Of a stretch of DNA of 64,000 bases, positions 1-64,000 are shown piece after piece; positions within the stretch are counted from its first letter, which is position 1; the number at the start of each line of letters is the position of its first letter. The translations under genes were made by a program, and so were the position numbers. The notes under the pieces are model-generated. The model ran no database searches and was not told the DNA's origin. It saw only the letters and a program-made list of their open reading frames with translations. The stretch comes from Candidatus Poseidoniaceae archaeon. GTDB taxonomy: Archaea; Thermoplasmatota; Poseidoniia; Poseidoniales; Poseidoniaceae. The stretch is taken from NCBI GenBank assembly GCA_938030705.1, contig CALHIR010000001.1, forward strand, positions 62,001 through 126,000, in the 5' to 3' direction.

Positions 1-2
1 AC

Positions 3-1100
3 GGAACGGGTCCCGAACCTCAAGAAGTTCTCTCGCCTCGGCCGCTGGCTATTTTGGAAGGTCAAAACCACGAGGTTCGGTTGATTGTTCAAGAACTGGG
101 CGGCCTTGATTTGCCCTCCCTTGAATTGGTGTGGCAAGTCGAGGATTTCGAAACGGGAGATGTCATTCGCTCAGGACGAGAACCGCTCTCGCTTGAGGGC
201 GAGGACTTGGACGGTTTGCGCCTTGAGTTGTACGCCGACATGAACCTCAGCGTCATCACCAACGAGATGCTCATCGACCGCATGGTGGTGAAAATCAGCA
301 TCGCAGGTCGCGACCTCGCTGGAAACGCCGTGACCGGACTGGGTGGCAACGTGAACAATCCCTACCTCGCCACGTGGAACATGGAATGGTTGCAACCCAA
401 ATTTTCCGTCGCCCCTTCAGCCTTGACCTATTCCAGGTTGCTCATGGAAGTCGGGGACACGACCTCCATTCAACTTGAAGTCGAAAACATTGGTTCGCTC
501 CAAGGTGAGATCGGCGTGATGTTTGAGGCGGTTGACGCCAATGGTGAACGAACCTTGATCCAACGCACAACCGTCGCTGCTGAGCCAGGGGCCATCGGTT
601 TGGTCACGGTTGACTGGGGTCCGGAAGAGCCCGGTGTCCAGTGGGTGGAAGCGACCCTCGATAACGGCATGACCGCCAGTGGGCCCAACATCGATGTCCG
701 TGTCGCAGAAGAGCCGAGTTTCTCCCAGAAATTATTCGGTGATGTGAACCCGATTATCGGAAGCCTCACCGCTCTCCTCTTGGTCGCCGTAGTGGTAACC
801 CTGCTGGCTTGGATGCGGCGCATGACGGTAAACTCCGGTACAAAGGTGGATTACGACTGGGACGAGTATTCTTCGGAGTTTGAGGATGAATATGAGGACG
901 ATGACGACGGTGACGTCGCTTCCAGTGGGGCTTCCGCTGCTGCTACAACAACCGCTGCTTCCACCGTGGATTCATCTTCTTCTGGAGAACAGGAAACGGA
1001 CTGGGTCATGGGCTCCGACGGCTATTGGTGGTACCACGACAAGGCCACGAACGAATGGTGGTACAAGGACGCCAACGGCGAGATTGTCAAGCATCCTTGA
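3..1100 (+). CDS. C-terminal part of a membrane-anchored Ig-like surface protein (5' end outside window)
   Basis: The reading frame is open from the first bases of the window, so this is the 3' part of a longer gene; the TTG at 54 is only the first start-like codon inside the window. What remains is beta-rich, CARDB/NEW3-like sequence (residues such as SIQLEVENIGSLQGEIGV). It is followed by one hydrophobic helix (IIGSLTALLLVAVVVTLLAW, about 110 residues from the end), an RR stop-transfer, a strongly acidic stretch (EFEDEYEDDDDGD), a Ser/Thr/Ala linker and a tryptophan/tyrosine-rich tail with the paired motifs DGYWWYHD and NEWWYKDANGE. The layout suggests an extracellular body, one membrane helix and a short cytoplasmic tail. 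The role is unknown. nadE starts 20 nt after the stop. Confidence 0.8.
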   Translation, partial: GTGPEPQEVLSPRPLAILEGQNHEVRLIVQELGGLDLPSLELVWQVEDFETGDVIRSGREPLSLEGEDLDGLRLELYADMNLSVITNEMLIDRMVVKISIAGRDLAGNAVTGLGGNVNNPYLATWNMEWLQPKFSVAPSALTYSRLLMEVGDTTSIQLEVENIGSLQGEIGVMFEAVDANGERTLIQRTTVAAEPGAIGLVTVDWGPEEPGVQWVEATLDNGMTASGPNIDVRVAEEPSFSQKLFGDVNPIIGSLTALLLVAVVVTLLAWMRRMTVNSGTKVDYDWDEYSSEFEDEYEDDDDGDVASSGASAAATTTAASTVDSSSSGEQETDWVMGSDGYWWYHDKATNEWWYKDANGEIVKHP

Positions 1101-1120
1101 GGACCTTCGGGGGTGATTGG

Positions 1121-2887
1121 ATGAGCAAGGTTGGTTTGCTACAATTTGACCCCACGGTCGGCGACCTTGAACAGAACGTGCTTCGTTTGTCATCGCTTGC
1201 AACGCAAGCCGAGCAGGCCGGTGCGACGGTGGGCATCTCAACCGAGTTGGCCGTTTGCGGCTACCCTCCCAGAGATTTGCTGATGGAGCGTGATTTTGTT
1301 CAGCGTTCGATGACGGCTGCCCTCGGTATGCGTGCGCCACTCCCGGTGCTTATCGGCACCCCGATTCCTGCCGAGGACGACCGTACCCTTCCCACCAATG
1401 GCGTGGTGCGCTCCGGCCCAGAGGCCACCAGCATCACCAAGGACGAACACGGGCGCATCGTCGCTGAGAAGCAACTCTTGCCGACCTACGATGTCTTTGA
1501 CGAGGCCCGGTATTTTGCCGCCAAGAATCGCTCGGGACTCGCCCGTTCCTTTGGTGGCTTGACCCTCGGGGTCACCGTTTGTGAAGACGCTTGGCAGTCC
1601 GCCGGAATGACGCCCTCTTCTTATGCACAGGACCCGATTGAGCACATTGCTGAATGGACCCGTCAGGGCGTGGATATCCAAGCGACGGTCAACCTCTCAG
1701 CCTCGCCGTTCCACACTGAGAAATTCACCACTCGCTTGGCCGTTGCCCGGCACGCAGCTGCCGTGTTGAACCACCCCTTCCTCTTGGCCAATCAAGTCGG
1801 AGGAAACGACGATCTGTTGTTTGACGGTCGAAGTTTGGTGGTGTGGCCCGATGGTCGGGCTGTCGTGGCTCCATCCTGGCAGGAAGGTGTCCTCGTGGTC
1901 GACCTTGAAGATGCAAGCGCCTGCACTTGGATTCCAAGCCAAGCTGATGACGCCCTCTGCATCGGCTCGGCGACCCTGATGGTTTTGGAATCTGGCGATG
2001 ACGGTTCGTCCTTTGTGGACACGGTTGAGGAACTCACCAACGCCGTCGTGACGGGTCTTGCAGATTACTGTCGTAAATCCTCGATCGGTTCGATTGTGCT
2101 CGGCCTTTCGGGGGGCATTGATTCAGCCGTCGCCGCCTGCGTCGCCGCCGAAGCGCTGGGTCCAGAGAACGTCACGGGACTGGCAATGCCCAGTCGTCAC
2201 TCGTCCCAACACTCGATTGACGATGCGCTTCATACAGCACAAGCCCTCGGGATGCATCATCATCTTCACCCCATTGACAGCATGCACACCAGTGTGGAAT
2301 CCACGCTTGAGAAGGTGCTGGCAACCGGCCATCCAGTCGCTGGAGAAAACTTGCAGGCCAGGTTGCGCGCCATTCTCGTGATGGGCTATGCTAACGCCAA
2401 CGGCAGCATGGCGGTCACCACCGGAAATAAATCGGAAATCGCTCAGGGCTACTGCACGCTCTACGGCGACATGGCTGGAGGCTATGCGCCGCTGGGCGAC
2501 GTCTACAAAATGGACGTCTATGCGATGGCGGAACGCTTCAATCAACGAGCGGCTGCTCAAGGCAAGACCGAACCCGTTTCGGCCTCCACGATGACCAAAC
2601 CGCCCTCGGCAGAATTGGCGCCGGACCAGACCGACCAAGATACACTGCCGCCGTATGAACGCCTTGATGCCATCCTCCGTGCTCATATCGAGGGTGGTCA
2701 GAACGCTGATGATTTGGTGGCTCTCGGCCATGATGCAGCGACCGTCATGGAGGTGCTTACTCGCCTGGAGCGCAACGAACACAAGCGATGGCAGATGCCG
2801 CCAGCGCCCCGGGTCTCACCTCGTGCGTTTGGCCAAGGATGGCGGCGTCCACTCGCTTCCAATCACGATTGGCGCCGCGTTGCATGA
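1121..2887 (+). CDS. nadE: Glutamine-dependent NAD+ synthetase
   Basis: Makes NAD+ from deamido-NAD+, ATP and glutamine in the last step of NAD biosynthesis in the cytosol. The 588-residue product has the two expected domains. An N-terminal nitrilase-fold glutaminase comes first, with catalytic Glu (STELAVCGYPP, about residue 40), Lys (EKQLLPTYD, about 116) and Cys (TVCEDAW, about 152). A C-terminal synthetase follows with the ATP-pyrophosphatase P-loop LGLSGGIDSAV at about 326 and the downstream TTGNKSE motif. The ATG at 1121 gives MSKVGLLQFDP, a typical family start. The frame is open further upstream, but that part overlaps the preceding gene. Identity is certain; ammonia transfer between the domains is assumed from the family. 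Confidence 0.96.
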   Translation: MSKVGLLQFDPTVGDLEQNVLRLSSLATQAEQAGATVGISTELAVCGYPPRDLLMERDFVQRSMTAALGMRAPLPVLIGTPIPAEDDRTLPTNGVVRSGPEATSITKDEHGRIVAEKQLLPTYDVFDEARYFAAKNRSGLARSFGGLTLGVTVCEDAWQSAGMTPSSYAQDPIEHIAEWTRQGVDIQATVNLSASPFHTEKFTTRLAVARHAAAVLNHPFLLANQVGGNDDLLFDGRSLVVWPDGRAVVAPSWQEGVLVVDLEDASACTWIPSQADDALCIGSATLMVLESGDDGSSFVDTVEELTNAVVTGLADYCRKSSIGSIVLGLSGGIDSAVAACVAAEALGPENVTGLAMPSRHSSQHSIDDALHTAQALGMHHHLHPIDSMHTSVESTLEKVLATGHPVAGENLQARLRAILVMGYANANGSMAVTTGNKSEIAQGYCTLYGDMAGGYAPLGDVYKMDVYAMAERFNQRAAAQGKTEPVSASTMTKPPSAELAPDQTDQDTLPPYERLDAILRAHIEGGQNADDLVALGHDAATVMEVLTRLERNEHKRWQMPPAPRVSPRAFGQGWRRPLASNHDWRRVA

Positions 2888-2941
2888 CGACGGTGAACTC
2901 AAAAAGTGGATTTTCCACGGTGTTTTGTGTCCGGCTCCATC

Positions 2942-3775
2942 ATGAACGTCGCCGGTTATCGTTTTGTTGACCTGAACGACAGGGATGAACTCCAAGCGAG
3001 GCTACGCAGCCTTTGCCTGGATGTTGGTCTCAAAGGGACGGTGCTGCTCGCTCCGGAGGGCATCAATTTTTTCCTGGCCGGACCTTCCACATCCATTGAT
3101 GCGTTCACGGTCATGCTGGGGGAGGACGAACGCTTTGCTGGTATTCCCCTCAAGGTCTCTTACACCGATTATCAACCGTTCAATCGCATGAACGTCCGGA
3201 AAAAGAACGAGATCATCTCGGTCGGTCTTGAGCACATTCGACCGTCGGACTTTACGGGAGAGGAGCTTGAGCCTCAAGCGTTCAAAGCCATGCTCGATGC
3301 TGGTGAACAGGTGCACGTGCTGGATACCCGCAACGACTACGAGTTGCGATTAGGGACCTTTGACAACGCCATCGACCTCAATATTCGGACTTTCAGAGCG
3401 TTTCCCGAGGCCATCCAACAACTTCCCGAGGCCATGAAGGATGAACCCATTGTCATGTTCTGCACCGGGGGCATCCGATGTGAGAAGGCCAGTGCCATCA
3501 TGATCGAAGCGGGCTTCACCAACGTGAAGCAACTCAAAGGCGGCGTTCTCGGGTACTTTGAGAACGTGGGCGGCGACCATTGGAACGGCGATTGTTTCGT
3601 CTTTGACCAGCGTGTTGCGGTGGACCCTTCGCTGAATGAAACCGAAGTGGTCGTGTGTTTTGCCTGCCGCGAACCGCTTTCCACCCAAGAGCAAGCCTCA
3701 CCCGATTATGTCGTGGGCGTTTCCTGCTCTTACTGCATTGATCGGGCTCAACTCGTGCCGTTCAACGACGAATGA
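2942..3775 (+). CDS. trhO: Rhodanese-family tRNA uridine(34) 5-hydroxylase (TrhO/YceA type)
   Basis: Members of this family hydroxylate U34 of tRNAs, the first step toward 5-(carboxy)methoxyuridine. The protein has the family N-terminal acylphosphatase-like domain (GTVLLAPEGINFFLAGP), a rhodanese domain with active loop CTGGIRCEKAS, and a C-terminal Cys-rich end with two CxxC-like pairs (CFAC, CSYC). The ATG at 2942 gives MNVAGYRFVDL, which aligns with the usual family beginning. A GTG at 2906 in the same frame would add 12 residues and cannot be excluded. The last 14 nt overlap the 3' end of the convergent gene on the minus strand. Use of oxygen as hydroxyl donor is family knowledge, not visible here. 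Confidence 0.9.
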   Translation: MNVAGYRFVDLNDRDELQARLRSLCLDVGLKGTVLLAPEGINFFLAGPSTSIDAFTVMLGEDERFAGIPLKVSYTDYQPFNRMNVRKKNEIISVGLEHIRPSDFTGEELEPQAFKAMLDAGEQVHVLDTRNDYELRLGTFDNAIDLNIRTFRAFPEAIQQLPEAMKDEPIVMFCTGGIRCEKASAIMIEAGFTNVKQLKGGVLGYFENVGGDHWNGDCFVFDQRVAVDPSLNETEVVVCFACREPLSTQEQASPDYVVGVSCSYCIDRAQLVPFNDE

Positions 3776-5891
3776 CCACCCAGTCATCCGACAGTTCACC
3801 ATGGCTCCATCGGTGCCATTCATGCCCGTGAACACCATCGTGTGCGATGAACCATGCTTGGGTCGGCGAAAGGATGAGTTCGCCATAGGTCAGCGCTTGA
3901 GATGAATTCCCGTTGCCCGTCCAAGGGTCGTAAGCCAAACGCATGGCCGTGCCCTCGACGGCCCACAGCACCACGCCTTGTGGTGTGCCGTTCACTGAAC
4001 CGCTTGACACCACGATCCAGCCGTCGCCAACCGGAGCCACGCCTCGGAGGTCCGATGACATCAGTCCGGGCGTGAGGTCGTGGAGCACTCGGCTCCCTTG
4101 TGGCGTCCCGTCGGTGATGCATGCCTCCATGCCATGGGTCGGTGTGAGGCAATCAAAGAGAAGCCGTTCACCGGTGTTGGCCACGCCGATGTGCGCTCCG
4201 GGCGATTGGAGGGTGCTGCTCAACTGGAGGCTGATACCGTTGGCTAGGTTGGTGGTCCACAGCCGTGCTTCGTTGGCGACGGTGACCGCATCGTAGACGA
4301 GGTTGTCCCCGATGAGCTGCAAGCCCATGTTTTCACCCAAGTGGGTGTCGCCTGAGGATGGGGCAATGGAGGTCAACCAAGCGTGGGTGCCGTTCTCGTA
4401 AAGGCGAACCACTTGCTTCACGCCACCTCGCACGCCCACAGCCAACGCATCGTTTTCGATGGAGAGGAGGTCTGAAAGTTGCGAGCTTCCAAAATCGTTG
4501 ATGGCCCACGAGGTCAAGACGCCGCTTGTACTCAATCGGTAGGGTTCGACATCTCCAGCCCCGTCTGCGGCGCTGAACCAAACCGCCCGTTCATCAGCGT
4601 GAATCCACGCCTGACCGATGTCGGTCAACATCGAGAGGTTCGCTTGGACGGCCTGCGATACCTCGGCGGTCCATGTGGGCAACGTCACGTTGTTTTGCAA
4701 CGCACTCCCGTTGGTCCAGACGAGTTGATTGGAGGTTGAGCGGAAGAGCAACCCCTCTCCCCACGGCAAGGGTTTCCAGGCCTCCACCGCTCCCAAAGCT
4801 TCGGTGCCTTCGGCCGTGCCGTCGGTCACCCACAGTTCACGGGGCCCTTGACCGTCGGTTGCGTCGAAAAAGAGCAATTCTCCATCTCCCAGCACGGAAA
4901 AGCCGAGGTCGCGACCCGGCAAAGCGTCGCCGTTTGGATGGAGGTCAACCAGCATGGTGGTGGTGTTGGCCTCCGGGTGATGAACGTGAAGTTCACAACC
5001 GTTGACGCCATCGTTCGCGGCGAAGAAAAAGCCCGAGATGGTGTTGGACCACACGGCCTCATCGCAGCCAGTGGTCATTGAATTGCCAACTCCGTTGAAC
5101 ACATCAGTTGCCCGTTCCGAGCGAAGCGGTTCAAAACAGAAATTCAGCGTCTCACGGACCTCGTTGAGTTCCAACACCCCGTTGTGGGCCTCGCCTTCAG
5201 CGGCGCCATCATCAACGCCAAAGCGGATCATAAACCCGTCAGCGCAAATGTAGGTTGGTGCAGTGACCTTGTCGACGAGGGCTGCCGCTCCAATCCTTCC
5301 GTCCGTTCCGTTGGTGCCGGGACGCCCATCATCACCAACAAGGCCGTTACAAACGACGGTTTGGTTGACCGTTTCCTCGGCGTCGAGGTTCTGGTTGAGG
5401 TTGAGGTCCAGTCCACTGTGCAGAACAAGCCCTCCTTCGGAACACGTGGCGTTGCCCACGGGAAGAACCGTCGTTTCCATGCGTTGAGGTACGGCATCCA
5501 TGCCGTTTTCACCGCGTTGGCCCTGAGGCCCAGAGAGGCCTTGCATGCCATTACAGACCACCACGGAGTCCATACGTTCGCCTACATCCAAAAGGCCGTT
5601 TCCGTCAACATCGAAACCGGTGTGGAGGCGAGATCCGCCTTCGTTACACGGGGCAAGAGGGCCGAACGGCTCAGTTTCAACCAGCCAGGGCGTGGCGAGT
5701 TGTTCTTCATGAGGCGCAACGATGAGGGCGTGGTTGTAGACAGCCAGGACCAAAACCACCACCAAGGTCAGGGTTTGAAGCACGGTGAACCAACGACGAT
5801 GGCGGTGGTTGGGTGGCTGTTCCTGTTCTTCGTGGCGTTCCTCATGTTCGGAATCATGTCCCGAATCCTCTTGGTTTGCAGATGTTTGCAT
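3762..5891 (-). CDS. Secreted or membrane-anchored ELWxxDGT-repeat protein with DUF7151/collagen-like modules
   Basis: A 709-residue protein with a charged Glu/His-rich N-terminus and one hydrophobic segment (about residues 36-54, VLQTLTLVVVLVLAVYNHAL), probably a signal anchor. Three Cys-containing modules follow in which a calcium-loop-like DVDGNGLLDVGE or LDLNLNQNLDAEE is followed by VCNG and short collagen-like Gly-x-y runs (GLSGPQGQRGENG; GDDGRPGTNGTDGRIG). This is the pattern of the DUF7151 family. The C-terminal two thirds carry ELWxxDGTxxGT repeats (RELWVTDGTAEGT, ACITDGTPQGS) expected to form a beta-propeller-like surface domain. It is transcribed divergently from the aconitase X gene and converges on trhO. 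Cell-surface location is inferred; ligand and role are unknown. Confidence 0.85.
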   Translation of the reverse strand: MQTSANQEDSGHDSEHEERHEEQEQPPNHRHRRWFTVLQTLTLVVVLVLAVYNHALIVAPHEEQLATPWLVETEPFGPLAPCNEGGSRLHTGFDVDGNGLLDVGERMDSVVVCNGMQGLSGPQGQRGENGMDAVPQRMETTVLPVGNATCSEGGLVLHSGLDLNLNQNLDAEETVNQTVVCNGLVGDDGRPGTNGTDGRIGAAALVDKVTAPTYICADGFMIRFGVDDGAAEGEAHNGVLELNEVRETLNFCFEPLRSERATDVFNGVGNSMTTGCDEAVWSNTISGFFFAANDGVNGCELHVHHPEANTTTMLVDLHPNGDALPGRDLGFSVLGDGELLFFDATDGQGPRELWVTDGTAEGTEALGAVEAWKPLPWGEGLLFRSTSNQLVWTNGSALQNNVTLPTWTAEVSQAVQANLSMLTDIGQAWIHADERAVWFSAADGAGDVEPYRLSTSGVLTSWAINDFGSSQLSDLLSIENDALAVGVRGGVKQVVRLYENGTHAWLTSIAPSSGDTHLGENMGLQLIGDNLVYDAVTVANEARLWTTNLANGISLQLSSTLQSPGAHIGVANTGERLLFDCLTPTHGMEACITDGTPQGSRVLHDLTPGLMSSDLRGVAPVGDGWIVVSSGSVNGTPQGVVLWAVEGTAMRLAYDPWTGNGNSSQALTYGELILSPTQAWFIAHDGVHGHEWHRWSHGELSDDWVVIRR

Positions 5892-5997
5892 GACACCATG
5901 AAAGGGCGTTAATCATTCTTAATCTACCGCCGTTCATTATCGCTTTTGTTTGGGTGTTGAGGGGTGAGTTCATGAGGCTTCAAGGCGTGGAAAGACC

Positions 5998-7773
5998 ATG
6001 CAGCCCCCCAAGCGCTTACTGGACCAGTTGGCGGGAAAGGAAGGGAAGACGCGACAGAAAGCGGCACGACTGGTCATTGATTTGGCTGATACGGCCAAAG
6101 CCGACGGCTATGTCCCAGCGGTCCACGCTCACGTCTCGGGGGTATCGGTTATTACCGGTGGTCACGGCTTGCGTCGTTTCCTCCAAGATTTATCTGCCGA
6201 TGGCGATGGGGAAGTGGCCATTCCCACCACCTTGAATTCGGCCGGTTGCGACCGCGAGAAAATGAAGGAAATGGACATTGAATGGCCCGATTTCCTCAAG
6301 CAACAATTTGAAATCGTCCACGCCTATGAGCAACTTGGCATCGACGCCACCCTGTCCTGTACCCCCTATGACCGCGGTATCGAAGACGAGACAGGCATCG
6401 CTTCTTGGGCCGAATCAAACGCCGTTTGTTTCTCCAACACCTGGACCTCGCTGGTCACCAATCGGGAATCGGGGCTATCGGCCCTGGCAACGGCCTTGAC
6501 CGGTTTTGCTCCCCGTTGGGGGTTGCACCTCGAAGCCAACCGCTCGCCCAACCTTCTGGTCCATCTCGATTGTGAGATGAACCATCTGGCGGATTGGTCG
6601 GTGTTGGGCGATTGGATTGGAAAACAAGTTCGTCCCGATTGGGACATGCCCTTTGGACCCATGCCCTACATCACTGGCCTGCCCTCGTTCATGTCGTTCG
6701 CTTCAAAGAAAGCCTTGACCGCTGCTGCAGCCAATTATGGATGCGCCATGTTGTGGGCTGAAGGCCACACGGTCGCTCCGCCCCTGCCTCGCCTTGAGGA
6801 CGGCACCTTTGCACCACCCGATGGTGGATGGCAAGGGGAACTGACCTTTACGGCCGAAGATCTTCGTCAGCGGTATGACGAACTCGCCCCCAAAGGACAG
6901 GTGGATTTGGTGGTTGTCGGTTGTCCTCAAGCCAGTCTGGAGGAATTGCGCATCACGGCCTCTGCTGTCCGGGGCCACATGGAGATGGGGCGGAAAATTC
7001 CCGACCATCGATTGTGGGTCTTTACCAGCGGTGAAAATTACGACTTGGCGGTGGCCGACGGGACCGTTCAACTCCTCGAGGATGCCGGGGCCTTGTTGCT
7101 CAAAGACACGTGCCCGGAAGTAACGCCCTACAATCGCAGCAAGTACAATCACTTGCTGACCAATTCTCTCAAAGCCGAGCACTACCTTACCAGCGGCCTG
7201 AACCGTCTGCCCACGTCCGTCATGCCCATCGAGGACTGTGTTGCCCACGCCATTGACCCCAGCCTTAGCCACGGGGAGGTCCCCGTTCTGAAGGCCAAGG
7301 CCCAACCCCAACACGCCTCTGGAAAAACACACCAAAGCGGTGATGCGATGCTGACCGGCTCCGGATTGCGCTCACAAAGCGCCTTCACCGTTCGTGGCCG
7401 TGCCTTGGTAACCGACGTCCCCATCACCTACCTGGGTTATGTCAATCGAGACACCGGTGTCATCGAAGAGCCCGGCCATCCCTTGGACGGTGTGGCCATT
7501 GAAGACACGGTCCTGATTTACCCCAAAGGCTCGGGATCTACGGTAGCGCCCTATGTGCTGATGGGCCTTCTTTACACCGGGAAAGGACCCAAAGCCGTGG
7601 TGAACCGGGACATCTGTCCCCTCACCCTGCCTGCATGTTCGTTGCTGGAATTGCCCTATGGGCACGGCTTTGACGAAGATCCGTGCATGGTTGTGAACAC
7701 CGGCGACACGGTTGAGTTTATCCGCACCGATACGGGGGTTCAACTTCAGGTCGTGGAGCGTGCCCAAGCATGA
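5998..7773 (+). CDS. Aconitase X, large and small subunits fused (probable phosphomevalonate dehydratase)
   Basis: The 591-residue product joins two parts. The first is an aconitase-X catalytic domain (residues about 1-440), with TLNSAGCDREK, a CFSNTWTSLVTNRESG region and DTCPEVTPYNRSKY. The second is a swivel domain (about 451-591), with GRALVTDVPITYLGYVNRDTG and LIYPKGSGSTVAPYVL. In archaea the usual partners are separate large and small subunits that dehydrate phosphomevalonate to trans-anhydromevalonate phosphate in the archaeal mevalonate pathway. Fused bacterial forms can instead be cis-3-hydroxyproline dehydratases. The lipid pathway is favoured here because the host is archaeal, but the context does not prove it. 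The ATG at 5998 is the first plausible start; the SDR gene overlaps the stop by 4 nt (ATGA). Confidence 0.85.
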   Translation: MQPPKRLLDQLAGKEGKTRQKAARLVIDLADTAKADGYVPAVHAHVSGVSVITGGHGLRRFLQDLSADGDGEVAIPTTLNSAGCDREKMKEMDIEWPDFLKQQFEIVHAYEQLGIDATLSCTPYDRGIEDETGIASWAESNAVCFSNTWTSLVTNRESGLSALATALTGFAPRWGLHLEANRSPNLLVHLDCEMNHLADWSVLGDWIGKQVRPDWDMPFGPMPYITGLPSFMSFASKKALTAAAANYGCAMLWAEGHTVAPPLPRLEDGTFAPPDGGWQGELTFTAEDLRQRYDELAPKGQVDLVVVGCPQASLEELRITASAVRGHMEMGRKIPDHRLWVFTSGENYDLAVADGTVQLLEDAGALLLKDTCPEVTPYNRSKYNHLLTNSLKAEHYLTSGLNRLPTSVMPIEDCVAHAIDPSLSHGEVPVLKAKAQPQHASGKTHQSGDAMLTGSGLRSQSAFTVRGRALVTDVPITYLGYVNRDTGVIEEPGHPLDGVAIEDTVLIYPKGSGSTVAPYVLMGLLYTGKGPKAVVNRDICPLTLPACSLLELPYGHGFDEDPCMVVNTGDTVEFIRTDTGVQLQVVERAQA

Positions 7774-8756
7774 GCCAGCGCGTGGTCGTAACCGGTGGAG
7801 CTGGCTTCATCGGGGCGGCTTTGGTTCAGCGCTTGCTCACTGAAGGGCACCATGTCGCCGTGTTGGACAACTTTTGGCGAGGCTCCATGACCAATCTTCA
7901 GTCGGTCTCCCAACACGCTCATCTCACGGTGGTGGAAGGGGACGTGACGGTGGAGGATGACCTCGACCGGTGTGCTCAAGCCCTTGGCGGCGTTGACCTT
8001 GTCCACCACTTGGCCGCCATCAACGGGACAAAATGGTTTGATGAAGCAGCCCTTGAGGTCATTGATGTCAACATCAACGGCACCCTGGCAGCCCTTCGAA
8101 AAGCCCAAACATGGGGTGCCCGGTTCGTTCTGGCATCTTCACCCGAAGCCTTTGGCCAGAACGAAACGATGCCGTTGCGCAGCGAGGAGAGCAGCGACTT
8201 CCCACCCGCCTCTCTTCACCAGCGCTTTTCCTACGGGGCGAGCAAGTACCTTGGCGAGGTTGCGGTTCAGCACGCTGTCCGAAACGGGTTGGACGCTCGG
8301 ATTGTACGTCCATTCAACGCCTACGGGGCTACGATGCTCGGGGATGCCTACGGGCAAGTTGTTGGCATGTTCTTTCACGCTGTGGTGCATCAACAACCGA
8401 TGCGCATCCACGGTGATGGCCTGCAAACGAGAAGCATGACCTACATCGATGACACCGTTGAGGGGTTCTACCTCGCTGGGGCCTTGGACGAAGGGCTTGA
8501 CGGCGGCAGCCTTGCGGGTCGGAGTTTCAACATCGGCTCAACCGAAGAGGTCAGCATGCGGTTTCTGGCGGAGAGCGTGAACCATGTGGTGGGGACCATG
8601 GCGGTTGACATGGTGCTCGGTGGTGGCTACCCCGGCGATTCACAACGGCGTCTTCCAGAGAATTCAGGAGCCCTTGCCTCGTTGGGTTGGGTGCCACGGA
8701 CCTCGCTTCAAGAAGGCCTGGCAAAAGTTTGGTCTGCGCTTCAAACCGGGCCGTAG
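7770..8756 (+). CDS. NAD-dependent epimerase/dehydratase (extended SDR)
   Basis: A 328-residue extended short-chain dehydrogenase. The N-terminal Rossmann motif TGGAGFIG lies at residues 8-15, an Asp after strand beta-2 (VLDNFWRG) indicates NAD preference, and the catalytic YxxxK is YGASK at about residues 154-158. The C-terminal half keeps sugar-nucleotide epimerase features (RPFNAYG, MTYIDDTVEGFYLA). Likely substrates are UDP- or dTDP-sugars for surface glycan or archaellin/S-layer glycosylation, but the exact sugar cannot be told. Its ATG overlaps the stop of the aconitase X gene by 4 nt, so the two are probably co-transcribed. The 3' end overlaps the convergent flavin reductase-like gene by 16 nt. 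Confidence 0.88.
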   Translation: MSQRVVVTGGAGFIGAALVQRLLTEGHHVAVLDNFWRGSMTNLQSVSQHAHLTVVEGDVTVEDDLDRCAQALGGVDLVHHLAAINGTKWFDEAALEVIDVNINGTLAALRKAQTWGARFVLASSPEAFGQNETMPLRSEESSDFPPASLHQRFSYGASKYLGEVAVQHAVRNGLDARIVRPFNAYGATMLGDAYGQVVGMFFHAVVHQQPMRIHGDGLQTRSMTYIDDTVEGFYLAGALDEGLDGGSLAGRSFNIGSTEEVSMRFLAESVNHVVGTMAVDMVLGGGYPGDSQRRLPENSGALASLGWVPRTSLQEGLAKVWSALQTGP

Positions 8757-9550
8757 TGCTTCTCAACGCGTTGTGTCCAGCCCTGAGGGGAAGGCGTCAT
8801 GTCGTCTCGCCCGTGTTGGCAAAGCACATCCAAACCACCCGCTGGCATCGTTGCTGAGGAGAACCATACCGCTTCGACCTTGAGGACCGTAAGGGTGGCT
8901 ACCGCATCCGGGAGGGCGTGCTCTTGCACGAAACTGGCTTCGATGGCCGCCACGGCTTCTTGGAGCAAGAGCGGTTGTTCATCGACCGTTTTGAGGGGGA
9001 TGAGGAGGCCTTCGTCTTCGCCACGGGGGAGGGGCGTCGCCGTTTCATCGACAATGGTGGCACCTCGCGGGGTTGGCGGCATCACGTTGAGCATCACGGT
9101 TGAACCGTTGCGAAGGTTGTGGAGGGTGTCCCTCGGGCGCTTGTCCTTGTGAATGGAAAAGGAGGTCGTAAGGTAGGGCGGTGAGGTTGAGACCTGCATG
9201 ACCGAAGAGAGCGGTGCAAAGTTTCGTTCGCCCTGGCCGCCAAGTGTTCCTGCGACGACGACTGGCCGTGGAGAGAGGACGCTGTTCAGCCAGATGCTGC
9301 GATCCACGTGTTCCATGTCGGCCACGGACAGCCGGTGAACGGGAGCTGCGGCTTCATGCGTCTGCTCAAACCAACGGTCAAGGGTGCCGTTTGCGATTTC
9401 CTCAAGGGCGTGTTCATTGAAGGCAATGTACGCTTCCCACTTTGGAATTTCATCCATTTCTCCTCGTTCTTGCTTTCGTTGAATCGAGGCCAAAGCGTAA
9501 GCGTTGCACTTTTTCAAAAACGAAGCAACGGCGGTTCGCTCATCGGTCAT
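8741..9550 (-). CDS. Flavin reductase-like (FMN-binding split barrel) protein with N-terminal helical extension
   Basis: A 269-residue protein. From about residue 85 it has the split-barrel flavin-binding pattern of the flavin reductase-like family (SPRPVVVAGTLGGQGERNFAPLSS, with ISTSPP-like MQVSTSPPYL after it). Such proteins bind FMN and reduce flavin or act as oxidoreductases with unknown electron acceptors. The first 80 residues are a charged helical region not needed for the barrel. It is the last gene of a minus-strand run: its ATG overlaps the stop of the acyltransferase gene by 4 nt, and peroxiredoxin precedes that. A redox role fits the neighbour, but the substrate is unknown. Confidence 0.75.
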   Translation of the reverse strand: MTDERTAVASFLKKCNAYALASIQRKQERGEMDEIPKWEAYIAFNEHALEEIANGTLDRWFEQTHEAAAPVHRLSVADMEHVDRSIWLNSVLSPRPVVVAGTLGGQGERNFAPLSSVMQVSTSPPYLTTSFSIHKDKRPRDTLHNLRNGSTVMLNVMPPTPRGATIVDETATPLPRGEDEGLLIPLKTVDEQPLLLQEAVAAIEASFVQEHALPDAVATLTVLKVEAVWFSSATMPAGGLDVLCQHGRDDMTPSPQGWTQRVEKHYGPV

Positions 9551-10029
9551 GCCTTCACCTCTCGTCGGGCTTCGTACATGTCCCGGGTCATGAGGAACGC
9601 TGCGGGGTTTCCTCCCCAGACTTCGTTGGCGGGCAGGTCCTTGGTAAGAACCGCTCCTGCTGCGAGGACGCTACCTTCGCCGATGTTGTTTCCTGGGATG
9701 ACGGTGGCGTTCCCACCGATGACGGCCCCGGCGCCCACATGAACGGGTTGCCATTTTGTTCGGTCGTTGGATGGCGGGAATTTGTCGTTCAGCAACACGG
9801 CGGACGGGCCGACGAAGACACCATCACCCAACACGCACTCGTCGGCGATGTACGCACTGCCTTGGACTTTGCAACCTCTGCCGAGGACCACCCGCTGACC
9901 GATGTGGGCAAGGGCGCCAATGGTGCAATTCGGCCCGATCGTGGCGTTTGTTCCGATGTGGCAGGGCCACCATGCTACACTCCCGTGCTCAAGGTCAAGG
10001 CGTTGACCTGACAAAGGGTGGTCGTCCAT
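9547..10029 (-). CDS. Hexapeptide-repeat acyltransferase (left-handed beta-helix)
   Basis: A 160-residue protein almost entirely made of hexapeptide repeats of the [LIV]-G-x-x-x-x type (IGTNATIGPNCTIGALAHIG, later VHVGAGAVIGGNATVIPG). It ends in a short helix after GGNPA, as in sugar O/N-acetyltransferases of the WbbJ/WlbB class. These enzymes move an acetyl group from acetyl-CoA to an amino- or hydroxyl-sugar nucleotide, usually for surface polysaccharide or glycoprotein glycans. The His in the inserted loop region (WQPVHVG) could be part of the active site. It sits 9 nt after the peroxiredoxin stop and overlaps the next gene by 4 nt. The exact acceptor is unknown. Confidence 0.85.
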   Translation of the reverse strand: MDDHPLSGQRLDLEHGSVAWWPCHIGTNATIGPNCTIGALAHIGQRVVLGRGCKVQGSAYIADECVLGDGVFVGPSAVLLNDKFPPSNDRTKWQPVHVGAGAVIGGNATVIPGNNIGEGSVLAAGAVLTKDLPANEVWGGNPAAFLMTRDMYEARREVKA

Positions 10030-10038
10030 GGTGCTCCC

Positions 10039-10524
10039 TCATTCGCCCAAACCAAGTTCCCGCATCAGCATGCCAACATGGCCTTTTGCTTTCACGTTGT
10101 ACCTGCACCACTTGATGGTCCCGTCGGGTTGAATCACGAAGGTGGAGCGGGCGCAGCCCATGTATTCCCTGCCGTAGTTCTTTTTGAGTCGCCAGGTGCC
10201 AAAGGCTTGGTGCAATGCCAAGTCTTCGTCGACCAGCAAAGGAAAGTTAAGCTCCTGCTTTTGGGCAAAGCGTTGGTGTGATTTACCTGAATCCTTGGAA
10301 ACGCCGAGAACAATGTGGTCTTCGGTGTTGAGACGGGCCATGTTGTCTCTAAAATCACAAGCCTGGGTTGTACAGCCCGGGGTGGAATCTTTGGGATAGA
10401 AGTAGAGGATGACGGTTTTCCCTTTGGCAAGGTGGTCTTGCAAACTGTGTGTTTCGCCGTTTTGGTCAAGGGCTACGAAGGCGGGGGCTTCATCGCCGGG
10501 GTTGAGTTGAACCGTGTCGCTCAT
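10039..10524 (-). CDS. bcp: Thiol peroxiredoxin, BCP/PrxQ type
   Basis: Reduces hydrogen peroxide and organic peroxides using thioredoxin-like donors in the cytosol. The 161-residue product has the typical thioredoxin-fold peroxiredoxin signature FYPKDSTPGCTTQACDFRD. The peroxidatic Cys (PGCT) and a second Cys five residues later (ACDF) make the atypical 2-Cys pair of PrxQ proteins. The conserved later Arg/Trp region (GCARSTFVIQPDG) is present. It is the first gene of a three-gene minus-strand run with the acyltransferase and flavin reductase-like genes. It is divergent from the archaellum cluster, with about 190 nt between the two starts. Confidence 0.95.
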   Translation of the reverse strand: MSDTVQLNPGDEAPAFVALDQNGETHSLQDHLAKGKTVILYFYPKDSTPGCTTQACDFRDNMARLNTEDHIVLGVSKDSGKSHQRFAQKQELNFPLLVDEDLALHQAFGTWRLKKNYGREYMGCARSTFVIQPDGTIKWCRYNVKAKGHVGMLMRELGLGE

Positions 10525-10617
10525 GATTTTAGGTCAGAAGCCCGCCACTAAAGGAATTGCTTTGCAAAACCATACAATTTTCCTCGCCCATTTGTGAAAA
10601 GTAGCGCCCTATGATGC

Positions 10618-10625
10618 TTTTATGC
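10618..10625 (+). promoter_or_regulatory. Putative TATA box for the archaellum-region operon
   Basis: TTTTATGC lies in the AT-rich gap between the divergent peroxiredoxin gene and the first gene of the long plus-strand run. An archaeal start site would be expected about 25 nt downstream, near 10648-10650, where an ATG begins a 12-codon ORF. No other strong TATA candidate was seen before the archaellin genes. The evidence is position and composition only. Confidence 0.4.
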
Positions 10626-10649
10626 AAGTTGAATTAAAGAACCTTCACT

Positions 10650-10688
10650 ATGGGTAAACCAAGCGTTACCGACCGATTCTTTGAATAA
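10650..10688 (+). other. Short ORF (12 codons) at the predicted transcript start
   Basis: ATG at 10650 encodes MGKPSVTDRFFE and then stops at 10686-10688. It begins almost exactly where the putative TATA box predicts transcription to start, so it would be leaderless. The following gene is in another frame and can be read upstream to a TTG at 10681, which overlaps the end of this short ORF. It could be a leader peptide, the true N-terminus of the next protein separated by a frameshift, or chance. Confidence 0.3.
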
Positions 10689-10710
10689 CTGGCAGGCCAC
10701 AGAGGAGAGT

Positions 10711-11148
10711 ATGGTCGGCTCGCGTATGTCCCGTAAAGCGCGGCGCCACTTCAAGAAGATACAGCGGTCAGATAGCAAATATGGCCTTCAGGAAATCGCA
10801 AGTGCTATTCAAACCGACCTCGACAAGCGACACCTCAGTTATGACGAGGCCCTCATGTTGGGCAACATGATTCAAAACCGTGCGGACCAAGTTCCCGGGG
10901 ACGGTATCGTGTACGCCATTTCCGACCGGGATGCATACCGACGCACGCTTGAGCTCTACTTGCGAGACGCTCTCCTCACCCGAACAGAACAGTTGTTGCT
11001 TTGGGAAGAGCGACGGCGCTTGGGCATTTCCGACGGGGAACACGAAGCCCTCCTCAATCAACTTCTCGCTCAGTGGAAGCGACAAGGGAAGTCGGTCACC
11101 ATCGACCGATTTCAAAAACCCGACAGTGGAGGTGCCGGCCCTGTCTAA
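10711..11148 (+). CDS. Small basic helical protein of unknown function, first gene of the archaellum run
   Basis: I do not recognise this 145-residue protein. It is predicted to be soluble and almost all helical. The N-terminus is strongly basic (SRMSRKARRHFKKIQRS); the body has regular charged heptads (ALLTRTEQLLLWEERRRLG) and the last 15 residues look unstructured. The ATG at 10711 is preceded by AGAGGAGAGT, a purine-rich ribosome-binding stretch. The frame is open to a TTG at 10681, so a slightly longer form is possible. Its 3' end overlaps the start of the next, very large gene, so the two are translationally linked. A regulatory or nucleic-acid-binding role is possible from the basic N-terminus but is speculation. 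Confidence 0.65.
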   Translation: MVGSRMSRKARRHFKKIQRSDSKYGLQEIASAIQTDLDKRHLSYDEALMLGNMIQNRADQVPGDGIVYAISDRDAYRRTLELYLRDALLTRTEQLLLWEERRRLGISDGEHEALLNQLLAQWKRQGKSVTIDRFQKPDSGGAGPV

Positions 11149-14100
11149 GGCTGTTCTCCCCGTTTCTTTGGTCATGATCATGCTCATGGCTGGCCTCACG
11201 CCTTTGGCGGTGGCCGACCAGGGCCGTTCCACCCCCGATTTTATGGTCACCTCCTTCACGCTTGACGATGCAGGTTCCATGAACCTTGGCGGGGGTATTG
11301 AAGTCGAGGACGCCACGCACGTCGTTCGTGTCCAGGTCCAAAACACTGGTCTCGGCGCTGGACAAGCCACCTTGACCCTCCTCCTGCAGGGCACGGCGTC
11401 GTCCGGGGACGTGGTTCTGGACAGCACTGACCTCGGGGTCATCGGCGCTGGGCAATCAAGCGCAGTGACCATTTTTTCATGGTCAGCCACACTCGGAAAT
11501 AATCAGATTCTCAAGGCTCGTGTCAGTTCATCAGCCGACATCAACACCGGCAATAATGAAGACCAACTCATCGTCAACGTAAGTCGGTATCAAGACAGCA
11601 GCGTGCCAACTCATGACATTCCCACTCCTGCAGGAGGCGCCGGCAGTGTTGTCTGGTCGCCAACCGTCCAGGACTTCAACGTCAATGTTCGAAACGACGG
11701 CGTGAAAAACCAGTCCGCTACCTTTTACCTCAATTTCACCGAGGTCGGCAACCCCGCCAACACCTTCAGCACACAGTCCGAGATTTTGGGCATCGTTCGC
11801 CCCGGCTCTCTGTATGCTGGTGGTGCTACACCCTCTCCTGTGAACATGCAATTTGATGCAACCTCACTTTCGGGTCAGTACGACGTTATCGGGGAGATGC
11901 ACACGGTTGGTATCGGCTGGTCAAAATCGATTGAATTCCTCAATCAAACGGTTGTATTCTCCTCGTTTGATTTTGACTTGACTGCTGCTCACGATCGGAG
12001 TGTAGAGCCCGGTCAAACATCCCAACTGACTTATTCGGTCAAAAACACCGGCGTTAGCGTCGACAGTTACGCCATATCCGCCACCGGCGTCAGTGGCTGG
12101 ATTAGTTCGGTTTCGCCCGCAGCATCAACGCCGACCGCCATGCCGGGCGATACACGGTATGTTTCGGTTTACGTCACTGTTCCAGCGACGGCCCTGCGAA
12201 CCGAATCGGAGGTCGTGACCTTCACGCTAACATCCTCCAACGATAATCAAATTGTGAAAACCGTCACCACGACGGTTCTTGCCAGCGAATCCTACGATGT
12301 TAGCGTTGAAATGGACGCCGATACGAAGGACCTCACGCCGGGCCTCCCCTTCCCGCTTCAGGTGAAGGTGACCAATGAAGGCAATGCAGACTCGGTGTTC
12401 TTGCTCTCGAGCGGAATTTCCTCGAACCCGTTGAACTGGGAGCTTGAATTCTCAAGCACCTACACGGGTACATTGAACCCGGGCCAATCCGTCAATGTCA
12501 CGCTTACGGCTACGCCCCCCGTGATCAAGAACCCCTTGGTTGAGGCCGAATACAACGGACACGGCGATACCCTCTCCGTCTGGGCTCAAGCCGTTTCTGT
12601 TGATGGTGGCGTTCCGAAAGTAGACTCAACGCCCGTTCAGATTCTTCCCGTCATCGTGGTCGACCCTGGCTTGCCCACCAACAGCATAGACATGACGGCG
12701 GAACAGGTGCTCCTCGCTCAGCAGGGTCAGGGGCTGCAGGAAATTTTGGACTTGGATGTTGAAGTTCGACACAACCTCATCACCGAACTCAGCGAAACGG
12801 TGGACACGACGCTGTCCCTTGGCACGCCTGTCTTCACCTCCGATTCTTCAGGCGGCTTCGACGAAGCCTCACGGTGGGCTATCGGCCTGACGCCTACCTC
12901 GCTCCCAAACATGAACTTGGGTGAGGTGGCCCATGCCGTCATGACCATTCAAGGCCCAGCGGACAATTTTTCCGTCGCCGGCTCCCTGAGTATCCCGCTC
13001 ACCGCAACACCCTCGCTAAGTGCGGCCCACAGCAGTTCCAACGTGATACCAACCGCCATCACCCAGACGTTAACCATCAATGTCCCGCCGGTGTTGGGCG
13101 CCGTAGGCCACAACGGGACCGTCCTTGATGCCATGGTGGGGGAGGAGACCTCCTACGACATTGACTTGGCGAACACGGGCAACAACATGACATCCTACCG
13201 ACTTGTTCTCAGCGATGTACCCGACGGATGGGACGTTTCGTTCTCAACGTCGTCCATCATGCCGTCAACGACCGTCATTGATGTGCCAGCGGATGTAGCG
13301 AATTACCCCTCCAACGTCTCGGACCATATTGCGACGTTCCCGTTCGTGGTCACGACCGAACCGAACGCTCCAGCGAACAGCATCGAAACCATCTCAATTG
13401 AGGTTCAAGAAATGAATTCAGGCGCCTTCATCACGACGTTTGAGGTTCCTATCCAGGTGGGTGAGAAGGTCAACGCAACGCTCTCCCCTTCAAGTCAAAC
13501 GGTGAACATGTCCATTGGGGATACCATCACCACCAGCGTGATCATCAGCAACGACGGGAACACCCCCGCTCAGTTTGCGGTCTATCTTGACACGTCCAAT
13601 GCCGGAGAGATCGATTATGTTCTCGAAACCCCCAGCGTCGTTCAAATCGGTGCTGGCTATGAATCAACGGTTCGGGTTCGTTTGACACCAAGTTCGGATG
13701 CCCTGGCCGCTGCCAACTACTACGCAACCGTTTGGGTTTCGAACGCCGCTTCGGGGCTCAACCTTTCGGCTGATATCTTAGCCAACATCAGCGAACAACA
13801 CGGAGTGGTGTTGAGCACCCTCGATGAAATCGGCGTCGTTCCCGGTGAAACGCAGACCGTTGATTTCTCGCTCATCAACAACGGGAATCTCGTTGAGAAC
13901 ATCGTCATTGAAACCAGCGTGGTCGACAATTGGAGCGTGACCCCCGCCAGTCTGCCGCTGACCCTCGGCGTGGGGGATTCGTACAGCGGTTCCTTTGACG
14001 TTGATGTTCCGGCCTTGGGTGACGATGACAGCATGCTTAACGGCGCCATTTACGCGGTAACGATGCGGGTCCTGAACGCCTCCACCCAAAATGAGTTGGA

Positions 14101-16045
14101 AGTCCACCGCTTCAATTTCATCGTCGCCCCCCTGTTCATCGTCGAAGTCGAAGAATGGCCAACGACCATGGATTATCACCGAGGTATCAGCCGCACGTGG
14201 GATGTCTCTTTCATCAACACAGGAAATAAGGACGTTGAGGTGAACATTACCTATTCGCTTTTCCAGGCCGGTTTAACCACTCCCAGCACCGATTGGGAAA
14301 TCTCATCCACTGCGCCTTCCTCCATTTTGCTTCGTCGCGGTGTCGCTGAAAATTTGGTCTTCACCATCCGCAGCGTTGCTATCCAACCTCCACTCACGCT
14401 CGCAGCCAACCTCGTAGTTGCACTCGACCCGAAGGAAGAAACGGTTCAGGGAAGCGCAGAATACTACACCGAACTTCGGATGAATCGCTTCTTTGAACAA
14501 GGCGACACGGCCGTCACTCCACCAGCGGACAACGGGGAACAGACCTTCCCCATCACGTACTCTCACATTCCAACCGGCCCTGAAAGCGCCGTCGCTTACG
14601 AGTTGGAACTTTGCCGTGCTGAGCGTCTTTTGGATGTTGGCGACCTTGGCCAAAACGCCTCGTTTTACGAGTGGTCATTCGCCGTGCGAGTCAACAACAT
14701 CGATTACCCGCTGAACATGTCGGCTTACTGTGGTTCCACCTCGCTTGGGGCCGACTCCCGAATCACGTTGCCCAGTCGGCAACCATGGGTCACCAGCGAC
14801 CCAATCCAGCTCATCATCGATGCCCCTGATACCCCTCACATCCTTTCTGGCGACGGTTGGGATTTGACCTTCCGACTCTACCATCCAGACGAGAACAGTG
14901 GCTACAGTGTGTTTGAGGAAGACACCTTCACCTACAAACTGGCCGTCTTTGCCAACCCTGCGATCATCGCTCAGGGGCCGGAAAACGCCGATGCTTTCCT
15001 CGAAGGGGTTGAGACGACCTACTCCGTCGTCGTTCGCAATCTCGGCACCGCCCAAGCCCTCGGTGTTTCTGCGGCGTTGGATTGTCATGGGGATGTTGAC
15101 ATCTTGAGCACGCCCGAAATGCACCCTCTCCTGGGCTCTTCCGAGGAACACACCTTCACATGGAGCGTGAAGCCGGCGACCATCGATTGGTGGGAAGTTG
15201 ACAAAGACATTCTTTGCGATGCCTCACTCTCCTACCTTTACATCGGCCCCGGGAACGATGAAAGTAACGATAATTCTGCAACGCTCCGAGAGTCGGGCCA
15301 AGAGTTTGGGCAAGAAACTGTTCAATCGTGGTCCCCTGACCTCTCGGTAGCGTTCATCGCTTGTGTGGTCGCAGCGTTGCTCTCCCTCATCTTTACGCGA
15401 CTCTCGAGCCAATCAGAAAAGTGGCAACTCGGCGGCGTTTACGCAGGCGTCTTGGCCTTTGGGTTTGCTTTCCATCTCTTCACCGTCCAGTACTGGGGTC
15501 CCGCCGTGTTGGCGCTGTGTGCGCTGTGGATCTGGCGCATGACCTGGAAGAGCAGCGACGAATTCCGCCTCATTCACGAAGACTACCAGCGTGCTCGCAA
15601 GGGCATCTCTACGGTCTACTCTGACCACTTTGAGGCGCTCAAAGATAGCCGTCGGCAGCTCACCATCATTCTCTCGCTTCCTGTTTTGGGAATGCTCGCC
15701 ATCGTTCTTGGTCTGCCGCCGCAATTGTCCACAGATGGTGACAACCTTCTGGTCATGGCGTCGTATTTCTTCATCATCATGGTGGGCGTTTGGTACCTGC
15801 TGAAGCGCTCGGACAAGATGTACGGCAACCTCTACGGTCGCATGACCGATGCGGAGATCAAGTCCATCCGTATTGAACGGGACCTTGGCGACCCAGCCCG
15901 TCTCCTGAATGACCTTGCTGATGACGGACTTGATTTCACGGCCATCCTCGGCGAAGAGGCTTCTGAGCCAGAAGACGATGCCAGCAAGCAGCCGGCTGCC
16001 GATCTGGATTTCTCAACATCTTCGGAGGTGGAAAGCGATGCCTGA
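11132..16045 (+). CDS. Very large Ig-repeat (CARDB/NEW3-like) membrane protein upstream of the archaellum genes
   Basis: About 1637 residues. A signal peptide (PALSKAVLPVSLVMIMLMAG, Ala-x-Ala-like end AVADQG) is followed by some 1370 residues of repeated beta-sandwich modules. These show the NEW3/CARDB signatures of long unstructured-linker Ig domains (VQNTGLGAGQATLT, VKNTGVSVDSYAIS, LANTGNNMTSYRL, FINTGNKDVEVN). About four to five membrane helices follow (residues about 1403-1425, 1436-1468, 1509-1528, 1538-1557), then an acidic cytoplasmic tail of 80 residues. The start is a GTG at 11132 (another at 11126); both overlap the upstream gene. The next gene overlaps the stop by 8 nt. Role unknown; the operon position suggests a surface component linked to the archaellum or its anchoring. 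Confidence 0.85.
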   Translation: MPALSKAVLPVSLVMIMLMAGLTPLAVADQGRSTPDFMVTSFTLDDAGSMNLGGGIEVEDATHVVRVQVQNTGLGAGQATLTLLLQGTASSGDVVLDSTDLGVIGAGQSSAVTIFSWSATLGNNQILKARVSSSADINTGNNEDQLIVNVSRYQDSSVPTHDIPTPAGGAGSVVWSPTVQDFNVNVRNDGVKNQSATFYLNFTEVGNPANTFSTQSEILGIVRPGSLYAGGATPSPVNMQFDATSLSGQYDVIGEMHTVGIGWSKSIEFLNQTVVFSSFDFDLTAAHDRSVEPGQTSQLTYSVKNTGVSVDSYAISATGVSGWISSVSPAASTPTAMPGDTRYVSVYVTVPATALRTESEVVTFTLTSSNDNQIVKTVTTTVLASESYDVSVEMDADTKDLTPGLPFPLQVKVTNEGNADSVFLLSSGISSNPLNWELEFSSTYTGTLNPGQSVNVTLTATPPVIKNPLVEAEYNGHGDTLSVWAQAVSVDGGVPKVDSTPVQILPVIVVDPGLPTNSIDMTAEQVLLAQQGQGLQEILDLDVEVRHNLITELSETVDTTLSLGTPVFTSDSSGGFDEASRWAIGLTPTSLPNMNLGEVAHAVMTIQGPADNFSVAGSLSIPLTATPSLSAAHSSSNVIPTAITQTLTINVPPVLGAVGHNGTVLDAMVGEETSYDIDLANTGNNMTSYRLVLSDVPDGWDVSFSTSSIMPSTTVIDVPADVANYPSNVSDHIATFPFVVTTEPNAPANSIETISIEVQEMNSGAFITTFEVPIQVGEKVNATLSPSSQTVNMSIGDTITTSVIISNDGNTPAQFAVYLDTSNAGEIDYVLETPSVVQIGAGYESTVRVRLTPSSDALAAANYYATVWVSNAASGLNLSADILANISEQHGVVLSTLDEIGVVPGETQTVDFSLINNGNLVENIVIETSVVDNWSVTPASLPLTLGVGDSYSGSFDVDVPALGDDDSMLNGAIYAVTMRVLNASTQNELEVHRFNFIVAPLFIVEVEEWPTTMDYHRGISRTWDVSFINTGNKDVEVNITYSLFQAGLTTPSTDWEISSTAPSSILLRRGVAENLVFTIRSVAIQPPLTLAANLVVALDPKEETVQGSAEYYTELRMNRFFEQGDTAVTPPADNGEQTFPITYSHIPTGPESAVAYELELCRAERLLDVGDLGQNASFYEWSFAVRVNNIDYPLNMSAYCGSTSLGADSRITLPSRQPWVTSDPIQLIIDAPDTPHILSGDGWDLTFRLYHPDENSGYSVFEEDTFTYKLAVFANPAIIAQGPENADAFLEGVETTYSVVVRNLGTAQALGVSAALDCHGDVDILSTPEMHPLLGSSEEHTFTWSVKPATIDWWEVDKDILCDASLSYLYIGPGNDESNDNSATLRESGQEFGQETVQSWSPDLSVAFIACVVAALLSLIFTRLSSQSEKWQLGGVYAGVLAFGFAFHLFTVQYWGPAVLALCALWIWRMTWKSSDEFRLIHEDYQRARKGISTVYSDHFEALKDSRRQLTIILSLPVLGMLAIVLGLPPQLSTDGDNLLVMASYFFIIMVGVWYLLKRSDKMYGNLYGRMTDAEIKSIRIERDLGDPARLLNDLADDGLDFTAILGEEASEPEDDASKQPAADLDFSTSSEVESDA

Positions 16046-16985
16046 AGACGGAATGGACGTTCCCGAAGACATCATGCGAGAGGAGCGAGCACTGCGAGAG
16101 CAAGGCATCCGTGAGGCATCTCAGACCTTGGAACGCATCGCCCGACAGGCGGCCAAGCGGGAGAACCCCTCTTTGGCAGAGACAGACATGGATTTGGGTG
16201 AAGTCAAAGTGCACTTGAACTTGCACCAACTCGGCAAGGCCAAGAAAACGCTGAAGCGAGCAGAACGTACCCTCGAGGAATTGGAAGAGGATGTCCTCCA
16301 TCTCCGACGCAGCATCGCCATGCTGCATCGCCTTTTGGTTCACAAGCACATCACCCTCGAGGAAGCCGAACGTATTCTTTACAAGTTGAGAGAGGCCACC
16401 GCTGCCGCCGAAATTGGTGATATTCGTGCATCCACCGACGAAGTTGAGGATTTGCTCGAGGATATGATCGGCGGCAACACCTCGACGCTCAATCCCTTCT
16501 TGTTCCGTCATTTCTGGATGGGCGTGGACACGCGATGGCCAGCCGGAGGTGAATCCGGCGTCTTGCTCGTACGCATCATCAATGACGGGCCCATCCCCAT
16601 GCCAATGCTCCGGTTGAAACCACCCGTCCCCGAAGGTTGGACGGCCAATCCGCCCAACGTGGATTTGCCCATCATTGCCCCGGGTGGAAACATCCCCCTT
16701 CGGTTTGACATTCAGCCTGATTTCCGCCTTTCATCGGAAGACATCCCGCTCACTCGTAAACTCTCGGTCGCCACATCCTATGAAATGCGCTCGGGTGAAA
16801 TCACCGTCACCATGCGTGTACAAAACCGGTCAATGGAACCCCTTTCCGAAGTCCTTCTCACACCTTGGATTCCTTCTGGATTCTCCACGGATGAAGTACC
16901 GTTCATCCGCAATCTCGCTCCTGACGAAGTGGCTGTCATTCGCATGCCGCTTCGCATCAACCTCGGTCAAGGAGGTGCTCTTTGA
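16038..16985 (+). CDS. Coiled-coil plus Ig-like protein of unknown function, before the archaellins
   Basis: A 315-residue protein with no signal peptide and no membrane helix. Residues about 10-150 are highly charged helix with coiled-coil character (KKTLKRAERTLEELEEDVLH; EEAERILYKLREATAAAEIG). Residues about 165-315 form two beta-sandwich-like units resembling the NEW3 modules of the preceding giant protein (RIINDGPIPMPMLRLKPPVP; VQNRSMEPLSEVLL). The ATG at 16038 is preceded by GGAGGTGG with good spacing and overlaps the upstream stop, so the longer frame from 15909 is not the protein. A cytoplasmic Ig-like fold is unusual and may bind the cytoplasmic tail of its neighbour or the motor. No family was recognised. 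Confidence 0.75.
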   Translation: MPEDGMDVPEDIMREERALREQGIREASQTLERIARQAAKRENPSLAETDMDLGEVKVHLNLHQLGKAKKTLKRAERTLEELEEDVLHLRRSIAMLHRLLVHKHITLEEAERILYKLREATAAAEIGDIRASTDEVEDLLEDMIGGNTSTLNPFLFRHFWMGVDTRWPAGGESGVLLVRIINDGPIPMPMLRLKPPVPEGWTANPPNVDLPIIAPGGNIPLRFDIQPDFRLSSEDIPLTRKLSVATSYEMRSGEITVTMRVQNRSMEPLSEVLLTPWIPSGFSTDEVPFIRNLAPDEVAVIRMPLRINLGQGGAL

Positions 16986-17000
16986 CCGCATCACGTTCCA

Positions 17001-17014
17001 CCCGCAGAGGCGGG
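17001..17014 (+). other. Small GC hairpin before the first archaellin
   Basis: CCCGC and GCGGG form a 5-bp stem around an AGAG loop in the 44-nt gap between the coiled-coil gene and the first archaellin. It is followed by more G residues and an A-tract just before the ATG at 17030. It could be an RNA processing or stability element; it could also be chance. Confidence 0.35.
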
Positions 17015-17029
17015 GGATAAACAAAAAAA

Positions 17030-17602
17030 ATGGTGAAAAATATGAAAAACGAAAGAAAGAACGAACAAAGCGACAACGTCGCTGCGATCGGTATTGGTGC
17101 AATGATTGTGTTCATTGCCTTGATTCTGGTTGCCGCGGTGGCAGCAGCTGTCATTATTCAGACGGCGGAAAAACTGCAACAGAACGCACAGACCACGGGT
17201 GAGGATACAACTGACATGATGGCATCGAAGATTACCGTCAAGTCGGTGGTCATCACCAACACGAACAACCTGTACGTGACCTTCGAGCTAGCTCCTGGCT
17301 CGGATCCGGTCACGGCCACGACCATTCAGTGGTTGATCACGTGTGACATCGGTGCCAACGGTGCTACGGACACTGGCGACTTCGCCACTGTCGGCACGGC
17401 CACCGCTGCCTCTGATCTTGCGGGTAGCGTGCAGGGCACAATCTCGCCCGGTGAGACATACACCGTGGAACTAGACCCTGCAACCTGCGTGCCAACCGCA
17501 AACGCACAACACACGCTCAACGTCCAGTCCGGAACCGGAGGTTTCACCTACGAAGTTTTGAACTACGGCGGCGGCATTACTGACGGCGAGGTGGTCATTT
17601 GA
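17030..17602 (+). CDS. arlB: Archaellin (flagellin) 1
   Basis: Structural subunit of the archaellum filament. The 190-residue preprotein has the archaellin/class III signal pattern: a short polar N-terminus ([12 protein letters not shown]) followed by [20 protein letters not shown], the hydrophobic helix that packs in the filament core, then TAEKLQQ. The rest is a beta-rich outer domain with Asn/Thr-rich segments. Alignment with the usual [20 protein letters not shown] places the cleavage after Ala, with Val and Asn before it rather than the usual Lys/Arg-Gly. The ATG at 17030 is taken; the one at 17042 is also possible. The second archaellin gene starts within the stop codon region. Confidence 0.93.
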
Positions 17603-18201
17603 AGACCAACGTCCACACCGACTCCATGAAGGAGGACAAGATTGCAGCCATCGGTATTGGTGCCATGATTGTCTTCATCGCTCTGATTTTGGTCGCAGCC
17701 GTTGCTGCAGCTGTCATCATTCAGACCGCTGAGAAACTCCAACAGAACGCCCAGACCGCAGGTGATGACACCGCTGACGAAATGAGCGGGAAGATCATGA
17801 TCAACTCTGCGTATGTTGGGACGGGTTCCGCCACTGCGCAGGCCGATGAATTCCATCTTCTCGTTCGTCTTGCACCGGGCAGCGACCCAACACCTCCCGA
17901 TTCCATTACCTACCAGTTGTTCTGTGCTAACGGTATCGTCGAGGGTGAGTTGGCCAACGGTGATGTCCATTTGATGGAGACCGAGACCGACCTTGGTGTA
18001 AATGACAATCTCGATGTTGGGGTTGGCTACATCGTCTACATCGATGGTGATGACGGGGCCTCCGATTGCGGCCCTTCTGCTGTCGATGGAAGCGGTGACC
18101 CAATCACCACGTTCCAGTTGTACCTGCACGTCTTGAACGGCGGTACAACCTACGAGACATTGACCGTTGATGACACCGCTGCAGGCGCCCTTGTGGTTTG
18201 A
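17599..18201 (+). CDS. arlB: Archaellin (flagellin) 2
   Basis: Second archaellin, 200 residues from the TTG at 17599. The TTG overlaps the upstream stop by 4 nt (TTGA) and has GCGAGGTGG about 6 nt upstream; an ATG at 17626 lacks such a site and would leave only six residues before the hydrophobic core. Residues [20 protein letters not shown] and the continuation through NAQT are identical to archaellin 1 for 38 residues, while the codons differ widely and the C-terminal domains differ. This points to an old duplication with strong constraint on the filament core. The pre-cleavage residues are Lys-Ile-Ala rather than Lys-Gly. The two archaellins may form different filament segments. Confidence 0.93.
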
Positions 18202-18204
18202 TCA

Positions 18205-18234
18205 CTTCTGAGAGTCAACTTTGACTCTCGGAAG
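18205..18234 (+). promoter_or_regulatory. 13-bp hairpin between archaellin and motor genes
   Basis: CTTCTGAGAGTCA (18205-18217) pairs with TGACTCTCGGAAG (18222-18234) around an ACTT loop. The stem has 13 pairs, of which one is G-U in RNA. It lies in the 44-nt gap between archaellin 2 and the next gene. Its last pairs touch the ribosome-binding sequence GGAGGTT (18234-18240). No T-tract follows, so it is not a classical terminator. It may stabilise or process the abundant archaellin mRNA, or lower expression of the downstream motor genes. Confidence 0.75.
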
Positions 18235-18245
18235 GAGGTTATCAC

Positions 18246-19103
18246 ATGGCATGGCCATTTAGTGGAAACTCGGGTGGAAACAAAAGTGCAGACCAATCTT
18301 TGAGCGAAGAGCGCCTGAAAATTTTGGCCAACGTGGCCATAGAACAGGTGCCGTTCCCTGAACAGGGAATGCTCACGGAGGAGGATGCATGGACCATTTC
18401 CCCCGGGCCAACACGTGCTCGGATCAACAGCCAACAGAGCGTTCCCAACGTGGCGGCTTCGATTGCACCTGCCCCTACGCACGTGCCAACAGCCCCTGCG
18501 ACGGTTGACACCTCCGGCCTTGAGCGTCTCATCAGCAGCCGCCTCGACATGGTTGAAGATGTCTTACGTATGGTGGAACACCGCCTCGAAGAGGGCGTGT
18601 CTGTCAATGCAGAGGCTGGCACTGAAGGCGAGAGTCACGAGAGCGATGTATTCGACGTTGACGCTGACAGCGCTACCGGCGACCGCATCATCACCGCCAG
18701 CGGTGAAGTGGTGGAAGTCGGCGGTTCAACCCGTATGATGGAAGACGACCAGGGTCAACTGGTTGAGTTGTACGAGGCGCAAGCCTTGGCGGCCAACCCC
18801 TTCCTCGTCGCTCCGCGCTCAAGCGGGTCCGGCAACCAAACCAGTACAGGTGCACCAACGGTTGCAGCCTTGCTCCTCGACCACATGTCTGGCATGGCTG
18901 CCGTGAGTTTCACGCAGAAGGCCATGGAATCAGGCATGCTCTCGCAGGAGGAAGGTGACGCCGTTCTTGCCATCGTTCAGTTGGCAGAGCCCGGCGACCC
19001 GGAAACGGCGCTTGAAGACCACCTGCCGCATCGACAACTGTTGGTGTTCTCGGCGTTGGTCTCGTCCTGGCGACAGCTCCACATCCTTCGAGGTGAAGAG
19101 TGA
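18246..19103 (+). CDS. ArlC/D/E-like archaellum motor-switch protein
   Basis: A 285-residue soluble protein in the position where euryarchaeal clusters carry arlC, arlD or arlE. The N-terminal 100 residues are variable and Pro/Ala-rich. A helical segment follows (ERLISSRLDMVEDVLRMVEH), as in ArlC/E. The C-terminal part (about 165-280) is helical, with NPFLVAPR, TVAALLLDHMSGMAAVSFTQ and a Trp near the end (VSSWRQLHILRGEE). This resembles the ArlD/E domain that binds the motor ring with ArlH and ArlI and receives chemotaxis signals through CheF. The assignment rests mainly on position and general shape. The start at 18246 follows GGAGGTTATCAC. Confidence 0.65.
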   Translation: MAWPFSGNSGGNKSADQSLSEERLKILANVAIEQVPFPEQGMLTEEDAWTISPGPTRARINSQQSVPNVAASIAPAPTHVPTAPATVDTSGLERLISSRLDMVEDVLRMVEHRLEEGVSVNAEAGTEGESHESDVFDVDADSATGDRIITASGEVVEVGGSTRMMEDDQGQLVELYEAQALAANPFLVAPRSSGSGNQTSTGAPTVAALLLDHMSGMAAVSFTQKAMESGMLSQEEGDAVLAIVQLAEPGDPETALEDHLPHRQLLVFSALVSSWRQLHILRGEE

Positions 19104-19104
19104 C

Positions 19105-19749
19105 ATGGGTGCTTCGGTTGGTGTAGGTGGACTTATCATCGGCATTTCGATGCTGGTGGTGTTCTCCATGGCCCATCAGGCCATTTCGCTGCAAATCGAA
19201 TCCGGCGTTGACCGGATTGAAGGTGCAGACGAACCCACACCGACCTTTACCATCGACGACGCGGTGATGTTTACGGGCGCCATCGTGAATGTCACTATTG
19301 TGGACGGCGGCTCTAACTACAGCAGCGGAGGCACGATTGAAGCCTCCAGCGGAAACGGCGGATTTTCTGCAACCTACACGATCAACGGCACGGGAGCCAT
19401 TACCTCCGTGGTGGTCACCAGCCACGGAAATTATTCCTCGCTCCCGACCTTGGTCGTGAACGGTGGCGGAACGCCAACGTCCCCTGCCAACCTGGCCGCT
19501 GTACAAGGCAACGTGCTCTACGCCAACATGACCAACACGGGCCCCACCACCATCGCTCATGATGATGTTTGGATGTTCCTTGACGGTCAGAATGCTACCC
19601 GGTTTTCAAGTGTGTACAATCCACCGCTGACCAATTTGTGGTTCTCCGGCGAGACGCTGTTCCTGAACTGGTTTGACACCGGTCTTCCCGGCGATGAACG
19701 AATGACGCTCGCGGTGGGCCCAACCACCGTAGGACACGGGTTGTGGTGA
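19105..19749 (+). CDS. arlF: ArlF-like archaellum stator protein with an inserted adhesin-type repeat
   Basis: ArlF and ArlG are pseudoperiplasmic stator proteins held by one N-terminal helix. This 214-residue protein begins MGASVGVGGLIIGISMLVVF, which matches the ArlF N-terminus. Residues about 133-214 hold the expected beta-sandwich with a NMTNTGPTTIAHDDVWMFLDG segment typical of ArlF. Between them, residues about 60-123 form a unit not expected in ArlF: DGGSNYSSGG, then GNGGFSATYTINGTGAITSV, then GNYSSLPTLVVNGGG. This is the GG-x-G/N-Y repeat common in bacterial and phage surface proteins. The ATG at 19105 was chosen over the open frame from 18955, which overlaps the previous gene. Confidence 0.8.
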   Translation: MGASVGVGGLIIGISMLVVFSMAHQAISLQIESGVDRIEGADEPTPTFTIDDAVMFTGAIVNVTIVDGGSNYSSGGTIEASSGNGGFSATYTINGTGAITSVVVTSHGNYSSLPTLVVNGGGTPTSPANLAAVQGNVLYANMTNTGPTTIAHDDVWMFLDGQNATRFSSVYNPPLTNLWFSGETLFLNWFDTGLPGDERMTLAVGPTTVGHGLW

Positions 19750-19753
19750 TGGC

Positions 19754-20245
19754 ATGGCGGACGGAGGTGCATCTTCGATGATCATGCTGGTCACAGCCCT
19801 CCTGGTCTCAGGAGGAGCGGGGGCCGTTCTTGTCTCCGAGTGGAGCGACGCCGTCCGGTTGGTGCAAGTCAACGAACGAGCAACATCAGACGCAGACCAT
19901 GTGAGTGTTGCCTTGGCCGGTGATCCGGCCATGGTCGCTCACAACACGACCGCCAACACCATCATGTTGTACTTCCTTAACACGGGCAAGTACGAGTTAA
20001 ACACCACGAACTACCAGGTGCTGATCAACGGTGCCATACCAACCTCAAGCACGGAAAGCGTGCTCCCGAGCGGAAACGACTGGAACAGCGGTGACCTCCT
20101 TGAGGTGGTCTTGACCAACACATCGTGGTCGTTCTCTGACGGCGAAGACATTTCGGTGTACTTTATTGGCGTATCCGAGCCCGTGAGCGGTCACACCCAT
20201 TCAGCCACAACCAATGCGGAGGTGAGACTGAATGCTTTCGCCTGA
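19754..20245 (+). CDS. arlG: ArlG archaellum stator protein
   Basis: A 163-residue protein with the ArlG N-terminal signature: MADGGASSMIMLVTALLVSG leads a single membrane helix, and then a short linker leads into a beta-sandwich (TTANTIMLYFLNTGKYELNT; ISVYFIGVSE). ArlG forms filaments capped by ArlF and fixes the motor to the cell envelope. The ATG lies 4 nt after the arlF stop and the 3' end overlaps arlH by 14 nt, so translation is coupled. The size is normal for the family. Confidence 0.87.
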   Translation: MADGGASSMIMLVTALLVSGGAGAVLVSEWSDAVRLVQVNERATSDADHVSVALAGDPAMVAHNTTANTIMLYFLNTGKYELNTTNYQVLINGAIPTSSTESVLPSGNDWNSGDLLEVVLTNTSWSFSDGEDISVYFIGVSEPVSGHTHSATTNAEVRLNAFA

Positions 20246-20969
20246 TGAAAATCCCTTCATGACGGCTCACAAACCCGTCGAAGACGGTTTCCCCTTTGAG
20301 GTGGAAACGGATTCACTCGCCGACTCGATGGGGCTACGATTGCCCAACCGTTCCCTCTACCTGCTTCAAGGAAAGGTCGGTGCCGGTAAATCACTCATCG
20401 CTCAGCGCCTCATTCATGGCATGGTGGAGAACGGTGTCAAGGTGCTCGTCATCACCACCGAACTGACCACTCGTGGCTGGATTGAACAAATGGAGAGCAT
20501 CGGCTACGGCATGACCGACGCCATACGCGAAGGTCGCGTCATGGTCCTCAGTCGATACGGTACCGTAGCGGATGCCCGACAGGACGTCTCTCTCCAAGAA
20601 GTCCTCAGCAGCCCAGCCATTCCTGCGGCCGACGTCATCGTCCTCGACTCTGCGAGTTCGTTGATGCCCGAAGGCGGGACGAAAGCCGACCATTACAGCC
20701 TCATACAGCAATTCAGGAAACTCGCCTCTGATGGCCGTTCGTTCATGTTGTGTGCCGACCCTGAAGAAATGGACCACTCCTTGCTCCACACCCTACGGGC
20801 TTCGGCTGAAGTGGTGTTGGACTTGGAAAATGCCATGATCGGTGGAGAGATCAAGCGAAACATCGTCGTCACACGCTTCCTTCGTGCTGCAGGTCCGATT
20901 CAAACATCGGTCGGATGGCGTGTTGAGCCCGGAATGGGCTTCATCGTTGACATCACGGCGGTGAGCTGA
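20232..20969 (+). CDS. arlH: ArlH, KaiC-like ATP-binding archaellum regulator
   Basis: RecA/KaiC-fold protein that forms a ring under ArlI and controls archaellum assembly and rotation. The 245-residue sequence has Walker A GKVGAGKS at about residues 46-53, a following Glu-Leu (TTELTTRGW) and Walker B VIVLDSASSL at about 135-144. The remainder matches ArlH in length. The first ATG (20232) follows GGAGGTGAGACTGA and overlaps the arlG end; a second ATG at 20259 is possible. It sits between arlG and arlI as in other euryarchaeal clusters. Confidence 0.93.
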   Translation: MLSPDENPFMTAHKPVEDGFPFEVETDSLADSMGLRLPNRSLYLLQGKVGAGKSLIAQRLIHGMVENGVKVLVITTELTTRGWIEQMESIGYGMTDAIREGRVMVLSRYGTVADARQDVSLQEVLSSPAIPAADVIVLDSASSLMPEGGTKADHYSLIQQFRKLASDGRSFMLCADPEEMDHSLLHTLRASAEVVLDLENAMIGGEIKRNIVVTRFLRAAGPIQTSVGWRVEPGMGFIVDITAVS

Positions 20970-20982
20970 CGGAGGAAACGAC

Positions 20983-22698
20983 ATGGCCGAAGAACCACGA
21001 TTTGCAAAAGGCGACCTCAACGGCGTCATGGCGGCCTATCCCCACGTTGCTGAATGGGTTCGAGATTTCGAAATGCGCTACGGGTCTCGCCCTATCTATT
21101 ACGGTCCGCTTGACCGCGACGCCAAGAAACAACGGCCACTCAACCTCATCTACGTCACCCGTGAACCCATTTTCGTTCACATCTACGAGCCACCGGCTGA
21201 CGACGAGGGCGGAGGAACCGTCCTCTGGTTTGGATTGGAGCCTCAACTGACAGAAGAAGAAGAAAACATTCGGCGTGAACTGGTGGAAACTTTGTTGCAA
21301 GAAGCACCATCTGCTCCTTCGTTCACCACAGACAACGAGTTTGAGAACATCCTTCAGCAAATGATTGAACGATACACGGTCCTTGACACCGAAGCCAACA
21401 GCATGGTGCGTCGCCAAGGTCGTTTGTGGGAAATGGTGGGTATGGACGACAAACGGCTGACCGTCACCCAAGCTCAACGAGAACGCCTCAACTATGTTGT
21501 GATTCGCGACTTGATTCGGAACGGCCCGCTCGAACCCCTGCTTTCTGATGAGATGTTGGAAGATATCCACTCGGTTGGGCTCAAGCACATCCACATGGAC
21601 CACAAAGTGTTCGGCATGGTCACCTCGAACATTCGTTTCCGTGAGCGGGAATTGCTCTCTCGCTACCTTCGGGCGATGTCGGAACGTATCGGTCGCCCGG
21701 TTTCAGACAACAAGCCGATCATTGACGGTGTACTGCTTGACGGTTCCCGTATCAACATCATTTTCTCCGACGACGTCTCGATGCTCGGGCCGTCGTTCAC
21801 CATCCGTAAGTTCGCCGAAGAAACCATCTCGGTCATTCAACTCATCAAATGGGGCACCATGTCGGCGCAACAGGCCGCTTACATCTGGATCTGTCTCGAA
21901 TACGGCATGTCCGTCCTCGTGTCTGGAGAAACGGCATCAGGAAAGACCACGACCCTCAACGCGATTCTTCCGTTCATCGACCACAACGTGAAAATTTACT
22001 CCGCTGAAGACACGCCCGAAGTGAAAGTACGCCACAAAATCTGGCAACGCCTCGTCACTCGCGACGCGAAGAACGAAGATTCTCGTGTTGAAATGTTTGA
22101 CTTACTCAAAGCAGCGTTGCGTAGTCGTCCTCGCTACATCATCATCGGTGAGATTCGTGGTGTTGAAGGCGCCACAGCGTTCCAAGCCATGCAAACCGGT
22201 CACCCGGTCATCGCAACCTTCCACGCCTCCTCCATCGTCAAAATGATTCAGCGATTCACCGGCGACCCAATCAACGTCCCGATTCGGTTCTTTGACAACC
22301 TCAACTTCGCCATTTTCCAAGAAGTGGTGGAAGCACCAGGTGGCGGTATTGCCCGCCGTATCACCGGTATTGACGAAGTCATCGGGTACAACAAACACAG
22401 CGACGGTGTGCTGACACGTGGCATGTTCGAGTGGGACCCCGTCAAAGACAAGCATTACTTCCGTGGTATGTTCCAATCCCATCTGCTGGAGAACAAGATT
22501 GCGGCCATGGCAGGGTTTGCCAACAAGCGCGACATTTACGACGAAATGCTGCGCCGTGCTGACGCCATCCAACGCATGGCCGATAGGGACTTGACCCATT
22601 ATGACGATGTGTTCGATCTTCTGGGCCTTTACTATTCCAACGGTTGGGACCACTTTAGCCGAGCCATCGACACATGGACTGGCGTCAACCACAACTGA
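20983..22698 (+). CDS. arlI: ArlI, archaellum assembly and rotation ATPase
   Basis: Hexameric type II/IV secretion-type ATPase that powers both filament assembly and rotation at the inner face of the membrane. The 571-residue product has the family layout. The N-terminal domain contains VRDFEMRYGSRPIYYGPLDR; Walker A is SGETASGKTT at about residues 313-322; the Asp box region is AEDTPEVKV; Walker B is YIIIGEIRGVE; the His box is MQTGHPVIATFHASS. The length agrees with known ArlI proteins. ATG at 20983, 13 nt after arlH and with GGAGGAAACGAC upstream; arlJ follows 12 nt after the stop. Confidence 0.97.
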   Translation: MAEEPRFAKGDLNGVMAAYPHVAEWVRDFEMRYGSRPIYYGPLDRDAKKQRPLNLIYVTREPIFVHIYEPPADDEGGGTVLWFGLEPQLTEEEENIRRELVETLLQEAPSAPSFTTDNEFENILQQMIERYTVLDTEANSMVRRQGRLWEMVGMDDKRLTVTQAQRERLNYVVIRDLIRNGPLEPLLSDEMLEDIHSVGLKHIHMDHKVFGMVTSNIRFRERELLSRYLRAMSERIGRPVSDNKPIIDGVLLDGSRINIIFSDDVSMLGPSFTIRKFAEETISVIQLIKWGTMSAQQAAYIWICLEYGMSVLVSGETASGKTTTLNAILPFIDHNVKIYSAEDTPEVKVRHKIWQRLVTRDAKNEDSRVEMFDLLKAALRSRPRYIIIGEIRGVEGATAFQAMQTGHPVIATFHASSIVKMIQRFTGDPINVPIRFFDNLNFAIFQEVVEAPGGGIARRITGIDEVIGYNKHSDGVLTRGMFEWDPVKDKHYFRGMFQSHLLENKIAAMAGFANKRDIYDEMLRRADAIQRMADRDLTHYDDVFDLLGLYYSNGWDHFSRAIDTWTGVNHN

Positions 22699-22710
22699 GG
22701 ATGATGAGAC

Positions 22711-24513
22711 ATGGAGCGCATGCCGATTTGGCAAATTGCCCTTCGTCGTCTTGAGATGCCGGTTCCACGATTTATTTCCTTGTACGTCGCACCCATCGTG
22801 GCGGCGAGCTTTCTGATTTCTATCGTCATCGTCTTTCTAACAGGCGGTCTCGCAGAGGGGGCTTTGTTTTCAGGAATCACCGGTATCTTGTTCATTCTAA
22901 TGATCACGCTGATGTCTGCGGTCGCCGCCGTGGCCTTCCCGATTCTCGATGTCCAACGCTCGGCGACTTTGATCGAGGAAGAGATGCACATGTTCATCAC
23001 ACGAATGGGTATTCTCTCCATCGGTGAGGTCGGCGCTCAATCCATCTTTGACATCCTCAAACAAATGAGAGATTACGGTGAATTGGCCTCAGAAGTCCAG
23101 CGAATTGAGACCTTGGTCGAAAAATGGCACACGTCGCTCCCGGAGGCAGCACGGATTGTCGCCCAACAAAGTCCAAGCCCCCTTTGGTCAGATTTCCTTG
23201 ACCGGATGGCGTTCTCCATTGAGGCGGGGCAACCCATCGATGAATTCATGCGCTCTGAACAAGAAACCGTCGCCGAGCAATACAACACGCTCTACGACAC
23301 ACGCCTTGAGTCCGTGGACACGCTGAAGGAAATTTATGTTTCAATGAACACAGCCGGTCTGTTCGGTTTGGTCATTGCTGGCATCCACCTCGTGTTGTTT
23401 GAGGTTGGTAGCGATGCCGACACGCCGATTGAAGTTGCGAGTCGCCTTCGTTTTCTTCTGCTCGCATCCCTCCTTTTCGTGTTTATTCAACTCGGGGGCG
23501 TTTTCGCCTTCCGGGCCACCATTCCAAAAGACGCCACCTTCGCACGGGACGAAATGGATACGCCGTTCCGGATTAATTTCAGACGGTCACTTCTCCTCTC
23601 TGGCGCGATTACGGCAGGGCTGTTGGTCTTGGCCACGTTTACTTTGATTTGGACATGGGAACTCATCACCACGCAATGGGACAAGTACGGTTTGCTCTTT
23701 ATCGCCATCCCCTTCTCACCTTTGCTTGTACCCGCTTTCATGGTTCGTCGTGAAGAGACACAAATCCAACGTCGAGACGAGACCTATCCTGATTTCATTC
23801 GGGCCCTCGGTGGAACGGCTCAGGCACGGTCTTCCGAACCCTCAGCAACCATCAAAGCCCTACGAGGTATTGATTTTGGTATGCTCGACAATTCCATCGA
23901 CCGTCTCGAAAAACGGTTGTCAACCCGTATTGATTCCGACCGTGCTTGGGACTACTTTACCGCCGACACAAACTCGGCTGTTATTTCCCGCTACACCCGC
24001 ATTTACATCGAAGGGTCCCAATCCTCCGGTCAGCCAGCAGGAACCGCCGAAATGGTCTCTCGAAGCGTCGGAAACTTGCTCTCGTTGAGAAATCGTCGTT
24101 CGCTTTCGGCGAACACCATGTGGGGTGTAGCGCTTGGATTACTGATTTCCAGCGTTGCGTCGTTGAACGTCACCACCGCCATCGTGCTTCAATTGGGTGA
24201 GGCCATCGCCGGTGTTGCTTCAGGTTTGGTTGAGACCGACGTTGGTACGCTCTCCGAATTTTCAGGAGGGATTGCCTTGCCGGTGATGGAAGATGCTTCG
24301 TCGGTCGACGATAACATTCGGATGTTCAAGATCATCATTTCCCTCTTGATTTTGATGCAAGTCATCACGGTCTCTTCCATCGCCACTCGACTTCGTGGCG
24401 GTACGCGCACATCGGCTATCGGCCAGATGATTCAACTGACATGGATTGCAGGGTTGGCCTCGTTGTTTACTGCCATCATCCTTGAACAATCAAGCAGCAT
24501 TTTCAGCGTTTAA
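22711..24513 (+). CDS. arlJ: ArlJ, polytopic archaellum platform protein
   Basis: Membrane platform that ArlI acts on during archaellum assembly. The 600-residue protein has two type II secretion F-like cytoplasmic domains (around residues 90-200 and 345-430; QSIFDILKQMRDYGELASEV and YPDFIRALGGTAQARSSEP). They are separated by groups of membrane helices: two near the N-terminus, two to four in the middle (FGLVIAGIHLVLFEVG, LLLASLLFVFIQLGGVFAFR) and several at the end. ArlJ of other archaea has the same design and length. It is the last recognised gene of the archaellum run. No prepilin peptidase gene follows, so that enzyme must be encoded elsewhere. Confidence 0.95.
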   Translation: MERMPIWQIALRRLEMPVPRFISLYVAPIVAASFLISIVIVFLTGGLAEGALFSGITGILFILMITLMSAVAAVAFPILDVQRSATLIEEEMHMFITRMGILSIGEVGAQSIFDILKQMRDYGELASEVQRIETLVEKWHTSLPEAARIVAQQSPSPLWSDFLDRMAFSIEAGQPIDEFMRSEQETVAEQYNTLYDTRLESVDTLKEIYVSMNTAGLFGLVIAGIHLVLFEVGSDADTPIEVASRLRFLLLASLLFVFIQLGGVFAFRATIPKDATFARDEMDTPFRINFRRSLLLSGAITAGLLVLATFTLIWTWELITTQWDKYGLLFIAIPFSPLLVPAFMVRREETQIQRRDETYPDFIRALGGTAQARSSEPSATIKALRGIDFGMLDNSIDRLEKRLSTRIDSDRAWDYFTADTNSAVISRYTRIYIEGSQSSGQPAGTAEMVSRSVGNLLSLRNRRSLSANTMWGVALGLLISSVASLNVTTAIVLQLGEAIAGVASGLVETDVGTLSEFSGGIALPVMEDASSVDDNIRMFKIIISLLILMQVITVSSIATRLRGGTRTSAIGQMIQLTWIAGLASLFTAIILEQSSSIFSV

Positions 24514-24555
24514 CGTTCGGGAACATTGATACTCCCGCTTTGGGAAGTCTATCCT

Positions 24556-24987
24556 ATGCAAGCCCCGTTGCCCCCGCCGCCTGCCTCCGCATCTCCCTAC
24601 CAGCCGCCCGTGGCCACCATGGCCAAAGGAAGCATGTATTCCTTCCAAAAGTGGCTGATGATCGGTACAGTACTCTTGGTGTTCGCCACTGTTTTTGCAC
24701 AGTTCCCGCTGTCTTCTTCCGAGCCAAACATAAGCGATTACGACCTGACCGATGAGAAAGAAGCCGAGCAGTATCTTGACGATGTGGACAGTTTTGAGGG
24801 CCAAGTGGCCCTTTTCGGTGCCATGGCCACCATTTTGCAAGTGGGAGCATTGGCCATGCTGGGTTATGCCTTCTTCAGAGAAGCTCAAGAAGACGAAGGT
24901 CAACACGTAGCCGTCCGCATCACCATGATTTTGGCCGGCATCGTCTTGGTGACCAGCATCGTGGGCAGAAGTTTCTCTCTCTTCTGA
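24556..24987 (+). CDS. Small membrane protein of unknown function
   Basis: A 143-residue protein not recognised as any family. A Pro-rich N-terminal stretch (APLPPPPASASPYQPP) leads to three hydrophobic segments: residues about 36-52 (WLMIGTVLLVFATVF), 84-105 (VALFGAMATILQVGALAMLG) and 119-137 (ITMILAGIVLVTSIVG). An acidic loop (TDEKEAEQYLDDVDSFEG) lies between the first two. The ATG at 24556 is preferred to an upstream TTG at 24526. It follows arlJ by 42 nt in the same direction and may be read through from the archaellum genes, but there is no functional link to see. It is convergent with nth, with 2 nt between stops. Confidence 0.7.
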   Translation: MQAPLPPPPASASPYQPPVATMAKGSMYSFQKWLMIGTVLLVFATVFAQFPLSSSEPNISDYDLTDEKEAEQYLDDVDSFEGQVALFGAMATILQVGALAMLGYAFFREAQEDEGQHVAVRITMILAGIVLVTSIVGRSFSLF

Positions 24988-24989
24988 CC

Positions 24990-25652
24990 TCAGCGCTTCA
25001 TCTCTTCTCGTATCCGCTTTTTTGTGGCCGCCCACGAGCAAATGGGACAGGTGGTCAAATCGTGGAAACGGGCGGGACAATACTCCCTCCCGAAGAAGAT
25101 AATCTGCAAATGAAGGTCGTTCCATTTCTCTCGGGGAAAGACGGCTTTGAGGTCCTTTTCCGTCTTTTCAACGGTGGTTCCGTTCGAAAGACCCCAGCGA
25201 GCGGCCAGTCGATGAATGTGGGTGTCCACCGGGAAGGCAGGGACATTGAAGGCCTGGGCCATCACCACCGAGGCGGTCTTATGGCCCACGCCGGGGAGCG
25301 CTTCCAACGCCTCGAACGATGCCGGCACTTGCCCGTCGTGGTGTTCAACCAGCATTTCTGAGAGTCGCTTGATGTTTTTGGCCTTGGTCGGGGCCAGGCC
25401 CACTTGACGTATGTCGGCGAGAATCGTCTCGACGTCCAGAGCGGCCATCGCCCGGGCGGAACTGGCTTTGGCGAAGAGGTCGGGGGTGACTTGATTCACT
25501 TTGAGGTCCGTGGTTTGGGCACTCATCAATACGGCCACCAACAACTCAAAGGCGTTGGTGTGGTCGAGCGGAATCGGGATTTCGGGATAGAGCGCTTCCA
25601 ATTGTTCGGCGATGATGTCGGCCTTCTCTTGGCGCTTCACAAGACCACTCAT
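24990..25652 (-). CDS. nth: Endonuclease III-like DNA glycosylase/AP lyase with an altered Fe-S motif
   Basis: Base-excision-repair enzyme that removes oxidised pyrimidines and nicks the abasic site. The 220-residue protein has the helix-hairpin-helix ALPGVGHKTASVV with the catalytic Lys (about residue 121) and the downstream catalytic Asp in FPVDTHIHRLA (about 139). The usual C-x6-C-x2-C-x5-C iron-sulfur motif is not intact: only C-x9-C-x2-C is present (YCPARFHDLTTCPIC) and no Cys follows at the fourth place. Its ATG overlaps the preceding small gene by 4 nt, in a run with polX. Activity is expected from the conserved catalytic residues; cluster binding is doubtful. Confidence 0.93.
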   Translation of the reverse strand: MSGLVKRQEKADIIAEQLEALYPEIPIPLDHTNAFELLVAVLMSAQTTDLKVNQVTPDLFAKASSARAMAALDVETILADIRQVGLAPTKAKNIKRLSEMLVEHHDGQVPASFEALEALPGVGHKTASVVMAQAFNVPAFPVDTHIHRLAARWGLSNGTTVEKTEKDLKAVFPREKWNDLHLQIIFFGREYCPARFHDLTTCPICSWAATKKRIREEMKR

Positions 25653-25858
25653 CCTTCGTAGGTGGCACTGTATTCTTCACCGGTTTGCCAACCGAAGTAG
25701 AGGCCAAGTCCGATGGAAAAGAGCGGGATGCCGTTGCAGATCAGGGTTTCGAGCGGTTCGCTCTCAGGGCGGCCGGTGAGGTACCAAATCAGCAACCCGA
25801 GGACAAGTCCGGGAATCACCATCATGCTGCCCATGATGATGGTTCGGAGGGTGCGCAT
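25649..25858 (-). CDS. Small membrane protein between polX and nth
   Basis: A 69-residue protein with two hydrophobic helices: residues about 7-27 (IIMGSMMVIPGLVLGLLIWY) and about 41-57 (ICNGIPLFSIGLGLYFGW). A short polar loop with Pro and Glu residues joins them, and the tail is acidic. It is not recognised. Its stop overlaps the nth start codon (ATGA) and it follows polX by 43 nt on the same strand, so all three are probably one transcript. The small size and tight packing suggest a real gene rather than a shadow. Confidence 0.7.
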   Translation of the reverse strand: MRTLRTIIMGSMMVIPGLVLGLLIWYLTGRPESEPLETLICNGIPLFSIGLGLYFGWQTGEEYSATYEG

Positions 25859-25901
25859 GATGCCTCCAGCCCCCGGTGTGTCAAGAAGGTGTGCTTTGTT
25901 C

Positions 25902-27842
25902 TCAACGAACCAGCCGTTTGGCGAGGTCTGCTCCGGACAATGCGTTCAGGGTGTCGTTTGGCTCAATCCATCCTTTTCGTGCCGTCATCACGCCGTAAGC
26001 GATGTCGCTGAGGCCGCGAATGGAATGTGCATCGGGATTGATGGCGACCGGAACGCCGAGGCCCTTGGCGTGCTTGCACAGTCGCCAATCCAAATCGAGT
26101 CGGTACGGGCTGGCGTTGAGTTCAATCGCTTTGAGTCGGCCTTCTTCGTTGTGTTCTGCCATATGTTCGAGGACGGCGTATAGGTCCACTTCGTAACCTT
26201 CTCGACCCTGCAATATGCGGCCGGTGGGGTGGCCCAGAACAGTGGTGGCTGGGTGGTCGATGACCTTCAACAACTCCTCGGTGTTGTCGTGTTCGTCCCG
26301 TCCTCGCCATTTGGTCATGGCGTGAACGCTCGCCACGACGTAGTCCAATTCTGCGAGCACATCGTCAGGGTGGTCCAGTTTGCCGCCTTCGAGGATATCG
26401 GATTCCACGCCGTGAAACAGACGGAAGTCAACGCCTTGTTCGGCCCATTCTGCATTGTATTGCTGAATGGTTCGACCCTGTTCCAGCAAGTCTTCTGCAC
26501 TTGCACCGTTGGCGATTTTGAGGGTGGGGGAGTGGTCGGCAATGCCCAACCAGTTCCACCCCATCTTGCGAGCGGTGTCGGCCATAAGTTCCAAACTGGC
26601 CTCGCCGTCAGAAAGCGTGGTGTGGTTGTGCAGGGAACCTTTGATGTGGCTGGTTTCGATGAGGCTGGGCAGGCTACCCGTTTCAGCCGCGAGCACTTCG
26701 CCCATGTCCTCGCGCAATTCGGGCGGAACATAAGCGAGGCCCAAATGGGCATAGATGGCCGCTTCGTCAGCCGCACCAAGCGAGTGCACAGCCGCTTCCA
26801 TTCCCTTCAGGTCGCCGGCTTTGGTTTCGGGGATGAGGCCAAATTCGTTCAGCCGCAGGCCACGGTCAATGGCCCGTTGGCGCACGGCGATGTTGTGCTC
26901 TTTGCTACCGGTGAAGTAGGCCAAAGTGAAGGGTTCCACGTGAGGGGGGACCAATCGAACTTGTGCATCAATGGTGCCTCCCGCCTCCAGTTGTTCGTAG
27001 TCGTCTCCGCCGATAGCGTCCAAAACGTTGGGGTCAATGTGGCCGACGGTGAAGGATTCGTCAAAGATGGTGGTGTCGAGGATGAGGCTGATTTTCGAGT
27101 CGCCTGCGCCCTTGACATCCGCGATACCCGACAGGTTCAGGATGGCGTTGGCCACGGTTTCGTGGTCGGCCTCGTCGACGGCCACGACGACGTCAAGGTC
27201 GCCGATGGTGTCCTTCCGCCGTCGTGCACTGCCGGCCAACGTTGCTCGGTGGACGCCGTCAATGGCGGCGATTTTGCGTTGGAAGGCTTCGCCGTATCGA
27301 AGGCCAATGTCAAGGCGGCGACGGGCACGGAAGCGGGAGAGCAATTCAATACCGTCCAGCATGCGTTGTTGGGATTTGGCACCGAAGCCTTTCATCGGTG
27401 CAATTTGGTTGTTGAGCGCCGCTTCCTTCAAACTCGCTACCGAATCCACGCCCAATTCATCGGCCATGAGTTTGATGCGTTTTGGTCCAAGTCCCGGAAT
27501 GCCCAGCATTTCAATCAGGCCGGGCGGGGTGTTCGTGTGAAGGTCAATCCAATCATCGGGCCAGCGACCTTCTGTGATCGCTTGTGTTAACGCACTTCCG
27601 AGGCCTTTGCCGATGCCTTTCATGTTGAAGATCTCGCCACTGGCGACCAATTCGCCCAGGTCCTCGCTCAGACTTCCCAGCAAACGGCTGGCGTTTTGAT
27701 AGGAACGGACACGGAATACATTCGCCCCTTGCAGTTCGAGAAGAACGGCCACTTGGTGAAGGACATTGGCCACTTGATTGCGGGAGAAGTAAGGCGGCCC
27801 CGATGGGCGTGGTTTGGGAAGAGCAAAGGAACCGCCTGCCAT
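25902..27842 (-). CDS. polX: Family X DNA polymerase with C-terminal PHP exonuclease domain
   Basis: Gap-filling polymerase for base excision repair, with a metal-dependent 3'-5' exonuclease. The 646-residue protein has the bacterial/archaeal PolX layout. The N-terminal 8-kDa and helix-hairpin-helix region contains GIGKGLGSAL and LGIPGLGPKRIKLM. The palm has GSARRRKDTIGDLDVVV, in which GDLD gives the catalytic aspartates. A PHP domain starts at about residue 390 (HNHTTLSDGEASLE, GIADHS, HGVESD, VASVHAMTKW, NASPYRLDLDW, INPDAHS). All PHP metal ligands that can be checked by eye appear present. It heads a minus-strand set with a small membrane gene and nth, a sensible repair operon. Confidence 0.95.
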   Translation of the reverse strand: MAGGSFALPKPRPSGPPYFSRNQVANVLHQVAVLLELQGANVFRVRSYQNASRLLGSLSEDLGELVASGEIFNMKGIGKGLGSALTQAITEGRWPDDWIDLHTNTPPGLIEMLGIPGLGPKRIKLMADELGVDSVASLKEAALNNQIAPMKGFGAKSQQRMLDGIELLSRFRARRRLDIGLRYGEAFQRKIAAIDGVHRATLAGSARRRKDTIGDLDVVVAVDEADHETVANAILNLSGIADVKGAGDSKISLILDTTIFDESFTVGHIDPNVLDAIGGDDYEQLEAGGTIDAQVRLVPPHVEPFTLAYFTGSKEHNIAVRQRAIDRGLRLNEFGLIPETKAGDLKGMEAAVHSLGAADEAAIYAHLGLAYVPPELREDMGEVLAAETGSLPSLIETSHIKGSLHNHTTLSDGEASLELMADTARKMGWNWLGIADHSPTLKIANGASAEDLLEQGRTIQQYNAEWAEQGVDFRLFHGVESDILEGGKLDHPDDVLAELDYVVASVHAMTKWRGRDEHDNTEELLKVIDHPATTVLGHPTGRILQGREGYEVDLYAVLEHMAEHNEEGRLKAIELNASPYRLDLDWRLCKHAKGLGVPVAINPDAHSIRGLSDIAYGVMTARKGWIEPNDTLNALSGADLAKRLVR

Positions 27843-27921
27843 AGAAGGAAGAGGCTGACGACCCTACACAAAGGTTCGCTCTGGCCCCCATGTTCAAGAA
27901 CGCAGGGTGAGTGGGCTCTGC

Positions 27922-28251
27922 ATGGTGGATGCGGGGCTGGTGGAGGTCTTGGCTGAGGTGCTGTGCGCCTCATCGGCCATCTTGTTCACGTTCATTGCCA
28001 CCTTTTCTCGTTCGCCCACGGCTGAGAACATCGTGCAGAACATCATTTTCGTGTTGTTGATCGCCGCGGCCGGCGTCCTTTGGTGGCTACCCGCCTTGGG
28101 CGGAGAATTGTGGGGCTCCGATTATTTGCCACGACCACTCGCCCTGTTTTGTGTGATTTTGGCCATCTCGGCCCGAATGAACATCAAGGGCGAGAACGTA
28201 TCCTTCGGGGCCAACCCCCACAGCATTGGTCGTGAGCGGGAAGATGAATGA
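27922..28251 (+). CDS. Small membrane protein of unknown function
   Basis: A protein of 109 residues from ATG 27922 (114 from the GTG at 27907, equally possible). It has three hydrophobic segments: VLAEVLCASSAILFTFIATF at about residues 7-27, NIIFVLLIAAAGVLWWLPAL at about 39-58, and LALFCVILAISARMNI at about 72-87. The C-terminal tail is charged. No family was recognised. It is divergent from polX and its stop directly abuts the stop of the convergent Nfu-like gene. Confidence 0.65.
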   Translation: MVDAGLVEVLAEVLCASSAILFTFIATFSRSPTAENIVQNIIFVLLIAAAGVLWWLPALGGELWGSDYLPRPLALFCVILAISARMNIKGENVSFGANPHSIGREREDE

Positions 28252-28587
28252 TCAGATGATTTCCCCTTGTGGTTCATCGTCGCCCTTTCCATTTTCTTCG
28301 GACGCAGCCGCTTCTTTGGCCATTTTTTGATCGATAAAGGTCCGCATGTATTCTGGCAACTCTCCGTTGACGAAGATGACGTCGTTCACGTGATCCAATT
28401 TCTTCAACGAGTAGTAAATTTGCATGGCGGTCATTGGTGTTGAAGAGCATCCATTGCACCCTCCGTCAAGCGAGAGCATGATGTTGCCGTCGGAGGTGTC
28501 AATGACGTTGACCACGCCATCGTGTTCATCGAGGATCTCTTGGACAGGTCCAATCTCAGCGAGGATTTCCTCTGCAGTGATGGCCAT
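28252..28587 (-). CDS. Nfu/NifU C-terminal-domain iron-sulfur carrier
   Basis: A 111-residue protein with the NifU-like scaffold motif DGGCNGCSSTPMTAM, whose CxxC binds a transient Fe-S cluster passed on to client proteins. The start is set at the ATG at 28587 (MAITAEEILAEIGPV), with GGAGGG a few bases upstream. The open frame continues to 28698 but that part has no family similarity. The last 30 residues are acidic and low in complexity (EENGKGDDEPQG). It lies divergent from the pyrophosphatase gene, with 165 nt between their starts. Confidence 0.85.
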   Translation of the reverse strand: MAITAEEILAEIGPVQEILDEHDGVVNVIDTSDGNIMLSLDGGCNGCSSTPMTAMQIYYSLKKLDHVNDVIFVNGELPEYMRTFIDQKMAKEAAASEENGKGDDEPQGEII

Positions 28588-28752
28588 GATACCCTCCAGC
28601 GCTCCCTCCTCTTTGAACGATTGCCCCATTTCCCCAACTCCGAAACCTCGGTGGGCAATCCATAACCGGCGAGAAACACCAACAGAGCCTGTTTTCAAGG
28701 GGGAACTGCTTATGAAGGGTTCCTAAGTGGCGGGGACAACAGGTGTTTATTG

Positions 28753-30864
28753 ATGATGGAAAACATTGCACTGATTTCGGCAGCCGCAGGGGCCCTTGGA
28801 TTGGCCATTGCGTTCATGCTCTACCAACAAGTGAACAAAGTGAAGATCGACAACGAAAAGGTTGCCGATATTACCGATGAAATTCAGAAAGGAGCCATGG
28901 CGTTCCTTTTCGCCGAGTACCGTGTCCTCGCCGTGTTCTGTGTCGCTGTGGGCGGTTTGCTCTTTTGGCTGAACGATTATGAAATCGAGACAACGCTTGC
29001 CTTCTTTGCAGGTGCTTTGACCTCTGTCCTCGCTGGATTCTCCGGCATGCGAGCTGCGACGTCGGCCAATGGACGAACGGCCATGGCGGCCAAGTCCGAC
29101 GGCCAAGCCGGCGCACTTGCTGTCTCCTACAACGGCGGTGCCGTCATGGGTCTCTCCGTGGGCGGGCTCGGCCTCCTCGGTATTTCTTTGGTTGCTTTCT
29201 GGCTCGGCGCTGGTGAGACCGACGCTGACGGTGGCATGAACGTGATTTCGGCCGCTGCAGGATTTGGCATGGGTGCTTCGTCCATCGCCCTCTTCGCTCG
29301 TGTTGGTGGAGGTATCTACACCAAAGCCGCTGACGTCGGTGCTGACCTTGTCGGTAAGGTCGAAGCAGGTATTCCCGAAGACGACCCTCGCAACCCTGGT
29401 GTTATCGCTGACAACGTTGGTGACAACGTCGGCGATGTCGCCGGTATGGGCGCAGACATCTTCGAATCTTTCGTCGGCTCCATCATCGCTGCCATGGTCA
29501 TCGCCAACGAATTTGTTGCGGTTAACGGTACCAACGTCGCTCCAGACTACGTCATGATGCCCATCCTCCTCGGCTTGATTGGTTATATCGCCAGCGTCAT
29601 CGGCGTGTTCTCTATGACCTTCCTCAAGAACGGCAGCGATCCTGCTGCTGCTCTCCGAAACACCACGTTCATCGGCGCCCTCCTGTTCTGGGCTGGTGGC
29701 TACGGTGCCATCAGTGCAGAGTTGATTGCTGTTGATATCGCAGTCATGCACGCCGTTGTACTCGGAAGCGTTGTGGGCATCCTCATTGGATTGGTCACCG
29801 AATATTACACGGGCATTGAACCCGTTTTCGGTATCAAAACGAAAGCCATTCCTCACATCGGTGAAATGTCCAAGACGGGCCCTGCTACCAACGCTATCGC
29901 TGGGCTTTCGGTCGGCATGATGTCGACCTTCGTTCCCATTGTTCTCATCGCCGGAGGCATCCTCGGGGCCAGCGAGTTCGGTGCCAGCATTGGAAGCGAG
30001 AACGCCTACGGTCTGTACTGTATTGCCATGGCGGCCATGGGTATGCTCGCAACCGTGGGTGTCACCATGACCGTGGACGCCTACGGGCCAGTGGCCGATA
30101 ACGCAGGTGGCATCGCTGAGATGAGTGGTCTTGGCGACGATGTTCGTGCCATCACGGATGAACTTGACTCCATCGGAAACACCACGGCTGCGGTTGGTAA
30201 GGGATTCGCTATTGGTTCCGCTGCCTTGACCGCACTTGCTCTCTTTGCTGCCTACACCACCGCCGTCGGTGGCGTGGAACTCGATTTGACGACCCCTCGT
30301 GTGGTCATCGGTCTGTTGATTGGCGGTGGTCTTCCCTTCGTCGTTGCAGCCATGACCATGACATCCGTCGGCAAGGCTGCTGGCGACATGGTTGTTGAAA
30401 TCCGCCGACAATTCAAGGAAATCCCAGGACTTCTTGAAGGAAAGGAAGGTGTCAAACCTGACTCCCAAACGTGCGTTGACATTTCCACAAAGGCGGCTCT
30501 TCGAGAAATGGTTGGTCCCGGCGTTGTTGCCATTCTCGCTCCAATCGTCATTGGCATGGGATTGGGCACCGCTGCCCTCGGCGGCATGCTCGCCGGGTCG
30601 CTCGTCACTGGCGTGCTGATGGCCCTCTTCATGGCCAACGCCGGTGGTGCTTGGGATAACGCCAAGAAAGCCATTGAGCAAGACCACATTCCAGGTGCAA
30701 AGAAAGGCGATGCTGCTCACGATGCAGCGGTTATCGGCGACACCATCGGCGATCCGTTCAAAGACACCTCTGGGCCTTCGTTGAACATTCTCATCAAGTT
30801 GATGTCCATTGTAGCCGTGGTCCTTGCGGGCACCGGAAAGTTGAGCGAAAACGGCCTTCTGTGA
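28753..30864 (+). CDS. hppA: Membrane-bound ion-translocating pyrophosphatase, K+-dependent type
   Basis: Hydrolyses pyrophosphate and pumps H+ (or Na+) across the membrane. The protein has 703 residues with about 16 helices. The active-site loop [20 protein letters not shown], the [16 protein letters not shown] motif and the later acidic sites ([27 protein letters not shown]) are all present. In the region that separates the two classes it reads [10 protein letters not shown]. Ala at that place marks K+-dependent enzymes, while K+-independent ones have Lys. H+ versus Na+ pumping was not decided. The ATG at 28753 has AGGTG seven bases upstream; TTG 28750 and ATG 28756 are alternatives. Confidence 0.97.
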
Positions 30865-30888
30865 GTTCAGGTCGGGGAACTGGCCTCT

Positions 30889-30903
30889 CGCTCACGTTGA
30901 GCG
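30889..30903 (+). terminator. Hairpin after the pyrophosphatase gene
   Basis: CGCTCA and TGAGCG form a perfect 6-bp stem around CGT, 25 nt after the hppA stop, followed by TTAGCCTTTC. Position and the following T residues suggest a transcript end or mRNA 3' stability element. The stem is short, so support is modest. Confidence 0.4.
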
Positions 30904-30937
30904 TTAGCCTTTCAAGGAGGGTGCGAGAGCGCTAGTC

Positions 30938-31894
30938 ATGCGAAGGATGGGGCTGATGGTTTGGCTCATGCTCTCATTGAGTCTTGCAGGTTGTCTGGAA
31001 GGCCCCACGGTCCCATCAAACACCCGTGGAGACACGACCGAGGATGAACTTCAATTGCCCGCTTGGGAGGTGGGCGATCAGTGGCTTTACACCTTCATTA
31101 CGCCCCAGTTTGGTGAAGACAGCGCCCGCCTCGTGGTCGCAGAGGTTGACAACGAGTCAGGGCTCTACCGGTTGGGCATCTCCAACGAACGTGAAGCCCA
31201 GCGCCACGCCGTCATCAATCACAACCCCTTCTTGGGACGAATCACCATGGACGGGCTCTCTGTTTACGAACAAGGTGAGCCTCAGCCCGTGTTCAACTTC
31301 CCGTGGGAAGAAGGTGCGGAATGGCAATTCACCTTGCTCGGTCAAGCGTGGAGTGCCAGCACGGTCTCGATTTACAACGGCGTAGTTGATGTCTTTGCTC
31401 AGTCGGACGAGGGGCACCGCCTCATCTATTCCTTCAACGGCCGAAACGGCTTCCTCGATTCGCTGGTATGGTCTGACGCTGACGATGTTGAACAATTGCG
31501 AATGGAACTGACACAAACCAAAACAGGGTATGAGGGCGACGTTTACTTTTACCAAGCAAGGGATTTGCTCGACAGCCTCTACCAAGAAAACGAGAACGAT
31601 ATCTACGATTCCTTCCTCGACAGCGGCCATCCCGACGGCAACGATTGGGATGTGCTGGTGTGGTACTTGGATGTGGATATTGCACAAGGTGGTTCTGGAA
31701 CCTTGACCATGAAAGATCACCAAGGTGCCTCGCCGTTGACCCGTGCATGGGGTTCGGGAGCATCGGAGAAAGGCGCCATTGGAACCATCCCCTCGTTAAC
31801 GGGGGATTACTCACTGACCATCACGCTCCGTGGGCCATCATCAGAACTCCACCTCAAAGTGGCCGGTGGCATCATCACGGAATGGACCCTTTGA
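30938..31894 (+). CDS. Secreted lipoprotein of unknown function
   Basis: A 318-residue protein with a typical lipoprotein signal: MRRMGLMVWLMLSLSLAGC, lipobox LAGC with the lipidated Cys at residue 19. The mature part is rich in Trp, Asp and aromatic beta-strands (AWEVGDQWLYTF, FNFPWEEGAEWQFTL) and ends in a hydrophobic strand pair (LTITLRGPSSELHLKVAGG). It is likely anchored to the outer face of the cytoplasmic membrane. No enzyme motif was found. It is 9 nt upstream of the esterase-like gene, so the pair may be co-expressed. Confidence 0.8.
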   Translation: MRRMGLMVWLMLSLSLAGCLEGPTVPSNTRGDTTEDELQLPAWEVGDQWLYTFITPQFGEDSARLVVAEVDNESGLYRLGISNEREAQRHAVINHNPFLGRITMDGLSVYEQGEPQPVFNFPWEEGAEWQFTLLGQAWSASTVSIYNGVVDVFAQSDEGHRLIYSFNGRNGFLDSLVWSDADDVEQLRMELTQTKTGYEGDVYFYQARDLLDSLYQENENDIYDSFLDSGHPDGNDWDVLVWYLDVDIAQGGSGTLTMKDHQGASPLTRAWGSGASEKGAIGTIPSLTGDYSLTITLRGPSSELHLKVAGGIITEWTL

Positions 31895-31903
31895 GGTGAT
31901 GAC

Positions 31904-32506
31904 GTGCCCACCCTCATCATGATGCACGGGATGACAGGCGACGCCTCCATGATGCGTCCCTTTGCCGAAAAAATCCTCCCTGATGGATGGACATTGCTCG
32001 TTCCAGAGGCACGTTTTCGCCATCCAAACCGTGGCTTCACCTGGTGGCGATACGAAGACTTTGATGCCGACGTCACTCGGAGAGGGACGCTTTCGAGAAG
32101 AGAATTGATGGACGTTGATTCCAGCCTTTCCCAACTCGAGAAAATCATTGCCGAGGAAGCGCCGCTCGGTCTTTTGGTTGTGGGTGGTTTTTCTCAAGGA
32201 GGCGCCATGGCGCAAGAACTGCTCCAGCTCCCCATCGCCGACCGGATCGCGGGCGTTGTCTGTATGGGGACGCGTCTTGTCCGTCCGATGGAACTCCGTC
32301 TTCGGTTGTCCGAATTGGAAAAGAAGCGAATGTTTTGGATGCACGGTGAAAAGGACATCAGGGTGCCACTCGAAGACGGTTGGGCGGTCGCTCACACCTT
32401 TGAGTCAGCGGGATGGTCGGTGGAACTCATTGAGCACCCGAAAGGCCACATGATTCCAGTCGAACATCACGACGCTTTGAAGGAATGGCTCACGACGTTT
32501 TCTTGA
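31904..32506 (+). CDS. Alpha/beta-hydrolase, phospholipase/carboxylesterase type
   Basis: A 200-residue hydrolase. The nucleophile elbow is GFSQGG at about residues 97-102 (Ser about 99), with the likely acid Asp in HGEKDIRVP (about 150) and the His in PKGHMIP (about 182). An oxyanion-type HGMTGD follows the first strand. This matches the small carboxylesterase/acyl-protein thioesterase group acting on short acyl esters. The start is a GTG at 31904, which suits the size of the family. The last 17 nt overlap the convergent glutaredoxin-like gene. The actual substrate is unknown. Confidence 0.85.
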   Translation: MPTLIMMHGMTGDASMMRPFAEKILPDGWTLLVPEARFRHPNRGFTWWRYEDFDADVTRRGTLSRRELMDVDSSLSQLEKIIAEEAPLGLLVVGGFSQGGAMAQELLQLPIADRIAGVVCMGTRLVRPMELRLRLSELEKKRMFWMHGEKDIRVPLEDGWAVAHTFESAGWSVELIEHPKGHMIPVEHHDALKEWLTTFS

Positions 32507-32774
32507 GGTAGCGATTTGTTTCATCAAATCCACCGATGAAAAGGGCTTGCTCGCCTCGCAAATCAAACACCACGGGCACCGTCCGGTGGCCGGTTGCTTG
32601 CACCACACCTTGCCGCATACCGTCGTGGTGGTCGAAATTGTACTCGGTATAACTCAAATCCTTCCCTTCGAGCAGATTCTTGAGTGCACGGCAATAGCCG
32701 CAAAAATCACCGGTGTAGATAAGGAAGTCCGTGTCCGTCAACGATGCGTGCTCAAGAATCATGGCCTCGGACAT
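32490..32774 (-). CDS. Glutaredoxin-like thiol-disulfide protein
   Basis: A 94-residue thioredoxin-fold protein with the redox motif GDFCGYCRALKNLLE (CGYC at about residues 23-26) and the cis-Pro segment RTVPVVFDL followed by GGFDE, as in glutaredoxins. It would reduce disulfides or glutathione-like mixed disulfides in the cytosol. The ATG at 32774 is chosen because the upstream open part has no glutaredoxin similarity. It is convergent with the esterase-like gene and shares 17 nt with it. Confidence 0.85.
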   Translation of the reverse strand: MSEAMILEHASLTDTDFLIYTGDFCGYCRALKNLLEGKDLSYTEYNFDHHDGMRQGVVQATGHRTVPVVFDLRGEQALFIGGFDETNRYLKKTS

Positions 32775-32882
32775 GAACCAAAACAAGGCACAGTCCCCTT
32801 TAACGCCTTGTCCTCTCTTTGGATTCAACGGTGCTTCTTGGCGTTGGATAAGTTCAATGAGCGTCCTTCATGTCCAAACGTC

Positions 32883-33092
32883 ATGCCTCGGATGGTCTGC
32901 ATCGATTGCGGAGCCGTCGAATACGAAGCCTCGTCGCTGCACAGCATGTTGGTGAAGATGATGCCCCATTACCTCGACCGACACCACGATGTCATCTCGG
33001 GAGAGGCAACCGAGCCACGCGAGACGTGGATGGACCGATTTTCGCTTGCCTACAAAGCAGCTGAAGAACAAGACATCCACTTTTCTCGGTAG
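32883..33092 (+). CDS. Small CxxC/His protein, possible zinc-binding
   Basis: A 69-residue protein, MPRMVCIDCGAVEYEASSLH and onward, with one CxxC (residues 6-9) and a later His cluster (HYLDRHHD, about residues 28-35). Together these could bind one metal ion. The remaining half is charged helix. The ATG at 32883 is chosen because the open frame upstream overlaps the antisense glutaredoxin gene and has no recognisable content. It lies 48 nt upstream of the FMN reductase-like gene on the same strand. Function unknown. Confidence 0.55.
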   Translation: MPRMVCIDCGAVEYEASSLHSMLVKMMPHYLDRHHDVISGEATEPRETWMDRFSLAYKAAEEQDIHFSR

Positions 33093-33140
33093 CGGGTTTG
33101 AAACTGGCAATCATAAAGTGGACCACGCTTTCGCTGGAAC

Positions 33141-33641
33141 ATGGCGAGCCTTGTTTTCATCCACGCCTCTGACGGCAAGAATGCTGACTTGGCCCGAGAG
33201 GTTGAAGTTCGCGCCGTAGAAATGGGTCACGATGTTGAACATGTTTCGCTCAACGCGTTCGATTTCCCTGTTTACACGATTGCGCAAGAAGAAACGACGG
33301 GTGCCCCCGAGGGACTTGATGGCCTCATCAATACGCTTGACCGTGGCGAGGCCTGGTTTGTGTTCGCACCGGAATACAACGGCTCTTTTCCGCCCGTTCT
33401 CAACAACGCCATCGCTTGGCTTAGTCGAACGGGGAAAGACTTCCGAAGATTGTTCAGAGATCGTACGGTCGCTCTCGGCACCCATTCAGGAGGCGGTGGA
33501 CAACATGTTATCATGGCCATGCGTATGCAATTTTCATACCTCGGATGCGTGGTTATCGGTCGCTCGCTTGTTTGCAACAAAAACAAACCTGCGAACCCTG
33601 AAACCGTTGAAGCCATCCTGAACTCCATGACCCAAAGGTGA
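33141..33641 (+). CDS. NADPH-dependent FMN reductase family protein (flavodoxin-like)
   Basis: A 166-residue flavodoxin-fold protein with the family loop FAPEYNGSFPPVLNNAIAWL at about residues 74-93, the site that binds FMN and NAD(P)H in NADPH-dependent FMN/azo/chromate reductases. A second flavin loop, GTHSGGGGQH, is at about 116-125. The first loop (IHASDGKNADLA) is shorter than in some relatives. The following pirin gene begins 4 nt after its stop, so the two probably form an operon. The electron acceptor is not known. Confidence 0.87.
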   Translation: MASLVFIHASDGKNADLAREVEVRAVEMGHDVEHVSLNAFDFPVYTIAQEETTGAPEGLDGLINTLDRGEAWFVFAPEYNGSFPPVLNNAIAWLSRTGKDFRRLFRDRTVALGTHSGGGGQHVIMAMRMQFSYLGCVVIGRSLVCNKNKPANPETVEAILNSMTQR

Positions 33642-33645
33642 AACC

Positions 33646-34485
33646 ATGAAACGAACACTGCATTCCATTGTACCGACGCACACCGTTCTCGAGGGAGGGG
33701 GCTTCAAAGTCCGCCGTCCTGCGGCCATGGGCCGTTTGATGAGCCCCTTCTTGCTTCTGGATGAGATGGGCCCCGTAAATTACGGCCCGGGCGAAGCCGT
33801 TGGTGCGCCCGACCATCCGCATCGTGGCTTCGAGACCGTCACCTACTTGCTTGCGGGTGGCATGAAGCACGCTGACTCGGCTGGAAATAGCGGAGACCTC
33901 AACCCGGGCGATGTGCAGTGGATGACGGCCGGACGGGGCGTGATTCATTCAGAATTGCCGCAGGACCACATGATGGAGAACGGCGGGCGAATGCACGGCT
34001 TCCAAATCTGGGTGAACCTTCCCGCCAAGGACAAGATGATGCCCCCTCGCTACCAAGACATCCCTTCACAGGACATCCCCGAGGCTTCCAATGAGGAGGG
34101 CACGGTCTGGGCCAAGGTCATCGCCGGTGAGGCACTCGGCGTGAAAGCCGTCATCGACACGGTCATACCCATCACGTACATTCACCTCAAATTGAAACCC
34201 GGTGCCGCCTACACACACGCATGCGAAACCGACCACAACGTGATGATTTATGCCTTCGGCGGTTCAATGGACATCGAAGGGCGTTCGCTTCATGACGGTG
34301 GCTTGGGCCTTCTCTCTGAAGGCGATGCGGTCACCTTGGTCGCCGAGGAAGACGGGGCTGAATTGCTCATCCTCGGCGGTCCTGAATTGGGTGAACCCAT
34401 CGCTCGCTATGGGCCGTTTGTCATGAACACCCGGCAGGAAATTTACCAGGCCATTGAGGATTACAACAACGGAACGCTGGCTTGA
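33646..34485 (+). CDS. Pirin family protein
   Basis: A 279-residue bicupin. The N-terminal cupin has the metal-binding pattern DHPHRGFETVTYLL with later His and Glu residues (VQWMTAGRGVIHSELP) typical of pirins. The C-terminal cupin is present (YTHACETDHNVMIYAFGG). Some pirins act as quercetin-type dioxygenases, others bind partner proteins; which applies here cannot be seen. It is 4 nt downstream of the FMN reductase-like gene and its stop abuts the stop of the convergent peroxiredoxin gene. Confidence 0.93.
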   Translation: MKRTLHSIVPTHTVLEGGGFKVRRPAAMGRLMSPFLLLDEMGPVNYGPGEAVGAPDHPHRGFETVTYLLAGGMKHADSAGNSGDLNPGDVQWMTAGRGVIHSELPQDHMMENGGRMHGFQIWVNLPAKDKMMPPRYQDIPSQDIPEASNEEGTVWAKVIAGEALGVKAVIDTVIPITYIHLKLKPGAAYTHACETDHNVMIYAFGGSMDIEGRSLHDGGLGLLSEGDAVTLVAEEDGAELLILGGPELGEPIARYGPFVMNTRQEIYQAIEDYNNGTLA

Positions 34486-34947
34486 TCACTGAGCACAGTG
34501 GGCAAGAATGGCTTCGTAGTCGGGTTCTTGGCCCAAACTCTCGCAAACCCACACATAGCCGACCGTACCGTCTGCTTCAACGATGACAACGCCTCGGTTC
34601 GCCACGGTGTAGCCGTCGATGACAAAGTTCTCGAACGTCATGCCATAGTCGGTGATCATCGTTCGGTGTACATCGGAAAGCAAGGTGAACTCAATGCCGT
34701 TTTCCTTGGCAAAGGCGCCGTTGGCAAAAGGGGAATCCACCGACACACCGAAAACGGTGGCGCCTGTCTTGTTGAGGGCAGCCATGGAATCTTGGAAGGA
34801 GCACATCTCCGTCGTGCAAACGCCCGTGAAAGCTGCGGGGTAAAAGGCGAGGACAACACGTTCGCCTGCATGATCTGCGAGGCTGATTTTGCTCTTGTCC
34901 GTGGCGGTGAGGGTAAAGGCGGGGGCGGTGTCTCCTGGGCTGACCAT
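34486..34947 (-). CDS. Peroxiredoxin, AhpE/1-Cys-like
   Basis: A 153-residue peroxiredoxin with active loop FYPAAFTGVCTTEMCSFQD, where the first Cys is the peroxidatic residue preceded by TGV as in AhpE/AhpC-like proteins. A second Cys five residues later could form the resolving disulfide. The ATG at 34947 has GAGGAAA about five bases upstream; a longer frame starts at 34971. It is a second peroxide-detoxifying enzyme in this window, distinct from the BCP-type gene near 10.0-10.5 kb. Confidence 0.92.
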   Translation of the reverse strand: MVSPGDTAPAFTLTATDKSKISLADHAGERVVLAFYPAAFTGVCTTEMCSFQDSMAALNKTGATVFGVSVDSPFANGAFAKENGIEFTLLSDVHRTMITDYGMTFENFVIDGYTVANRGVVIVEADGTVGYVWVCESLGQEPDYEAILAHCAQ

Positions 34948-35069
34948 GCGATTTCCTCGGTCATGAGGCATCTAAAGTTTCTCGCACCGGATGCTACGAA
35001 TTGGTGTGTGAATGAACCGGTTCCGATGCGCCCATTTTAGTTATTAAATGGTGCTTGCTTTGGCAATGT

Positions 35070-35143
35070 GCTCGCGCCGGGATTCGAACCCGGGTCGACG
35101 GGATGAAAACCCGTAATGATGGACCTGACTACACCACGCGAGC
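35070..35143 (-). tRNA. tRNA-Glu (anticodon UUC)
   Basis: On the minus strand the 74-nt sequence folds as a tRNA. A 7-bp acceptor stem is formed by GCTCGCG and CGCGAGC. An anticodon stem ACGGG/CCCGT encloses the loop TTTTCAT, so the anticodon is TTC. A T-stem CCGGG/CCCGG encloses TTCGAAT, and a normal D-arm is present. No CCA is encoded and no intron is seen. It sits alone between the peroxiredoxin and DedA-like genes. Confidence 0.97.
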
Positions 35144-35166
35144 GGCGTTTGCCCCACTTGCGCCCT

Positions 35167-35177
35167 GTTCATAACCG
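35167..35177 (-). promoter_or_regulatory. Putative TATA box for tRNA-Glu
   Basis: The minus-strand sequence GGTTATGAAC lies about 24-34 nt upstream of the first tRNA base, the place expected for an archaeal TATA element on a short-leader tRNA transcript. Only position and AT content support it. Confidence 0.4.
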
Positions 35178-35203
35178 TTCCCGTGTCATACGGTCGTGAA
35201 GGT

Positions 35204-35815
35204 TCATGCCTCGCTCGCAGGGGGTTGTTGTCCAAGCCCATCCCACCATTTGTAGGCGAACCATGCTCCTGCACCTGCGAAGATCAGAAGCACTGCGAGG
35301 AGCACTTCGTTTTCAAGGAACCACATGATGGCGTCCAACGCACGGTCGCCGTACAAGCCGATGAGAACAGCTTCCAGCCCGAAACGTAACCCTCGTCCCG
35401 CCAATCCAGCGATGATGAACGGACGTTTGGCCATGTCGCCCATGCCCGCCATCCATCCGAACACCTTGTAGGGAATCGGTGAAAAGGCGGCGATGAAGAT
35501 GCCGAGCGTACCGTAGGTGCTGGTGAGGTGTTCGAGTTTAGCCAGATGTTTCTCCTGGCCAAACCGTACCATAAGCGAAGTCCCCCAGTGCTGGCCGAGC
35601 CAATATCCTACATAGGCCCCCAACACCGAGGCAACGGTGACCGTGAACCACAACCACAGAATGAGCGGGAAGTCGCCCATCGCATTGGCCAACATCGGGA
35701 TGTACAGCAAGTCAGGGGGGATCGGTTGGATGATGGCTTCGGTGAAGGAGAGCAAAAACAGGCTCGCCGGACCGAAGACGTCGAAGGCCTCCAGAACGGT
35801 GTCCTTCCAACTCAT
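35204..35815 (-). CDS. DedA/VTT-domain (YqaA-like) membrane protein
   Basis: A 203-residue integral membrane protein with the VTT/DedA pattern. An early re-entrant region holds SFTEAIIQPIPPDLLYIPML. A helix with Gly-rich turn follows (VASVLGAYVGYWLGQHWGTS), then the family motif F-x-PIPYKVFGWMAGMGDM. Several helices and a short Pro/Ala-rich tail complete it. Members are linked to phospholipid flipping or membrane homeostasis; the substrate here is not known. It reads away from nob1, with 77 nt between the two start codons. Confidence 0.88.
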   Translation of the reverse strand: MSWKDTVLEAFDVFGPASLFLLSFTEAIIQPIPPDLLYIPMLANAMGDFPLILWLWFTVTVASVLGAYVGYWLGQHWGTSLMVRFGQEKHLAKLEHLTSTYGTLGIFIAAFSPIPYKVFGWMAGMGDMAKRPFIIAGLAGRGLRFGLEAVLIGLYGDRALDAIMWFLENEVLLAVLLIFAGAGAWFAYKWWDGLGQQPPASEA

Positions 35816-35892
35816 GGACCTCCCTGTTCGCAGTCTTTCATGAAGATAGGGGTGAGCGGTGCCTTCATGGAGGAGGTTCCGCTCATCATTCC

Positions 35893-36390
35893 ATGGAGCG
35901 GGTCTTGGATACAGCAGCCTTGCTCCATTGGCCTCCTCAACGGTTGGCCGGTGGCGTTTGCGCTCCGTCCCAAATCCGAGAACTCGAAGCCCTCAGTCCC
36001 GCCCGCGCGCTCCTCGTTGAATCGTCCGACCTCGTGTGGCGTGCTGTGTCAACCGAAGCCCTCGAACAGGCCAAGGCGTGCGCCAAAACGACAGGGGATT
36101 TGCCACGACTTTCGGATGTGGATTTGGATGTCTTGGCGCTTGCTTTGGAGGTGAACGGCCTTCTGGTTACCGACGACTACCGTCTCCAAAACACCTACCA
36201 GCATGCAGGAGGTTCCGTCGAACCTGTGGCCAACGCCCCTTCGAAACAGGTTTGGATTTGGGAGCAGCGTTGCACCGGTTGTGGAGCGAGTTCAGCCGTT
36301 TCAAGCGATGCTTCTCGGTCAAAAAAAGGTCAACTTGGTGATTGCGGTGTCTGCGGTTCACCGGTCGTGATCAAGCGACGACGCTCGTGA
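35893..36390 (+). CDS. nob1: Nob1-like PIN endoribonuclease with zinc ribbon
   Basis: Cuts the 3' end of precursor 16S rRNA during small-subunit maturation. The 165-residue protein has an N-terminal PIN domain (VLDTAALL with the first acidic residue, SDVDLDVLALAL and VTDDYRLQN with the others) and a C-terminal zinc ribbon with two Cys pairs (CTGCG, CGVCGSP). This combination and size are typical of archaeal Nob1. The ATG at 35893 begins MERVLDTAAL. It is convergent with tatA with one base between the stops. Confidence 0.93.
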   Translation: MERVLDTAALLHWPPQRLAGGVCAPSQIRELEALSPARALLVESSDLVWRAVSTEALEQAKACAKTTGDLPRLSDVDLDVLALALEVNGLLVTDDYRLQNTYQHAGGSVEPVANAPSKQVWIWEQRCTGCGASSAVSSDASRSKKGQLGDCGVCGSPVVIKRRRS

Positions 36391-36391
36391 G

Positions 36392-36715
36392 TCATTCGTT
36401 TTCGTCGGTTGACTGAAGGGCCTCAAGGGCTTCTACTTTCTTTTCGAGTTCCTCAATTGGCATGCCCGCCGCTTCCAGACCCACGGCCTTGGCACGGTCC
36501 ATGAGGACTTGGTCAGGCGTACGTCCACCGGCCTCAAGGTCGGCCACCGTTCGTGATGCGTCTCCCATGGAGGTCGCCTCGGTCAGGCCTTTGTGAAATT
36601 CACCTTTGGACCGGCCCAAAGCATTGGCCAGTTCTGGAAGCCGCTGTGCGCCAAACAACACGAAAAACAACAAGAGCAGAATGCTCAATTCAAGCGGTCC
36701 GAGTCCACCCACCAT
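36392..36715 (-). CDS. tatA: TatA/B-type twin-arginine translocase subunit
   Basis: Forms the pore or receptor part of the Tat system, which exports folded proteins. The 107-residue protein has the standard N-terminal membrane helix (GPLELSILLLLFFVLFGAQR), the FGAQRLPELA hinge and an amphipathic helix (ANALGRSKGEFHKGLTEA). A longer acidic tail of about 60 residues (LEKKVEALEALQ) follows. No tatC is in the window. It follows the MoaD-like gene on the same strand after 72 nt. Confidence 0.92.
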   Translation of the reverse strand: MVGGLGPLELSILLLLFFVLFGAQRLPELANALGRSKGEFHKGLTEATSMGDASRTVADLEAGGRTPDQVLMDRAKAVGLEAAGMPIEELEKKVEALEALQSTDENE

Positions 36716-36787
36716 GGTCCTTCCTCATCCCTTGCTCGTGCTCCCTATTGTTGAAGCCTTGCCTGCCTGGGTGTCCTTTGGGGTTGT

Positions 36788-37042
36788 TTAACCACCGCTG
36801 ACGGGCGGGAGAAGGGCCAATTCAATGCCTTCTTCCACCACCGTCTCCATGGTGCACCGGTGGCCGTTGACGGCCACGGACAAGCCGAAAGAAATCCATT
36901 CACGCAAGTCCATTCCCTCCACCACCTCTCGCACGGTTGAACCGGACGGGACCTCGATGGCATGTTGCCGGCCACCAAGTCGTTCGGCAATCGGTCCAAA
37001 CGCCATGATGCTGATGCCCACCGTGTTGTCGTCCTTGGCCAT
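36788..37042 (-). CDS. MoaD/ThiS-like ubiquitin-fold sulfur carrier
   Basis: An 84-residue beta-grasp protein ending in Gly-Gly (LLPPVSGG), the mark of sulfur carrier proteins that are activated as thiocarboxylates for molybdopterin synthesis or related thiolation. Internal features fit MoaD (SIMAFGPIAERLGGRQHAIE; STVREVVEGMD; VAVNGH). The start at the ATG at 37042 removes an unrelated upstream extension of the open frame. The partner MoaE was not seen nearby, so the pathway is inferred from the fold only. Confidence 0.87.
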   Translation of the reverse strand: MAKDDNTVGISIMAFGPIAERLGGRQHAIEVPSGSTVREVVEGMDLREWISFGLSVAVNGHRCTMETVVEEGIELALLPPVSGG

Positions 37043-37093
37043 GAGGTGTCTTGTGGGCAGGGATTTATGAATACAATTCCCTTTGGTGAAACC

Positions 37094-37798
37094 ATGACCC
37101 CTGCGCTTCAAGCCAGCCAACTGTGGAAACTCTACCAGGCGGGCGAGTCCACCGTTGAGGCTGTGCGTGGGGTTGACGTTGTCATCCAATCAGGTGAAAT
37201 GGTGGCGGTCATGGGTCCTTCTGGATGCGGAAAAACAACCCTGCTCAACATTCTCTCGGGTATTGATGAACCGACATCCGGGATGGTGGCGGTGAACGGT
37301 CAACCCCTTTACGGCATCTCCGACGACGCTCGTACCGATTTGCGGGGGAAGCACTTCGGTTTTATTTTCCAAGACTTCAACCTCCTTCCGGTTCTCTCCG
37401 CCGTGGAAAACGTGGAGTTGCCTTTGCTCCTCAACGGAGATACACCTCAAGAAGCACGCCAGCAAGCGATGAAGGCCTTGGACAAGGTTGGCCTTGGCGA
37501 CCGAGGCGAACATCGTCCCGCCGAACTTTCTGGAGGCCAACAGCAACGGGTGGCTGTCGCTCGTGCCATCGTTCACCAGCCTTCCATCATCCTGTGCGAC
37601 GAGCCCACGGGGAATTTAGACAACACCACGTCGGCCGAGGTCATGGCCCTGTTGACCGAAATGAATCAGGCACAGGCGACGACTTTTCTCATCGTCACCC
37701 ACGATGCCAACATCGCTTCACAGTGCCAACGCACCATCACCATGAGCGATGGCTCCATTCTCTCCGACGCGACTTCCACCCCTGCTGAGGAGGAATGA
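37094..37798 (+). CDS. ABC transporter ATPase (MacB/LolD-type)
   Basis: Energises the large permease encoded next to it. The 234-residue protein has Walker A GPSGCGKTT (about residues 41-49), the Q-loop FQDFNLLP, the signature LSGGQQQRVAVARA, Walker B IILCDEPTGNLD and the switch His (VTHD). The extra GNLDN after Walker B is usual for the MacB/LolD group that works on FtsX-type permeases by mechanotransmission. The ATG at 37094 follows GGTGAAACC; an in-frame ATG at 37067 is possible. The permease ATG overlaps its stop by 4 nt. Confidence 0.95.
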   Translation: MTPALQASQLWKLYQAGESTVEAVRGVDVVIQSGEMVAVMGPSGCGKTTLLNILSGIDEPTSGMVAVNGQPLYGISDDARTDLRGKHFGFIFQDFNLLPVLSAVENVELPLLLNGDTPQEARQQAMKALDKVGLGDRGEHRPAELSGGQQQRVAVARAIVHQPSIILCDEPTGNLDNTTSAEVMALLTEMNQAQATTFLIVTHDANIASQCQRTITMSDGSILSDATSTPAEEE

Positions 37799-40700
37799 GC
37801 GTGCTGTATTGGCTGGTGTCGGCCTGCGCTTTGGTTCTGCTTCTCAGCATGGTTTCGTTGTTTACGGCCCGACGCTGGCGTGAATGGTCCTGGGGTCAGC
37901 GCCTTCTCTTGATCTTCACAGGGCCGGTTGACGGGGTTCTTGTCGGGCTGTTGCTTGCTTGGTTGGGGGCCTCGGACGTGACCGTCGCAGCGGGGAGCGT
38001 TTTGTTCGGTACAATGTCCATGCTTTTCGTCCAACCCCTCTTGGTCCCTCAACGCCTTTTGGTCTGGCGCCTAGCAAAAGAGAACATTCTGCGAAGAAGG
38101 CGACAGTCGGCTTTGATGATCGCTGGGTTGATCATCGCGTCAAGCATCATCACTTCCTCGCTGGTGGTGGGTGATTCCCTGGACGCTACTGTCGGTCAAG
38201 AAGTCCGAGCCGCCTGGGGTGAGACCGACGTGCTCATCGCTGGGATGAACCCCATGACGGGGATTACGGTTGAGTTCGACGAGGCGTTGGCCGAGCGGTT
38301 TTGGCAAACGCTCTTGACCAATCCGTCATTGAGTGAAGGATTGGATGGCCGGCAATACGGCGTTTCTTCCTCGGTCAGTTTGGCCGCTGAAAATGGGTTG
38401 GCGGAGCCGTCTGTTCCCTTCTTTGCTCAGAACGCCAGCGTGGATGATGAAGGCGTGTGGGCCCCGCTTGGCGTCTCAAGTGGTCTGCGGTTTTCCGATA
38501 TCGAAGCCTTGAATGAACAAGGCGATACCCTTCATGTGGTCATCAACACCGCTGCCGCCGAGGCCCTTGAGGTGAGCGAGGGTGATGTGCTTGAGCTTGG
38601 GGCTTTTGTCACGGAGGAAGGCGAACGAATTCGGACCTCATCCTCCGTGCTGGTTCACGCCGTTGTTGCCAATGAGGGACAAGGCGCCATGGCCGGTACT
38701 CGGTCGCCTGCGGTCTTTACCGACCTTGGCTCGGCTCAAACGCTCCTCGGTCTTCAAGGGTCCATTACCCGATTGTCCTTGGCCTACGATTCAGGGCTTG
38801 ATGATGAGGAACTTCGCACTCGCCTTCCTGGCTTGGAAGCGATGATGAACACCTCGCTGACCGCCGAGGACGCTGGCGTGGTGTGGACGTTGGATGAAGC
38901 GACCGACGCCTTGACCGTCTCTTCCGGTGTTGGATTGCAGCGCGTCGACGGCGCCGACGTCATGGCTCTGCGAGAGAACAAGTCCACCTTGTACCCTGAC
39001 GCAGCCCTCCTCGAAGTGCTCCAGGTGCCGCTCATTGACGTTCAGCATGCCAACGAGGCTTTGTTGACGCTGGCCGATGCGGACATCACTCAATTGAGGA
39101 TGGGCCAAGATGCGTGGTGGCACGTGGCGTTGTCGGGCATCGGGTTTGAGCCCCTTGATGGCGGGGATGCTTGGCTTTGGCAAGTTGATGATGGCGATCG
39201 GCTGGTCGATGTGGCCTGGTCCGATGACGCCTCTTCAGCTGTGTACCTCAACGAGAAGAAGGTTCACCTGGCGGATGTCCTGCTCGAAGAGGAGGGTGAG
39301 CGGGCTTCGTTTGAAACCGCTCTCCCGCCCGTAGCCGTGGATGGCGAAGATGACGCATGGTGGGTGTTGGCCTCCAACGGCTCATCGCTCGAGGTTCTCG
39401 AATTTGACCTGAATCTCTCGCTGCGAACCAGCACAAGCATCGGCCTTTCCCTACCAAGCACCGTTCTTTCCTACGATTTACGGGTGGAAGGTGACCTCTA
39501 TCTGCGCATGGAAGGCCTTCTCAACACCCTGCATTACCGCTCAACGGATGGTGCAACCTTCGAGGAAATAGCAGCCGTAGACTGGCCGGGCGAGTCGTCT
39601 TCTTCCCCCGAACTTCTCCCCGATGCCTGCGACGGTGTGGCTGCTGTCCTCTACGATGAAGACCGCCTCTTGTGCACCTTTGAACACGGCGTATTGCGTT
39701 GGGGCCTCGGGGCTGAAGCGGTCGAAAGTATTCGTCTCCCCGTTCTCTCGGACGCCGCTGGTTTCGGTCGTCTCCCGCAAATGGTCCTTGCGTTTGGAGG
39801 GGAGGGGGCGGTGTTGGAGGTCGAAAAAGGACAGGTGCTCACCTCGGCTCGCCTCGAGGCGCTTCATCTGACAAATGATTCCAACCTTTCCATGACCGGC
39901 GTTCTCCCCTATGCCTACGGAAACGACACGGCCACCGTGCTCCTCCACGGCGGTACGTATCCTTCGGTGGAAGGCTTCGACCAACTCGCTGATTTGGACG
40001 GGGTGGTGCTCGGTCTGGTTTCCCTGCCCGATGCAGAAGTGTTGGCTCTTGCCCAACCTGATGACCGCTCGTTGTTGATGTTCTCCGGCCCCGGCTTTGG
40101 CTCAACTAACACCTCATCCCTTCTCGCCGTTCAAGCCTGGTTTGACCAACAAAGCGGCATCGAGGATGTACATCTCCGCGTGCAAGCCGTCCAACTCGAT
40201 GCCAGTGAACAAGCGGAAGCGTCTTCGGGCGCGCTTTCGGCCATGTTCTTGGTCTTTGGAACGTTTACGATGGCCGCTGGTGTCTTGCTCTCACTGACCA
40301 TCATCATGCTCTTGGCGGATGTCCGGCGAACCGAACTCGCAGCGGTCCGGGCCCTTGGGCTTCGTCGCAGCGACACGCGAGCCCTCTTCGTTTACGAGGG
40401 GGCAGTCCTTGCTTTCGTTTCTGGAGGGCTCGGCTCCGTCCTCGGTTTGGGCTTGGCATGGGTGATTTCCGTTGGTTTCTCGACCATCTTCTCCTCGGTG
40501 GGTGCCCAACAATTTGTGTTCTCTTGGACCTTGGACTCGTTCTTAGCAGGCTGGTTTTGGGGGGCTTTGTTGGCCTTGTTGTTGTTGTGGTCAAGCGCCG
40601 TTTACAATGCCCAGTTGAACATTGTTCGTGCGCTACGAGGGGCGCGTCCGATGCTCAAGCGAGGGGTCCCTTGGGGCGTTGTTTTGCTCCAAGTTCTGGC

Positions 40701-42384
40701 CTTCGGATTGATCGGTCTGTGCACCGTTGGGTTGTTGGTGTCCGGTCTTGAGGGAACCTTGTCCTACGCCATCTACGTCCTGTTCGGCGTGGGTTTAATC
40801 TTGCTGTTTACGCCCCTTTTCACTTGGCAGTTGCCGGTTCTTTTCACCCGACATCAACCGGTGAACCGCTGGACACGCTACGCAGCCCGCAACACGCTCG
40901 GGGCCATCGGTGTCATGTTTTTGTTCTGGACATTAGCGCTTGCACCGGTTGATCCTCTTCGCCAGCGAATGGAACCCAACGAGTTGGCCTTCATCGTCTT
41001 GGGCCTCCTCCAAGTCTTTGCAGGGGTTCTGGTGTTGACGAGCATCGCCCCACAAGCGGTGGGGTGGTTGGCCAAGCGTCCGTGGCTCACCCGGCGAACA
41101 GGACCGGTGGGTTCGGTCGCCTTGGCTCATCCATTGGCTCATCCCGTTCGAACTGCTGTTGTCATGGGCATGTTCTCCATCACGATGTTCTCGGTGGTGG
41201 TGTTGGCGGGCTATACCGAACAATTTGACACCTATTCTTCCGATTTCGTGGAGGAGGCAGAAGGGGAATTTGAGTTGTTGCTCACCTCCTCCCGCGCTCG
41301 CCCCATCGATTTGGAATCCGATCCTTCAGCTTGGGGTATTGACCATGCAGCCATGGCCAACATCGATGCGGTTGGTGGTGTTTATCGCTCACCGGTTCAC
41401 CTCGAAGATGCTGATGGGGAGCGAATGCCGTATCTGTTGAGAGGGGTTGATGAGGGTTTTCTTCAGCACGGTGGGCTCCCTCTCCACGCATGGAATGCGA
41501 GCCTTGGAGACACGTCTGACGAAGCTTGGAATTCAATGGCTTTTTATGAAAATATTGTCTTCTTAGACGCTTCGTTTGGCCTTGAATCTGCAGCGGATGG
41601 TTCCACCTTGGTGCCTCTTCAATTTTCAATTGGAGATTCAATTTTGTTAATTGATTTTTCAAACCCGAAAAACACCCGTGAAATGACCGTTGGTGGTTTC
41701 CTCAAGCAGTCGTCTTACATCTTTTCTCCTGGGGTCTGGTTGAACGGCGATATCGTCGCTGAACAGTTCGGTGGAGAGATGACGAGAATGTACGTGAGTG
41801 TATCTCTGGAAGCAGTGCCAAGTGAGGGCCATGAACACCAAGGCCTCCCCGCTCAAGGGAAGTCCACGAACGTTCGAGAAGCGGCCGGTGAACTTGAATC
41901 GGTTTTGGATGTTGAACTGGCTTCAAAGAACATCAACGTACAGACCGTGGCGGATGAGATTTCCATCATCCAGTCGTTGGTGCTTGCGATTTTATCGCTC
42001 TTCGAAGGTTATCTTGCGCTGGGTTTGCTGGTGGGTGTGGCGGGCATCGGGGTGGTCACTGTTCGGAACGTGAGCGAACGAAGGGCGACCATTGGGATGT
42101 TACGCGCTGTGGGCTTCCGTCAACGACATGTACTCCGTCTCTTCTCAATTGAGGTCTCTTGGGTGGCGTTACTTGGCATGCTCAACGGCTTGGTGATCGG
42201 CTACGGGTTCCATGTGGTTCTTTACAAGGCCGTTTGGGAAGCCGAAGGTGCTGAATTTTCATTCCCTTGGGCCGGCACCTTGGGCCTGTTCCTCCTCGGT
42301 TGGGTCATCGTTCTCATCACCACCTATGTCCCCGTTCGCCAGGCTTCAAAAATTCCCCCTTCGGCTGCCTTGCGGAGCGCGTGA
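37795..42384 (+). CDS. Very large FtsX-like ABC permease with two FtsX modules
   Basis: A 1529-residue membrane protein. It has N-terminal helices (LVSACALVLLLSMVSLF and further, to about residue 85) and a MacB-type start helix near residue 103 (SALMIAGLIIASSIITSSLV). An extracytoplasmic region of almost 700 residues follows, then a first FtsX module (FGTFTMAAGVLLSLTIIMLL; RRTELAAVRALGLRRSD). Further helices and a second extracytoplasmic domain come next. It ends in a second FtsX module (YLALGLLVGVAGIGVVTVRN; RRATIGMLRAVGFRQ). Typical bacterial FtsX permeases are 400-850 residues. It probably exports or releases a lipid-linked or secreted substrate at the outer face. Around 41.5-41.7 kb base composition is more AT-rich than the neighbourhood. 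Confidence 0.9.
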   Translation: MSVLYWLVSACALVLLLSMVSLFTARRWREWSWGQRLLLIFTGPVDGVLVGLLLAWLGASDVTVAAGSVLFGTMSMLFVQPLLVPQRLLVWRLAKENILRRRRQSALMIAGLIIASSIITSSLVVGDSLDATVGQEVRAAWGETDVLIAGMNPMTGITVEFDEALAERFWQTLLTNPSLSEGLDGRQYGVSSSVSLAAENGLAEPSVPFFAQNASVDDEGVWAPLGVSSGLRFSDIEALNEQGDTLHVVINTAAAEALEVSEGDVLELGAFVTEEGERIRTSSSVLVHAVVANEGQGAMAGTRSPAVFTDLGSAQTLLGLQGSITRLSLAYDSGLDDEELRTRLPGLEAMMNTSLTAEDAGVVWTLDEATDALTVSSGVGLQRVDGADVMALRENKSTLYPDAALLEVLQVPLIDVQHANEALLTLADADITQLRMGQDAWWHVALSGIGFEPLDGGDAWLWQVDDGDRLVDVAWSDDASSAVYLNEKKVHLADVLLEEEGERASFETALPPVAVDGEDDAWWVLASNGSSLEVLEFDLNLSLRTSTSIGLSLPSTVLSYDLRVEGDLYLRMEGLLNTLHYRSTDGATFEEIAAVDWPGESSSSPELLPDACDGVAAVLYDEDRLLCTFEHGVLRWGLGAEAVESIRLPVLSDAAGFGRLPQMVLAFGGEGAVLEVEKGQVLTSARLEALHLTNDSNLSMTGVLPYAYGNDTATVLLHGGTYPSVEGFDQLADLDGVVLGLVSLPDAEVLALAQPDDRSLLMFSGPGFGSTNTSSLLAVQAWFDQQSGIEDVHLRVQAVQLDASEQAEASSGALSAMFLVFGTFTMAAGVLLSLTIIMLLADVRRTELAAVRALGLRRSDTRALFVYEGAVLAFVSGGLGSVLGLGLAWVISVGFSTIFSSVGAQQFVFSWTLDSFLAGWFWGALLALLLLWSSAVYNAQLNIVRALRGARPMLKRGVPWGVVLLQVLAFGLIGLCTVGLLVSGLEGTLSYAIYVLFGVGLILLFTPLFTWQLPVLFTRHQPVNRWTRYAARNTLGAIGVMFLFWTLALAPVDPLRQRMEPNELAFIVLGLLQVFAGVLVLTSIAPQAVGWLAKRPWLTRRTGPVGSVALAHPLAHPVRTAVVMGMFSITMFSVVVLAGYTEQFDTYSSDFVEEAEGEFELLLTSSRARPIDLESDPSAWGIDHAAMANIDAVGGVYRSPVHLEDADGERMPYLLRGVDEGFLQHGGLPLHAWNASLGDTSDEAWNSMAFYENIVFLDASFGLESAADGSTLVPLQFSIGDSILLIDFSNPKNTREMTVGGFLKQSSYIFSPGVWLNGDIVAEQFGGEMTRMYVSVSLEAVPSEGHEHQGLPAQGKSTNVREAAGELESVLDVELASKNINVQTVADEISIIQSLVLAILSLFEGYLALGLLVGVAGIGVVTVRNVSERRATIGMLRAVGFRQRHVLRLFSIEVSWVALLGMLNGLVIGYGFHVVLYKAVWEAEGAEFSFPWAGTLGLFLLGWVIVLITTYVPVRQASKIPPSAALRSA

Positions 42385-42524
42385 AAAATATCCGTTGCAT
42401 GATTGTTCAAAAGCCCTACAAAAATATTGCACCACTCGGTGAGTCAAACGGGCGTGCGTGCCGCCAAAACCGCTTAATTTTTACGAAAAAAGCCATTTTG
42501 GACGCTTGCTCATCCTGCCGATAG

Positions 42525-42532
42525 TATAAATA
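42525..42532 (+). promoter_or_regulatory. TATA box upstream of the 1056-residue surface protein
   Basis: TATAAATA in an otherwise mixed 194-nt gap, 47-54 nt before the ATG at 42579. Transcription would start near 42552-42556, giving a leader of about 25 nt. It matches the AATATAAAT element in front of the giant gene at 46151. Confidence 0.7.
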
Positions 42533-42553
42533 TGACGCATGGCGTGGTGAGGG

Positions 42554-42574
42554 ATACCGAACCTTCGGGGGTAT
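42554..42574 (+). other. UUCG-capped hairpin in the 5' leader
   Basis: ATACC (42554-42558) pairs with GGTAT (42570-42574), and inside it CC(TTCG)GG forms a C(UUCG)G tetraloop, with a three-base bulge on the 5' side. It lies directly before the start codon at 42579 in the short leader. The G run may also serve as the ribosome-binding site, so folding could affect translation or mRNA stability. Confidence 0.45.
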
Positions 42575-42578
42575 AGAC

Positions 42579-45500
42579 ATGAAGAATATGACACCTGTAA
42601 TCCTCGTGATGATGTTGCTGACGAGTTTCCTCGCCGGCATCACCGTGCACGAGCTTGAAGAAGAAGTGGTAATCGACGAAACCGGCGCACGCTCTGGAGC
42701 GGACGCAACGGTGGTTGCCATCACAACGCCAAAAGAAAGTACGTGCAACGACCAGGGTTGCCGCAACACCCTTCAGGTGGGCGAGGAGACCACGTTCTCT
42801 GCGTTCATCAAGAACGACGGTGATGTTGACGTCACTGAGATGTCCTACACCGTCACCGTTTACCTCACTGACTCGAGCGGCGCTGTCGGCGGTGTGGCCA
42901 AGGATGCAACCGGTAATGATTTGATCTGGGAAAACGCCAACGTCATGTGCGATGACATCACCGTTTGTCTTTACGACGGCACCACTGACCCAATGGCATC
43001 CGGCGCTTTCCTCGGCGGCGGTAAATCCACCCTCCAACTCGATGGCGGCGGTGGCGACATCACGTGGACTCCTACGCAAGGTGAGTACATGGTCGAGATC
43101 TCTGTCGGTGCTCCCGGTGATGTTGACACGTCCAACAACGCTGAACTCGTCTATGTTCTCGTTGAAGACTGGTATGACATCGAAGTTGACCTCGTTTGGG
43201 TGGCCGACATCGGAAACGGCGGCCCCGAAGAACTGGAATCGTCTTCCTTTGACGCCAGTTCAACCGAGGGCGATATTGACTTCAAGTTGAAGGTCACTGC
43301 CGATGGTTCGGATACCTTCAATCCCCGAGATATCACCGTTCGTCTCTCGCTTTCCGGTCAAGCCACGGGTCAAATTGGTCCCGGTGGTGATACGCTTACG
43401 GTCAACGACGTGGTTGCAGGAACCACAACGACCGTTGACACTTATGCAAACGAATCCGACCCGAACGCAACGCTGACTGGCAGCCGTGCCGTCGTCTCTT
43501 ACCAGACGACTTGGGAAATCTCCGGTGCCATCACGCCCGGTGTCCAATCGGACTCGTCGTGGGAACTCACGGCCGAGTTGGTTGAATACACCATGTACGG
43601 ACAATTCGACGAATGTGTTGAATCCACTGAAGCCTCCGAGGGGGATGAAAACGTCACGACGTGGATGAACTTTTGTGAAGTTCAACAATCCGATGATGAC
43701 CGGCCGAAGACGGACTCGGACATGATTTCAGGAAGTACCGATGTGTACGACGACATTCGCATCTCTCGCATGGGCGTCTATCAAGGGTACAACTCTGACT
43801 GTACCGGCGTCGCTTCCACCTTCACACAGCAGGGTGAGGACGGCGACCTCAACGTCGGTTGTTCACTCGTCTATGCTGATGTTGAACACCGTGGCAGTAA
43901 AATGACGAAGGAATACGGCTGGAACGTCTCCTACACCGTTTCTCACGAGGGCCAAGAATTGGCCAACGGCGTGTTGACGGAATGCATGGGAGGGGTTGAC
44001 GTCCCTTACACGTGGTCCCCATTGGGTATCATGGGCGGTTCGGTCTGCATGTTCACGGACATGGTTCCCGGTGAATACACCATCGACTTCAGCCTCCAGA
44101 TGAACAACAAATCCAGCACGGATACTGACCCCGTTCCTTGGGCTGGCGGTACCGACATGCGACCCAGCAACAATGATGTGACCATGGTCGTGGATGTTGT
44201 GAACAACCTCCCAGTGATTACCTCCTTTGAGTTGACCACTGAGGGCGACATCGTTGTCGGGCAGGAAGCTGACCTGGTCTTCGCAGTCTCTGCCTTTGAT
44301 GTGGACGACCCCTCGGGTGAGAGTCTCAACTTCACCTATTCTTACCCAGGTGGCATTATTGGCACCTGCGGTGAAAAGTCGCAATTCGATGGTGGCACCA
44401 TTTGTACCTCGCCGGTCTTGCCTGACTTCATAGGCAACTCACCGGTCACTGTGGTTGTTAAGGATGCTCAAAACGACTCCGTTTCTGAAGAGATCGACCT
44501 GTTCGTTTGGAACAGGGCTGTTGCGACGGCGACCACCGACGCCGGCGTTGAAGTCCAGTACAGTCTTGATTACAACGGTCAGTCCGAGTTTACCATCGAC
44601 ACGCTGACCGATAAGGATGCAAGTTCCTATGACGCTGTTCAACTCGAAGGTTTCAGCGGCACCTATGCTGCCGTGGCTGCTATGGACTACGAGCCGAGCT
44701 CAACCTACACGGCCAGCGACGTGCTCGACCAGTCGATTTCGGTGATTGTCTCCAAGGACCTCGAAGCTACCTCCCTCTGGTACATCGATGGCTCGGGCAA
44801 GTGGATTATTCTGTCCAACGCCCCAACCGATGTTGACGCCAGCACCGAGATGTTCACCTACGACGTCCCCGACAACACCCCGGTTGTCCCGGCAGGTACG
44901 ATGGTTCTCATGGGCGGTGAACTCGCTCAAGCCACCATCCCAGACGCCTCCGTCAGCGGATTCAGCGCAGAAGGAACACGTGGTGGCGCCATCGCCATGT
45001 CATGGGACATCACCGGAACCCTGCTCGGATCTGACAGCATTCGTGTTTGCATCAGTCCCGGACAAGCACTCAACCTTCCCGACTGCCCAGGGGCGTTCAA
45101 TGCGACCGTCGAGGACGAAGTCCGTACCTACACCTACAGTGGTACACAAACCACGCACGGGGAAACCTACCATGTTGAAGTCGCCGTTTGCAACGAGCAA
45201 GGTTGTTCCACACCAGGAATCGCCAGCGTTGTCGCTGACAAGCAGGTCGACGGCGATGTCGCAGCCACCGATGTTTCTGTCGGCGAAGAAGACGGTCAGT
45301 GGGTCGTCCGCTGGACCATCCAGGGCGATGCAAGCGATGTGGCCATGTGGCATGTCTGCTGGTCAACTGATGACTTCACCGCCGGTGAAATGCCAACACC
45401 TTGTGATGACGCCGCCATGGGCGCCGATGCTACAACTGCCAGCATTGACATGCCTTCCATCCGCACCGGCCAACAGTACTTCTTCACCGTCGTACCCATG

Positions 45501-45749
45501 GACGACCTCGGAAACATGGACGCTGCCGAAGCTCAAACCGACATCAGGGACAACCGTGTTGCTGACAACAGCAACGTCAATGACGGCAACGGTACCATTG
45601 GCGACACAGGCGACGATGCGTCTTCCAGCGTACCAACGTGGACCTGGGGCCTCATCGGTGGCGTGGTCATTGTAGCGTTCATCGCAGGTGCTTTCATCCT
45701 CTCTCGTGGAGACGGTGAAGGCGGCGAAGGCAAAGACTGGGATTACTGA
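42579..45749 (+). CDS. Large secreted, C-terminally anchored surface protein (CARDB/FN3-like)
   Basis: A 1056-residue protein with a signal peptide (MKNMTPVILVMMLLTSFLAG). The extracellular part is long, acidic and Thr/Asp-rich. Two CARDB-like modules (FSAFIKNDGDVDVTEMSYT; SVGAPGDVDTSNNAELVY) occupy about residues 60-200. A middle region with paired Cys follows, and FN3-like modules (GGAIAMSWDITG; GQWVVRWTIQGD) lie at about 800-1010. It ends in one membrane helix (TWGLIGGVVIVAFIAGAFIL, about 1025-1044) and a short GEGGEGKDWDY tail. It has its own TATA box and a strong terminator, as expected for an abundant envelope protein such as an S-layer-like component. That role is inferred. Confidence 0.87.
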   Translation: MKNMTPVILVMMLLTSFLAGITVHELEEEVVIDETGARSGADATVVAITTPKESTCNDQGCRNTLQVGEETTFSAFIKNDGDVDVTEMSYTVTVYLTDSSGAVGGVAKDATGNDLIWENANVMCDDITVCLYDGTTDPMASGAFLGGGKSTLQLDGGGGDITWTPTQGEYMVEISVGAPGDVDTSNNAELVYVLVEDWYDIEVDLVWVADIGNGGPEELESSSFDASSTEGDIDFKLKVTADGSDTFNPRDITVRLSLSGQATGQIGPGGDTLTVNDVVAGTTTTVDTYANESDPNATLTGSRAVVSYQTTWEISGAITPGVQSDSSWELTAELVEYTMYGQFDECVESTEASEGDENVTTWMNFCEVQQSDDDRPKTDSDMISGSTDVYDDIRISRMGVYQGYNSDCTGVASTFTQQGEDGDLNVGCSLVYADVEHRGSKMTKEYGWNVSYTVSHEGQELANGVLTECMGGVDVPYTWSPLGIMGGSVCMFTDMVPGEYTIDFSLQMNNKSSTDTDPVPWAGGTDMRPSNNDVTMVVDVVNNLPVITSFELTTEGDIVVGQEADLVFAVSAFDVDDPSGESLNFTYSYPGGIIGTCGEKSQFDGGTICTSPVLPDFIGNSPVTVVVKDAQNDSVSEEIDLFVWNRAVATATTDAGVEVQYSLDYNGQSEFTIDTLTDKDASSYDAVQLEGFSGTYAAVAAMDYEPSSTYTASDVLDQSISVIVSKDLEATSLWYIDGSGKWIILSNAPTDVDASTEMFTYDVPDNTPVVPAGTMVLMGGELAQATIPDASVSGFSAEGTRGGAIAMSWDITGTLLGSDSIRVCISPGQALNLPDCPGAFNATVEDEVRTYTYSGTQTTHGETYHVEVAVCNEQGCSTPGIASVVADKQVDGDVAATDVSVGEEDGQWVVRWTIQGDASDVAMWHVCWSTDDFTAGEMPTPCDDAAMGADATTASIDMPSIRTGQQYFFTVVPMDDLGNMDAAEAQTDIRDNRVADNSNVNDGNGTIGDTGDDASSSVPTWTWGLIGGVVIVAFIAGAFILSRGDGEGGEGKDWDY

Positions 45750-45774
45750 TCTCAGCGACGTGCTGGAGTCCATC

Positions 45775-45789
45775 CACCTCTCGGAGGTG
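45775..45789 (+). terminator. First of two tandem hairpins after the 1056-residue surface gene
   Basis: CACCTC and GAGGTG pair around TCG, 26 nt after the stop codon. It stands 10 nt before a longer hairpin, forming a tandem pair like the one after the giant gene at 60.0 kb. Confidence 0.5.
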
Positions 45790-45799
45790 TACAACGCTG

Positions 45800-45823
45800 G
45801 AGGGGTCGCCAAGGCGACCCCTC
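45800..45823 (+). terminator. Strong hairpin followed by T-rich sequence
   Basis: GAGGGGTCGCC (45800-45810) is the exact reverse complement of GGCGACCCCTC (45813-45823), separated by AA. TGGCCTTTTCTTCT follows. This is the clearest intrinsic-terminator-like element in the window and should end transcription of the surface protein gene. Confidence 0.8.
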
Positions 45824-46150
45824 TGGCCTTTTCTTCTACGGCCTTTCTGCCGCAAGCCAACGAATTGGTGCCGTTTTCGTTTGATTCACCGTTATCTCAT
45901 TGGGCCAAGCGGGCTCAATCTGCAGGTCCATGAGGCCTCGGTCAACACCATGATCGTCCCGAGTGAAAGACTGATATTTTTTCAATGATTTTCAGTCTCA
46001 GGTCCGGTCACGACAAAACGGGTTTCGAATTCATACAGGGTCGAGTGAACAGGGCGTTGATGATTTTTTCAAAGATTTTGCACCCCAACCAATATAAATG
46101 GTGTAAGGCGTGGGATGCACTGCATACAGTCCGTATAGGGTGAATGACAT
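45824..46150. other. Intergenic region upstream of the giant surface gene, with direct repeats
   Basis: No gene is seen here. Together with the hairpins before it, this closes a 401-nt gap. It holds two near-identical AT-rich copies of TGAT(G)ATTTTTTCAAnGATTTT at 45972-45992 and 46058-46079. The first copy is flanked by a 7-bp inverted repeat (AGACTGA at 45968, TCAGTCT at 45992). The second copy ends 12 nt before the TATA box. These may be operator sites for a regulator of the giant gene. Confidence 0.55.
46091..46099 (+). promoter_or_regulatory. TATA box of the giant surface gene
   Basis: AATATAAAT preceded by CCAACC, about 52-60 nt before the ATG at 46151. The predicted start is near 46120, leaving a leader of about 30 nt that contains AGGGTGA as the ribosome-binding site. 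Confidence 0.7.
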
Positions 46151-49100
46151 ATGTTGGGAAACAAGAAAAATAAGAAAAAGACCGTCTTCGGCGGTATCGG
46201 GGTTGCACTGTTGTTGTGCGCATTGATGGTGCTCATGCCAATGAGCGGCTATGTGAATAACGACGAGAAAACGGCAACCGTGGAGTCTGTGGAAGCAGAC
46301 TCGACTGGAGCAGAGGATTACTTCGCGCTCCCCGAAAAGCTCGCTGAAGCAGATTACGAATACGACCCATCGCTTGAACTACAAGGGATGCGAGACGCCA
46401 AGACCAAGGCCTTCCTCAATGAGGATGGCACGATTACCCAAATGGTGGCCAATGAGCCTCTCCATTACATGTCGGGTGACGGAACTTGGGAAGACATTGA
46501 CCTGAACATTCAGGCCTACCCAGAGGGTTGGGGAGTCACGGAGAACACCTTCATGACGTACTTCGCCCCTGAAGTCGCTAACGGTATCTCGGTACAGGCA
46601 AACGAGTTTGTTGACCCGTTGATCTCCGGTATCAACCCCATGCTCGTGACCCTTGATGTGTCAGGCTCTGCTCCTGAGCCCTTCATCGCACCTCCTGCCT
46701 CCAACGGCGTGGACGTCGGTGGAAACGTCATCCGCTATCCACTTGCAGAAGGATACGACTTGGACTACTCCGTTGAGAGCACCCAGGTCAAGCAGAACCT
46801 CATTGTCCGTGAGGCTCCCGTCCTCCCAGAGGCTGCTGAGTACTTCGGCCTCAGTGAAGGCATGCGCATGCCCGTTGGCTATGCCCTTTTCTCCGGTGAA
46901 ACGATGCTCGGCGAAGAACTCTTCAAGACGCAAGAAGACCTTCAAATCCGCCATATCGAAACCGGCGAACTTCTCGCTGAAATCCCTGCTCCAATGATCA
47001 TGGAAGCAGGTTCGGAAGAACCCTACACGGGGACCTTCTTCGTTCAAGTCTACGGTCCTGAGATTCTCCTCATCACCGTGGTTGAAACCGACTGGCTCCT
47101 CGATGAAGACCGCGTTTACCCGGTCGCCATTGACCCGTCGATCCGTGTGAACTCCGCCACCGGTGGCTACTGCTACATCTACTATGCTTACTGCTACACC
47201 AGTTCCTACCGATACCACTACCGCTACTACGGTTCCTACTACTACATCCCGTGGCACAAGTACACCTTCACTTCCTCCACCGCCCTCCCAAGCGGTGCTA
47301 CGGTCGACAAGATCGAGTGGAAGAAATACATGAGCTACGCCTACGGTTCCACCCGAACCTTCCAAGTGAAGGTTCTGGAATCCTGTGGAATGGCGCCTCG
47401 CTATTCCTACAGCATGGGAAGCGGTTCATGTTCAGGCTCAACCCTAAGCGCCTCCTACATGGCCCGAAACTACGGTGGGACGGCCGCTCGCAGCCTCAAG
47501 GCATCGATCGGTCTCTCGCCATCTGCAGCCACGGTCAGCAGCAGCGGTACCGGTTGGAAGACCGTGAATCTCTGCAACTCGGCCACAGCTTGTGGCGCTA
47601 CTTCCGGTGGCGTCTCCATCATTACCAACGCCCTGAACAACGCAGGAACCGTCGGTATCGGAGAATATTACACCGGTGGAAGCACGTACTTCTACACGTA
47701 TGCCTACGCTTCAGGAAGCCGCAACTCTCACCTTTTGGTCACCTATTCTGGTGGTACGGATGCCGACGCCCCAACCTCGGATTTCGTCCCCTACACTGGA
47801 ATTGATTCCTACATTGAAGGTGAGCGAACGCTCTTCATCAAACTGACCGACATGTCAGGTATTGACACCACCTCCTCGGGTGCTCCTCAACTCTATTACT
47901 CCACTGACGGTGGCAGTTCATGGAGCAGCACCACCTACGGATTGGGCTCCAACAACCAATTCGACGCAGGTGAACTCGTCTCTATTGGAACCTGTTCCAG
48001 CACCGCCACGGATTGCCGATTCAAGGCTCGTGTTGACGACTTGAGCTACGGGGATGATTTCCGATATTACTGGAAGTTCCAAGACCTCAACCAAGGCAGC
48101 AACGGCGCCAACGTAGGCTACGAACCTGCCCTCACCGGCACGCAAACATCGCCAACGCCCTACCAGGTTGACATCGTTGACCCGGCCAACGCACCTACGT
48201 CTCACAAGAAGATGACCGTGTTGACCACCGACGTTCACGCTGGTAGCTACTACAACCCACAAGGTTTCCTTGACCGACAGATGACCTATTACAGCGATTC
48301 GGACGAATACTTCTTTGAATTCGACACCTCAAGTTGCGGTACAGGTTCCTCGTCGTGTTTCTACACGGGAACCAGCACCTTTTACGCCAACTGGATTGCT
48401 CGCGGAAGCACCGCGCCTGCCACCGGATACTACGGCATGAACAGCGGTACCAACAAGTTCAACCAAAACTTGTGGAACAACAACGGTGATGGGTATTTGC
48501 AAGTCAGTGCAAAGGACGGCCCTGGAATGAACGTGATTTTCGTTTACAACAGTGCCAAGAACGCATGGGCGACCGTGGGTGTTGACACCGAAACCGGCAT
48601 TGACACCCCCCTCACAGGCGGTAGCAAGGCTTCATCCAGTGTCTCCTACGGCTACTCACAAGCCTACAAGTTCGCCATCCCCGGCGACATCACCGGTGAT
48701 TTCGGAACGTTCAAGTTCAACTCGACGGGAAGTTCCACAACCGCCAACCGAATGTGTGTCACCACCAACGGATGGTATTACTTCTACCGTGCAACATCCT
48801 ACGACCGATGTACATCTGCCTACTACATGATCTACGGTTCTACCTCCTCCTACCGATGGAGTGGTTTCGCCCTCGGCTCTGGCTACTACGGTCGCCAAGC
48901 CTCCACCGGTGACATCACCTACAAGGTCGGCAACGTCGCACCAACGCCAGATACCTTCAAGCCTGAAATGACGCACAGCGCCATGCAGGATTCCCACGCC
49001 AAGAGCCGTACTGTGTCCGTTTCCATTATTGATGGTGGCGACCCAGCCTCTGGGCTCAACGTGAGCAGTGCTGCAGGTACCGGTCCTACGCTTTACCACC

Positions 49101-52100
49101 GAATCACGCCCGATGGCGGATCGGCCGGTAGCTGGACTTCCACCTCCATGTCTCAGGAAGCCGGGAAGACTCGCGCACAGTGCGCTCTCGCCGCTTGTAC
49201 GTGGAGCGCAGACATCGAAGACTTGGAAGTCAACGACACGGTTGAGTACTACTTCAAGGCTCAAGACGTTTCCACGGTTTCGCAAGGAATCAACACCAAC
49301 ACCTCATCGACCTACTCCTTTGAGCGAGGCGACCCCAACAAGGTGTTTGTTGTTGAGTGGCGCGACATGGCCTACTACACCTACGGACAACTCTGTACTG
49401 TTCAGGCCTTGTTCTACGATGTGACCAACGAGATTGAGTACAAGTACGACAGCAACTGCCGTACCACCTACAACTCCTGGTCAATCGGCTACATGGACCA
49501 GACTCGACAAAAGGGTGCGAGCATTGCTCACTCCTCCTCGACGAGTTTCAACACCAACCCTGGACACGTTCCTACCACCTCGAACTTCCGTATCTCGACA
49601 AGTTCCTCCTCCCACGCATGGGAGTCCTTTGACAAGGGATTGGTAGAAGTGTCCAACGCTGACACCGCACTGACGGGCACCTCAAACGGCCGCCCCTACC
49701 TCTACTACTGTATCTCGTCTTACTACTGGAACACGTACAAGGCTCGCTGCAACGCGAACATTGACATCCCAGCAGGCTTTGAGTTCGAGTACTTCGGCAC
49801 CACTTACGACGGCGACGACTCCAACGACCGTATCCAACTCAGCCGGCAAGGTTCAATGTACTTCATCAGCAACGGAAACACCAACGTTGAGCGCAACCTG
49901 TGGACGTACCACCAGCCCGCTCTGCCTTACTCCGGCAGTTCACTGGCCCGCCCAGGTACCATCGCTCCGTTCTGGACCGGTTACAACCAGTATTACTGCT
50001 ACGTGACCTCCAGCCAAGACTGTTCAACCTACTACCGTGTGATGCCCTACGAAGGCAAGGGTACCGATGTCACAGCTGACATCACGTCCGACCCAGTGTG
50101 GGACTTGACCGACAGCCCAATCCGCATCAACCCCTCGAACGATTACCTCGTCGTGTCCTCTGACCTGACCATCAAGCCTGGTGTTCAGATCCTCGTGGCA
50201 CCCGGAAAGGGAATCTCCTTTGATGGCTCGTGTACAAAGATGACGGCTCTCGGAAACGCCACCCACCCAATCAACTTCACCGGCATGAACGGTGGCGAAT
50301 GGACTGGAATGGCCTTCACCGACGACTGTACCACCACCGGCGGTACCGATGACCGACACCAATACAGCTACGTGAACTTCAACAACACCACCGACGCCGT
50401 GTTCCGCTCTGGAAGCCGACACGATAACACCGGCCCGTCTTGTGGAAGTGCAACCGCTGATTGTAACACCGGTAACTACACGATGAGCGATGTCACTTTC
50501 ACCAATGTTGGTGCAGTGTTCACCCACGGCAGCGGACAAGGGACGGTCGTCACGATGGAGGATTTCTCCATTGACGGTGCTGACGAAGCTTGTTTCAACT
50601 TCCCTGAAAACACCATCGCGACCCTCAAGGAAGGTTCCATCAAGAACTGTAACACCGACGGCAAGTCCTGGGGCGGTACGATTGTGAACTACCCCGGTTC
50701 CACCGCAGGTGCTCTGCACGCAGAGAACTTGACCGTTGAAAACTCGTACGTGAACTTCATCGATGTGGATTTGCAACATGTGACTGTTTCCAACGTCTCG
50801 GTCACCAACCCATCGGCTCAGACCGGTGTGGCGATTGACTCGATGTACGGCTCCAACTCTAACGTGGTGATTCACAACGTCGACGCCGACAGCTACGCAA
50901 ACTCTGGTATCAACGCCATGGGAAGTATCCTCATGACCGATGTCGACTTGGGAAGCGCAGACCTCTGGTTGATTCCAGGCGGTTGGTCGCAAACCGGTAA
51001 CGGTCCGTCAAGTTCCAACGCTGTGTTTGACACGATCACGGCTGGTGACATCACGATGCAAAGGATGCACCCCGGTACCTTCACGGACATCACCGCTGAA
51101 GATGTATCGATGAGCGGTTCCTCCATCGTCACCGAAACCCTTGAGATGGACAACTGGGACATGGACGCCTTTACCGTTTCTGGCTGTGGTTGGACCATGA
51201 TTCTCGACACTCCATCCTTTGAGTCGTTCAAGAGCAGCTGTTCCAGTTCCTCTGCAAAGAACCAGATTTCAATCAACGATGCCACCATCGCTCACGGTGC
51301 GAGCTCTGCCCACGTCATCGACGGACGAAACACCCACATCACGCTGGGTGAATCGAGCATCACGAGCACCGGTGTGAGCAGTGGTACGACAGAAGTCGCC
51401 AAGGCTCGCTCAGGGACCAATGTGGTCTTGATTGACGTTGACCTCAACGGAAACGACTGTTCGGACTCCAACGGCGATACTGGAAACTGTGCTTACGATG
51501 TTTCGTCGTCAAGTTCCAATCCGTCCATGCTTTACTTTGGAGGACTTGCCAATGTTTCGGTTTACCGTCTTTCACAGTCCACTAAGGTGTACAAGGCCGA
51601 TCACACGGTCACGGCCTCTCTGCTTGACGGCTCCATGAATGAGTTGTTCCAAGTTGGTCGACACACCACGGACAGCAATGGCAACACCAGCGTTTGGGTT
51701 GTCGTAGAAGACAGCGACGGAACGGCCTATGAAGACCACATCGTCCGTGCCTTCGGTACGGCGGGTCAAAACGAGACCTACCCAGAAGACTTCCCGGACA
51801 TTACGCTGCGTTCCTCATGGTACCCAACCAATGGATACACCTGGGGTACCCACTTGGACTTGCTTTTGGAGCCTGCTCCAATTACGTTCAACGACCCGGC
51901 ACTCAACTGCTACAAACTCATCAACGATGGGTTCTACACCGGCCAGCAAATGAGTACCGGTGGGTATGATTTGACTGGAAATTACGACAGCAACACCAAC
52001 ACCTTCACGTTTGACGACACTTCAATTACGGTTTCAGCCGACTTGATGCTTGATACGTGTGGCTTTGAGTTGCAAGGCGGTTCGCTCCGTGTTTTGAGCA

Positions 52101-55100
52101 CGGCGACCTCTTCGCCGGTCATCACCATCAAGGACGCCGGTTTCTTGACCGCGAACAACGATGGTACCTCTGGAAGTCCTGCGGCTATTCGTGCAGTCTC
52201 TTCAACCTACGGCATGCACATTGACATCCAAAACGGTGGAACGCTCACGCTTGACAACGCCAACATGCGAGATATCGCTTGGGACACCACCACTGAATCT
52301 GCGCTTTACATCGGCAACGGTGCAACGCTGAACATGATGGATTCTGCCACCATCTTCGGGGCATCCGCTACCGCTGATGAGATGGCCACGGTGAAGATTC
52401 AAGGCGGTTCAGCCAACATCGATTCCTCCAGCATCATCAACACCGGGCAAACCGGTACAGCGATCTGGATTGAGAACTCCGGTGCAACGCTCTCTGACAT
52501 CATCGTCAAGAACGCAGCCATTGGTATCCAGAGCTACAACGGCGCTCCTCAAGTTGATGGATTTACGTCAAACGGCAACACCGTTGGTATCAACGCCTAC
52601 GGTGGCATGTCGCTGCCGACCATCTACCGCAGTACGTCGCTCTCAGGCGCAACGGCAGGTTGGACCACCTACAAGATTGACTTGTCCACCTACTTGGGTA
52701 CAGGCGACTACTTGCAAGTTGGTGCCAACTCCGTTTTCGCTGGTGGAAACGCACACCCAAGCTATAACTATGCCACGAGCAAGTATTACTTCATCACCGA
52801 CCGAATGAACATCATGTTCGAGGACGATTCTGGAAACGCTTGGAACATCACCGACAGCAGCCAGGAAGGTTACTACCCCTACGGTAGCAACGATCCAGCC
52901 GTCACTGCGAACACGCACACCTACAACGGTGGTGACGGTGGTGCTCCATCTTGGCACTGCAACTACTACGGCTACGACTACGGTCCTAACTACGGTTCCT
53001 ACGAGGGCTATTACTACTACCTCTACCGCTACTGGCTTGGTCAATCCGTCAGCTGGCCCAACTACTACGATGCTCCTGATGAGTTCGGATTCAGTTGGGA
53101 ATCCACGGATTTCAGTCCAACTGGAAACTACCAATCCCGCTACCCATACAAGTACTGGGGCTACTACTCTCCCTCCTTCTACTTCGGCGGTGTTTACGCA
53201 CCACCCGAGGGAGGCAACGGACAACCTTCCACAGGACCAGGTCAACCCGGAAACGTAGGAAACCCACCAAGCTATGCTTCAGGTGGCTACCCCAACAATT
53301 ACGGTGTCTGTCTTGATTACGCCTACACCTACTACATGAACAGCGGTGAAGGTGCTCGAATGACTTACCCTGTGGTTGACATCTCCAGTGCTACTGCCAA
53401 CGGCGGAAACATCTCCAAGGTCTACCTTTGGATGGATGTGCTTCACCGCGGTGCAGACAACTACCAAGACCGCTATGACTTCGTGGCCCGTTCAGGCAAC
53501 GACCCAAGCGATTTGGGCGATTACGTCCGCGAATCCGGTACGCCTTTGTTCAAGGAAGGCACCATCACGGGCGCAGACACTGGTATTGAGATCGGTGGCG
53601 CATTCGCCGCTGGCCATTTCGAAGACATTGATGTCGTCGGACCATCCCAGGCAGGTCTTGAAGTCGTTGGACAAACAGCGGCCTCTGCCAACCGTCTGAA
53701 TGTTTCGAGCGGTAACTACGGTGTCCTCGTGGCCAACACGGCATCCGGTCAGATTGACCTCGACAACCTGGATTTGGAGAACCAAGCCGTGGCTGGTATT
53801 TACTACCAAGCCGACCTTGGTGGCGATTTGACGGGTACCTTCACCGGTTCCGCCGGTGCAGCCTTCAAGTACGCCTCACGCACATCGGCGACGGTTGAAT
53901 TGGCAAACATGAACATCGAGAACAACGCCGTCGGAATTGAGACCGATGGCTCGGGAGATTTCACCCTCACCGATGTTGTCATGTCCAACACGAAAGACGT
54001 GCTCATCACGGGTTCATCCACCATGGAATTCGTTGAAGGTACGATCGACACTTCATCGGTTGAAGTCACCGGCAGCGGTGAATTCACACGACTGCGCCAA
54101 GTTGACATCACCCTTCAGGCCAACGTCTCTGGCGTGGCCGAAGATGTGGACGGAACGACGGTTATTCTGAAGGATGCCGAGGGAGCGGTGACTGGCATGG
54201 CTGAAACCGATGCCAACGGCGTTGCTAACGACATTACCTATGTGACGCAGACGATCAACAGTGGCGCTTGTTCAAGCATTTGTGTGTCGAACCTCAATGG
54301 CTACGAAGCCGTTGCCTCTGCCACAATTGCTTATTCATGGACGAACAGCAACAGCAACGAAGCCGACTTCCGATATGTCTTCCACTCCATGAGTCTCACA
54401 GACACCTCGGGGAACGCCGATACTGTGTACCTTGAAGATGAATTTACGGCTCGTATCTGCTACTCCTCAACGGCTTACATCAAGCAAGATCGCTGCGCCA
54501 GTGGTATCTCTTCCACGGGCAGCCGGACTTTCACGAACGGATTGGTCGAATACGGCTATCTTCGAAGCCACAGCGGCAACGACCTTGCGGGCGAGACCAT
54601 CATGATGGACGCACCGTTCATGTATCTGGCTCAAGGCAAGCACAACTGGAACGGAAGCACCTGGATTTCAACCGCTTCGTACGACTTTGAAGGAAACAAC
54701 CGAATGTACCCATACTACAGCGGTGAATCCTCCCTCTACATGCACGATGCAAGTGTCACGGCCGTTGCCGTTTCGAGCTCTGGTGTGCCTCAAGGGTTTA
54801 CAGTGGGCTACCGCTACTACTCGTTGAACGTGGACATGGACAACACCACCATCTCCGGTGTCGCATCAGTGATTGGTGCTATGGGCTACGGTTACTACAA
54901 CCAGTACGAATTGGACTTCTTCAAGTTGACCAACAACACCTTCGTTCACTACAAGGGCTACACCGAATTGAACAATGCCATCAACCTGGGCGACATTTGT
55001 GTCATCATGAACGGTGGCGATGGAAACATCATTGACAACAATAACTTCGTTGATTGTGGTGTTGGTGTCTTCTCCGAGCGATCTCCCTACTACTACACCC

Positions 55101-58100
55101 ACAGCACCAATGAGATCGGTACCGACAACCTGACAGTCACCAACAACGTCTTCAACGACGGTGGTGAAATTGCAGATGTCTGGCTTTACAACAGCAACGA
55201 AGCTCAAGGTGTAACCATCACTGACAACGAGTTCAACCCATCCAACGGACACGCTGTGGCTATCTACAACGGAAAGACTGAGGATGTTTTGATTCAAGAC
55301 AACACCGTCGAAGGCGGCGATGACGCCTTCTACCTCAACCGTGTGACTGACTTCACCATCGACAACAACGACATCGGCGGCATCAGCGACGATACCTCCA
55401 CGGGCGTTTACATCTTCCGTGGCAGTGGAAACATCACTGACAACACGTTGACGGACGCTGACGGTGGAATTTACCTCGACAGCATGGAAGCTCCACCATC
55501 ACCAACCAGTTCACTCTGTTCGATTGGCAGCAGCGACTACCGCCGCTCAACCAGTTGTTCCTGGAACCTTGCCTCTGGCAAGTCCGCTGAAGTGAACCTC
55601 GGCACCGACAGTTGGGGCTATGAAATCAGCCTTGAAATCACCAAGCCTGATGGTTCAAAGGACTCATGGCCGACCTACTCGTTCAGCAGCAACACCAACT
55701 ATGCTCCTCTCCGAACCTATTCGGATGCTGGAAACTACACCCTCGTGGTCTCTGACTCATGGGGCGACGGCGGTGCTACGATCACTGTTCTTGAGTCCAG
55801 CGGCAACAGCGGTTCTTACGCTGGACCCGATGTCAGTGGCAACACCATCGGTTTGTCCACCGGTCGAACTTCGCCCAACGCTGTTGGTATCACGGCTACC
55901 TCGTGTTCCTCCGTGGCTATCCAGTCTGCTTCGAACACCATTGACCTCGGCGATAACGCCGTGGTCATCGAAGACTGTGATTTCAGCGATGTTGGCTCCA
56001 CCCTTACCGGTGATGGGCTCTCGTCCACGGTCGGTATCCTCGCCGATGACACCAACAGTGTCCTGACCCTGAACGGTACGGACATCAGTGGCTACGCTAC
56101 CGGTGTGAGCAAGGAAAACGGCGATCTGTTCATGATTGGCGATGCTTCCATCGCAGGTAGCGACTACGGTGTGTATGCCGAAGATACCTATGTTGTCGCC
56201 ATTGACGCTCATGTCGATGGTGGGAGCACCGGTACCGGTCTCCACGTGGTCAGCAGCCCAGATGTTTGGGTCTACCCAATGGACGCCTCTGGTCTCGTTG
56301 GAATGTATGTTGAAGACACACCGTTCCGCTGGGACGGTGGTGTTGCAGACGCAACCACGGCTCTGTCTGTGGTTGATGCAACAGGTACTGTTGAGAACAT
56401 GACCTGGTCAGCAGCTTCCACGCAAGTGAACGCCGGCAACAACGCCCATGTCACTTCAATCGGCAACACGCTGAACCCCAGCAAGATTGTCGTGGCCAGT
56501 TCGGCCGTCATTGACGAAGCCAACCTCATGAGTATTGAGTCCACCCACTTGGGTGCTGCACCTTCCAGTGAAGTTGGTCTTCTCCTGATGTCGACCGATG
56601 ACGAGCGTGCTTCGTACGTCTCCACTTCCTTCCAACCTGAGGCCATGACGGTCGATGGTTCGGATGAAGATTGGAACGGCGGAAACGCCCTCAACCCATC
56701 CGGCTACGCTATGCCTGGTGTGATGAGTGGCGACGGCACCGACGACTTCATGGTGACGTACATCGAAGGCGATGGCCTCTACCTCGGAATGACCAACACC
56801 GACCTGTCCACCTCAGACGTTTTGATTTACCTCAACACCGGTAGCGGTGGTTCCGATGTTGGCTACAACGGCCTCGGCGGCGCTCACAACTTGCCCTTCA
56901 GCGCAAACTACGTGTTGTGGGCTGACAGTGATGGCTCATACGACCTCTACAGCTACGGCTTCCTCGGATGGAGTCCATCCTCCTTGAGCACGGCCAACGT
57001 TGACGTGGACGTTTCCACCTCGCTCGCTGAGTTCGGTCTTCCATGGAGCCGCATTGGCGGCATGCCAGACGAAATCGACATCGTTGCCATCGTTCAGGCT
57101 GAAACCACGGCCGACATCGATGTGGTTCACCCAACCCAGACCTTGGACAGTTCTGCTACCCTGCAGAACCTCTCCAAGTTCATGACCGTTGAGTTGACCC
57201 ACGGCGACCTTGCTGACGGTACCTTGACCTCAGAGGTCTTGGTTTACCAATCCTACAAGGGCAGCACGACGGCGACCGGTCAGAAGAACTACGACTTGAT
57301 GATCAAGACGCCAGCTGCTTGTGCCTACGATTGGGCCACCGTTGAGGATATCTCCTTGGCCACCAACGTTGTCTTTGACGACAGCTATGTGGCTGGAACC
57401 GGCGACACGACCAACGTCCAGAGCACGATCGACATCGCCCGAGCCTGTCCAGTCATCGATACCGATGGCACGGACACCAACGACGGTCTTGTCGACTTTA
57501 GCCGAGATGAAGACTCTGGTGCTTTCACCTTCAGCCTGACCGACTTGGCTGACGATGTGCAAGATGAAGAGTCCTCCTTGACGTGGACGATGACAGAAGG
57601 AACAATGGTTTCGTTCAACAACAACGACCTCCTCGACAGCGCCCTAAACGGCCAAGACGTCACATTGACGCCTAAGGCTGACCAATTCGGTACCATGGTG
57701 TTCTCCTTCGAGGTCACTGACAGCAACGGTTTGACCGACGACCACAACATCACCTTCACGGTGAACAACATCAACGACGCGCCGGTCATCTGCAATGTTG
57801 AGCGCTCCGACTGTATGCCTATATTCTCTGAGGACGAGGAAAACTACAACATCCTCCCAGAAGGCTTCGGCACCCACACCAAGTTCCTTGGCGATGTGTC
57901 GAACGCCACCCGATCGTACATCCGAGATATGGCCAACGAGCAGGCTCCTGTTCGCCAAGTTTACACCTGGTCCGCCAGCGCTGTGGACCTTGGCACCTCA
58001 GACGACTGTTCTGCCTTCAGTGTGGGCATTCAGAACAACGAACTGGCCATCACTGAAAACACCAACAACGAGTTGGGTGGAAAGTGTACGGTCACGCTCG

Positions 58101-59989
58101 GTCTTGCTGACGACGGTGCTGAGAACCAAGACGCTACCACCTTCGACGTGGTGTTCTCGGTTGCTCCAGTCAACGACGCTCCGGTCATCAAGGATTGGAA
58201 CCGCTCGACTGACACCGTGATGGTGGCTGACAACGGCTCGATCCCTGCGCTCCCATGGTCCATCTCCTTGATGGAAGATGACGAGAATGTGGCGAACCTG
58301 ACCTACGACCTTTCGGCTATCAAGGCTGACGTTGACCACGAGTTGGATGACTTGACCTGGACGGTTGAATCCACCGACCAGTGTGTTTACACGAACTACT
58401 TCACCACGACCATCGTCGGTGATGACATCGTGTTCGACCTGATTGAGGATGCAACCACCAACGCCAACGACTGGGAGATTGACTACCTCAACAACAACGG
58501 TATCCACCAGATTGGTCCGTCCGGTTCAGAGTTCTGTCAGATCCGCTTGGTCCTCCGAGACACACCAACGGCGCCCATTACTCAAGGCGAATACAACACC
58601 TTCGTGCCAAACTACGACAACGCCACAATGGCCATTGCAAACTACCAGCAAGGTGTTGCTACGAAGGAAATCGGTGTTCGTGTTGAGAACGTCCGTGAGC
58701 AGGTCCCAGACTACTACTTTGACGACCAGCTTGGCTTCGACTTCAACGGTGTATCCAACATCATGCCCGGAACTTACGTCCCGGTCAGTGTCACCGTGAA
58801 CGGTGGTGGCGATGAAGGCCCGTACCGATACGACCACATGTTGGCGATCACCTACCACTCCGACGGTCACGATGATGTCGAGTTGACTCGCTACTACGAT
58901 GTCCCCGATTACGGTGGAAGCGTGAAGTTCACTGAGGATGTTTACATCACCAAGGACACTTCTGAAATCTGGATTGAGATGGATGTTTTGACCTGTGTGC
59001 GCCTGCCAGCCGATGGCGGTTGCGACATGTCGGTGACCACGGCTGACCGATTCCAGGAAGACGAACCAGGATCCCACTACGCCATCATCAACAACGTGCA
59101 AAGTGACGACCCATGGTCCAAGCCCGGTCAATACGGCAAGAACGCTACGAAGACGTCGGAACGCCGACCTCTCCTCCAAGACAGCAACTGGTGTAACAAC
59201 ATCATGACCTCGCTTGCTACTGCTGATGTGTGTAACCACGCTAACCAGCCGGCCAGCAACTTCTTGGCAGTGGACCAACCACTTCCAACGGTTGTCAACA
59301 CCATCGGTTCTTCGGCCGTTCCATCGTTCGCCCCAAGCATTGTCGCTGTGGCCCTCACGGGTCTCTTCGTCAGTGCGCTCTCCTTCGCCAGCCGCCGTGC
59401 TGATGACGAAGAAGAAGTGGAGACGATGGCTGAAGACGACGCTGCCGTCAGCCCTGTGATCGCTACCATCCTGATGGTGGCCATCACCGTGGTGCTGTCC
59501 GGTGTCATCTACGTGTGGGCTTCCAGCCTCGCCGAAACCGACGTGAAGGGTGTGCCTCGTTTGATCTTTGATATCGAAGATGTCAACGCCTTGGACTCCG
59601 ATGAAGGTCACTGGCAAATTCGTGTTTCACAGACACAAACTCCGCTTGCGACACAGGCAGTTGAAGTGAAGATCCTTTACACCAACTCCACTGGCGCACT
59701 GGTGACGCACACAGCGAACCTTGGCGACAGTTCAGGTGTTTACGGATTCAGTCCAAGGAACAGTGATAGCTTTGTCACCTTTGCAGACTCTGTGTCGATT
59801 GAGGGAAGCGGTGAAGGCATCCGTTCAGTCTCGACGTTCAACACTGGAGACACCATCTTCGTGCGCACACACGCTCCTGACGGTACACCTCTTGAAGGTG
59901 CAACCATCACGTTGAGCTACTCACCACTTGTTGGTGACTCTGCGCTGTTGGCCAAGTGGGACAACCTGGACTACGACAAGCGACCCTGA
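46151..59989 (+). CDS. Giant (4612-residue) surface protein with beta-helix, Tyr-rich and cadherin-like modules and a C-terminal pilin domain
   Basis: Approximate domain order by residue: signal/anchor 1-35 after a Lys-rich start; a wall-protein-like N-domain to about 330 ending YPVAIDPSI; a Tyr-rich patch 338-375; a DNRLRE-like beta-domain to about 535; Ig-like units; a nidogen-like segment near 1064 (FVVEWRDMAYYTYGQ). Then comes a long right-handed beta-helix region about 1330-3500, interrupted by a second Tyr/Gly/Pro-rich stretch 2268-2400 and a pre-peptidase-like domain 3117-3217 (DSWGDGGATITVLE). A DOMON/CBM9-like unit follows (about 3500-3670, TVDGSDEDWNG), then cadherin-like repeats to about 4220 (NDAPVI twice). 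It ends in a membrane helix 4396-4414, a short charged linker and a pilin helix 4433-4457 with a beta-rich head. Own promoter and terminators. Likely a long surface adhesin or envelope fibre; target unknown. Confidence 0.93.
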   Translation: MLGNKKNKKKTVFGGIGVALLLCALMVLMPMSGYVNNDEKTATVESVEADSTGAEDYFALPEKLAEADYEYDPSLELQGMRDAKTKAFLNEDGTITQMVANEPLHYMSGDGTWEDIDLNIQAYPEGWGVTENTFMTYFAPEVANGISVQANEFVDPLISGINPMLVTLDVSGSAPEPFIAPPASNGVDVGGNVIRYPLAEGYDLDYSVESTQVKQNLIVREAPVLPEAAEYFGLSEGMRMPVGYALFSGETMLGEELFKTQEDLQIRHIETGELLAEIPAPMIMEAGSEEPYTGTFFVQVYGPEILLITVVETDWLLDEDRVYPVAIDPSIRVNSATGGYCYIYYAYCYTSSYRYHYRYYGSYYYIPWHKYTFTSSTALPSGATVDKIEWKKYMSYAYGSTRTFQVKVLESCGMAPRYSYSMGSGSCSGSTLSASYMARNYGGTAARSLKASIGLSPSAATVSSSGTGWKTVNLCNSATACGATSGGVSIITNALNNAGTVGIGEYYTGGSTYFYTYAYASGSRNSHLLVTYSGGTDADAPTSDFVPYTGIDSYIEGERTLFIKLTDMSGIDTTSSGAPQLYYSTDGGSSWSSTTYGLGSNNQFDAGELVSIGTCSSTATDCRFKARVDDLSYGDDFRYYWKFQDLNQGSNGANVGYEPALTGTQTSPTPYQVDIVDPANAPTSHKKMTVLTTDVHAGSYYNPQGFLDRQMTYYSDSDEYFFEFDTSSCGTGSSSCFYTGTSTFYANWIARGSTAPATGYYGMNSGTNKFNQNLWNNNGDGYLQVSAKDGPGMNVIFVYNSAKNAWATVGVDTETGIDTPLTGGSKASSSVSYGYSQAYKFAIPGDITGDFGTFKFNSTGSSTTANRMCVTTNGWYYFYRATSYDRCTSAYYMIYGSTSSYRWSGFALGSGYYGRQASTGDITYKVGNVAPTPDTFKPEMTHSAMQDSHAKSRTVSVSIIDGGDPASGLNVSSAAGTGPTLYHRITPDGGSAGSWTSTSMSQEAGKTRAQCALAACTWSADIEDLEVNDTVEYYFKAQDVSTVSQGINTNTSSTYSFERGDPNKVFVVEWRDMAYYTYGQLCTVQALFYDVTNEIEYKYDSNCRTTYNSWSIGYMDQTRQKGASIAHSSSTSFNTNPGHVPTTSNFRISTSSSSHAWESFDKGLVEVSNADTALTGTSNGRPYLYYCISSYYWNTYKARCNANIDIPAGFEFEYFGTTYDGDDSNDRIQLSRQGSMYFISNGNTNVERNLWTYHQPALPYSGSSLARPGTIAPFWTGYNQYYCYVTSSQDCSTYYRVMPYEGKGTDVTADITSDPVWDLTDSPIRINPSNDYLVVSSDLTIKPGVQILVAPGKGISFDGSCTKMTALGNATHPINFTGMNGGEWTGMAFTDDCTTTGGTDDRHQYSYVNFNNTTDAVFRSGSRHDNTGPSCGSATADCNTGNYTMSDVTFTNVGAVFTHGSGQGTVVTMEDFSIDGADEACFNFPENTIATLKEGSIKNCNTDGKSWGGTIVNYPGSTAGALHAENLTVENSYVNFIDVDLQHVTVSNVSVTNPSAQTGVAIDSMYGSNSNVVIHNVDADSYANSGINAMGSILMTDVDLGSADLWLIPGGWSQTGNGPSSSNAVFDTITAGDITMQRMHPGTFTDITAEDVSMSGSSIVTETLEMDNWDMDAFTVSGCGWTMILDTPSFESFKSSCSSSSAKNQISINDATIAHGASSAHVIDGRNTHITLGESSITSTGVSSGTTEVAKARSGTNVVLIDVDLNGNDCSDSNGDTGNCAYDVSSSSSNPSMLYFGGLANVSVYRLSQSTKVYKADHTVTASLLDGSMNELFQVGRHTTDSNGNTSVWVVVEDSDGTAYEDHIVRAFGTAGQNETYPEDFPDITLRSSWYPTNGYTWGTHLDLLLEPAPITFNDPALNCYKLINDGFYTGQQMSTGGYDLTGNYDSNTNTFTFDDTSITVSADLMLDTCGFELQGGSLRVLSTATSSPVITIKDAGFLTANNDGTSGSPAAIRAVSSTYGMHIDIQNGGTLTLDNANMRDIAWDTTTESALYIGNGATLNMMDSATIFGASATADEMATVKIQGGSANIDSSSIINTGQTGTAIWIENSGATLSDIIVKNAAIGIQSYNGAPQVDGFTSNGNTVGINAYGGMSLPTIYRSTSLSGATAGWTTYKIDLSTYLGTGDYLQVGANSVFAGGNAHPSYNYATSKYYFITDRMNIMFEDDSGNAWNITDSSQEGYYPYGSNDPAVTANTHTYNGGDGGAPSWHCNYYGYDYGPNYGSYEGYYYYLYRYWLGQSVSWPNYYDAPDEFGFSWESTDFSPTGNYQSRYPYKYWGYYSPSFYFGGVYAPPEGGNGQPSTGPGQPGNVGNPPSYASGGYPNNYGVCLDYAYTYYMNSGEGARMTYPVVDISSATANGGNISKVYLWMDVLHRGADNYQDRYDFVARSGNDPSDLGDYVRESGTPLFKEGTITGADTGIEIGGAFAAGHFEDIDVVGPSQAGLEVVGQTAASANRLNVSSGNYGVLVANTASGQIDLDNLDLENQAVAGIYYQADLGGDLTGTFTGSAGAAFKYASRTSATVELANMNIENNAVGIETDGSGDFTLTDVVMSNTKDVLITGSSTMEFVEGTIDTSSVEVTGSGEFTRLRQVDITLQANVSGVAEDVDGTTVILKDAEGAVTGMAETDANGVANDITYVTQTINSGACSSICVSNLNGYEAVASATIAYSWTNSNSNEADFRYVFHSMSLTDTSGNADTVYLEDEFTARICYSSTAYIKQDRCASGISSTGSRTFTNGLVEYGYLRSHSGNDLAGETIMMDAPFMYLAQGKHNWNGSTWISTASYDFEGNNRMYPYYSGESSLYMHDASVTAVAVSSSGVPQGFTVGYRYYSLNVDMDNTTISGVASVIGAMGYGYYNQYELDFFKLTNNTFVHYKGYTELNNAINLGDICVIMNGGDGNIIDNNNFVDCGVGVFSERSPYYYTHSTNEIGTDNLTVTNNVFNDGGEIADVWLYNSNEAQGVTITDNEFNPSNGHAVAIYNGKTEDVLIQDNTVEGGDDAFYLNRVTDFTIDNNDIGGISDDTSTGVYIFRGSGNITDNTLTDADGGIYLDSMEAPPSPTSSLCSIGSSDYRRSTSCSWNLASGKSAEVNLGTDSWGYEISLEITKPDGSKDSWPTYSFSSNTNYAPLRTYSDAGNYTLVVSDSWGDGGATITVLESSGNSGSYAGPDVSGNTIGLSTGRTSPNAVGITATSCSSVAIQSASNTIDLGDNAVVIEDCDFSDVGSTLTGDGLSSTVGILADDTNSVLTLNGTDISGYATGVSKENGDLFMIGDASIAGSDYGVYAEDTYVVAIDAHVDGGSTGTGLHVVSSPDVWVYPMDASGLVGMYVEDTPFRWDGGVADATTALSVVDATGTVENMTWSAASTQVNAGNNAHVTSIGNTLNPSKIVVASSAVIDEANLMSIESTHLGAAPSSEVGLLLMSTDDERASYVSTSFQPEAMTVDGSDEDWNGGNALNPSGYAMPGVMSGDGTDDFMVTYIEGDGLYLGMTNTDLSTSDVLIYLNTGSGGSDVGYNGLGGAHNLPFSANYVLWADSDGSYDLYSYGFLGWSPSSLSTANVDVDVSTSLAEFGLPWSRIGGMPDEIDIVAIVQAETTADIDVVHPTQTLDSSATLQNLSKFMTVELTHGDLADGTLTSEVLVYQSYKGSTTATGQKNYDLMIKTPAACAYDWATVEDISLATNVVFDDSYVAGTGDTTNVQSTIDIARACPVIDTDGTDTNDGLVDFSRDEDSGAFTFSLTDLADDVQDEESSLTWTMTEGTMVSFNNNDLLDSALNGQDVTLTPKADQFGTMVFSFEVTDSNGLTDDHNITFTVNNINDAPVICNVERSDCMPIFSEDEENYNILPEGFGTHTKFLGDVSNATRSYIRDMANEQAPVRQVYTWSASAVDLGTSDDCSAFSVGIQNNELAITENTNNELGGKCTVTLGLADDGAENQDATTFDVVFSVAPVNDAPVIKDWNRSTDTVMVADNGSIPALPWSISLMEDDENVANLTYDLSAIKADVDHELDDLTWTVESTDQCVYTNYFTTTIVGDDIVFDLIEDATTNANDWEIDYLNNNGIHQIGPSGSEFCQIRLVLRDTPTAPITQGEYNTFVPNYDNATMAIANYQQGVATKEIGVRVENVREQVPDYYFDDQLGFDFNGVSNIMPGTYVPVSVTVNGGGDEGPYRYDHMLAITYHSDGHDDVELTRYYDVPDYGGSVKFTEDVYITKDTSEIWIEMDVLTCVRLPADGGCDMSVTTADRFQEDEPGSHYAIINNVQSDDPWSKPGQYGKNATKTSERRPLLQDSNWCNNIMTSLATADVCNHANQPASNFLAVDQPLPTVVNTIGSSAVPSFAPSIVAVALTGLFVSALSFASRRADDEEEVETMAEDDAAVSPVIATILMVAITVVLSGVIYVWASSLAETDVKGVPRLIFDIEDVNALDSDEGHWQIRVSQTQTPLATQAVEVKILYTNSTGALVTHTANLGDSSGVYGFSPRNSDSFVTFADSVSIEGSGEGIRSVSTFNTGDTIFVRTHAPDGTPLEGATITLSYSPLVGDSALLAKWDNLDYDKRP
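59426..59989 (+). other. In-frame archaeal type IV pilin module inside the giant gene
   Basis: Residues 4426-4612 of the giant protein begin MAEDDAAVSPVIATILMVAI and continue as the hydrophobic helix TVVLSGVIYVW. This is the archaeal pilin N-terminal domain with its SPVI signature, followed by a beta-rich head of about 150 residues. A class III cleavage motif (Asp-Ala before Ala-Val) fits residues 4430-4433. The internal ATG at 59426 follows AAGAAGTGGAGACG, so a separate 187-residue pilin could also be translated. Whether it is cleaved, started internally or kept fused cannot be told from sequence. Confidence 0.75.
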
Positions 59990-60010
59990 AACTAGGGTGA
60001 GCTAAGCGAC

Positions 60011-60023
60011 CGTCCTTTGGACG
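60011..60023 (+). terminator. First of two tandem hairpins after the giant gene
   Basis: CGTCC and GGACG form a 5-bp stem around TTT, 21 nt after the stop codon. It precedes a much longer hairpin, as in the tandem pair at 45775-45823. Confidence 0.45.
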
Positions 60024-60031
60024 AACGCCTC

Positions 60032-60062
60032 GGAGAGCGAGGCCCTCTCGGGCCTCCTCTCC
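60032..60062 (+). terminator. Long hairpin after the giant gene
   Basis: GGAGAG-C-GAGGCCC (60032-60045) pairs with GGGCCTC-CTCTCC (60050-60062) around TCTC: 13 base pairs with one bulged C. Only a weak T-rich stretch follows. It is expected to end or stabilise the 13.8-kb message. Confidence 0.7.
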
Positions 60063-60119
60063 CTGGTGTGCTTGTTGTGCTGTGCGAAGCCTTTCAAGGT
60101 AGGCAGTGCAGGTGCCGGT

Positions 60120-60794
60120 ATGGAAGACGACCATGGACCACCCGGCATCGTTGTGTTCGACTGTGATGGCGTCCTTGTGGATGCTGTCAGTTCGTGGAGA
60201 ACACTGCACGATGCTTTTGGAACAGACAATGCGCTGAACTTGAACCGGTTTATCCGGGGTGAGATCAGCGATGTGGAATTCATGCGCTCGGACATCCAGA
60301 TGTGGAAAGCCGTTCAGGACCCCATTCACCAGGATGAGTTGTTCCGTTCCTATGCCGGCGTCAAACTGATGGCGGGAGCACGGAAAACGGTCCAACGCCT
60401 CAAGGAAGAAGGCGTCTTCGTCGCTATCGTGAGTGCGGGTGTGGACCTCTTCGTGAGTTCCATTGCGAGCATGTTGGACGTTGATGATTGGATTGCGAAC
60501 GGGTTTGTCTTTGATGAGAAAGGATACCTGACCGATGAAGGCGTTTGCCGACTCCATGCCAGTGGAAAAGGTGAGGTCATCACTCGCTTGCTGGAGATGA
60601 ACGGCTTCACGCCCGAAGCATGTGTTTCAATCGGCGATTCTGAAATGGATCTCTCAATGCAGGTGGAGGGTAGTCGTTTCATCGGATTTAATCCCAGCCG
60701 AGCGTCCTCTGAAGAGGCATTTACTCAAGCGGGTGTGCCGATTGTTCGCAACAAAGACCTTCGAGACATTCTCCCGCTGATGGGTTTTAACTGA
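60120..60794 (+). CDS. HAD-superfamily phosphatase, phosphoserine-phosphatase-like
   Basis: A 224-residue HAD hydrolase. Motif I is FDCDGVLVD (nucleophile Asp14, general acid Asp16), motif II is the Ser in VSAGVDLF, motif III is likely the Lys in SGKGEV, and motif IV is GDSEMDL. The helical cap lies between motifs I and II, as in SerB-like enzymes. Phosphoserine or another small phosphate ester is the likely substrate. The start at the ATG at 60120 gives MEDDHGPPGIVVFDCDG; the frame upstream overlaps the terminator hairpins. It stands alone between the giant gene and the sugar transporter, with 54 nt before the latter. Confidence 0.87.
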   Translation: MEDDHGPPGIVVFDCDGVLVDAVSSWRTLHDAFGTDNALNLNRFIRGEISDVEFMRSDIQMWKAVQDPIHQDELFRSYAGVKLMAGARKTVQRLKEEGVFVAIVSAGVDLFVSSIASMLDVDDWIANGFVFDEKGYLTDEGVCRLHASGKGEVITRLLEMNGFTPEACVSIGDSEMDLSMQVEGSRFIGFNPSRASSEEAFTQAGVPIVRNKDLRDILPLMGFN

Positions 60795-60848
60795 GTCTGA
60801 AATTTCGTTGCGCACGAGGTTTAATTCATCCACCCTTTTGGTCACACC

Positions 60849-63473
60849 ATGGCCGTTGATGTTCACCAGCGGAAGGCCAGGCAAGTTTGCTTGGTTTTTC
60901 TCATGGTGGGCGTTGTCATGCTCTCGGGTTGTTTGGGCGGAAATGAGGTTGCTGTTGCGGGAGACCCCAATCAAGGTGGCCCGATTACGCTGACTGTTTG
61001 GCACACCTTCGCAGCAGAAAGTAAGGAAGAGAATGTCTTCCTTCAGTCAATTCAAGCCTTTGAATCTTCCAACCCGAACGTGACCGTTGATGTCGCTCTC
61101 GTTCCCTTCGGGGACGCAGACAACCTCTTCATGACCGCTGCACAAGGCGGTGAAGCACCCGACCTCATGCGTTTGTCAAGTGATCAGTTAGGGGCCATCG
61201 GTGAGGTGAGGGTCGATGGATTTCCTCTTCTAGAGGACCTGCGTCCTCATCTGACACCCACCGAACGAGCTGAATTCGATGCCCGCGCTCTTCATGCGAT
61301 GCGCTACGGTGATGCCTTGTACGGAATCCCCGCCAGCCAAGATTCGCTCTCTTTGGTTTACAACAAGGCGCTTTTCGATGCGAGAGGCGTGGCCTATCCC
61401 GATGCTTCGTGGACCCAAAACGACCTGCTTGAGGCCGCTCAAGCCTTGACCCACCAAGACGTCCAAGGGCTTGCGCTCCCCGTCAAATCCGCCTACTGGT
61501 GGTTTGGTTTCCAGGCCGGCTACAACGGGTCTCTGTTCAATCAGGCCGGTCAACCTACGCTGAATTCAACCGGTTCGGCCCAAGCCCTTGACTGGCTTTT
61601 GGATTTGGAATTGGAACACGAGGTTGTGGCGACTGGCACCCAAACAGAAGGCATGAAAAACCAATTTATCGGCTCCAAAGCCGCCATGATCGTCGATGGT
61701 CCCTGGAATTGGGCCACATACGAATCAAGCCGTCTTGATGTGGGTCAAGCGATGTTGCCCATCATCGATGAGACCGGACAGCGGGTAGCGCCGTTGGTGA
61801 CCTACAAAGGTTGGACGGTGAGTAAACAAAGCCCCCAAAAAATGGCTGCCGTTGAGTTGGCCCTTTTTCTCTCCAGCAGTGAAGTTCAGAAATCCTTTGC
61901 TTTGGACACTTACACTTTACCCACGCACGTTTCGCTTGCGAATGATTCTGAAATCAAAGCCGACCCAGTTCTCTCCGGTTTTATGGAGCAAATTGAGGTG
62001 GGAACGCCTGCCCCAACCACACGGGCCATGGCCATGGTCTACGGCCCGTTGGTCACTGCTTTTGAGCAAGTTTACACCGATACCTCAACGGCTGAAGAGG
62101 CCTTAACCGGTGCCAACACCGAATTGATTTCCATCGTCAACGGGCTCCAACGAGCCGATGCCCCGCCAGCCAACATCGGCTACCGTACGGTCTCTGTCAA
62201 CTTCACAACGGACGGTTCTTCCACATACACCGTTCTTGTGGACGGTGAACTTCACAGTCGTCTGGTCGAATCCACACCACCGGACGAAGCTCTGCCTCAC
62301 TATGCCTCATGCCGAGCAGACGGTCTGGAAATGGTCGAGTTCAACGGAGACCGAATCCTCCCTGCCGGTTCGACGCTGATTGAATGCGACCTGACGGGTA
62401 TGGTGCCCAACACGGTTCACGATGTGGTGGTCCAAGGGGAATCAAACCTTGTCTTTGAGGCCAGTCTGACCACCACCGTGGGTGATGTTCTACCACGCAC
62501 AGGCGACACCTCTCCGGTGTTGTTCGCTTTGGGCGCTATTTTCCTCTCGCTCGTGGTGTTGCTCGGATACGGTCGGGCGATGGATGTGAGGGCAGGGCGA
62601 ATTCACGGCAAGTCTGCCCATTTCTACATCGCTCCGGCGATGTTTGCGTTGGCCATGCTCACCTTTTATCCTGTTTTGTACGGTATTTGGCTCGCTTTTA
62701 CTGACGCTGATGCGACTCGGCTCGGCGATGAAGCCTTCATTGGTCTTGCAAATTTCATTGAGGTCTTCTCGGCCTCTGGTTTCCTTCGCGTCACCTTGTT
62801 TACCTTGGTTTGGACGGTGGTGAACGTTGCGGCACACATTGGGTTGGGCCTGTTTTTGGCCATGGTACTTCAATATGCCAACATCCGAGGAAAGACCGCC
62901 TATCGAACGGTTCTTCTCCTCCCTTGGGCCATTCCATCCTACATTTCTGTCCTTGTTTGGAAGGGTATGTTTCAGCCGGAAGGATTGGTCAACGCCGTTT
63001 TGGGAACCAATTTCCATTTTCTTGCAGAACCGACCGGGGCCCAAATCGTGGTGATTTTTGTCAACATCTGGCTGGGTGTTCCGTTCATGATGATGTCGTT
63101 GAGCGGTGCTCTTCAGTCCCTTCCTCGTGAGATGTACGAGGCAGCCAAACTCGACGGTGTTGGGGCATGGGACACCTTCAGGCATCTGACGCTTCCAAAT
63201 CTAAAAAGCGCCCTCGTACCCCTTTCTTTGTTGGGATTCATTTGGACGTTTAACATGTTCAACGTCATTTACTTGCTCACCGATGGCGGGCCGGACCTGT
63301 ATTTTGGTGAGCCCGGGCAAACGGACATCCTCATCACGTATGTTTACGATGTGGCGTTTAGAGACGGTGCATACGGCGTTGCCGCCGCTTGGTCAGTCGT
63401 GATTTTCATGATGCTGGTCGCCTTTTCTTGGACCTACATGAAGGGGACACAAGCCACGGAGGCGGCAGCATGA
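60849..63473 (+). CDS. Carbohydrate ABC transporter: binding lipoprotein fused to MalF-type permease
   Basis: An 874-residue protein with two parts that are normally separate. Residues 1-28 are a lipoprotein signal with lipobox LSGC (Cys28). Residues about 45-430 form an extracellular solute-binding domain of family 1 (LTVWHTFAAESKEENVF; AMIVDGPWNWATYE; PLVTYKGWTVSK). A Cys-containing linker domain and a helix at about 556-577 follow. Residues about 595-870 are a six-helix MalF-like permease with the EAA loop EAAKLDGVGAWDTFRHLTLPN. Family 1 proteins bind sugars such as maltose-type oligosaccharides. The next permease starts in the stop codon (ATGA). The ATPase partner is not in the window. 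Clean single frame, so not an assembly join by eye. Confidence 0.92.
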   Translation: MAVDVHQRKARQVCLVFLMVGVVMLSGCLGGNEVAVAGDPNQGGPITLTVWHTFAAESKEENVFLQSIQAFESSNPNVTVDVALVPFGDADNLFMTAAQGGEAPDLMRLSSDQLGAIGEVRVDGFPLLEDLRPHLTPTERAEFDARALHAMRYGDALYGIPASQDSLSLVYNKALFDARGVAYPDASWTQNDLLEAAQALTHQDVQGLALPVKSAYWWFGFQAGYNGSLFNQAGQPTLNSTGSAQALDWLLDLELEHEVVATGTQTEGMKNQFIGSKAAMIVDGPWNWATYESSRLDVGQAMLPIIDETGQRVAPLVTYKGWTVSKQSPQKMAAVELALFLSSSEVQKSFALDTYTLPTHVSLANDSEIKADPVLSGFMEQIEVGTPAPTTRAMAMVYGPLVTAFEQVYTDTSTAEEALTGANTELISIVNGLQRADAPPANIGYRTVSVNFTTDGSSTYTVLVDGELHSRLVESTPPDEALPHYASCRADGLEMVEFNGDRILPAGSTLIECDLTGMVPNTVHDVVVQGESNLVFEASLTTTVGDVLPRTGDTSPVLFALGAIFLSLVVLLGYGRAMDVRAGRIHGKSAHFYIAPAMFALAMLTFYPVLYGIWLAFTDADATRLGDEAFIGLANFIEVFSASGFLRVTLFTLVWTVVNVAAHIGLGLFLAMVLQYANIRGKTAYRTVLLLPWAIPSYISVLVWKGMFQPEGLVNAVLGTNFHFLAEPTGAQIVVIFVNIWLGVPFMMMSLSGALQSLPREMYEAAKLDGVGAWDTFRHLTLPNLKSALVPLSLLGFIWTFNMFNVIYLLTDGGPDLYFGEPGQTDILITYVYDVAFRDGAYGVAAAWSVVIFMMLVAFSWTYMKGTQATEAAA

Positions 63474-64000
63474 TTTCCGAATCCACCGTTCGTAAGTGGT
63501 ACACGCCCGTTGAGGTCAGTACGCTCCAGCGATGGCTGTTGGTCAGTTTTGTTGTCAACATCGTTCTCCTGGCCGTTGACCTCTTGCGAGGCTCTCAATC
63601 AAATGCGATGTTGGGTGTTCTTGGTGCCGTTGTTATCGGTGCGTTGTTAACTTCTCTTCCAGAGGAGGCGAACCCTTCTCGGCGAAACACCGCATTGGTT
63701 CTTGGGGGCGTTTTGCTTCTCATCGGTCTCATACGTTTGTTGTCTTCGCCCGTGACCGGTTTTGACCTCTGGATGCAGGGATGGCTGGTCGGGCCGGGGG
63801 CCTTAACCCTCTTGTGGGTCTCCAGTCGACCGGTCTCTGCGTGGTCCACACGACGAATGTCGCTGGAAGCCATTGAGTTCGGTCTTGCACGTAACCAACG
63901 GCGAGAACATCGTTTCCGTTCTGTCGGGGCCCACCTTGTTCTCCTTCATTTCGTCGCTCTTACGTTGTTGCCACTGGTCTGGATCCTCGACATTGCGCTC
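63470..64000 (+). CDS. MalG-type permease of the sugar ABC transporter (3' end outside window)
   Basis: The frame starts at the ATG overlapping the previous stop by 4 nt and stays open to the last base (177 codons). It begins MISESTVRKWYTPVEVSTLQ and has three to four hydrophobic helices (WLLVSFVVNIVLLAVDLL; AMLGVLGAVVIGALLTSL; NTALVLGGVLLLIGLIRLL) before a charged region. A helix LVLLHFVALTLLPLVWILDI then resembles the first helix of MalG permeases. The extra N-terminal helices are not usual for MalG. The assignment as partner permease rests on the coupling with the preceding fusion gene; the core is beyond the window. Confidence 0.75.
   Translation, partial: MISESTVRKWYTPVEVSTLQRWLLVSFVVNIVLLAVDLLRGSQSNAMLGVLGAVVIGALLTSLPEEANPSRRNTALVLGGVLLLIGLIRLLSSPVTGFDLWMQGWLVGPGALTLLWVSSRPVSAWSTRRMSLEAIEFGLARNQRREHRFRSVGAHLVLLHFVALTLLPLVWILDIAL

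Follow-up and report, generated by a model that had tools for sequence, protein, structure and literature searches.

A giant Ig-repeat membrane protein and a predicted cytoplasmic Ig protein encoded at the head of archaellum operons in Poseidoniales and two further Thermoplasmatota families

Do three unrecognised, overlapping genes at the head of an archaellum operon belong to that operon, and what might their products do there? The question is raised by the window analysed here, a stretch of 64,000 nucleotides from the 2.0-Mb metagenome-assembled genome (MAG) of a Candidatus Poseidoniaceae archaeon (G000). An earlier note on this DNA had read the genes as a lineage-specific, three-gene block that could anchor the motor in an unusual envelope. 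We compared the locus with other Thermoplasmatota genomes, searched its products against protein family and structure databases and predicted their architecture.

The head of the archaellum operon

The three ORFs overlap head-to-tail on one strand and continue into the archaellins, an arlC/D/E-like gene and arlF to arlJ. The features of the locus are as follows.

10711..11148, + strand: gene 1, a basic, all-helical protein of 145 aa (ATG at 10711, stop at 11148)
11126..16045, + strand: gene 2 (the giant), a secreted Ig-repeat protein with five C-terminal transmembrane (TM) helices
14714..16042, + strand: C-terminal region diagnostic of the giant (final Ig domains with an invariant Cys pair, five TM helices, loop, tail)
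16038..16985, + strand: gene 3 (the third), 315 aa, an N-terminal helical bundle followed by tandem Ig domains, with neither signal peptide nor TM helix (ATG at 16038)
16997..17017, + strand: short hairpin between the third gene and archaellin 1
17030..17602, + strand: archaellin 1
17599..18201, + strand: archaellin 2
18246..19103, + strand: divergent ArlC/D/E candidate, 285 aa, proposed from its position and a weak LYEAQ...NPF motif
19105..19749, + strand: ArlF-like protein, longer than other Thermoplasmatota ArlF (weak NCBIfam match)
19754..24513, + strand: arlG, arlH, arlI and arlJ (NCBIfam)

The host system is an archaellum operon, with archaellins, ArlH, ArlI and ArlJ encoded together; NCBIfam models identified ArlG, ArlH, ArlI and ArlJ, and ArlF weakly. 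The same search gave no match for genes 1, 2 or 3. Both the run of overlapping genes straight into the archaellins and the statement that none of them is a known Arl component, as the earlier note had it, were thus borne out. A Pfam search assigned Ig domains of the NEW3 (PF10633, 5e-19) and CARDB (8e-12) families to the giant, genes 1 and 3 had no match above the cut-off, and a PHROGs search returned no match. The giant likely starts at GTG 11126 or 11132 and ends at 16045, which gives about 1,637-1,639 aa and an overlap with gene 1 of about 17-23 nt. The ATG of the third gene lies inside the end of the giant, with an overlap of 8 nt in the window. Because the ORFs are open, conserved and syntenic across the two Poseidoniales families and, for the giant and the third, across two more of the Thermoplasmatota, they are real genes, and chance ORFs or mis-called frames were ruled out.

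The hairpin at 16997-17017 (CCACCC...GGGGG) is present in most of the Poseidoniaceae-like loci looked at, with varying stems, and overlaps a Shine-Dalgarno-like GGAGG in some of them; it is a minor feature with a possible role in expression control. The window ArlF has about 214 aa, compared with about 140 aa in family f11, and carries an apparent Gly/Asn/Ser-rich insertion that could give ArlF a different binding partner. The 285-aa gene is conserved, and its motif recalls ArlD/E (LYDLISANINPF). Its product had no database match and no significant profile match, and is probably a very diverged ArlC/D/E.

Predicted architecture of the giant and the third protein

The giant has a signal peptide, an ectodomain of about 1,400 aa made of NEW3/CARDB-type Ig domains (roughly 13 by length) and a C-terminus with five TM helices, a cytoplasmic loop between TM3 and TM4 and a helical C-terminal tail. 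Both the loop (EF..IHEDYQRARKG) and the tail are conserved, and the loop charges fit an ectodomain outside and a tail inside. In the predicted structure of the C-terminus (pLDDT 73), Ig domains are followed by long helices compatible with five TM segments. The giant ectodomain has about double the sequon density of the third protein (1.7 vs 0.9 per 100 aa), which is weakly consistent with the former lying outside and the latter inside. With PF10633 and PF07705 above cut-off in a secreted protein, the giant belongs among the NEW3/CARDB multi-Ig surface proteins. It does not have the single anchor of an adhesin, since it ends in five TM helices in Poseidoniales and in families f11 and f28. The full-length protein is single copy, with a length in Poseidoniales of 1,569-1,732 aa (SD 49, n=25); in f11 and f28 it has about 1,500 aa, again with a signal peptide.

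The third protein is predicted (mean pLDDT 78) to consist of five helices followed by two beta-sandwich domains. No TM-like or hydrophobic segment was found among 26 homologues (maximum 19-residue hydropathy 1.48). The picture drawn earlier, of an extracellular Ig stalk with membrane helices and a cytoplasmic tail for the giant and of similar Ig modules with no signal for the third, therefore agrees with the signal peptide, five TM helices and loop charges of the former and with the tandem beta-sandwiches and missing signal peptide of the latter. Fold searches against the PDB gave generic Ig, adaptin-ear, transglutaminase-barrel and helical matches with low Z, and foldseek matches included Ig domains of integrins and fibrillar adhesins. 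A sequence search against the PDB found only a lacto-N-biosidase Ig domain (E 9e-5).

The third protein was also considered as a diverged ArlC/D/E, for which there was no profile support (hhalign Prob 0.2 against ArlD/E, with shallow profiles); the f11 and f28 operons encode a separate ArlD/E besides the third. Third-like tandem-Ig proteins of 385 aa that have neither the helical N-terminus nor arl neighbours occur in family f25 (L091:1198-2352, L092:7295-8449). The f25 loci opened for third-like or giant-like matches contained no five-TM giant and no arl neighbours.

Distribution of the three genes

Among 126 Poseidoniales genomes, ArlJ (E<1e-20) was found in 73, the third in 74 and the giant C-terminus in 75, with ArlJ and the third together in 69. 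In five genomes the third occurred but ArlJ did not; four of them have further arl genes on the contig that carries the third (L078-L081), and the fifth, G082, is a possible exception; arl genes lie beside the block in G007, G015, G035 and G055. ArlJ occurred with neither giant nor third in two genomes (G045, G116), where the contig is broken inside the operon and the archaellin is missing too. G013 has a 4-kb arl fragment. Every apparent exception that we opened is a contig break inside the operon. Contigs of Poseidoniales MAGs often break at the duplicated archaellin genes, so that arl operons look incomplete or split.

By genus, the block was present in at least 13/14 archaellated and 0/7 non-archaellated genera (Fisher p 7e-5, a naive value that ignores phylogeny). 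Neither giant nor third was found in the genera that lack ArlJ (g11, g12, g15, g16, g17, g19, g21), nor was an archaellin in the members tested. Forty regions were opened, and wherever a contig spans the operon the order is constant across both families: gene 1 (if present), giant, third, archaellin(s), 285-aa gene, F, G, H, I, J. Counted from the stop of the giant, the third begins at -8 in most loci, and the remaining loci range from -4 to +1. All genera of family f1 and about half of those of family f2 are archaellated, which matches the pattern published for Poseidoniaceae and Thalassarchaeaceae (PMC6461757); f1 and f2 appear to correspond to these two families. In published MGII trees some archaellated MGIIb subclades branch at the base and others elsewhere (PMC6336850), a pattern suggestive of repeated loss. 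The giant and third thus occur with arl, are absent where arl is absent and keep a conserved neighbourhood, as expected of an archaellum-dedicated accessory. The earlier note had named the presence of the block without archaella, or its location elsewhere in most relatives, as evidence against its reading. Neither was found across the 126 genomes, and the overlaps, the constant synteny and the joint presence and absence with arl all speak for tight coupling to the archaellum.

Gene 1 is strongly conserved (mean column identity 65%) and restricted to archaellated Poseidoniales, namely most f1 genomes and the f2 genera g14 and g18. It was not found in the archaellated Thalassarchaeaceae-like genera g13 and g20, nor beside the giant/third pair in f11 and f28. 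The block is therefore not generally one of three genes, as had been proposed, and gene 1 is a peripheral, Poseidoniales-specific member. Its helical-hairpin part (residues 70-120; window 10918-11070) recurs in proteins of about 350 aa elsewhere in Poseidoniales genomes and in other Thermoplasmatota. In g14 an additional ORF of 1,067 aa lies between gene 1 and the giant. The giant is flanked in Thalassarchaeaceae-like genera by a protein that carries an N-terminal TM helix and a 'GxxRIL' motif and is divergent in g13, g18 and g20. The flanking or inserted ORFs of these loci are L057:1074-1943 and 2349-5549, L058:15671-16876, L059:2116-3360 and L055:3589-4362.

For a wider view, ArlJ was located in 243 Thermoplasmatota genomes and arl clusters were read from about 30 families. 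The profile of the third gave matches in two f11 genomes, adjoining the archaellin. Giant and third stand at the operon head in f11 (L094, L115, L143, L144) and f28 (L130), in the order giant, third, archaellin, ArlD/E, F, G, H, I, J. Profile-profile comparison with Poseidoniales supports an ancient homology of both proteins, with E 4e-10 over 255 columns for the third and E 5e-8 over 190 columns for the giant C-terminus. A block specific to the order, the 'lineage-specific' scaffold of the earlier note, was consequently rejected for these two genes and retained for gene 1. The MAGs that bear the pair are labelled Thermoplasmatales, Candidatus Thermoplasmatota or Thermoplasmata, with isolate names CSMAG_*, Zod_Metabat.* and AUK266, from which we infer seep and spring lineages. 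The pair is absent from most other archaellated Thermoplasmatota families surveyed, and none was found in the arl clusters read far enough upstream in f8, f16, f24, f27, f30, f34 and f37.

In an ArlI tree, f11 and f28 form a supported clade (100/99), which Poseidoniales join in a larger group (92/85). A single origin of the pair is not proven, because this group also includes families with no detected pair; a single old origin followed by losses or by extreme divergence would account for its history, and so would transfer. In f16, f34, f21, f31 and f32, two ArlI matches lie side by side or fused within one arl cluster (L105, L107-L110, L122, L123, L127), the two copies falling in separate clades of the tree.

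One f28 genome, G173, has two arl clusters (L129, L130). The cluster on contig C117 has the pair and no che genes; that on C14 lacks the pair and has CheW matches between arlH and arlI (a 163-aa ORF and an antisense 671-aa ORF). In tetranucleotide composition both contigs agree with the remainder of the MAG (r 0.96 and 0.97, against 0.52-0.64 for unrelated genomes), which speaks against contamination as the source of the two archaella, a close strain being possible. If the two archaella of G173 hold, the pair tracks archaellum type and not envelope type. No giant/third pair was found in the arl cluster assigned to Thermoplasma volcanium. We take G204 to be this species and G156 to be Aciduliprofundum boonei. 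T. volcanium swims without an S-layer (PMC12448462). Because swimming Thermoplasmatales that have no S-layer also have no such pair, it is no general substitute for that layer, and neither this case nor G173, with one archaellum of each kind, supports the proposed link to an envelope that lacks an S-layer. The giant is itself disfavoured as an S-layer protein, as non-archaellated genera do not have it.

Possible functions and known systems

The giant and the third protein are very probably dedicated to the archaellum. Gene order, co-occurrence and predicted topology suggest an anchor or scaffold, a role to which we give even odds. The two would form a dedicated accessory complex of one Thermoplasmatota archaellum class. 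Five TM helices would place the giant around or beside the ArlJ platform, and its Ig ectodomain, tens of nm if extended, might form a stalk or collar that enters the cell-surface layer and passes through it. On the inner side, the loop and tail of the giant may be the binding site of the third protein, and the latter, by its helical bundle and its tandem Ig domains, would connect with the motor from the cytoplasm (ArlC/D/E ring, ArlH/I). As a static scaffold, such a pair would fasten the non-rotating parts to the envelope and complement ArlF/ArlG; gene 1 would be a later Poseidoniales addition, probably a cytoplasmic helper. A bolder reading goes further, and we give it a probability of about one third: a second envelope anchor, made of a giant Ig stalk, a five-helix base and a cytoplasmic Ig adaptor, would define a distinct archaellum class in Poseidoniales and seep/spring Thermoplasmatota and provide torque anchoring or a motor collar that replaces or adds to the ArlF-S-layer contact. 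ArlF/ArlG are kept alongside the pair, so an extra anchor is not strictly required.

A less likely but serious alternative is that the giant, expressed along with the archaellum, is an adhesin for attachment to particles or a sensor of surfaces, with the third as its cytoplasmic adaptor; the pair would then link surface contact to the use of the filament and would not anchor torque. Rinke et al. reported chemotaxis genes to be missing from Poseidoniales and argued that their archaella serve adhesion (PMC6461757). In agreement with this, CheW was not found in 17 genomes other than G173, including all Poseidoniales (8/8) and f11 (5/5) genomes tested, and CARDB/NEW3 Ig arrays are common in surface proteins, like the integrin and fibrillar-adhesin domains matched by foldseek. 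However, the near-constant length of the giant is unlike that of a variable-repeat adhesin, five TM helices and a cytoplasmic partner would be unusual, and the pair also occurs in seep/spring lineages, strictly at the operon head beside the archaellin. Strict linkage to arl, constant length, a multi-pass base and a partner in the cytoplasm make a structural accessory more likely than an adhesin.

The pair might also act in assembly or control of the archaellum, as a chaperone, a gate or a switch that stands in for chemotaxis input, but such a non-structural part seems improbable. The conserved loop of the giant and the conserved third protein would suit it, as would G173, where CheW accompanies only the cluster without the pair. 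Yet Thermoplasma- and Aciduliprofundum-like genomes lack both CheW and the pair, so that the pair is not required to take the place of chemotaxis, and an ectodomain of 1,400 aa is large for a regulator. That envelope genes merely adjoin arl in a streamlined genome is very improbable: these MAGs are compact and gene 1 is variable, but the pair is lost together with arl and keeps its overlap, and the same neighbourhood recurs in distant families.

Recent papers pose the question of how ArlF/ArlG hold the archaellum in cells where the usual S-layer is absent or has not been identified (PMC12448462, PMC13319060), and it is disputed whether the archaella of Poseidoniales, which are abundant in the sea, rotate or only attach (PMC6461757, PMC6336850). 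An envelope-spanning, operon-encoded pair that occurs only with the archaellum offers concrete proteins on which both questions can be tested. The pair also marks an archaellum subclass common to Poseidoniales, seep and spring lineages.

Syntenic, unannotated orthologues stand beside FlaHIJ and flagellins in the MGII motility operon of Tully 2019 (PMC6336850, Fig. 4), and the conserved hypotheticals there almost certainly include these genes; they are drawn there without interpretation, and the text does not go into their domain architecture or co-occurrence, names no homologues beyond MGII and proposes no function. In the literature searched, which covered few subscription papers, the pair of giant and third was not found described.

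Like the giant, the stator proteins ArlF and ArlG are extracellular, Ig-fold and arl-operon-encoded, and a role in linking the motor with the surface layer has been proposed for them (PMC12448462, PMC13319060). They are, however, archaellin paralogues of about 140-170 aa with one N-terminal helix, and are also present here as separate genes. The giant is about ten times longer, multi-Ig and multi-TM, and neither it nor the third matched the ArlF or ArlG model of NCBIfam. ArlX and the ArlC-ArlD-ArlE ring resemble the third as cytoplasmic helical proteins encoded in arl operons. ArlX is membrane-tethered, unlike the third and its homologues, and the third differs from the ring proteins in its tandem Ig domains and in standing beside a separate ArlD/E or divergent candidate in the same operon. 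Archaeal NEW3/CARDB surface proteins share the ectodomain Ig families of the giant (PF10633, PF07705), but typically have variable length and one TM helix or sorting signal at the end, in contrast to its five TM helices, cytoplasmic tail, single copy and arl linkage. The PilN/PilO-LysM alignment scaffold of the Litorilinea archaellum (PMC13319060) is likewise a proposed extra scaffold beyond ArlF/ArlG in an unusual envelope; that envelope is bacterial and the scaffold is proposed from type IV pilus genes, whereas the giant is built of Ig repeats and five TM helices.

Follow-up and report, generated by a model that had tools for sequence, protein, structure and literature searches.

A giant surface protein of a Poseidoniales archaeon ends, in one reading frame, in a membrane anchor and a complete type IV pilin

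How a pilus subunit can share a single reading frame with a giant surface protein, and what becomes of the pilin afterwards, are the questions raised by the locus described here, found in a window of 64,000 nucleotides (the whole stretch of DNA that was analysed). The host genome belonged to Ca. Poseidonia or to a very near relative (Marine Group II, Poseidoniales), an uncultured order whose members rank with the commonest archaea in the surface ocean. The open reading frame ran uninterrupted by a stop codon through 4612 residues. At its end, a stop-transfer helix was followed by an acidic linker and this by a complete type IV pilin. Only three strong helices were recognized by hydropathy in the whole protein, at residues 11-29 (signal), 4396-4414 and 4436-4454. 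The last two were separated by 17-18 mostly acidic residues, in agreement with the stop-transfer helix and acidic linker of an initial annotation, and M4426 was the first residue of MAEDDAAVSPVIATILMVAI. The gene belonged to a conserved cluster, whose members are listed with the other features in Table 1.

Table 1. Features of the window related to the giant gene (nucleotide positions of the window; residues of the giant)
Feature	Positions	Strand	Evidence or remark
Two archaellins, uncharged -2 residues	17030..18201	+	Peptidase of the lineage apparently needs no -2 charge
ABC-type ATPase, with which the cluster begins	36962..37798	+	PF00005
Conserved upstream gene for a large FtsX-type permease (1529 aa)	37795..42384	+	PF02687; present wherever the compared stretch extends that far
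Surface protein of 1056 aa (signal segment and C-terminal TM, without pilin), conserved immediate upstream gene	42579..45749	+	
Giant surface protein-pilin fusion, 4612 aa	46151..59989	+	Full-length homologues in relatives
Hydrophobic signal segment, N-terminal, residues 11-29	46181..46237	+	Hydropathy; putative Sec signal
Parallel beta-helix stretch of ectodomain, residues 2740-3330	54368..56140	+	AF2 and Foldseek
Ig-like / tandem-95-like domain, residues 3786-3882	57506..57796	+	NF012211 E 3e-8, Big_9 E 1e-3, both below own cut-off
VPSFAPS motif ahead of anchor helix, residues 4390-4396	59318..59338	+	S-F-x-P invariant in A2/A3
TM1, stop-transfer (anchor) helix, residues 4396-4414, then RR	59336..59392	+	Hydropathy; AF2 helix
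Acidic linker, predicted cytoplasmic, residues 4415-4432, end [D/E]-x-A	59393..59446	+	In frame in 101/101 loci, with differing lengths
Pilin alpha-1 helix, residues 4433-4462, from proposed mature N-terminus V4433	59447..59536	+	Pilin_N; invariance; 8rey mature start
Beta-sandwich head domain of the pilin, residues 4463-4612	59537..59986	+	AF2; archaellum and archaeal pilus matches by Foldseek
Conserved downstream neighbour, a HAD-family phosphatase	60066..60794	+	

The ectodomain was modelled by AF2 over residues 2740-3330 with a pLDDT of 84.9, and the model was matched by Foldseek to parallel beta-helix proteins, namely beta-helix tailspikes, PL6 lyases and PfbA. The earlier description of the giant as a beta-helix protein thus holds for this modelled stretch. 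An adhesive role of the giant is presumed. Phage records gave no match.

The identity of the C-terminus was assessed by profiles and by structure prediction. Pfam Pilin_N (PF07790) was matched above its gathering score at residues 4432-4473, with an E value of 1.3e-6 for the whole giant and 2e-7 for its last 200 residues alone, and NCBIfam TIGR02537 was matched with an E value of 2e-8. The helix signature of pilin N-termini was scored above the curated cut-off (PF07790 / TIGR02537), and a chance resemblance to a pilin was excluded by these two matches. The AF2 model of the TM1-linker-pilin end contained two helices and a beta head (pLDDT 70.9, which is moderate, with a poor linker), and its best PDB matches by Foldseek, at low TM-scores, were a Thermoplasmatales archaellum and the Cuniculiplasma pilus. 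Within the limits of this moderate model and these scores, the lollipop fold of an archaeal type IV pilin, a long helix with a beta head, was recognized. The class III signal was located internally, after residue 4432, instead of at the protein N-terminus.

As the sequence was metagenome-derived, such a chain might be suspected to be an assembly or frameshift artefact, or the result of a recent pseudogenisation. However, the same in-frame fusion was present in all of the 101 homologous loci checked, which covered ~15 genera of two families and many independent assemblies, including a single-contig genome of 2.06 Mb (G060), and the linker differed in length among the loci always by multiples of three. 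An artefact or pseudogene was thereby refuted in practice, and its probability is negligible. The initial annotation had claimed the fusion and had proposed a search of relatives, where a separate pilin gene would have spoken against it; none of the 101 loci had one. Full-length homologues of the giant were 65-89% identical within the genus and 33-52% identical in other genera. An ectodomain profile run over 244 genomes of the class found no unfused giant, weak matches (1e-7 to 1e-9) among f2 lineages with small genomes being set aside. The fused pilin domains formed one clade, and the fusion was therefore a single ancient event. Given the reading frame shared by all 101 related genes, a giant surface protein and a subunit of pili appear to be products of one gene.

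The VPSFAPS motif was also found to terminate an unrelated surface protein of ~620 residues in 5 genomes. Since this second protein ends in VPSFAPS-TM-RR, the anchor on its own is enough for holding a protein, and the giant resembles a complete anchored protein joined to a complete prepilin. The same recurrence would also fit a sorting signal cut by a dedicated transpeptidase-like enzyme, in which case the giant would be freed from the membrane and attached elsewhere, while TM1 and the pilin would stay. The motif, helix and basic cluster resemble the known tripartite CTERM signals, and archaeal surface proteins of the PGF-CTERM type carry these three elements at their ends. However, the motif of the giant differs from theirs, its chain runs on into a pilin, and only about two proteins per genome use the signal. 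The search of the own genome for the exosortase/archaeosortase family (PF09721) was empty and the NCBIfam CTERM models gave no match, when an archaeosortase substrate is recognized by both a model match and a cognate enzyme in the genome. Sorting of this kind is improbable.

Instead, the product of the gene was proposed to be a precursor made of two parts. Export of the beta-helix ectodomain would be driven by the N-terminal signal and halted by the VPSFAPS-TM-RR anchor helix, and the internal class III (prepilin) signal would take the chain back into the membrane, so that the acidic linker would stay on the cytoplasmic side. A prepilin peptidase would cleave A4432|V4433, resulting in equimolar (1:1) amounts of two products: an anchored surface protein, 4432 residues long before its signal is removed, and a mature pilin of 180 residues. 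The latter would enter a type IV filament together with the stand-alone pilins of the genome. A cut that separates an anchored giant from a free pilin is the best model, with a probability of about 0.5; we infer the topology, the cleavage and the filament incorporation. The predicted order of ectodomain, membrane, cytoplasm, membrane and pilin outside is that of the initial annotation, and it was supported. No prepilin peptidase was detected above cut-off by PF01478 in the own genome. A divergent peptidase with the motifs WMDHK and GGADAKALM was detected there (G000:C1:200309-201301) by means of a divergent PibD first found in relatives. Additionally, the genome encoded stand-alone pilins with a helix almost identical to the fused one, and a platform-like gene accompanied a second assembly ATPase at G000:C10, separate from the archaellum operon.

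If made, the cut likely falls at A4432|V4433. It had previously been placed between residues 4431 and 4432, and was moved by one residue because the mature Cuniculiplasma pilin (PDB 8rey, cryo-EM, same phylum) begins at the V of VSP, its first residue aligning with V4433. A plausible peptidase site, as claimed before, is nevertheless present: alanine occupied position -1 in 116/116 fused sites, in accordance with the published G/A/S rule for archaeal prepilins (PMC4371748), and this invariance would count for cutting. Among 58 MAG rows, residues A4432-V4452 were 100% identical, whereas at A4431 the commonest residue reached 36%, the constraint setting in abruptly at -1. Mean conservation in these rows was 82% for the anchor helix region, 65% for the ectodomain end and 69% for the pilin head. 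The codons of the pilin helix, compared in 129 distinct DNA contexts, had a heterozygosity of 0.51 at third positions (free variation) and 0.056 at first and second positions, a pattern matching that of stand-alone pilins. A helix that merely anchored would be expected to drift as TM1 does, but the pilin helix apparently does not.

A charge at -2 has been described as critical in archaeal prepilins (PMC4371748). This residue was charged in 19/116 fused sites and uncharged in the other 97, as opposed to 0/23 uncharged in the stand-alone pilins of these genomes. The argument against cutting that might be drawn from this lost most of its weight because 39/39 archaellins from this order were uncharged at -2, which suggests that the peptidase of this lineage needs no charge there.

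The main rival of the cleavage model is that the pilin stays uncut, tied by the linker to the anchored giant, and packs in the filament base as an unextractable, permanent root or docking subunit. That -2 drifted in the fused pilins and stayed charged in the stand-alone ones would agree with this, and the absolute conservation of the pilin helix is likewise what a packed position in a filament base would demand. Furthermore, if cutting were all, one would expect the gene to have broken in two now and then, and the fusion was split in 0/101 loci. On the other hand, an invariant A4432 next to a freely varying -2 is what a peptidase would require, the archaellins show that an uncharged -2 is tolerated, and any accessible class III site is normally attacked by peptidases. 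A permanently tethered pilin is regarded as possible rather than probable. Somewhat more tentatively still, the giant may be the covalent root of a type IV filament, the never-released pilin coupling the pilus to the ectodomain of 4400 residues, perhaps with the adjacent ABC/FtsX machine.

A free prepilin could also be made besides the giant by an internal start at M4426 or at a nearby GTG, as was suggested in part by the initial annotation for an internal ATG. An ATG was present at this position in 25/30 homologues, purine-rich Glu codons lay upstream, and stand-alone pilins begin about equally far ahead, so that M4426 may be a relic of an old start codon. However, L026, L027, L028 and L034 carried Ile there without a usable start, L031 carried TTG, no ribosome-binding motif was conserved, and Met, the commonest residue in a wider set, reached only 36% of rows. 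With 5/30 homologues lacking the ATG, four of them without a usable start, the internal ATG is very improbable as a general route.

Several known systems resemble the fusion in part. Modular type IV pilins, such as Streptococcus sanguinis PilB, likewise join a pilin module and a large, possibly adhesive non-pilin module in one chain (PMC8179133), but their pilin is N-terminal and the extra functional module C-terminal, with 860 residues as the most extreme case noted. In the present protein this order is reversed: the giant part of ~4400 residues comes first, and its class III signal lies inside the chain, preceded by a membrane anchor. Other Thermoplasmatota, among them sister lineages of the same phylum, possess surface proteins of 900-2376 residues headed by a Pilin_N-type helix, which was N-terminal in 20/20 checked and hence also opposite in order. 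Type IV pilins of haloarchaea and Cuniculiplasma (PilA, CdiPB; PDB 8fj5, 8gi2, 8rey) share the helix sequence, the predicted mature start at VSP and the fold, but are encoded by stand-alone genes. The substrate-binding proteins of the Sulfolobus bindosome (PMC4371748) are large non-pilin proteins with a class III signal, but theirs is N-terminal, without a preceding ectodomain or anchor. In line with the initial annotation, no described pilin fused behind a surface protein was found in the literature searched, a scope that left out most subscription journals.

Particle attachment of Poseidoniales has been argued chiefly from archaellum genes (PMC6461757). The giant-pilin gene, which has stayed fused in two families, hints at attachment by a system linked to pili and unmentioned in the papers searched. 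The known range of prepilin-peptidase substrates would be widened by a class III signal placed internally, after a stop-transfer anchor, and, if the pilin were never released, the filament would be anchored by a previously unknown route.

The giant surface protein was encoded by an uninterrupted reading frame of 4612 codons, within which three strong hydrophobic segments were recorded by hydropathy (table below). The in-frame C-terminal pilin of the initial annotation was upheld by this read-through and by the archaeal pilin N-terminal models, which matched the end well above their cut-offs. An AlphaFold2 model of 464 residues (moderate confidence, poor in the linker) consisted of an anchor helix, a pilin helix and a beta head, and its best PDB matches were the Oxiplasma archaellum and the Cuniculiplasma pilus. 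The beta-helix claimed for the ectodomain was recovered in the stretch modelled, and the claim gained support for that part only. The nearest named homologues belonged to MAGs of Poseidonia and other Poseidoniaceae, which places the window in Marine Group II, within Ca. Poseidonia or very close to it.

Coordinates of the giant and associated features (window nucleotides unless stated otherwise)
Feature	Position	Size	Remark
Giant ORF	46151-59989 (+)		
Hydrophobic segments of the giant	residues 11-29, 4396-4414, 4436-4454		
Parallel beta-helix	ectodomain residues 2740-3330		
ABC ATPase, FtsX permease, surface protein	36962-45749	permease 1529 aa, surface protein 1056 aa	beside the giant in both families
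Substrate-binding protein-permease fusion	60849-63473	874 aa	SBP_bac_8 + BPD_transp_1; two adjacent ORFs (476 + 427 aa) at a relative's locus, L077
Archaellins (two)	17030-18201		others at relatives' loci L311-L340
Divergent prepilin peptidase	L093:5310-6305 = own genome, G000:C1:200309-201301	331 aa	

A set of 30 homologous C-termini was aligned, and 71 further loci were inspected after an ectodomain profile had been run on 244 genomes of the class. In all 101 loci the SFxP motif, anchor helix, basic residues, acidic linker and AVSPVIAT followed one another in a single frame, which was always kept although the linker differed in length. The loci cover about 15 genera of both families, one coming from a single-contig genome (G060); where the MAGs are related, their loci do not count as independent events. 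None of the 101 held an unfused giant with the pilin as a separate gene, the finding that had been named initially as a refutation. Paralogous giants of 5100-5500 codons were pilin-terminated as well (G090:C28, G110:C135, G152:C35, G159:C9 and G231:C30). In the pilin-domain tree, a fully supported branch separated all fused domains from the stand-alone ones, which fits a single fusion predating the split of the two families; given this single origin, the universal fusion would represent one event retained rather than many. On the evidence, which comes throughout from sequence and structure prediction, the fusion is real and old.

A profile of the SFxP-helix-basic segment matched an unrelated surface protein of ~620 residues in five genomes, where it terminates 26-32 residues past the motif start. 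By this comparison the segment is more than a linker helix and, since it terminates an unrelated protein, the giant has the appearance of a complete surface protein, anchor included, to which a complete prepilin has been appended. The conserved ~620-aa protein carries the VPSFAPS-TM-basic signal at its end (L131-L135). For the acidic linker, a resemblance was noted to the cytoplasmic tail, likewise acidic, of another large surface protein from this order (G045).

Across 58 MAG rows, A4432 and the following 20 residues were invariant, whereas residue 4431 was alanine in only 36%. Mean conservation in these rows was 82% for the anchor helix region, 69% for the pilin head and 65% for the ectodomain end. 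The 129 distinct DNA contexts showed free variation at third codon positions while the amino acids hardly changed, except for M or L at position +10 and a few others in one family (f2); hence, the constraint acts on the protein. It starts exactly at the -1 residue, with a strength equal to that of stand-alone pilins. Additionally, in the cryo-EM structure of the Cuniculiplasma pilus (8rey) the mature chain starts at the aligned V. The cleavage site initially placed at 4431|4432 was thus one residue too early.

Published archaeal rules (PMC4371748) call for G, A or S as the -1 residue and a charged residue at -2. Alanine occupied -1 in 116/116 fused sites, and -2 was charged in only 19 of the 116, against 23/23 stand-alone pilin sites. 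Taken alone, this scarcity suggests relaxed processing. The window also carries an archaellum operon. When the archaellins from these Poseidoniales genomes were aligned with cryo-EM chains, their inferred -2 residue was uncharged and mostly hydrophobic (L, V, I, F, M, S or Y) in 39/39, against the published class III rule; the peptidase of this lineage therefore cannot need the charge, if archaellins are processed as expected. The own genome encodes a divergent prepilin peptidase, as do all sampled fusion-bearing genomes except two incomplete assemblies. Within f2 it was present in 4/4 fusion-bearing genomes, and the 16 genomes lacking it also lacked the fusion. The enzyme was missed by PF01478 and scored far below the FlaK_Arch cut-off, a gap in annotation that extends to much of the order. 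We favour cleavage of the giant by a prepilin peptidase, with a probability of roughly 0.5, which would yield an anchored giant and a free pilin; the main alternative, an uncut pilin that stays tethered to the giant, is judged somewhat less likely.

Internal initiation, proposed initially as a source of free pilin, was rejected as a general route: the codon at M4426 was ATG in 25 of 30 homologues and TTG in one, with no usable start in four. This methionine may be what remains of the start codon that the pilin had before it was fused.

Further, the neighbourhoods of 14 relatives' loci from both families were inspected. The 1056-aa-type surface protein adjoined the giant upstream in 13/14, and a HAD phosphatase followed it downstream in 13/14; the exception was L079, whose stretch starts at the giant and gave no HAD match after it. 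The FtsX permease was present wherever the stretch extended far enough. The ABC/FtsX machine may act on the neighbouring giant.

In published modular pilins the pilin module comes first (PMC8179133), whereas in the giant it comes last. It was also first in all 20 large Pilin_N proteins (900-2376 aa) of other Thermoplasmatota, where the pilin helix is N-terminal rather than behind an ectodomain. Surface proteins of this type are carried by many other Thermoplasmatota (L291-L310), and in some a helix and a basic tail also form the C-terminus. Two stand-alone pilins of the same family in one genome (G033; L070, L071) had very large heads (frames of 622 and 701 aa) and were conventional N-terminal modular pilins. 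No case in which a pilin follows a surface protein that is complete and anchored was found in the open-access literature searched, in agreement with the initial view that no such fusion had been described. The parts belong to known families; what is new is how they are ordered and that the class III signal is internal.
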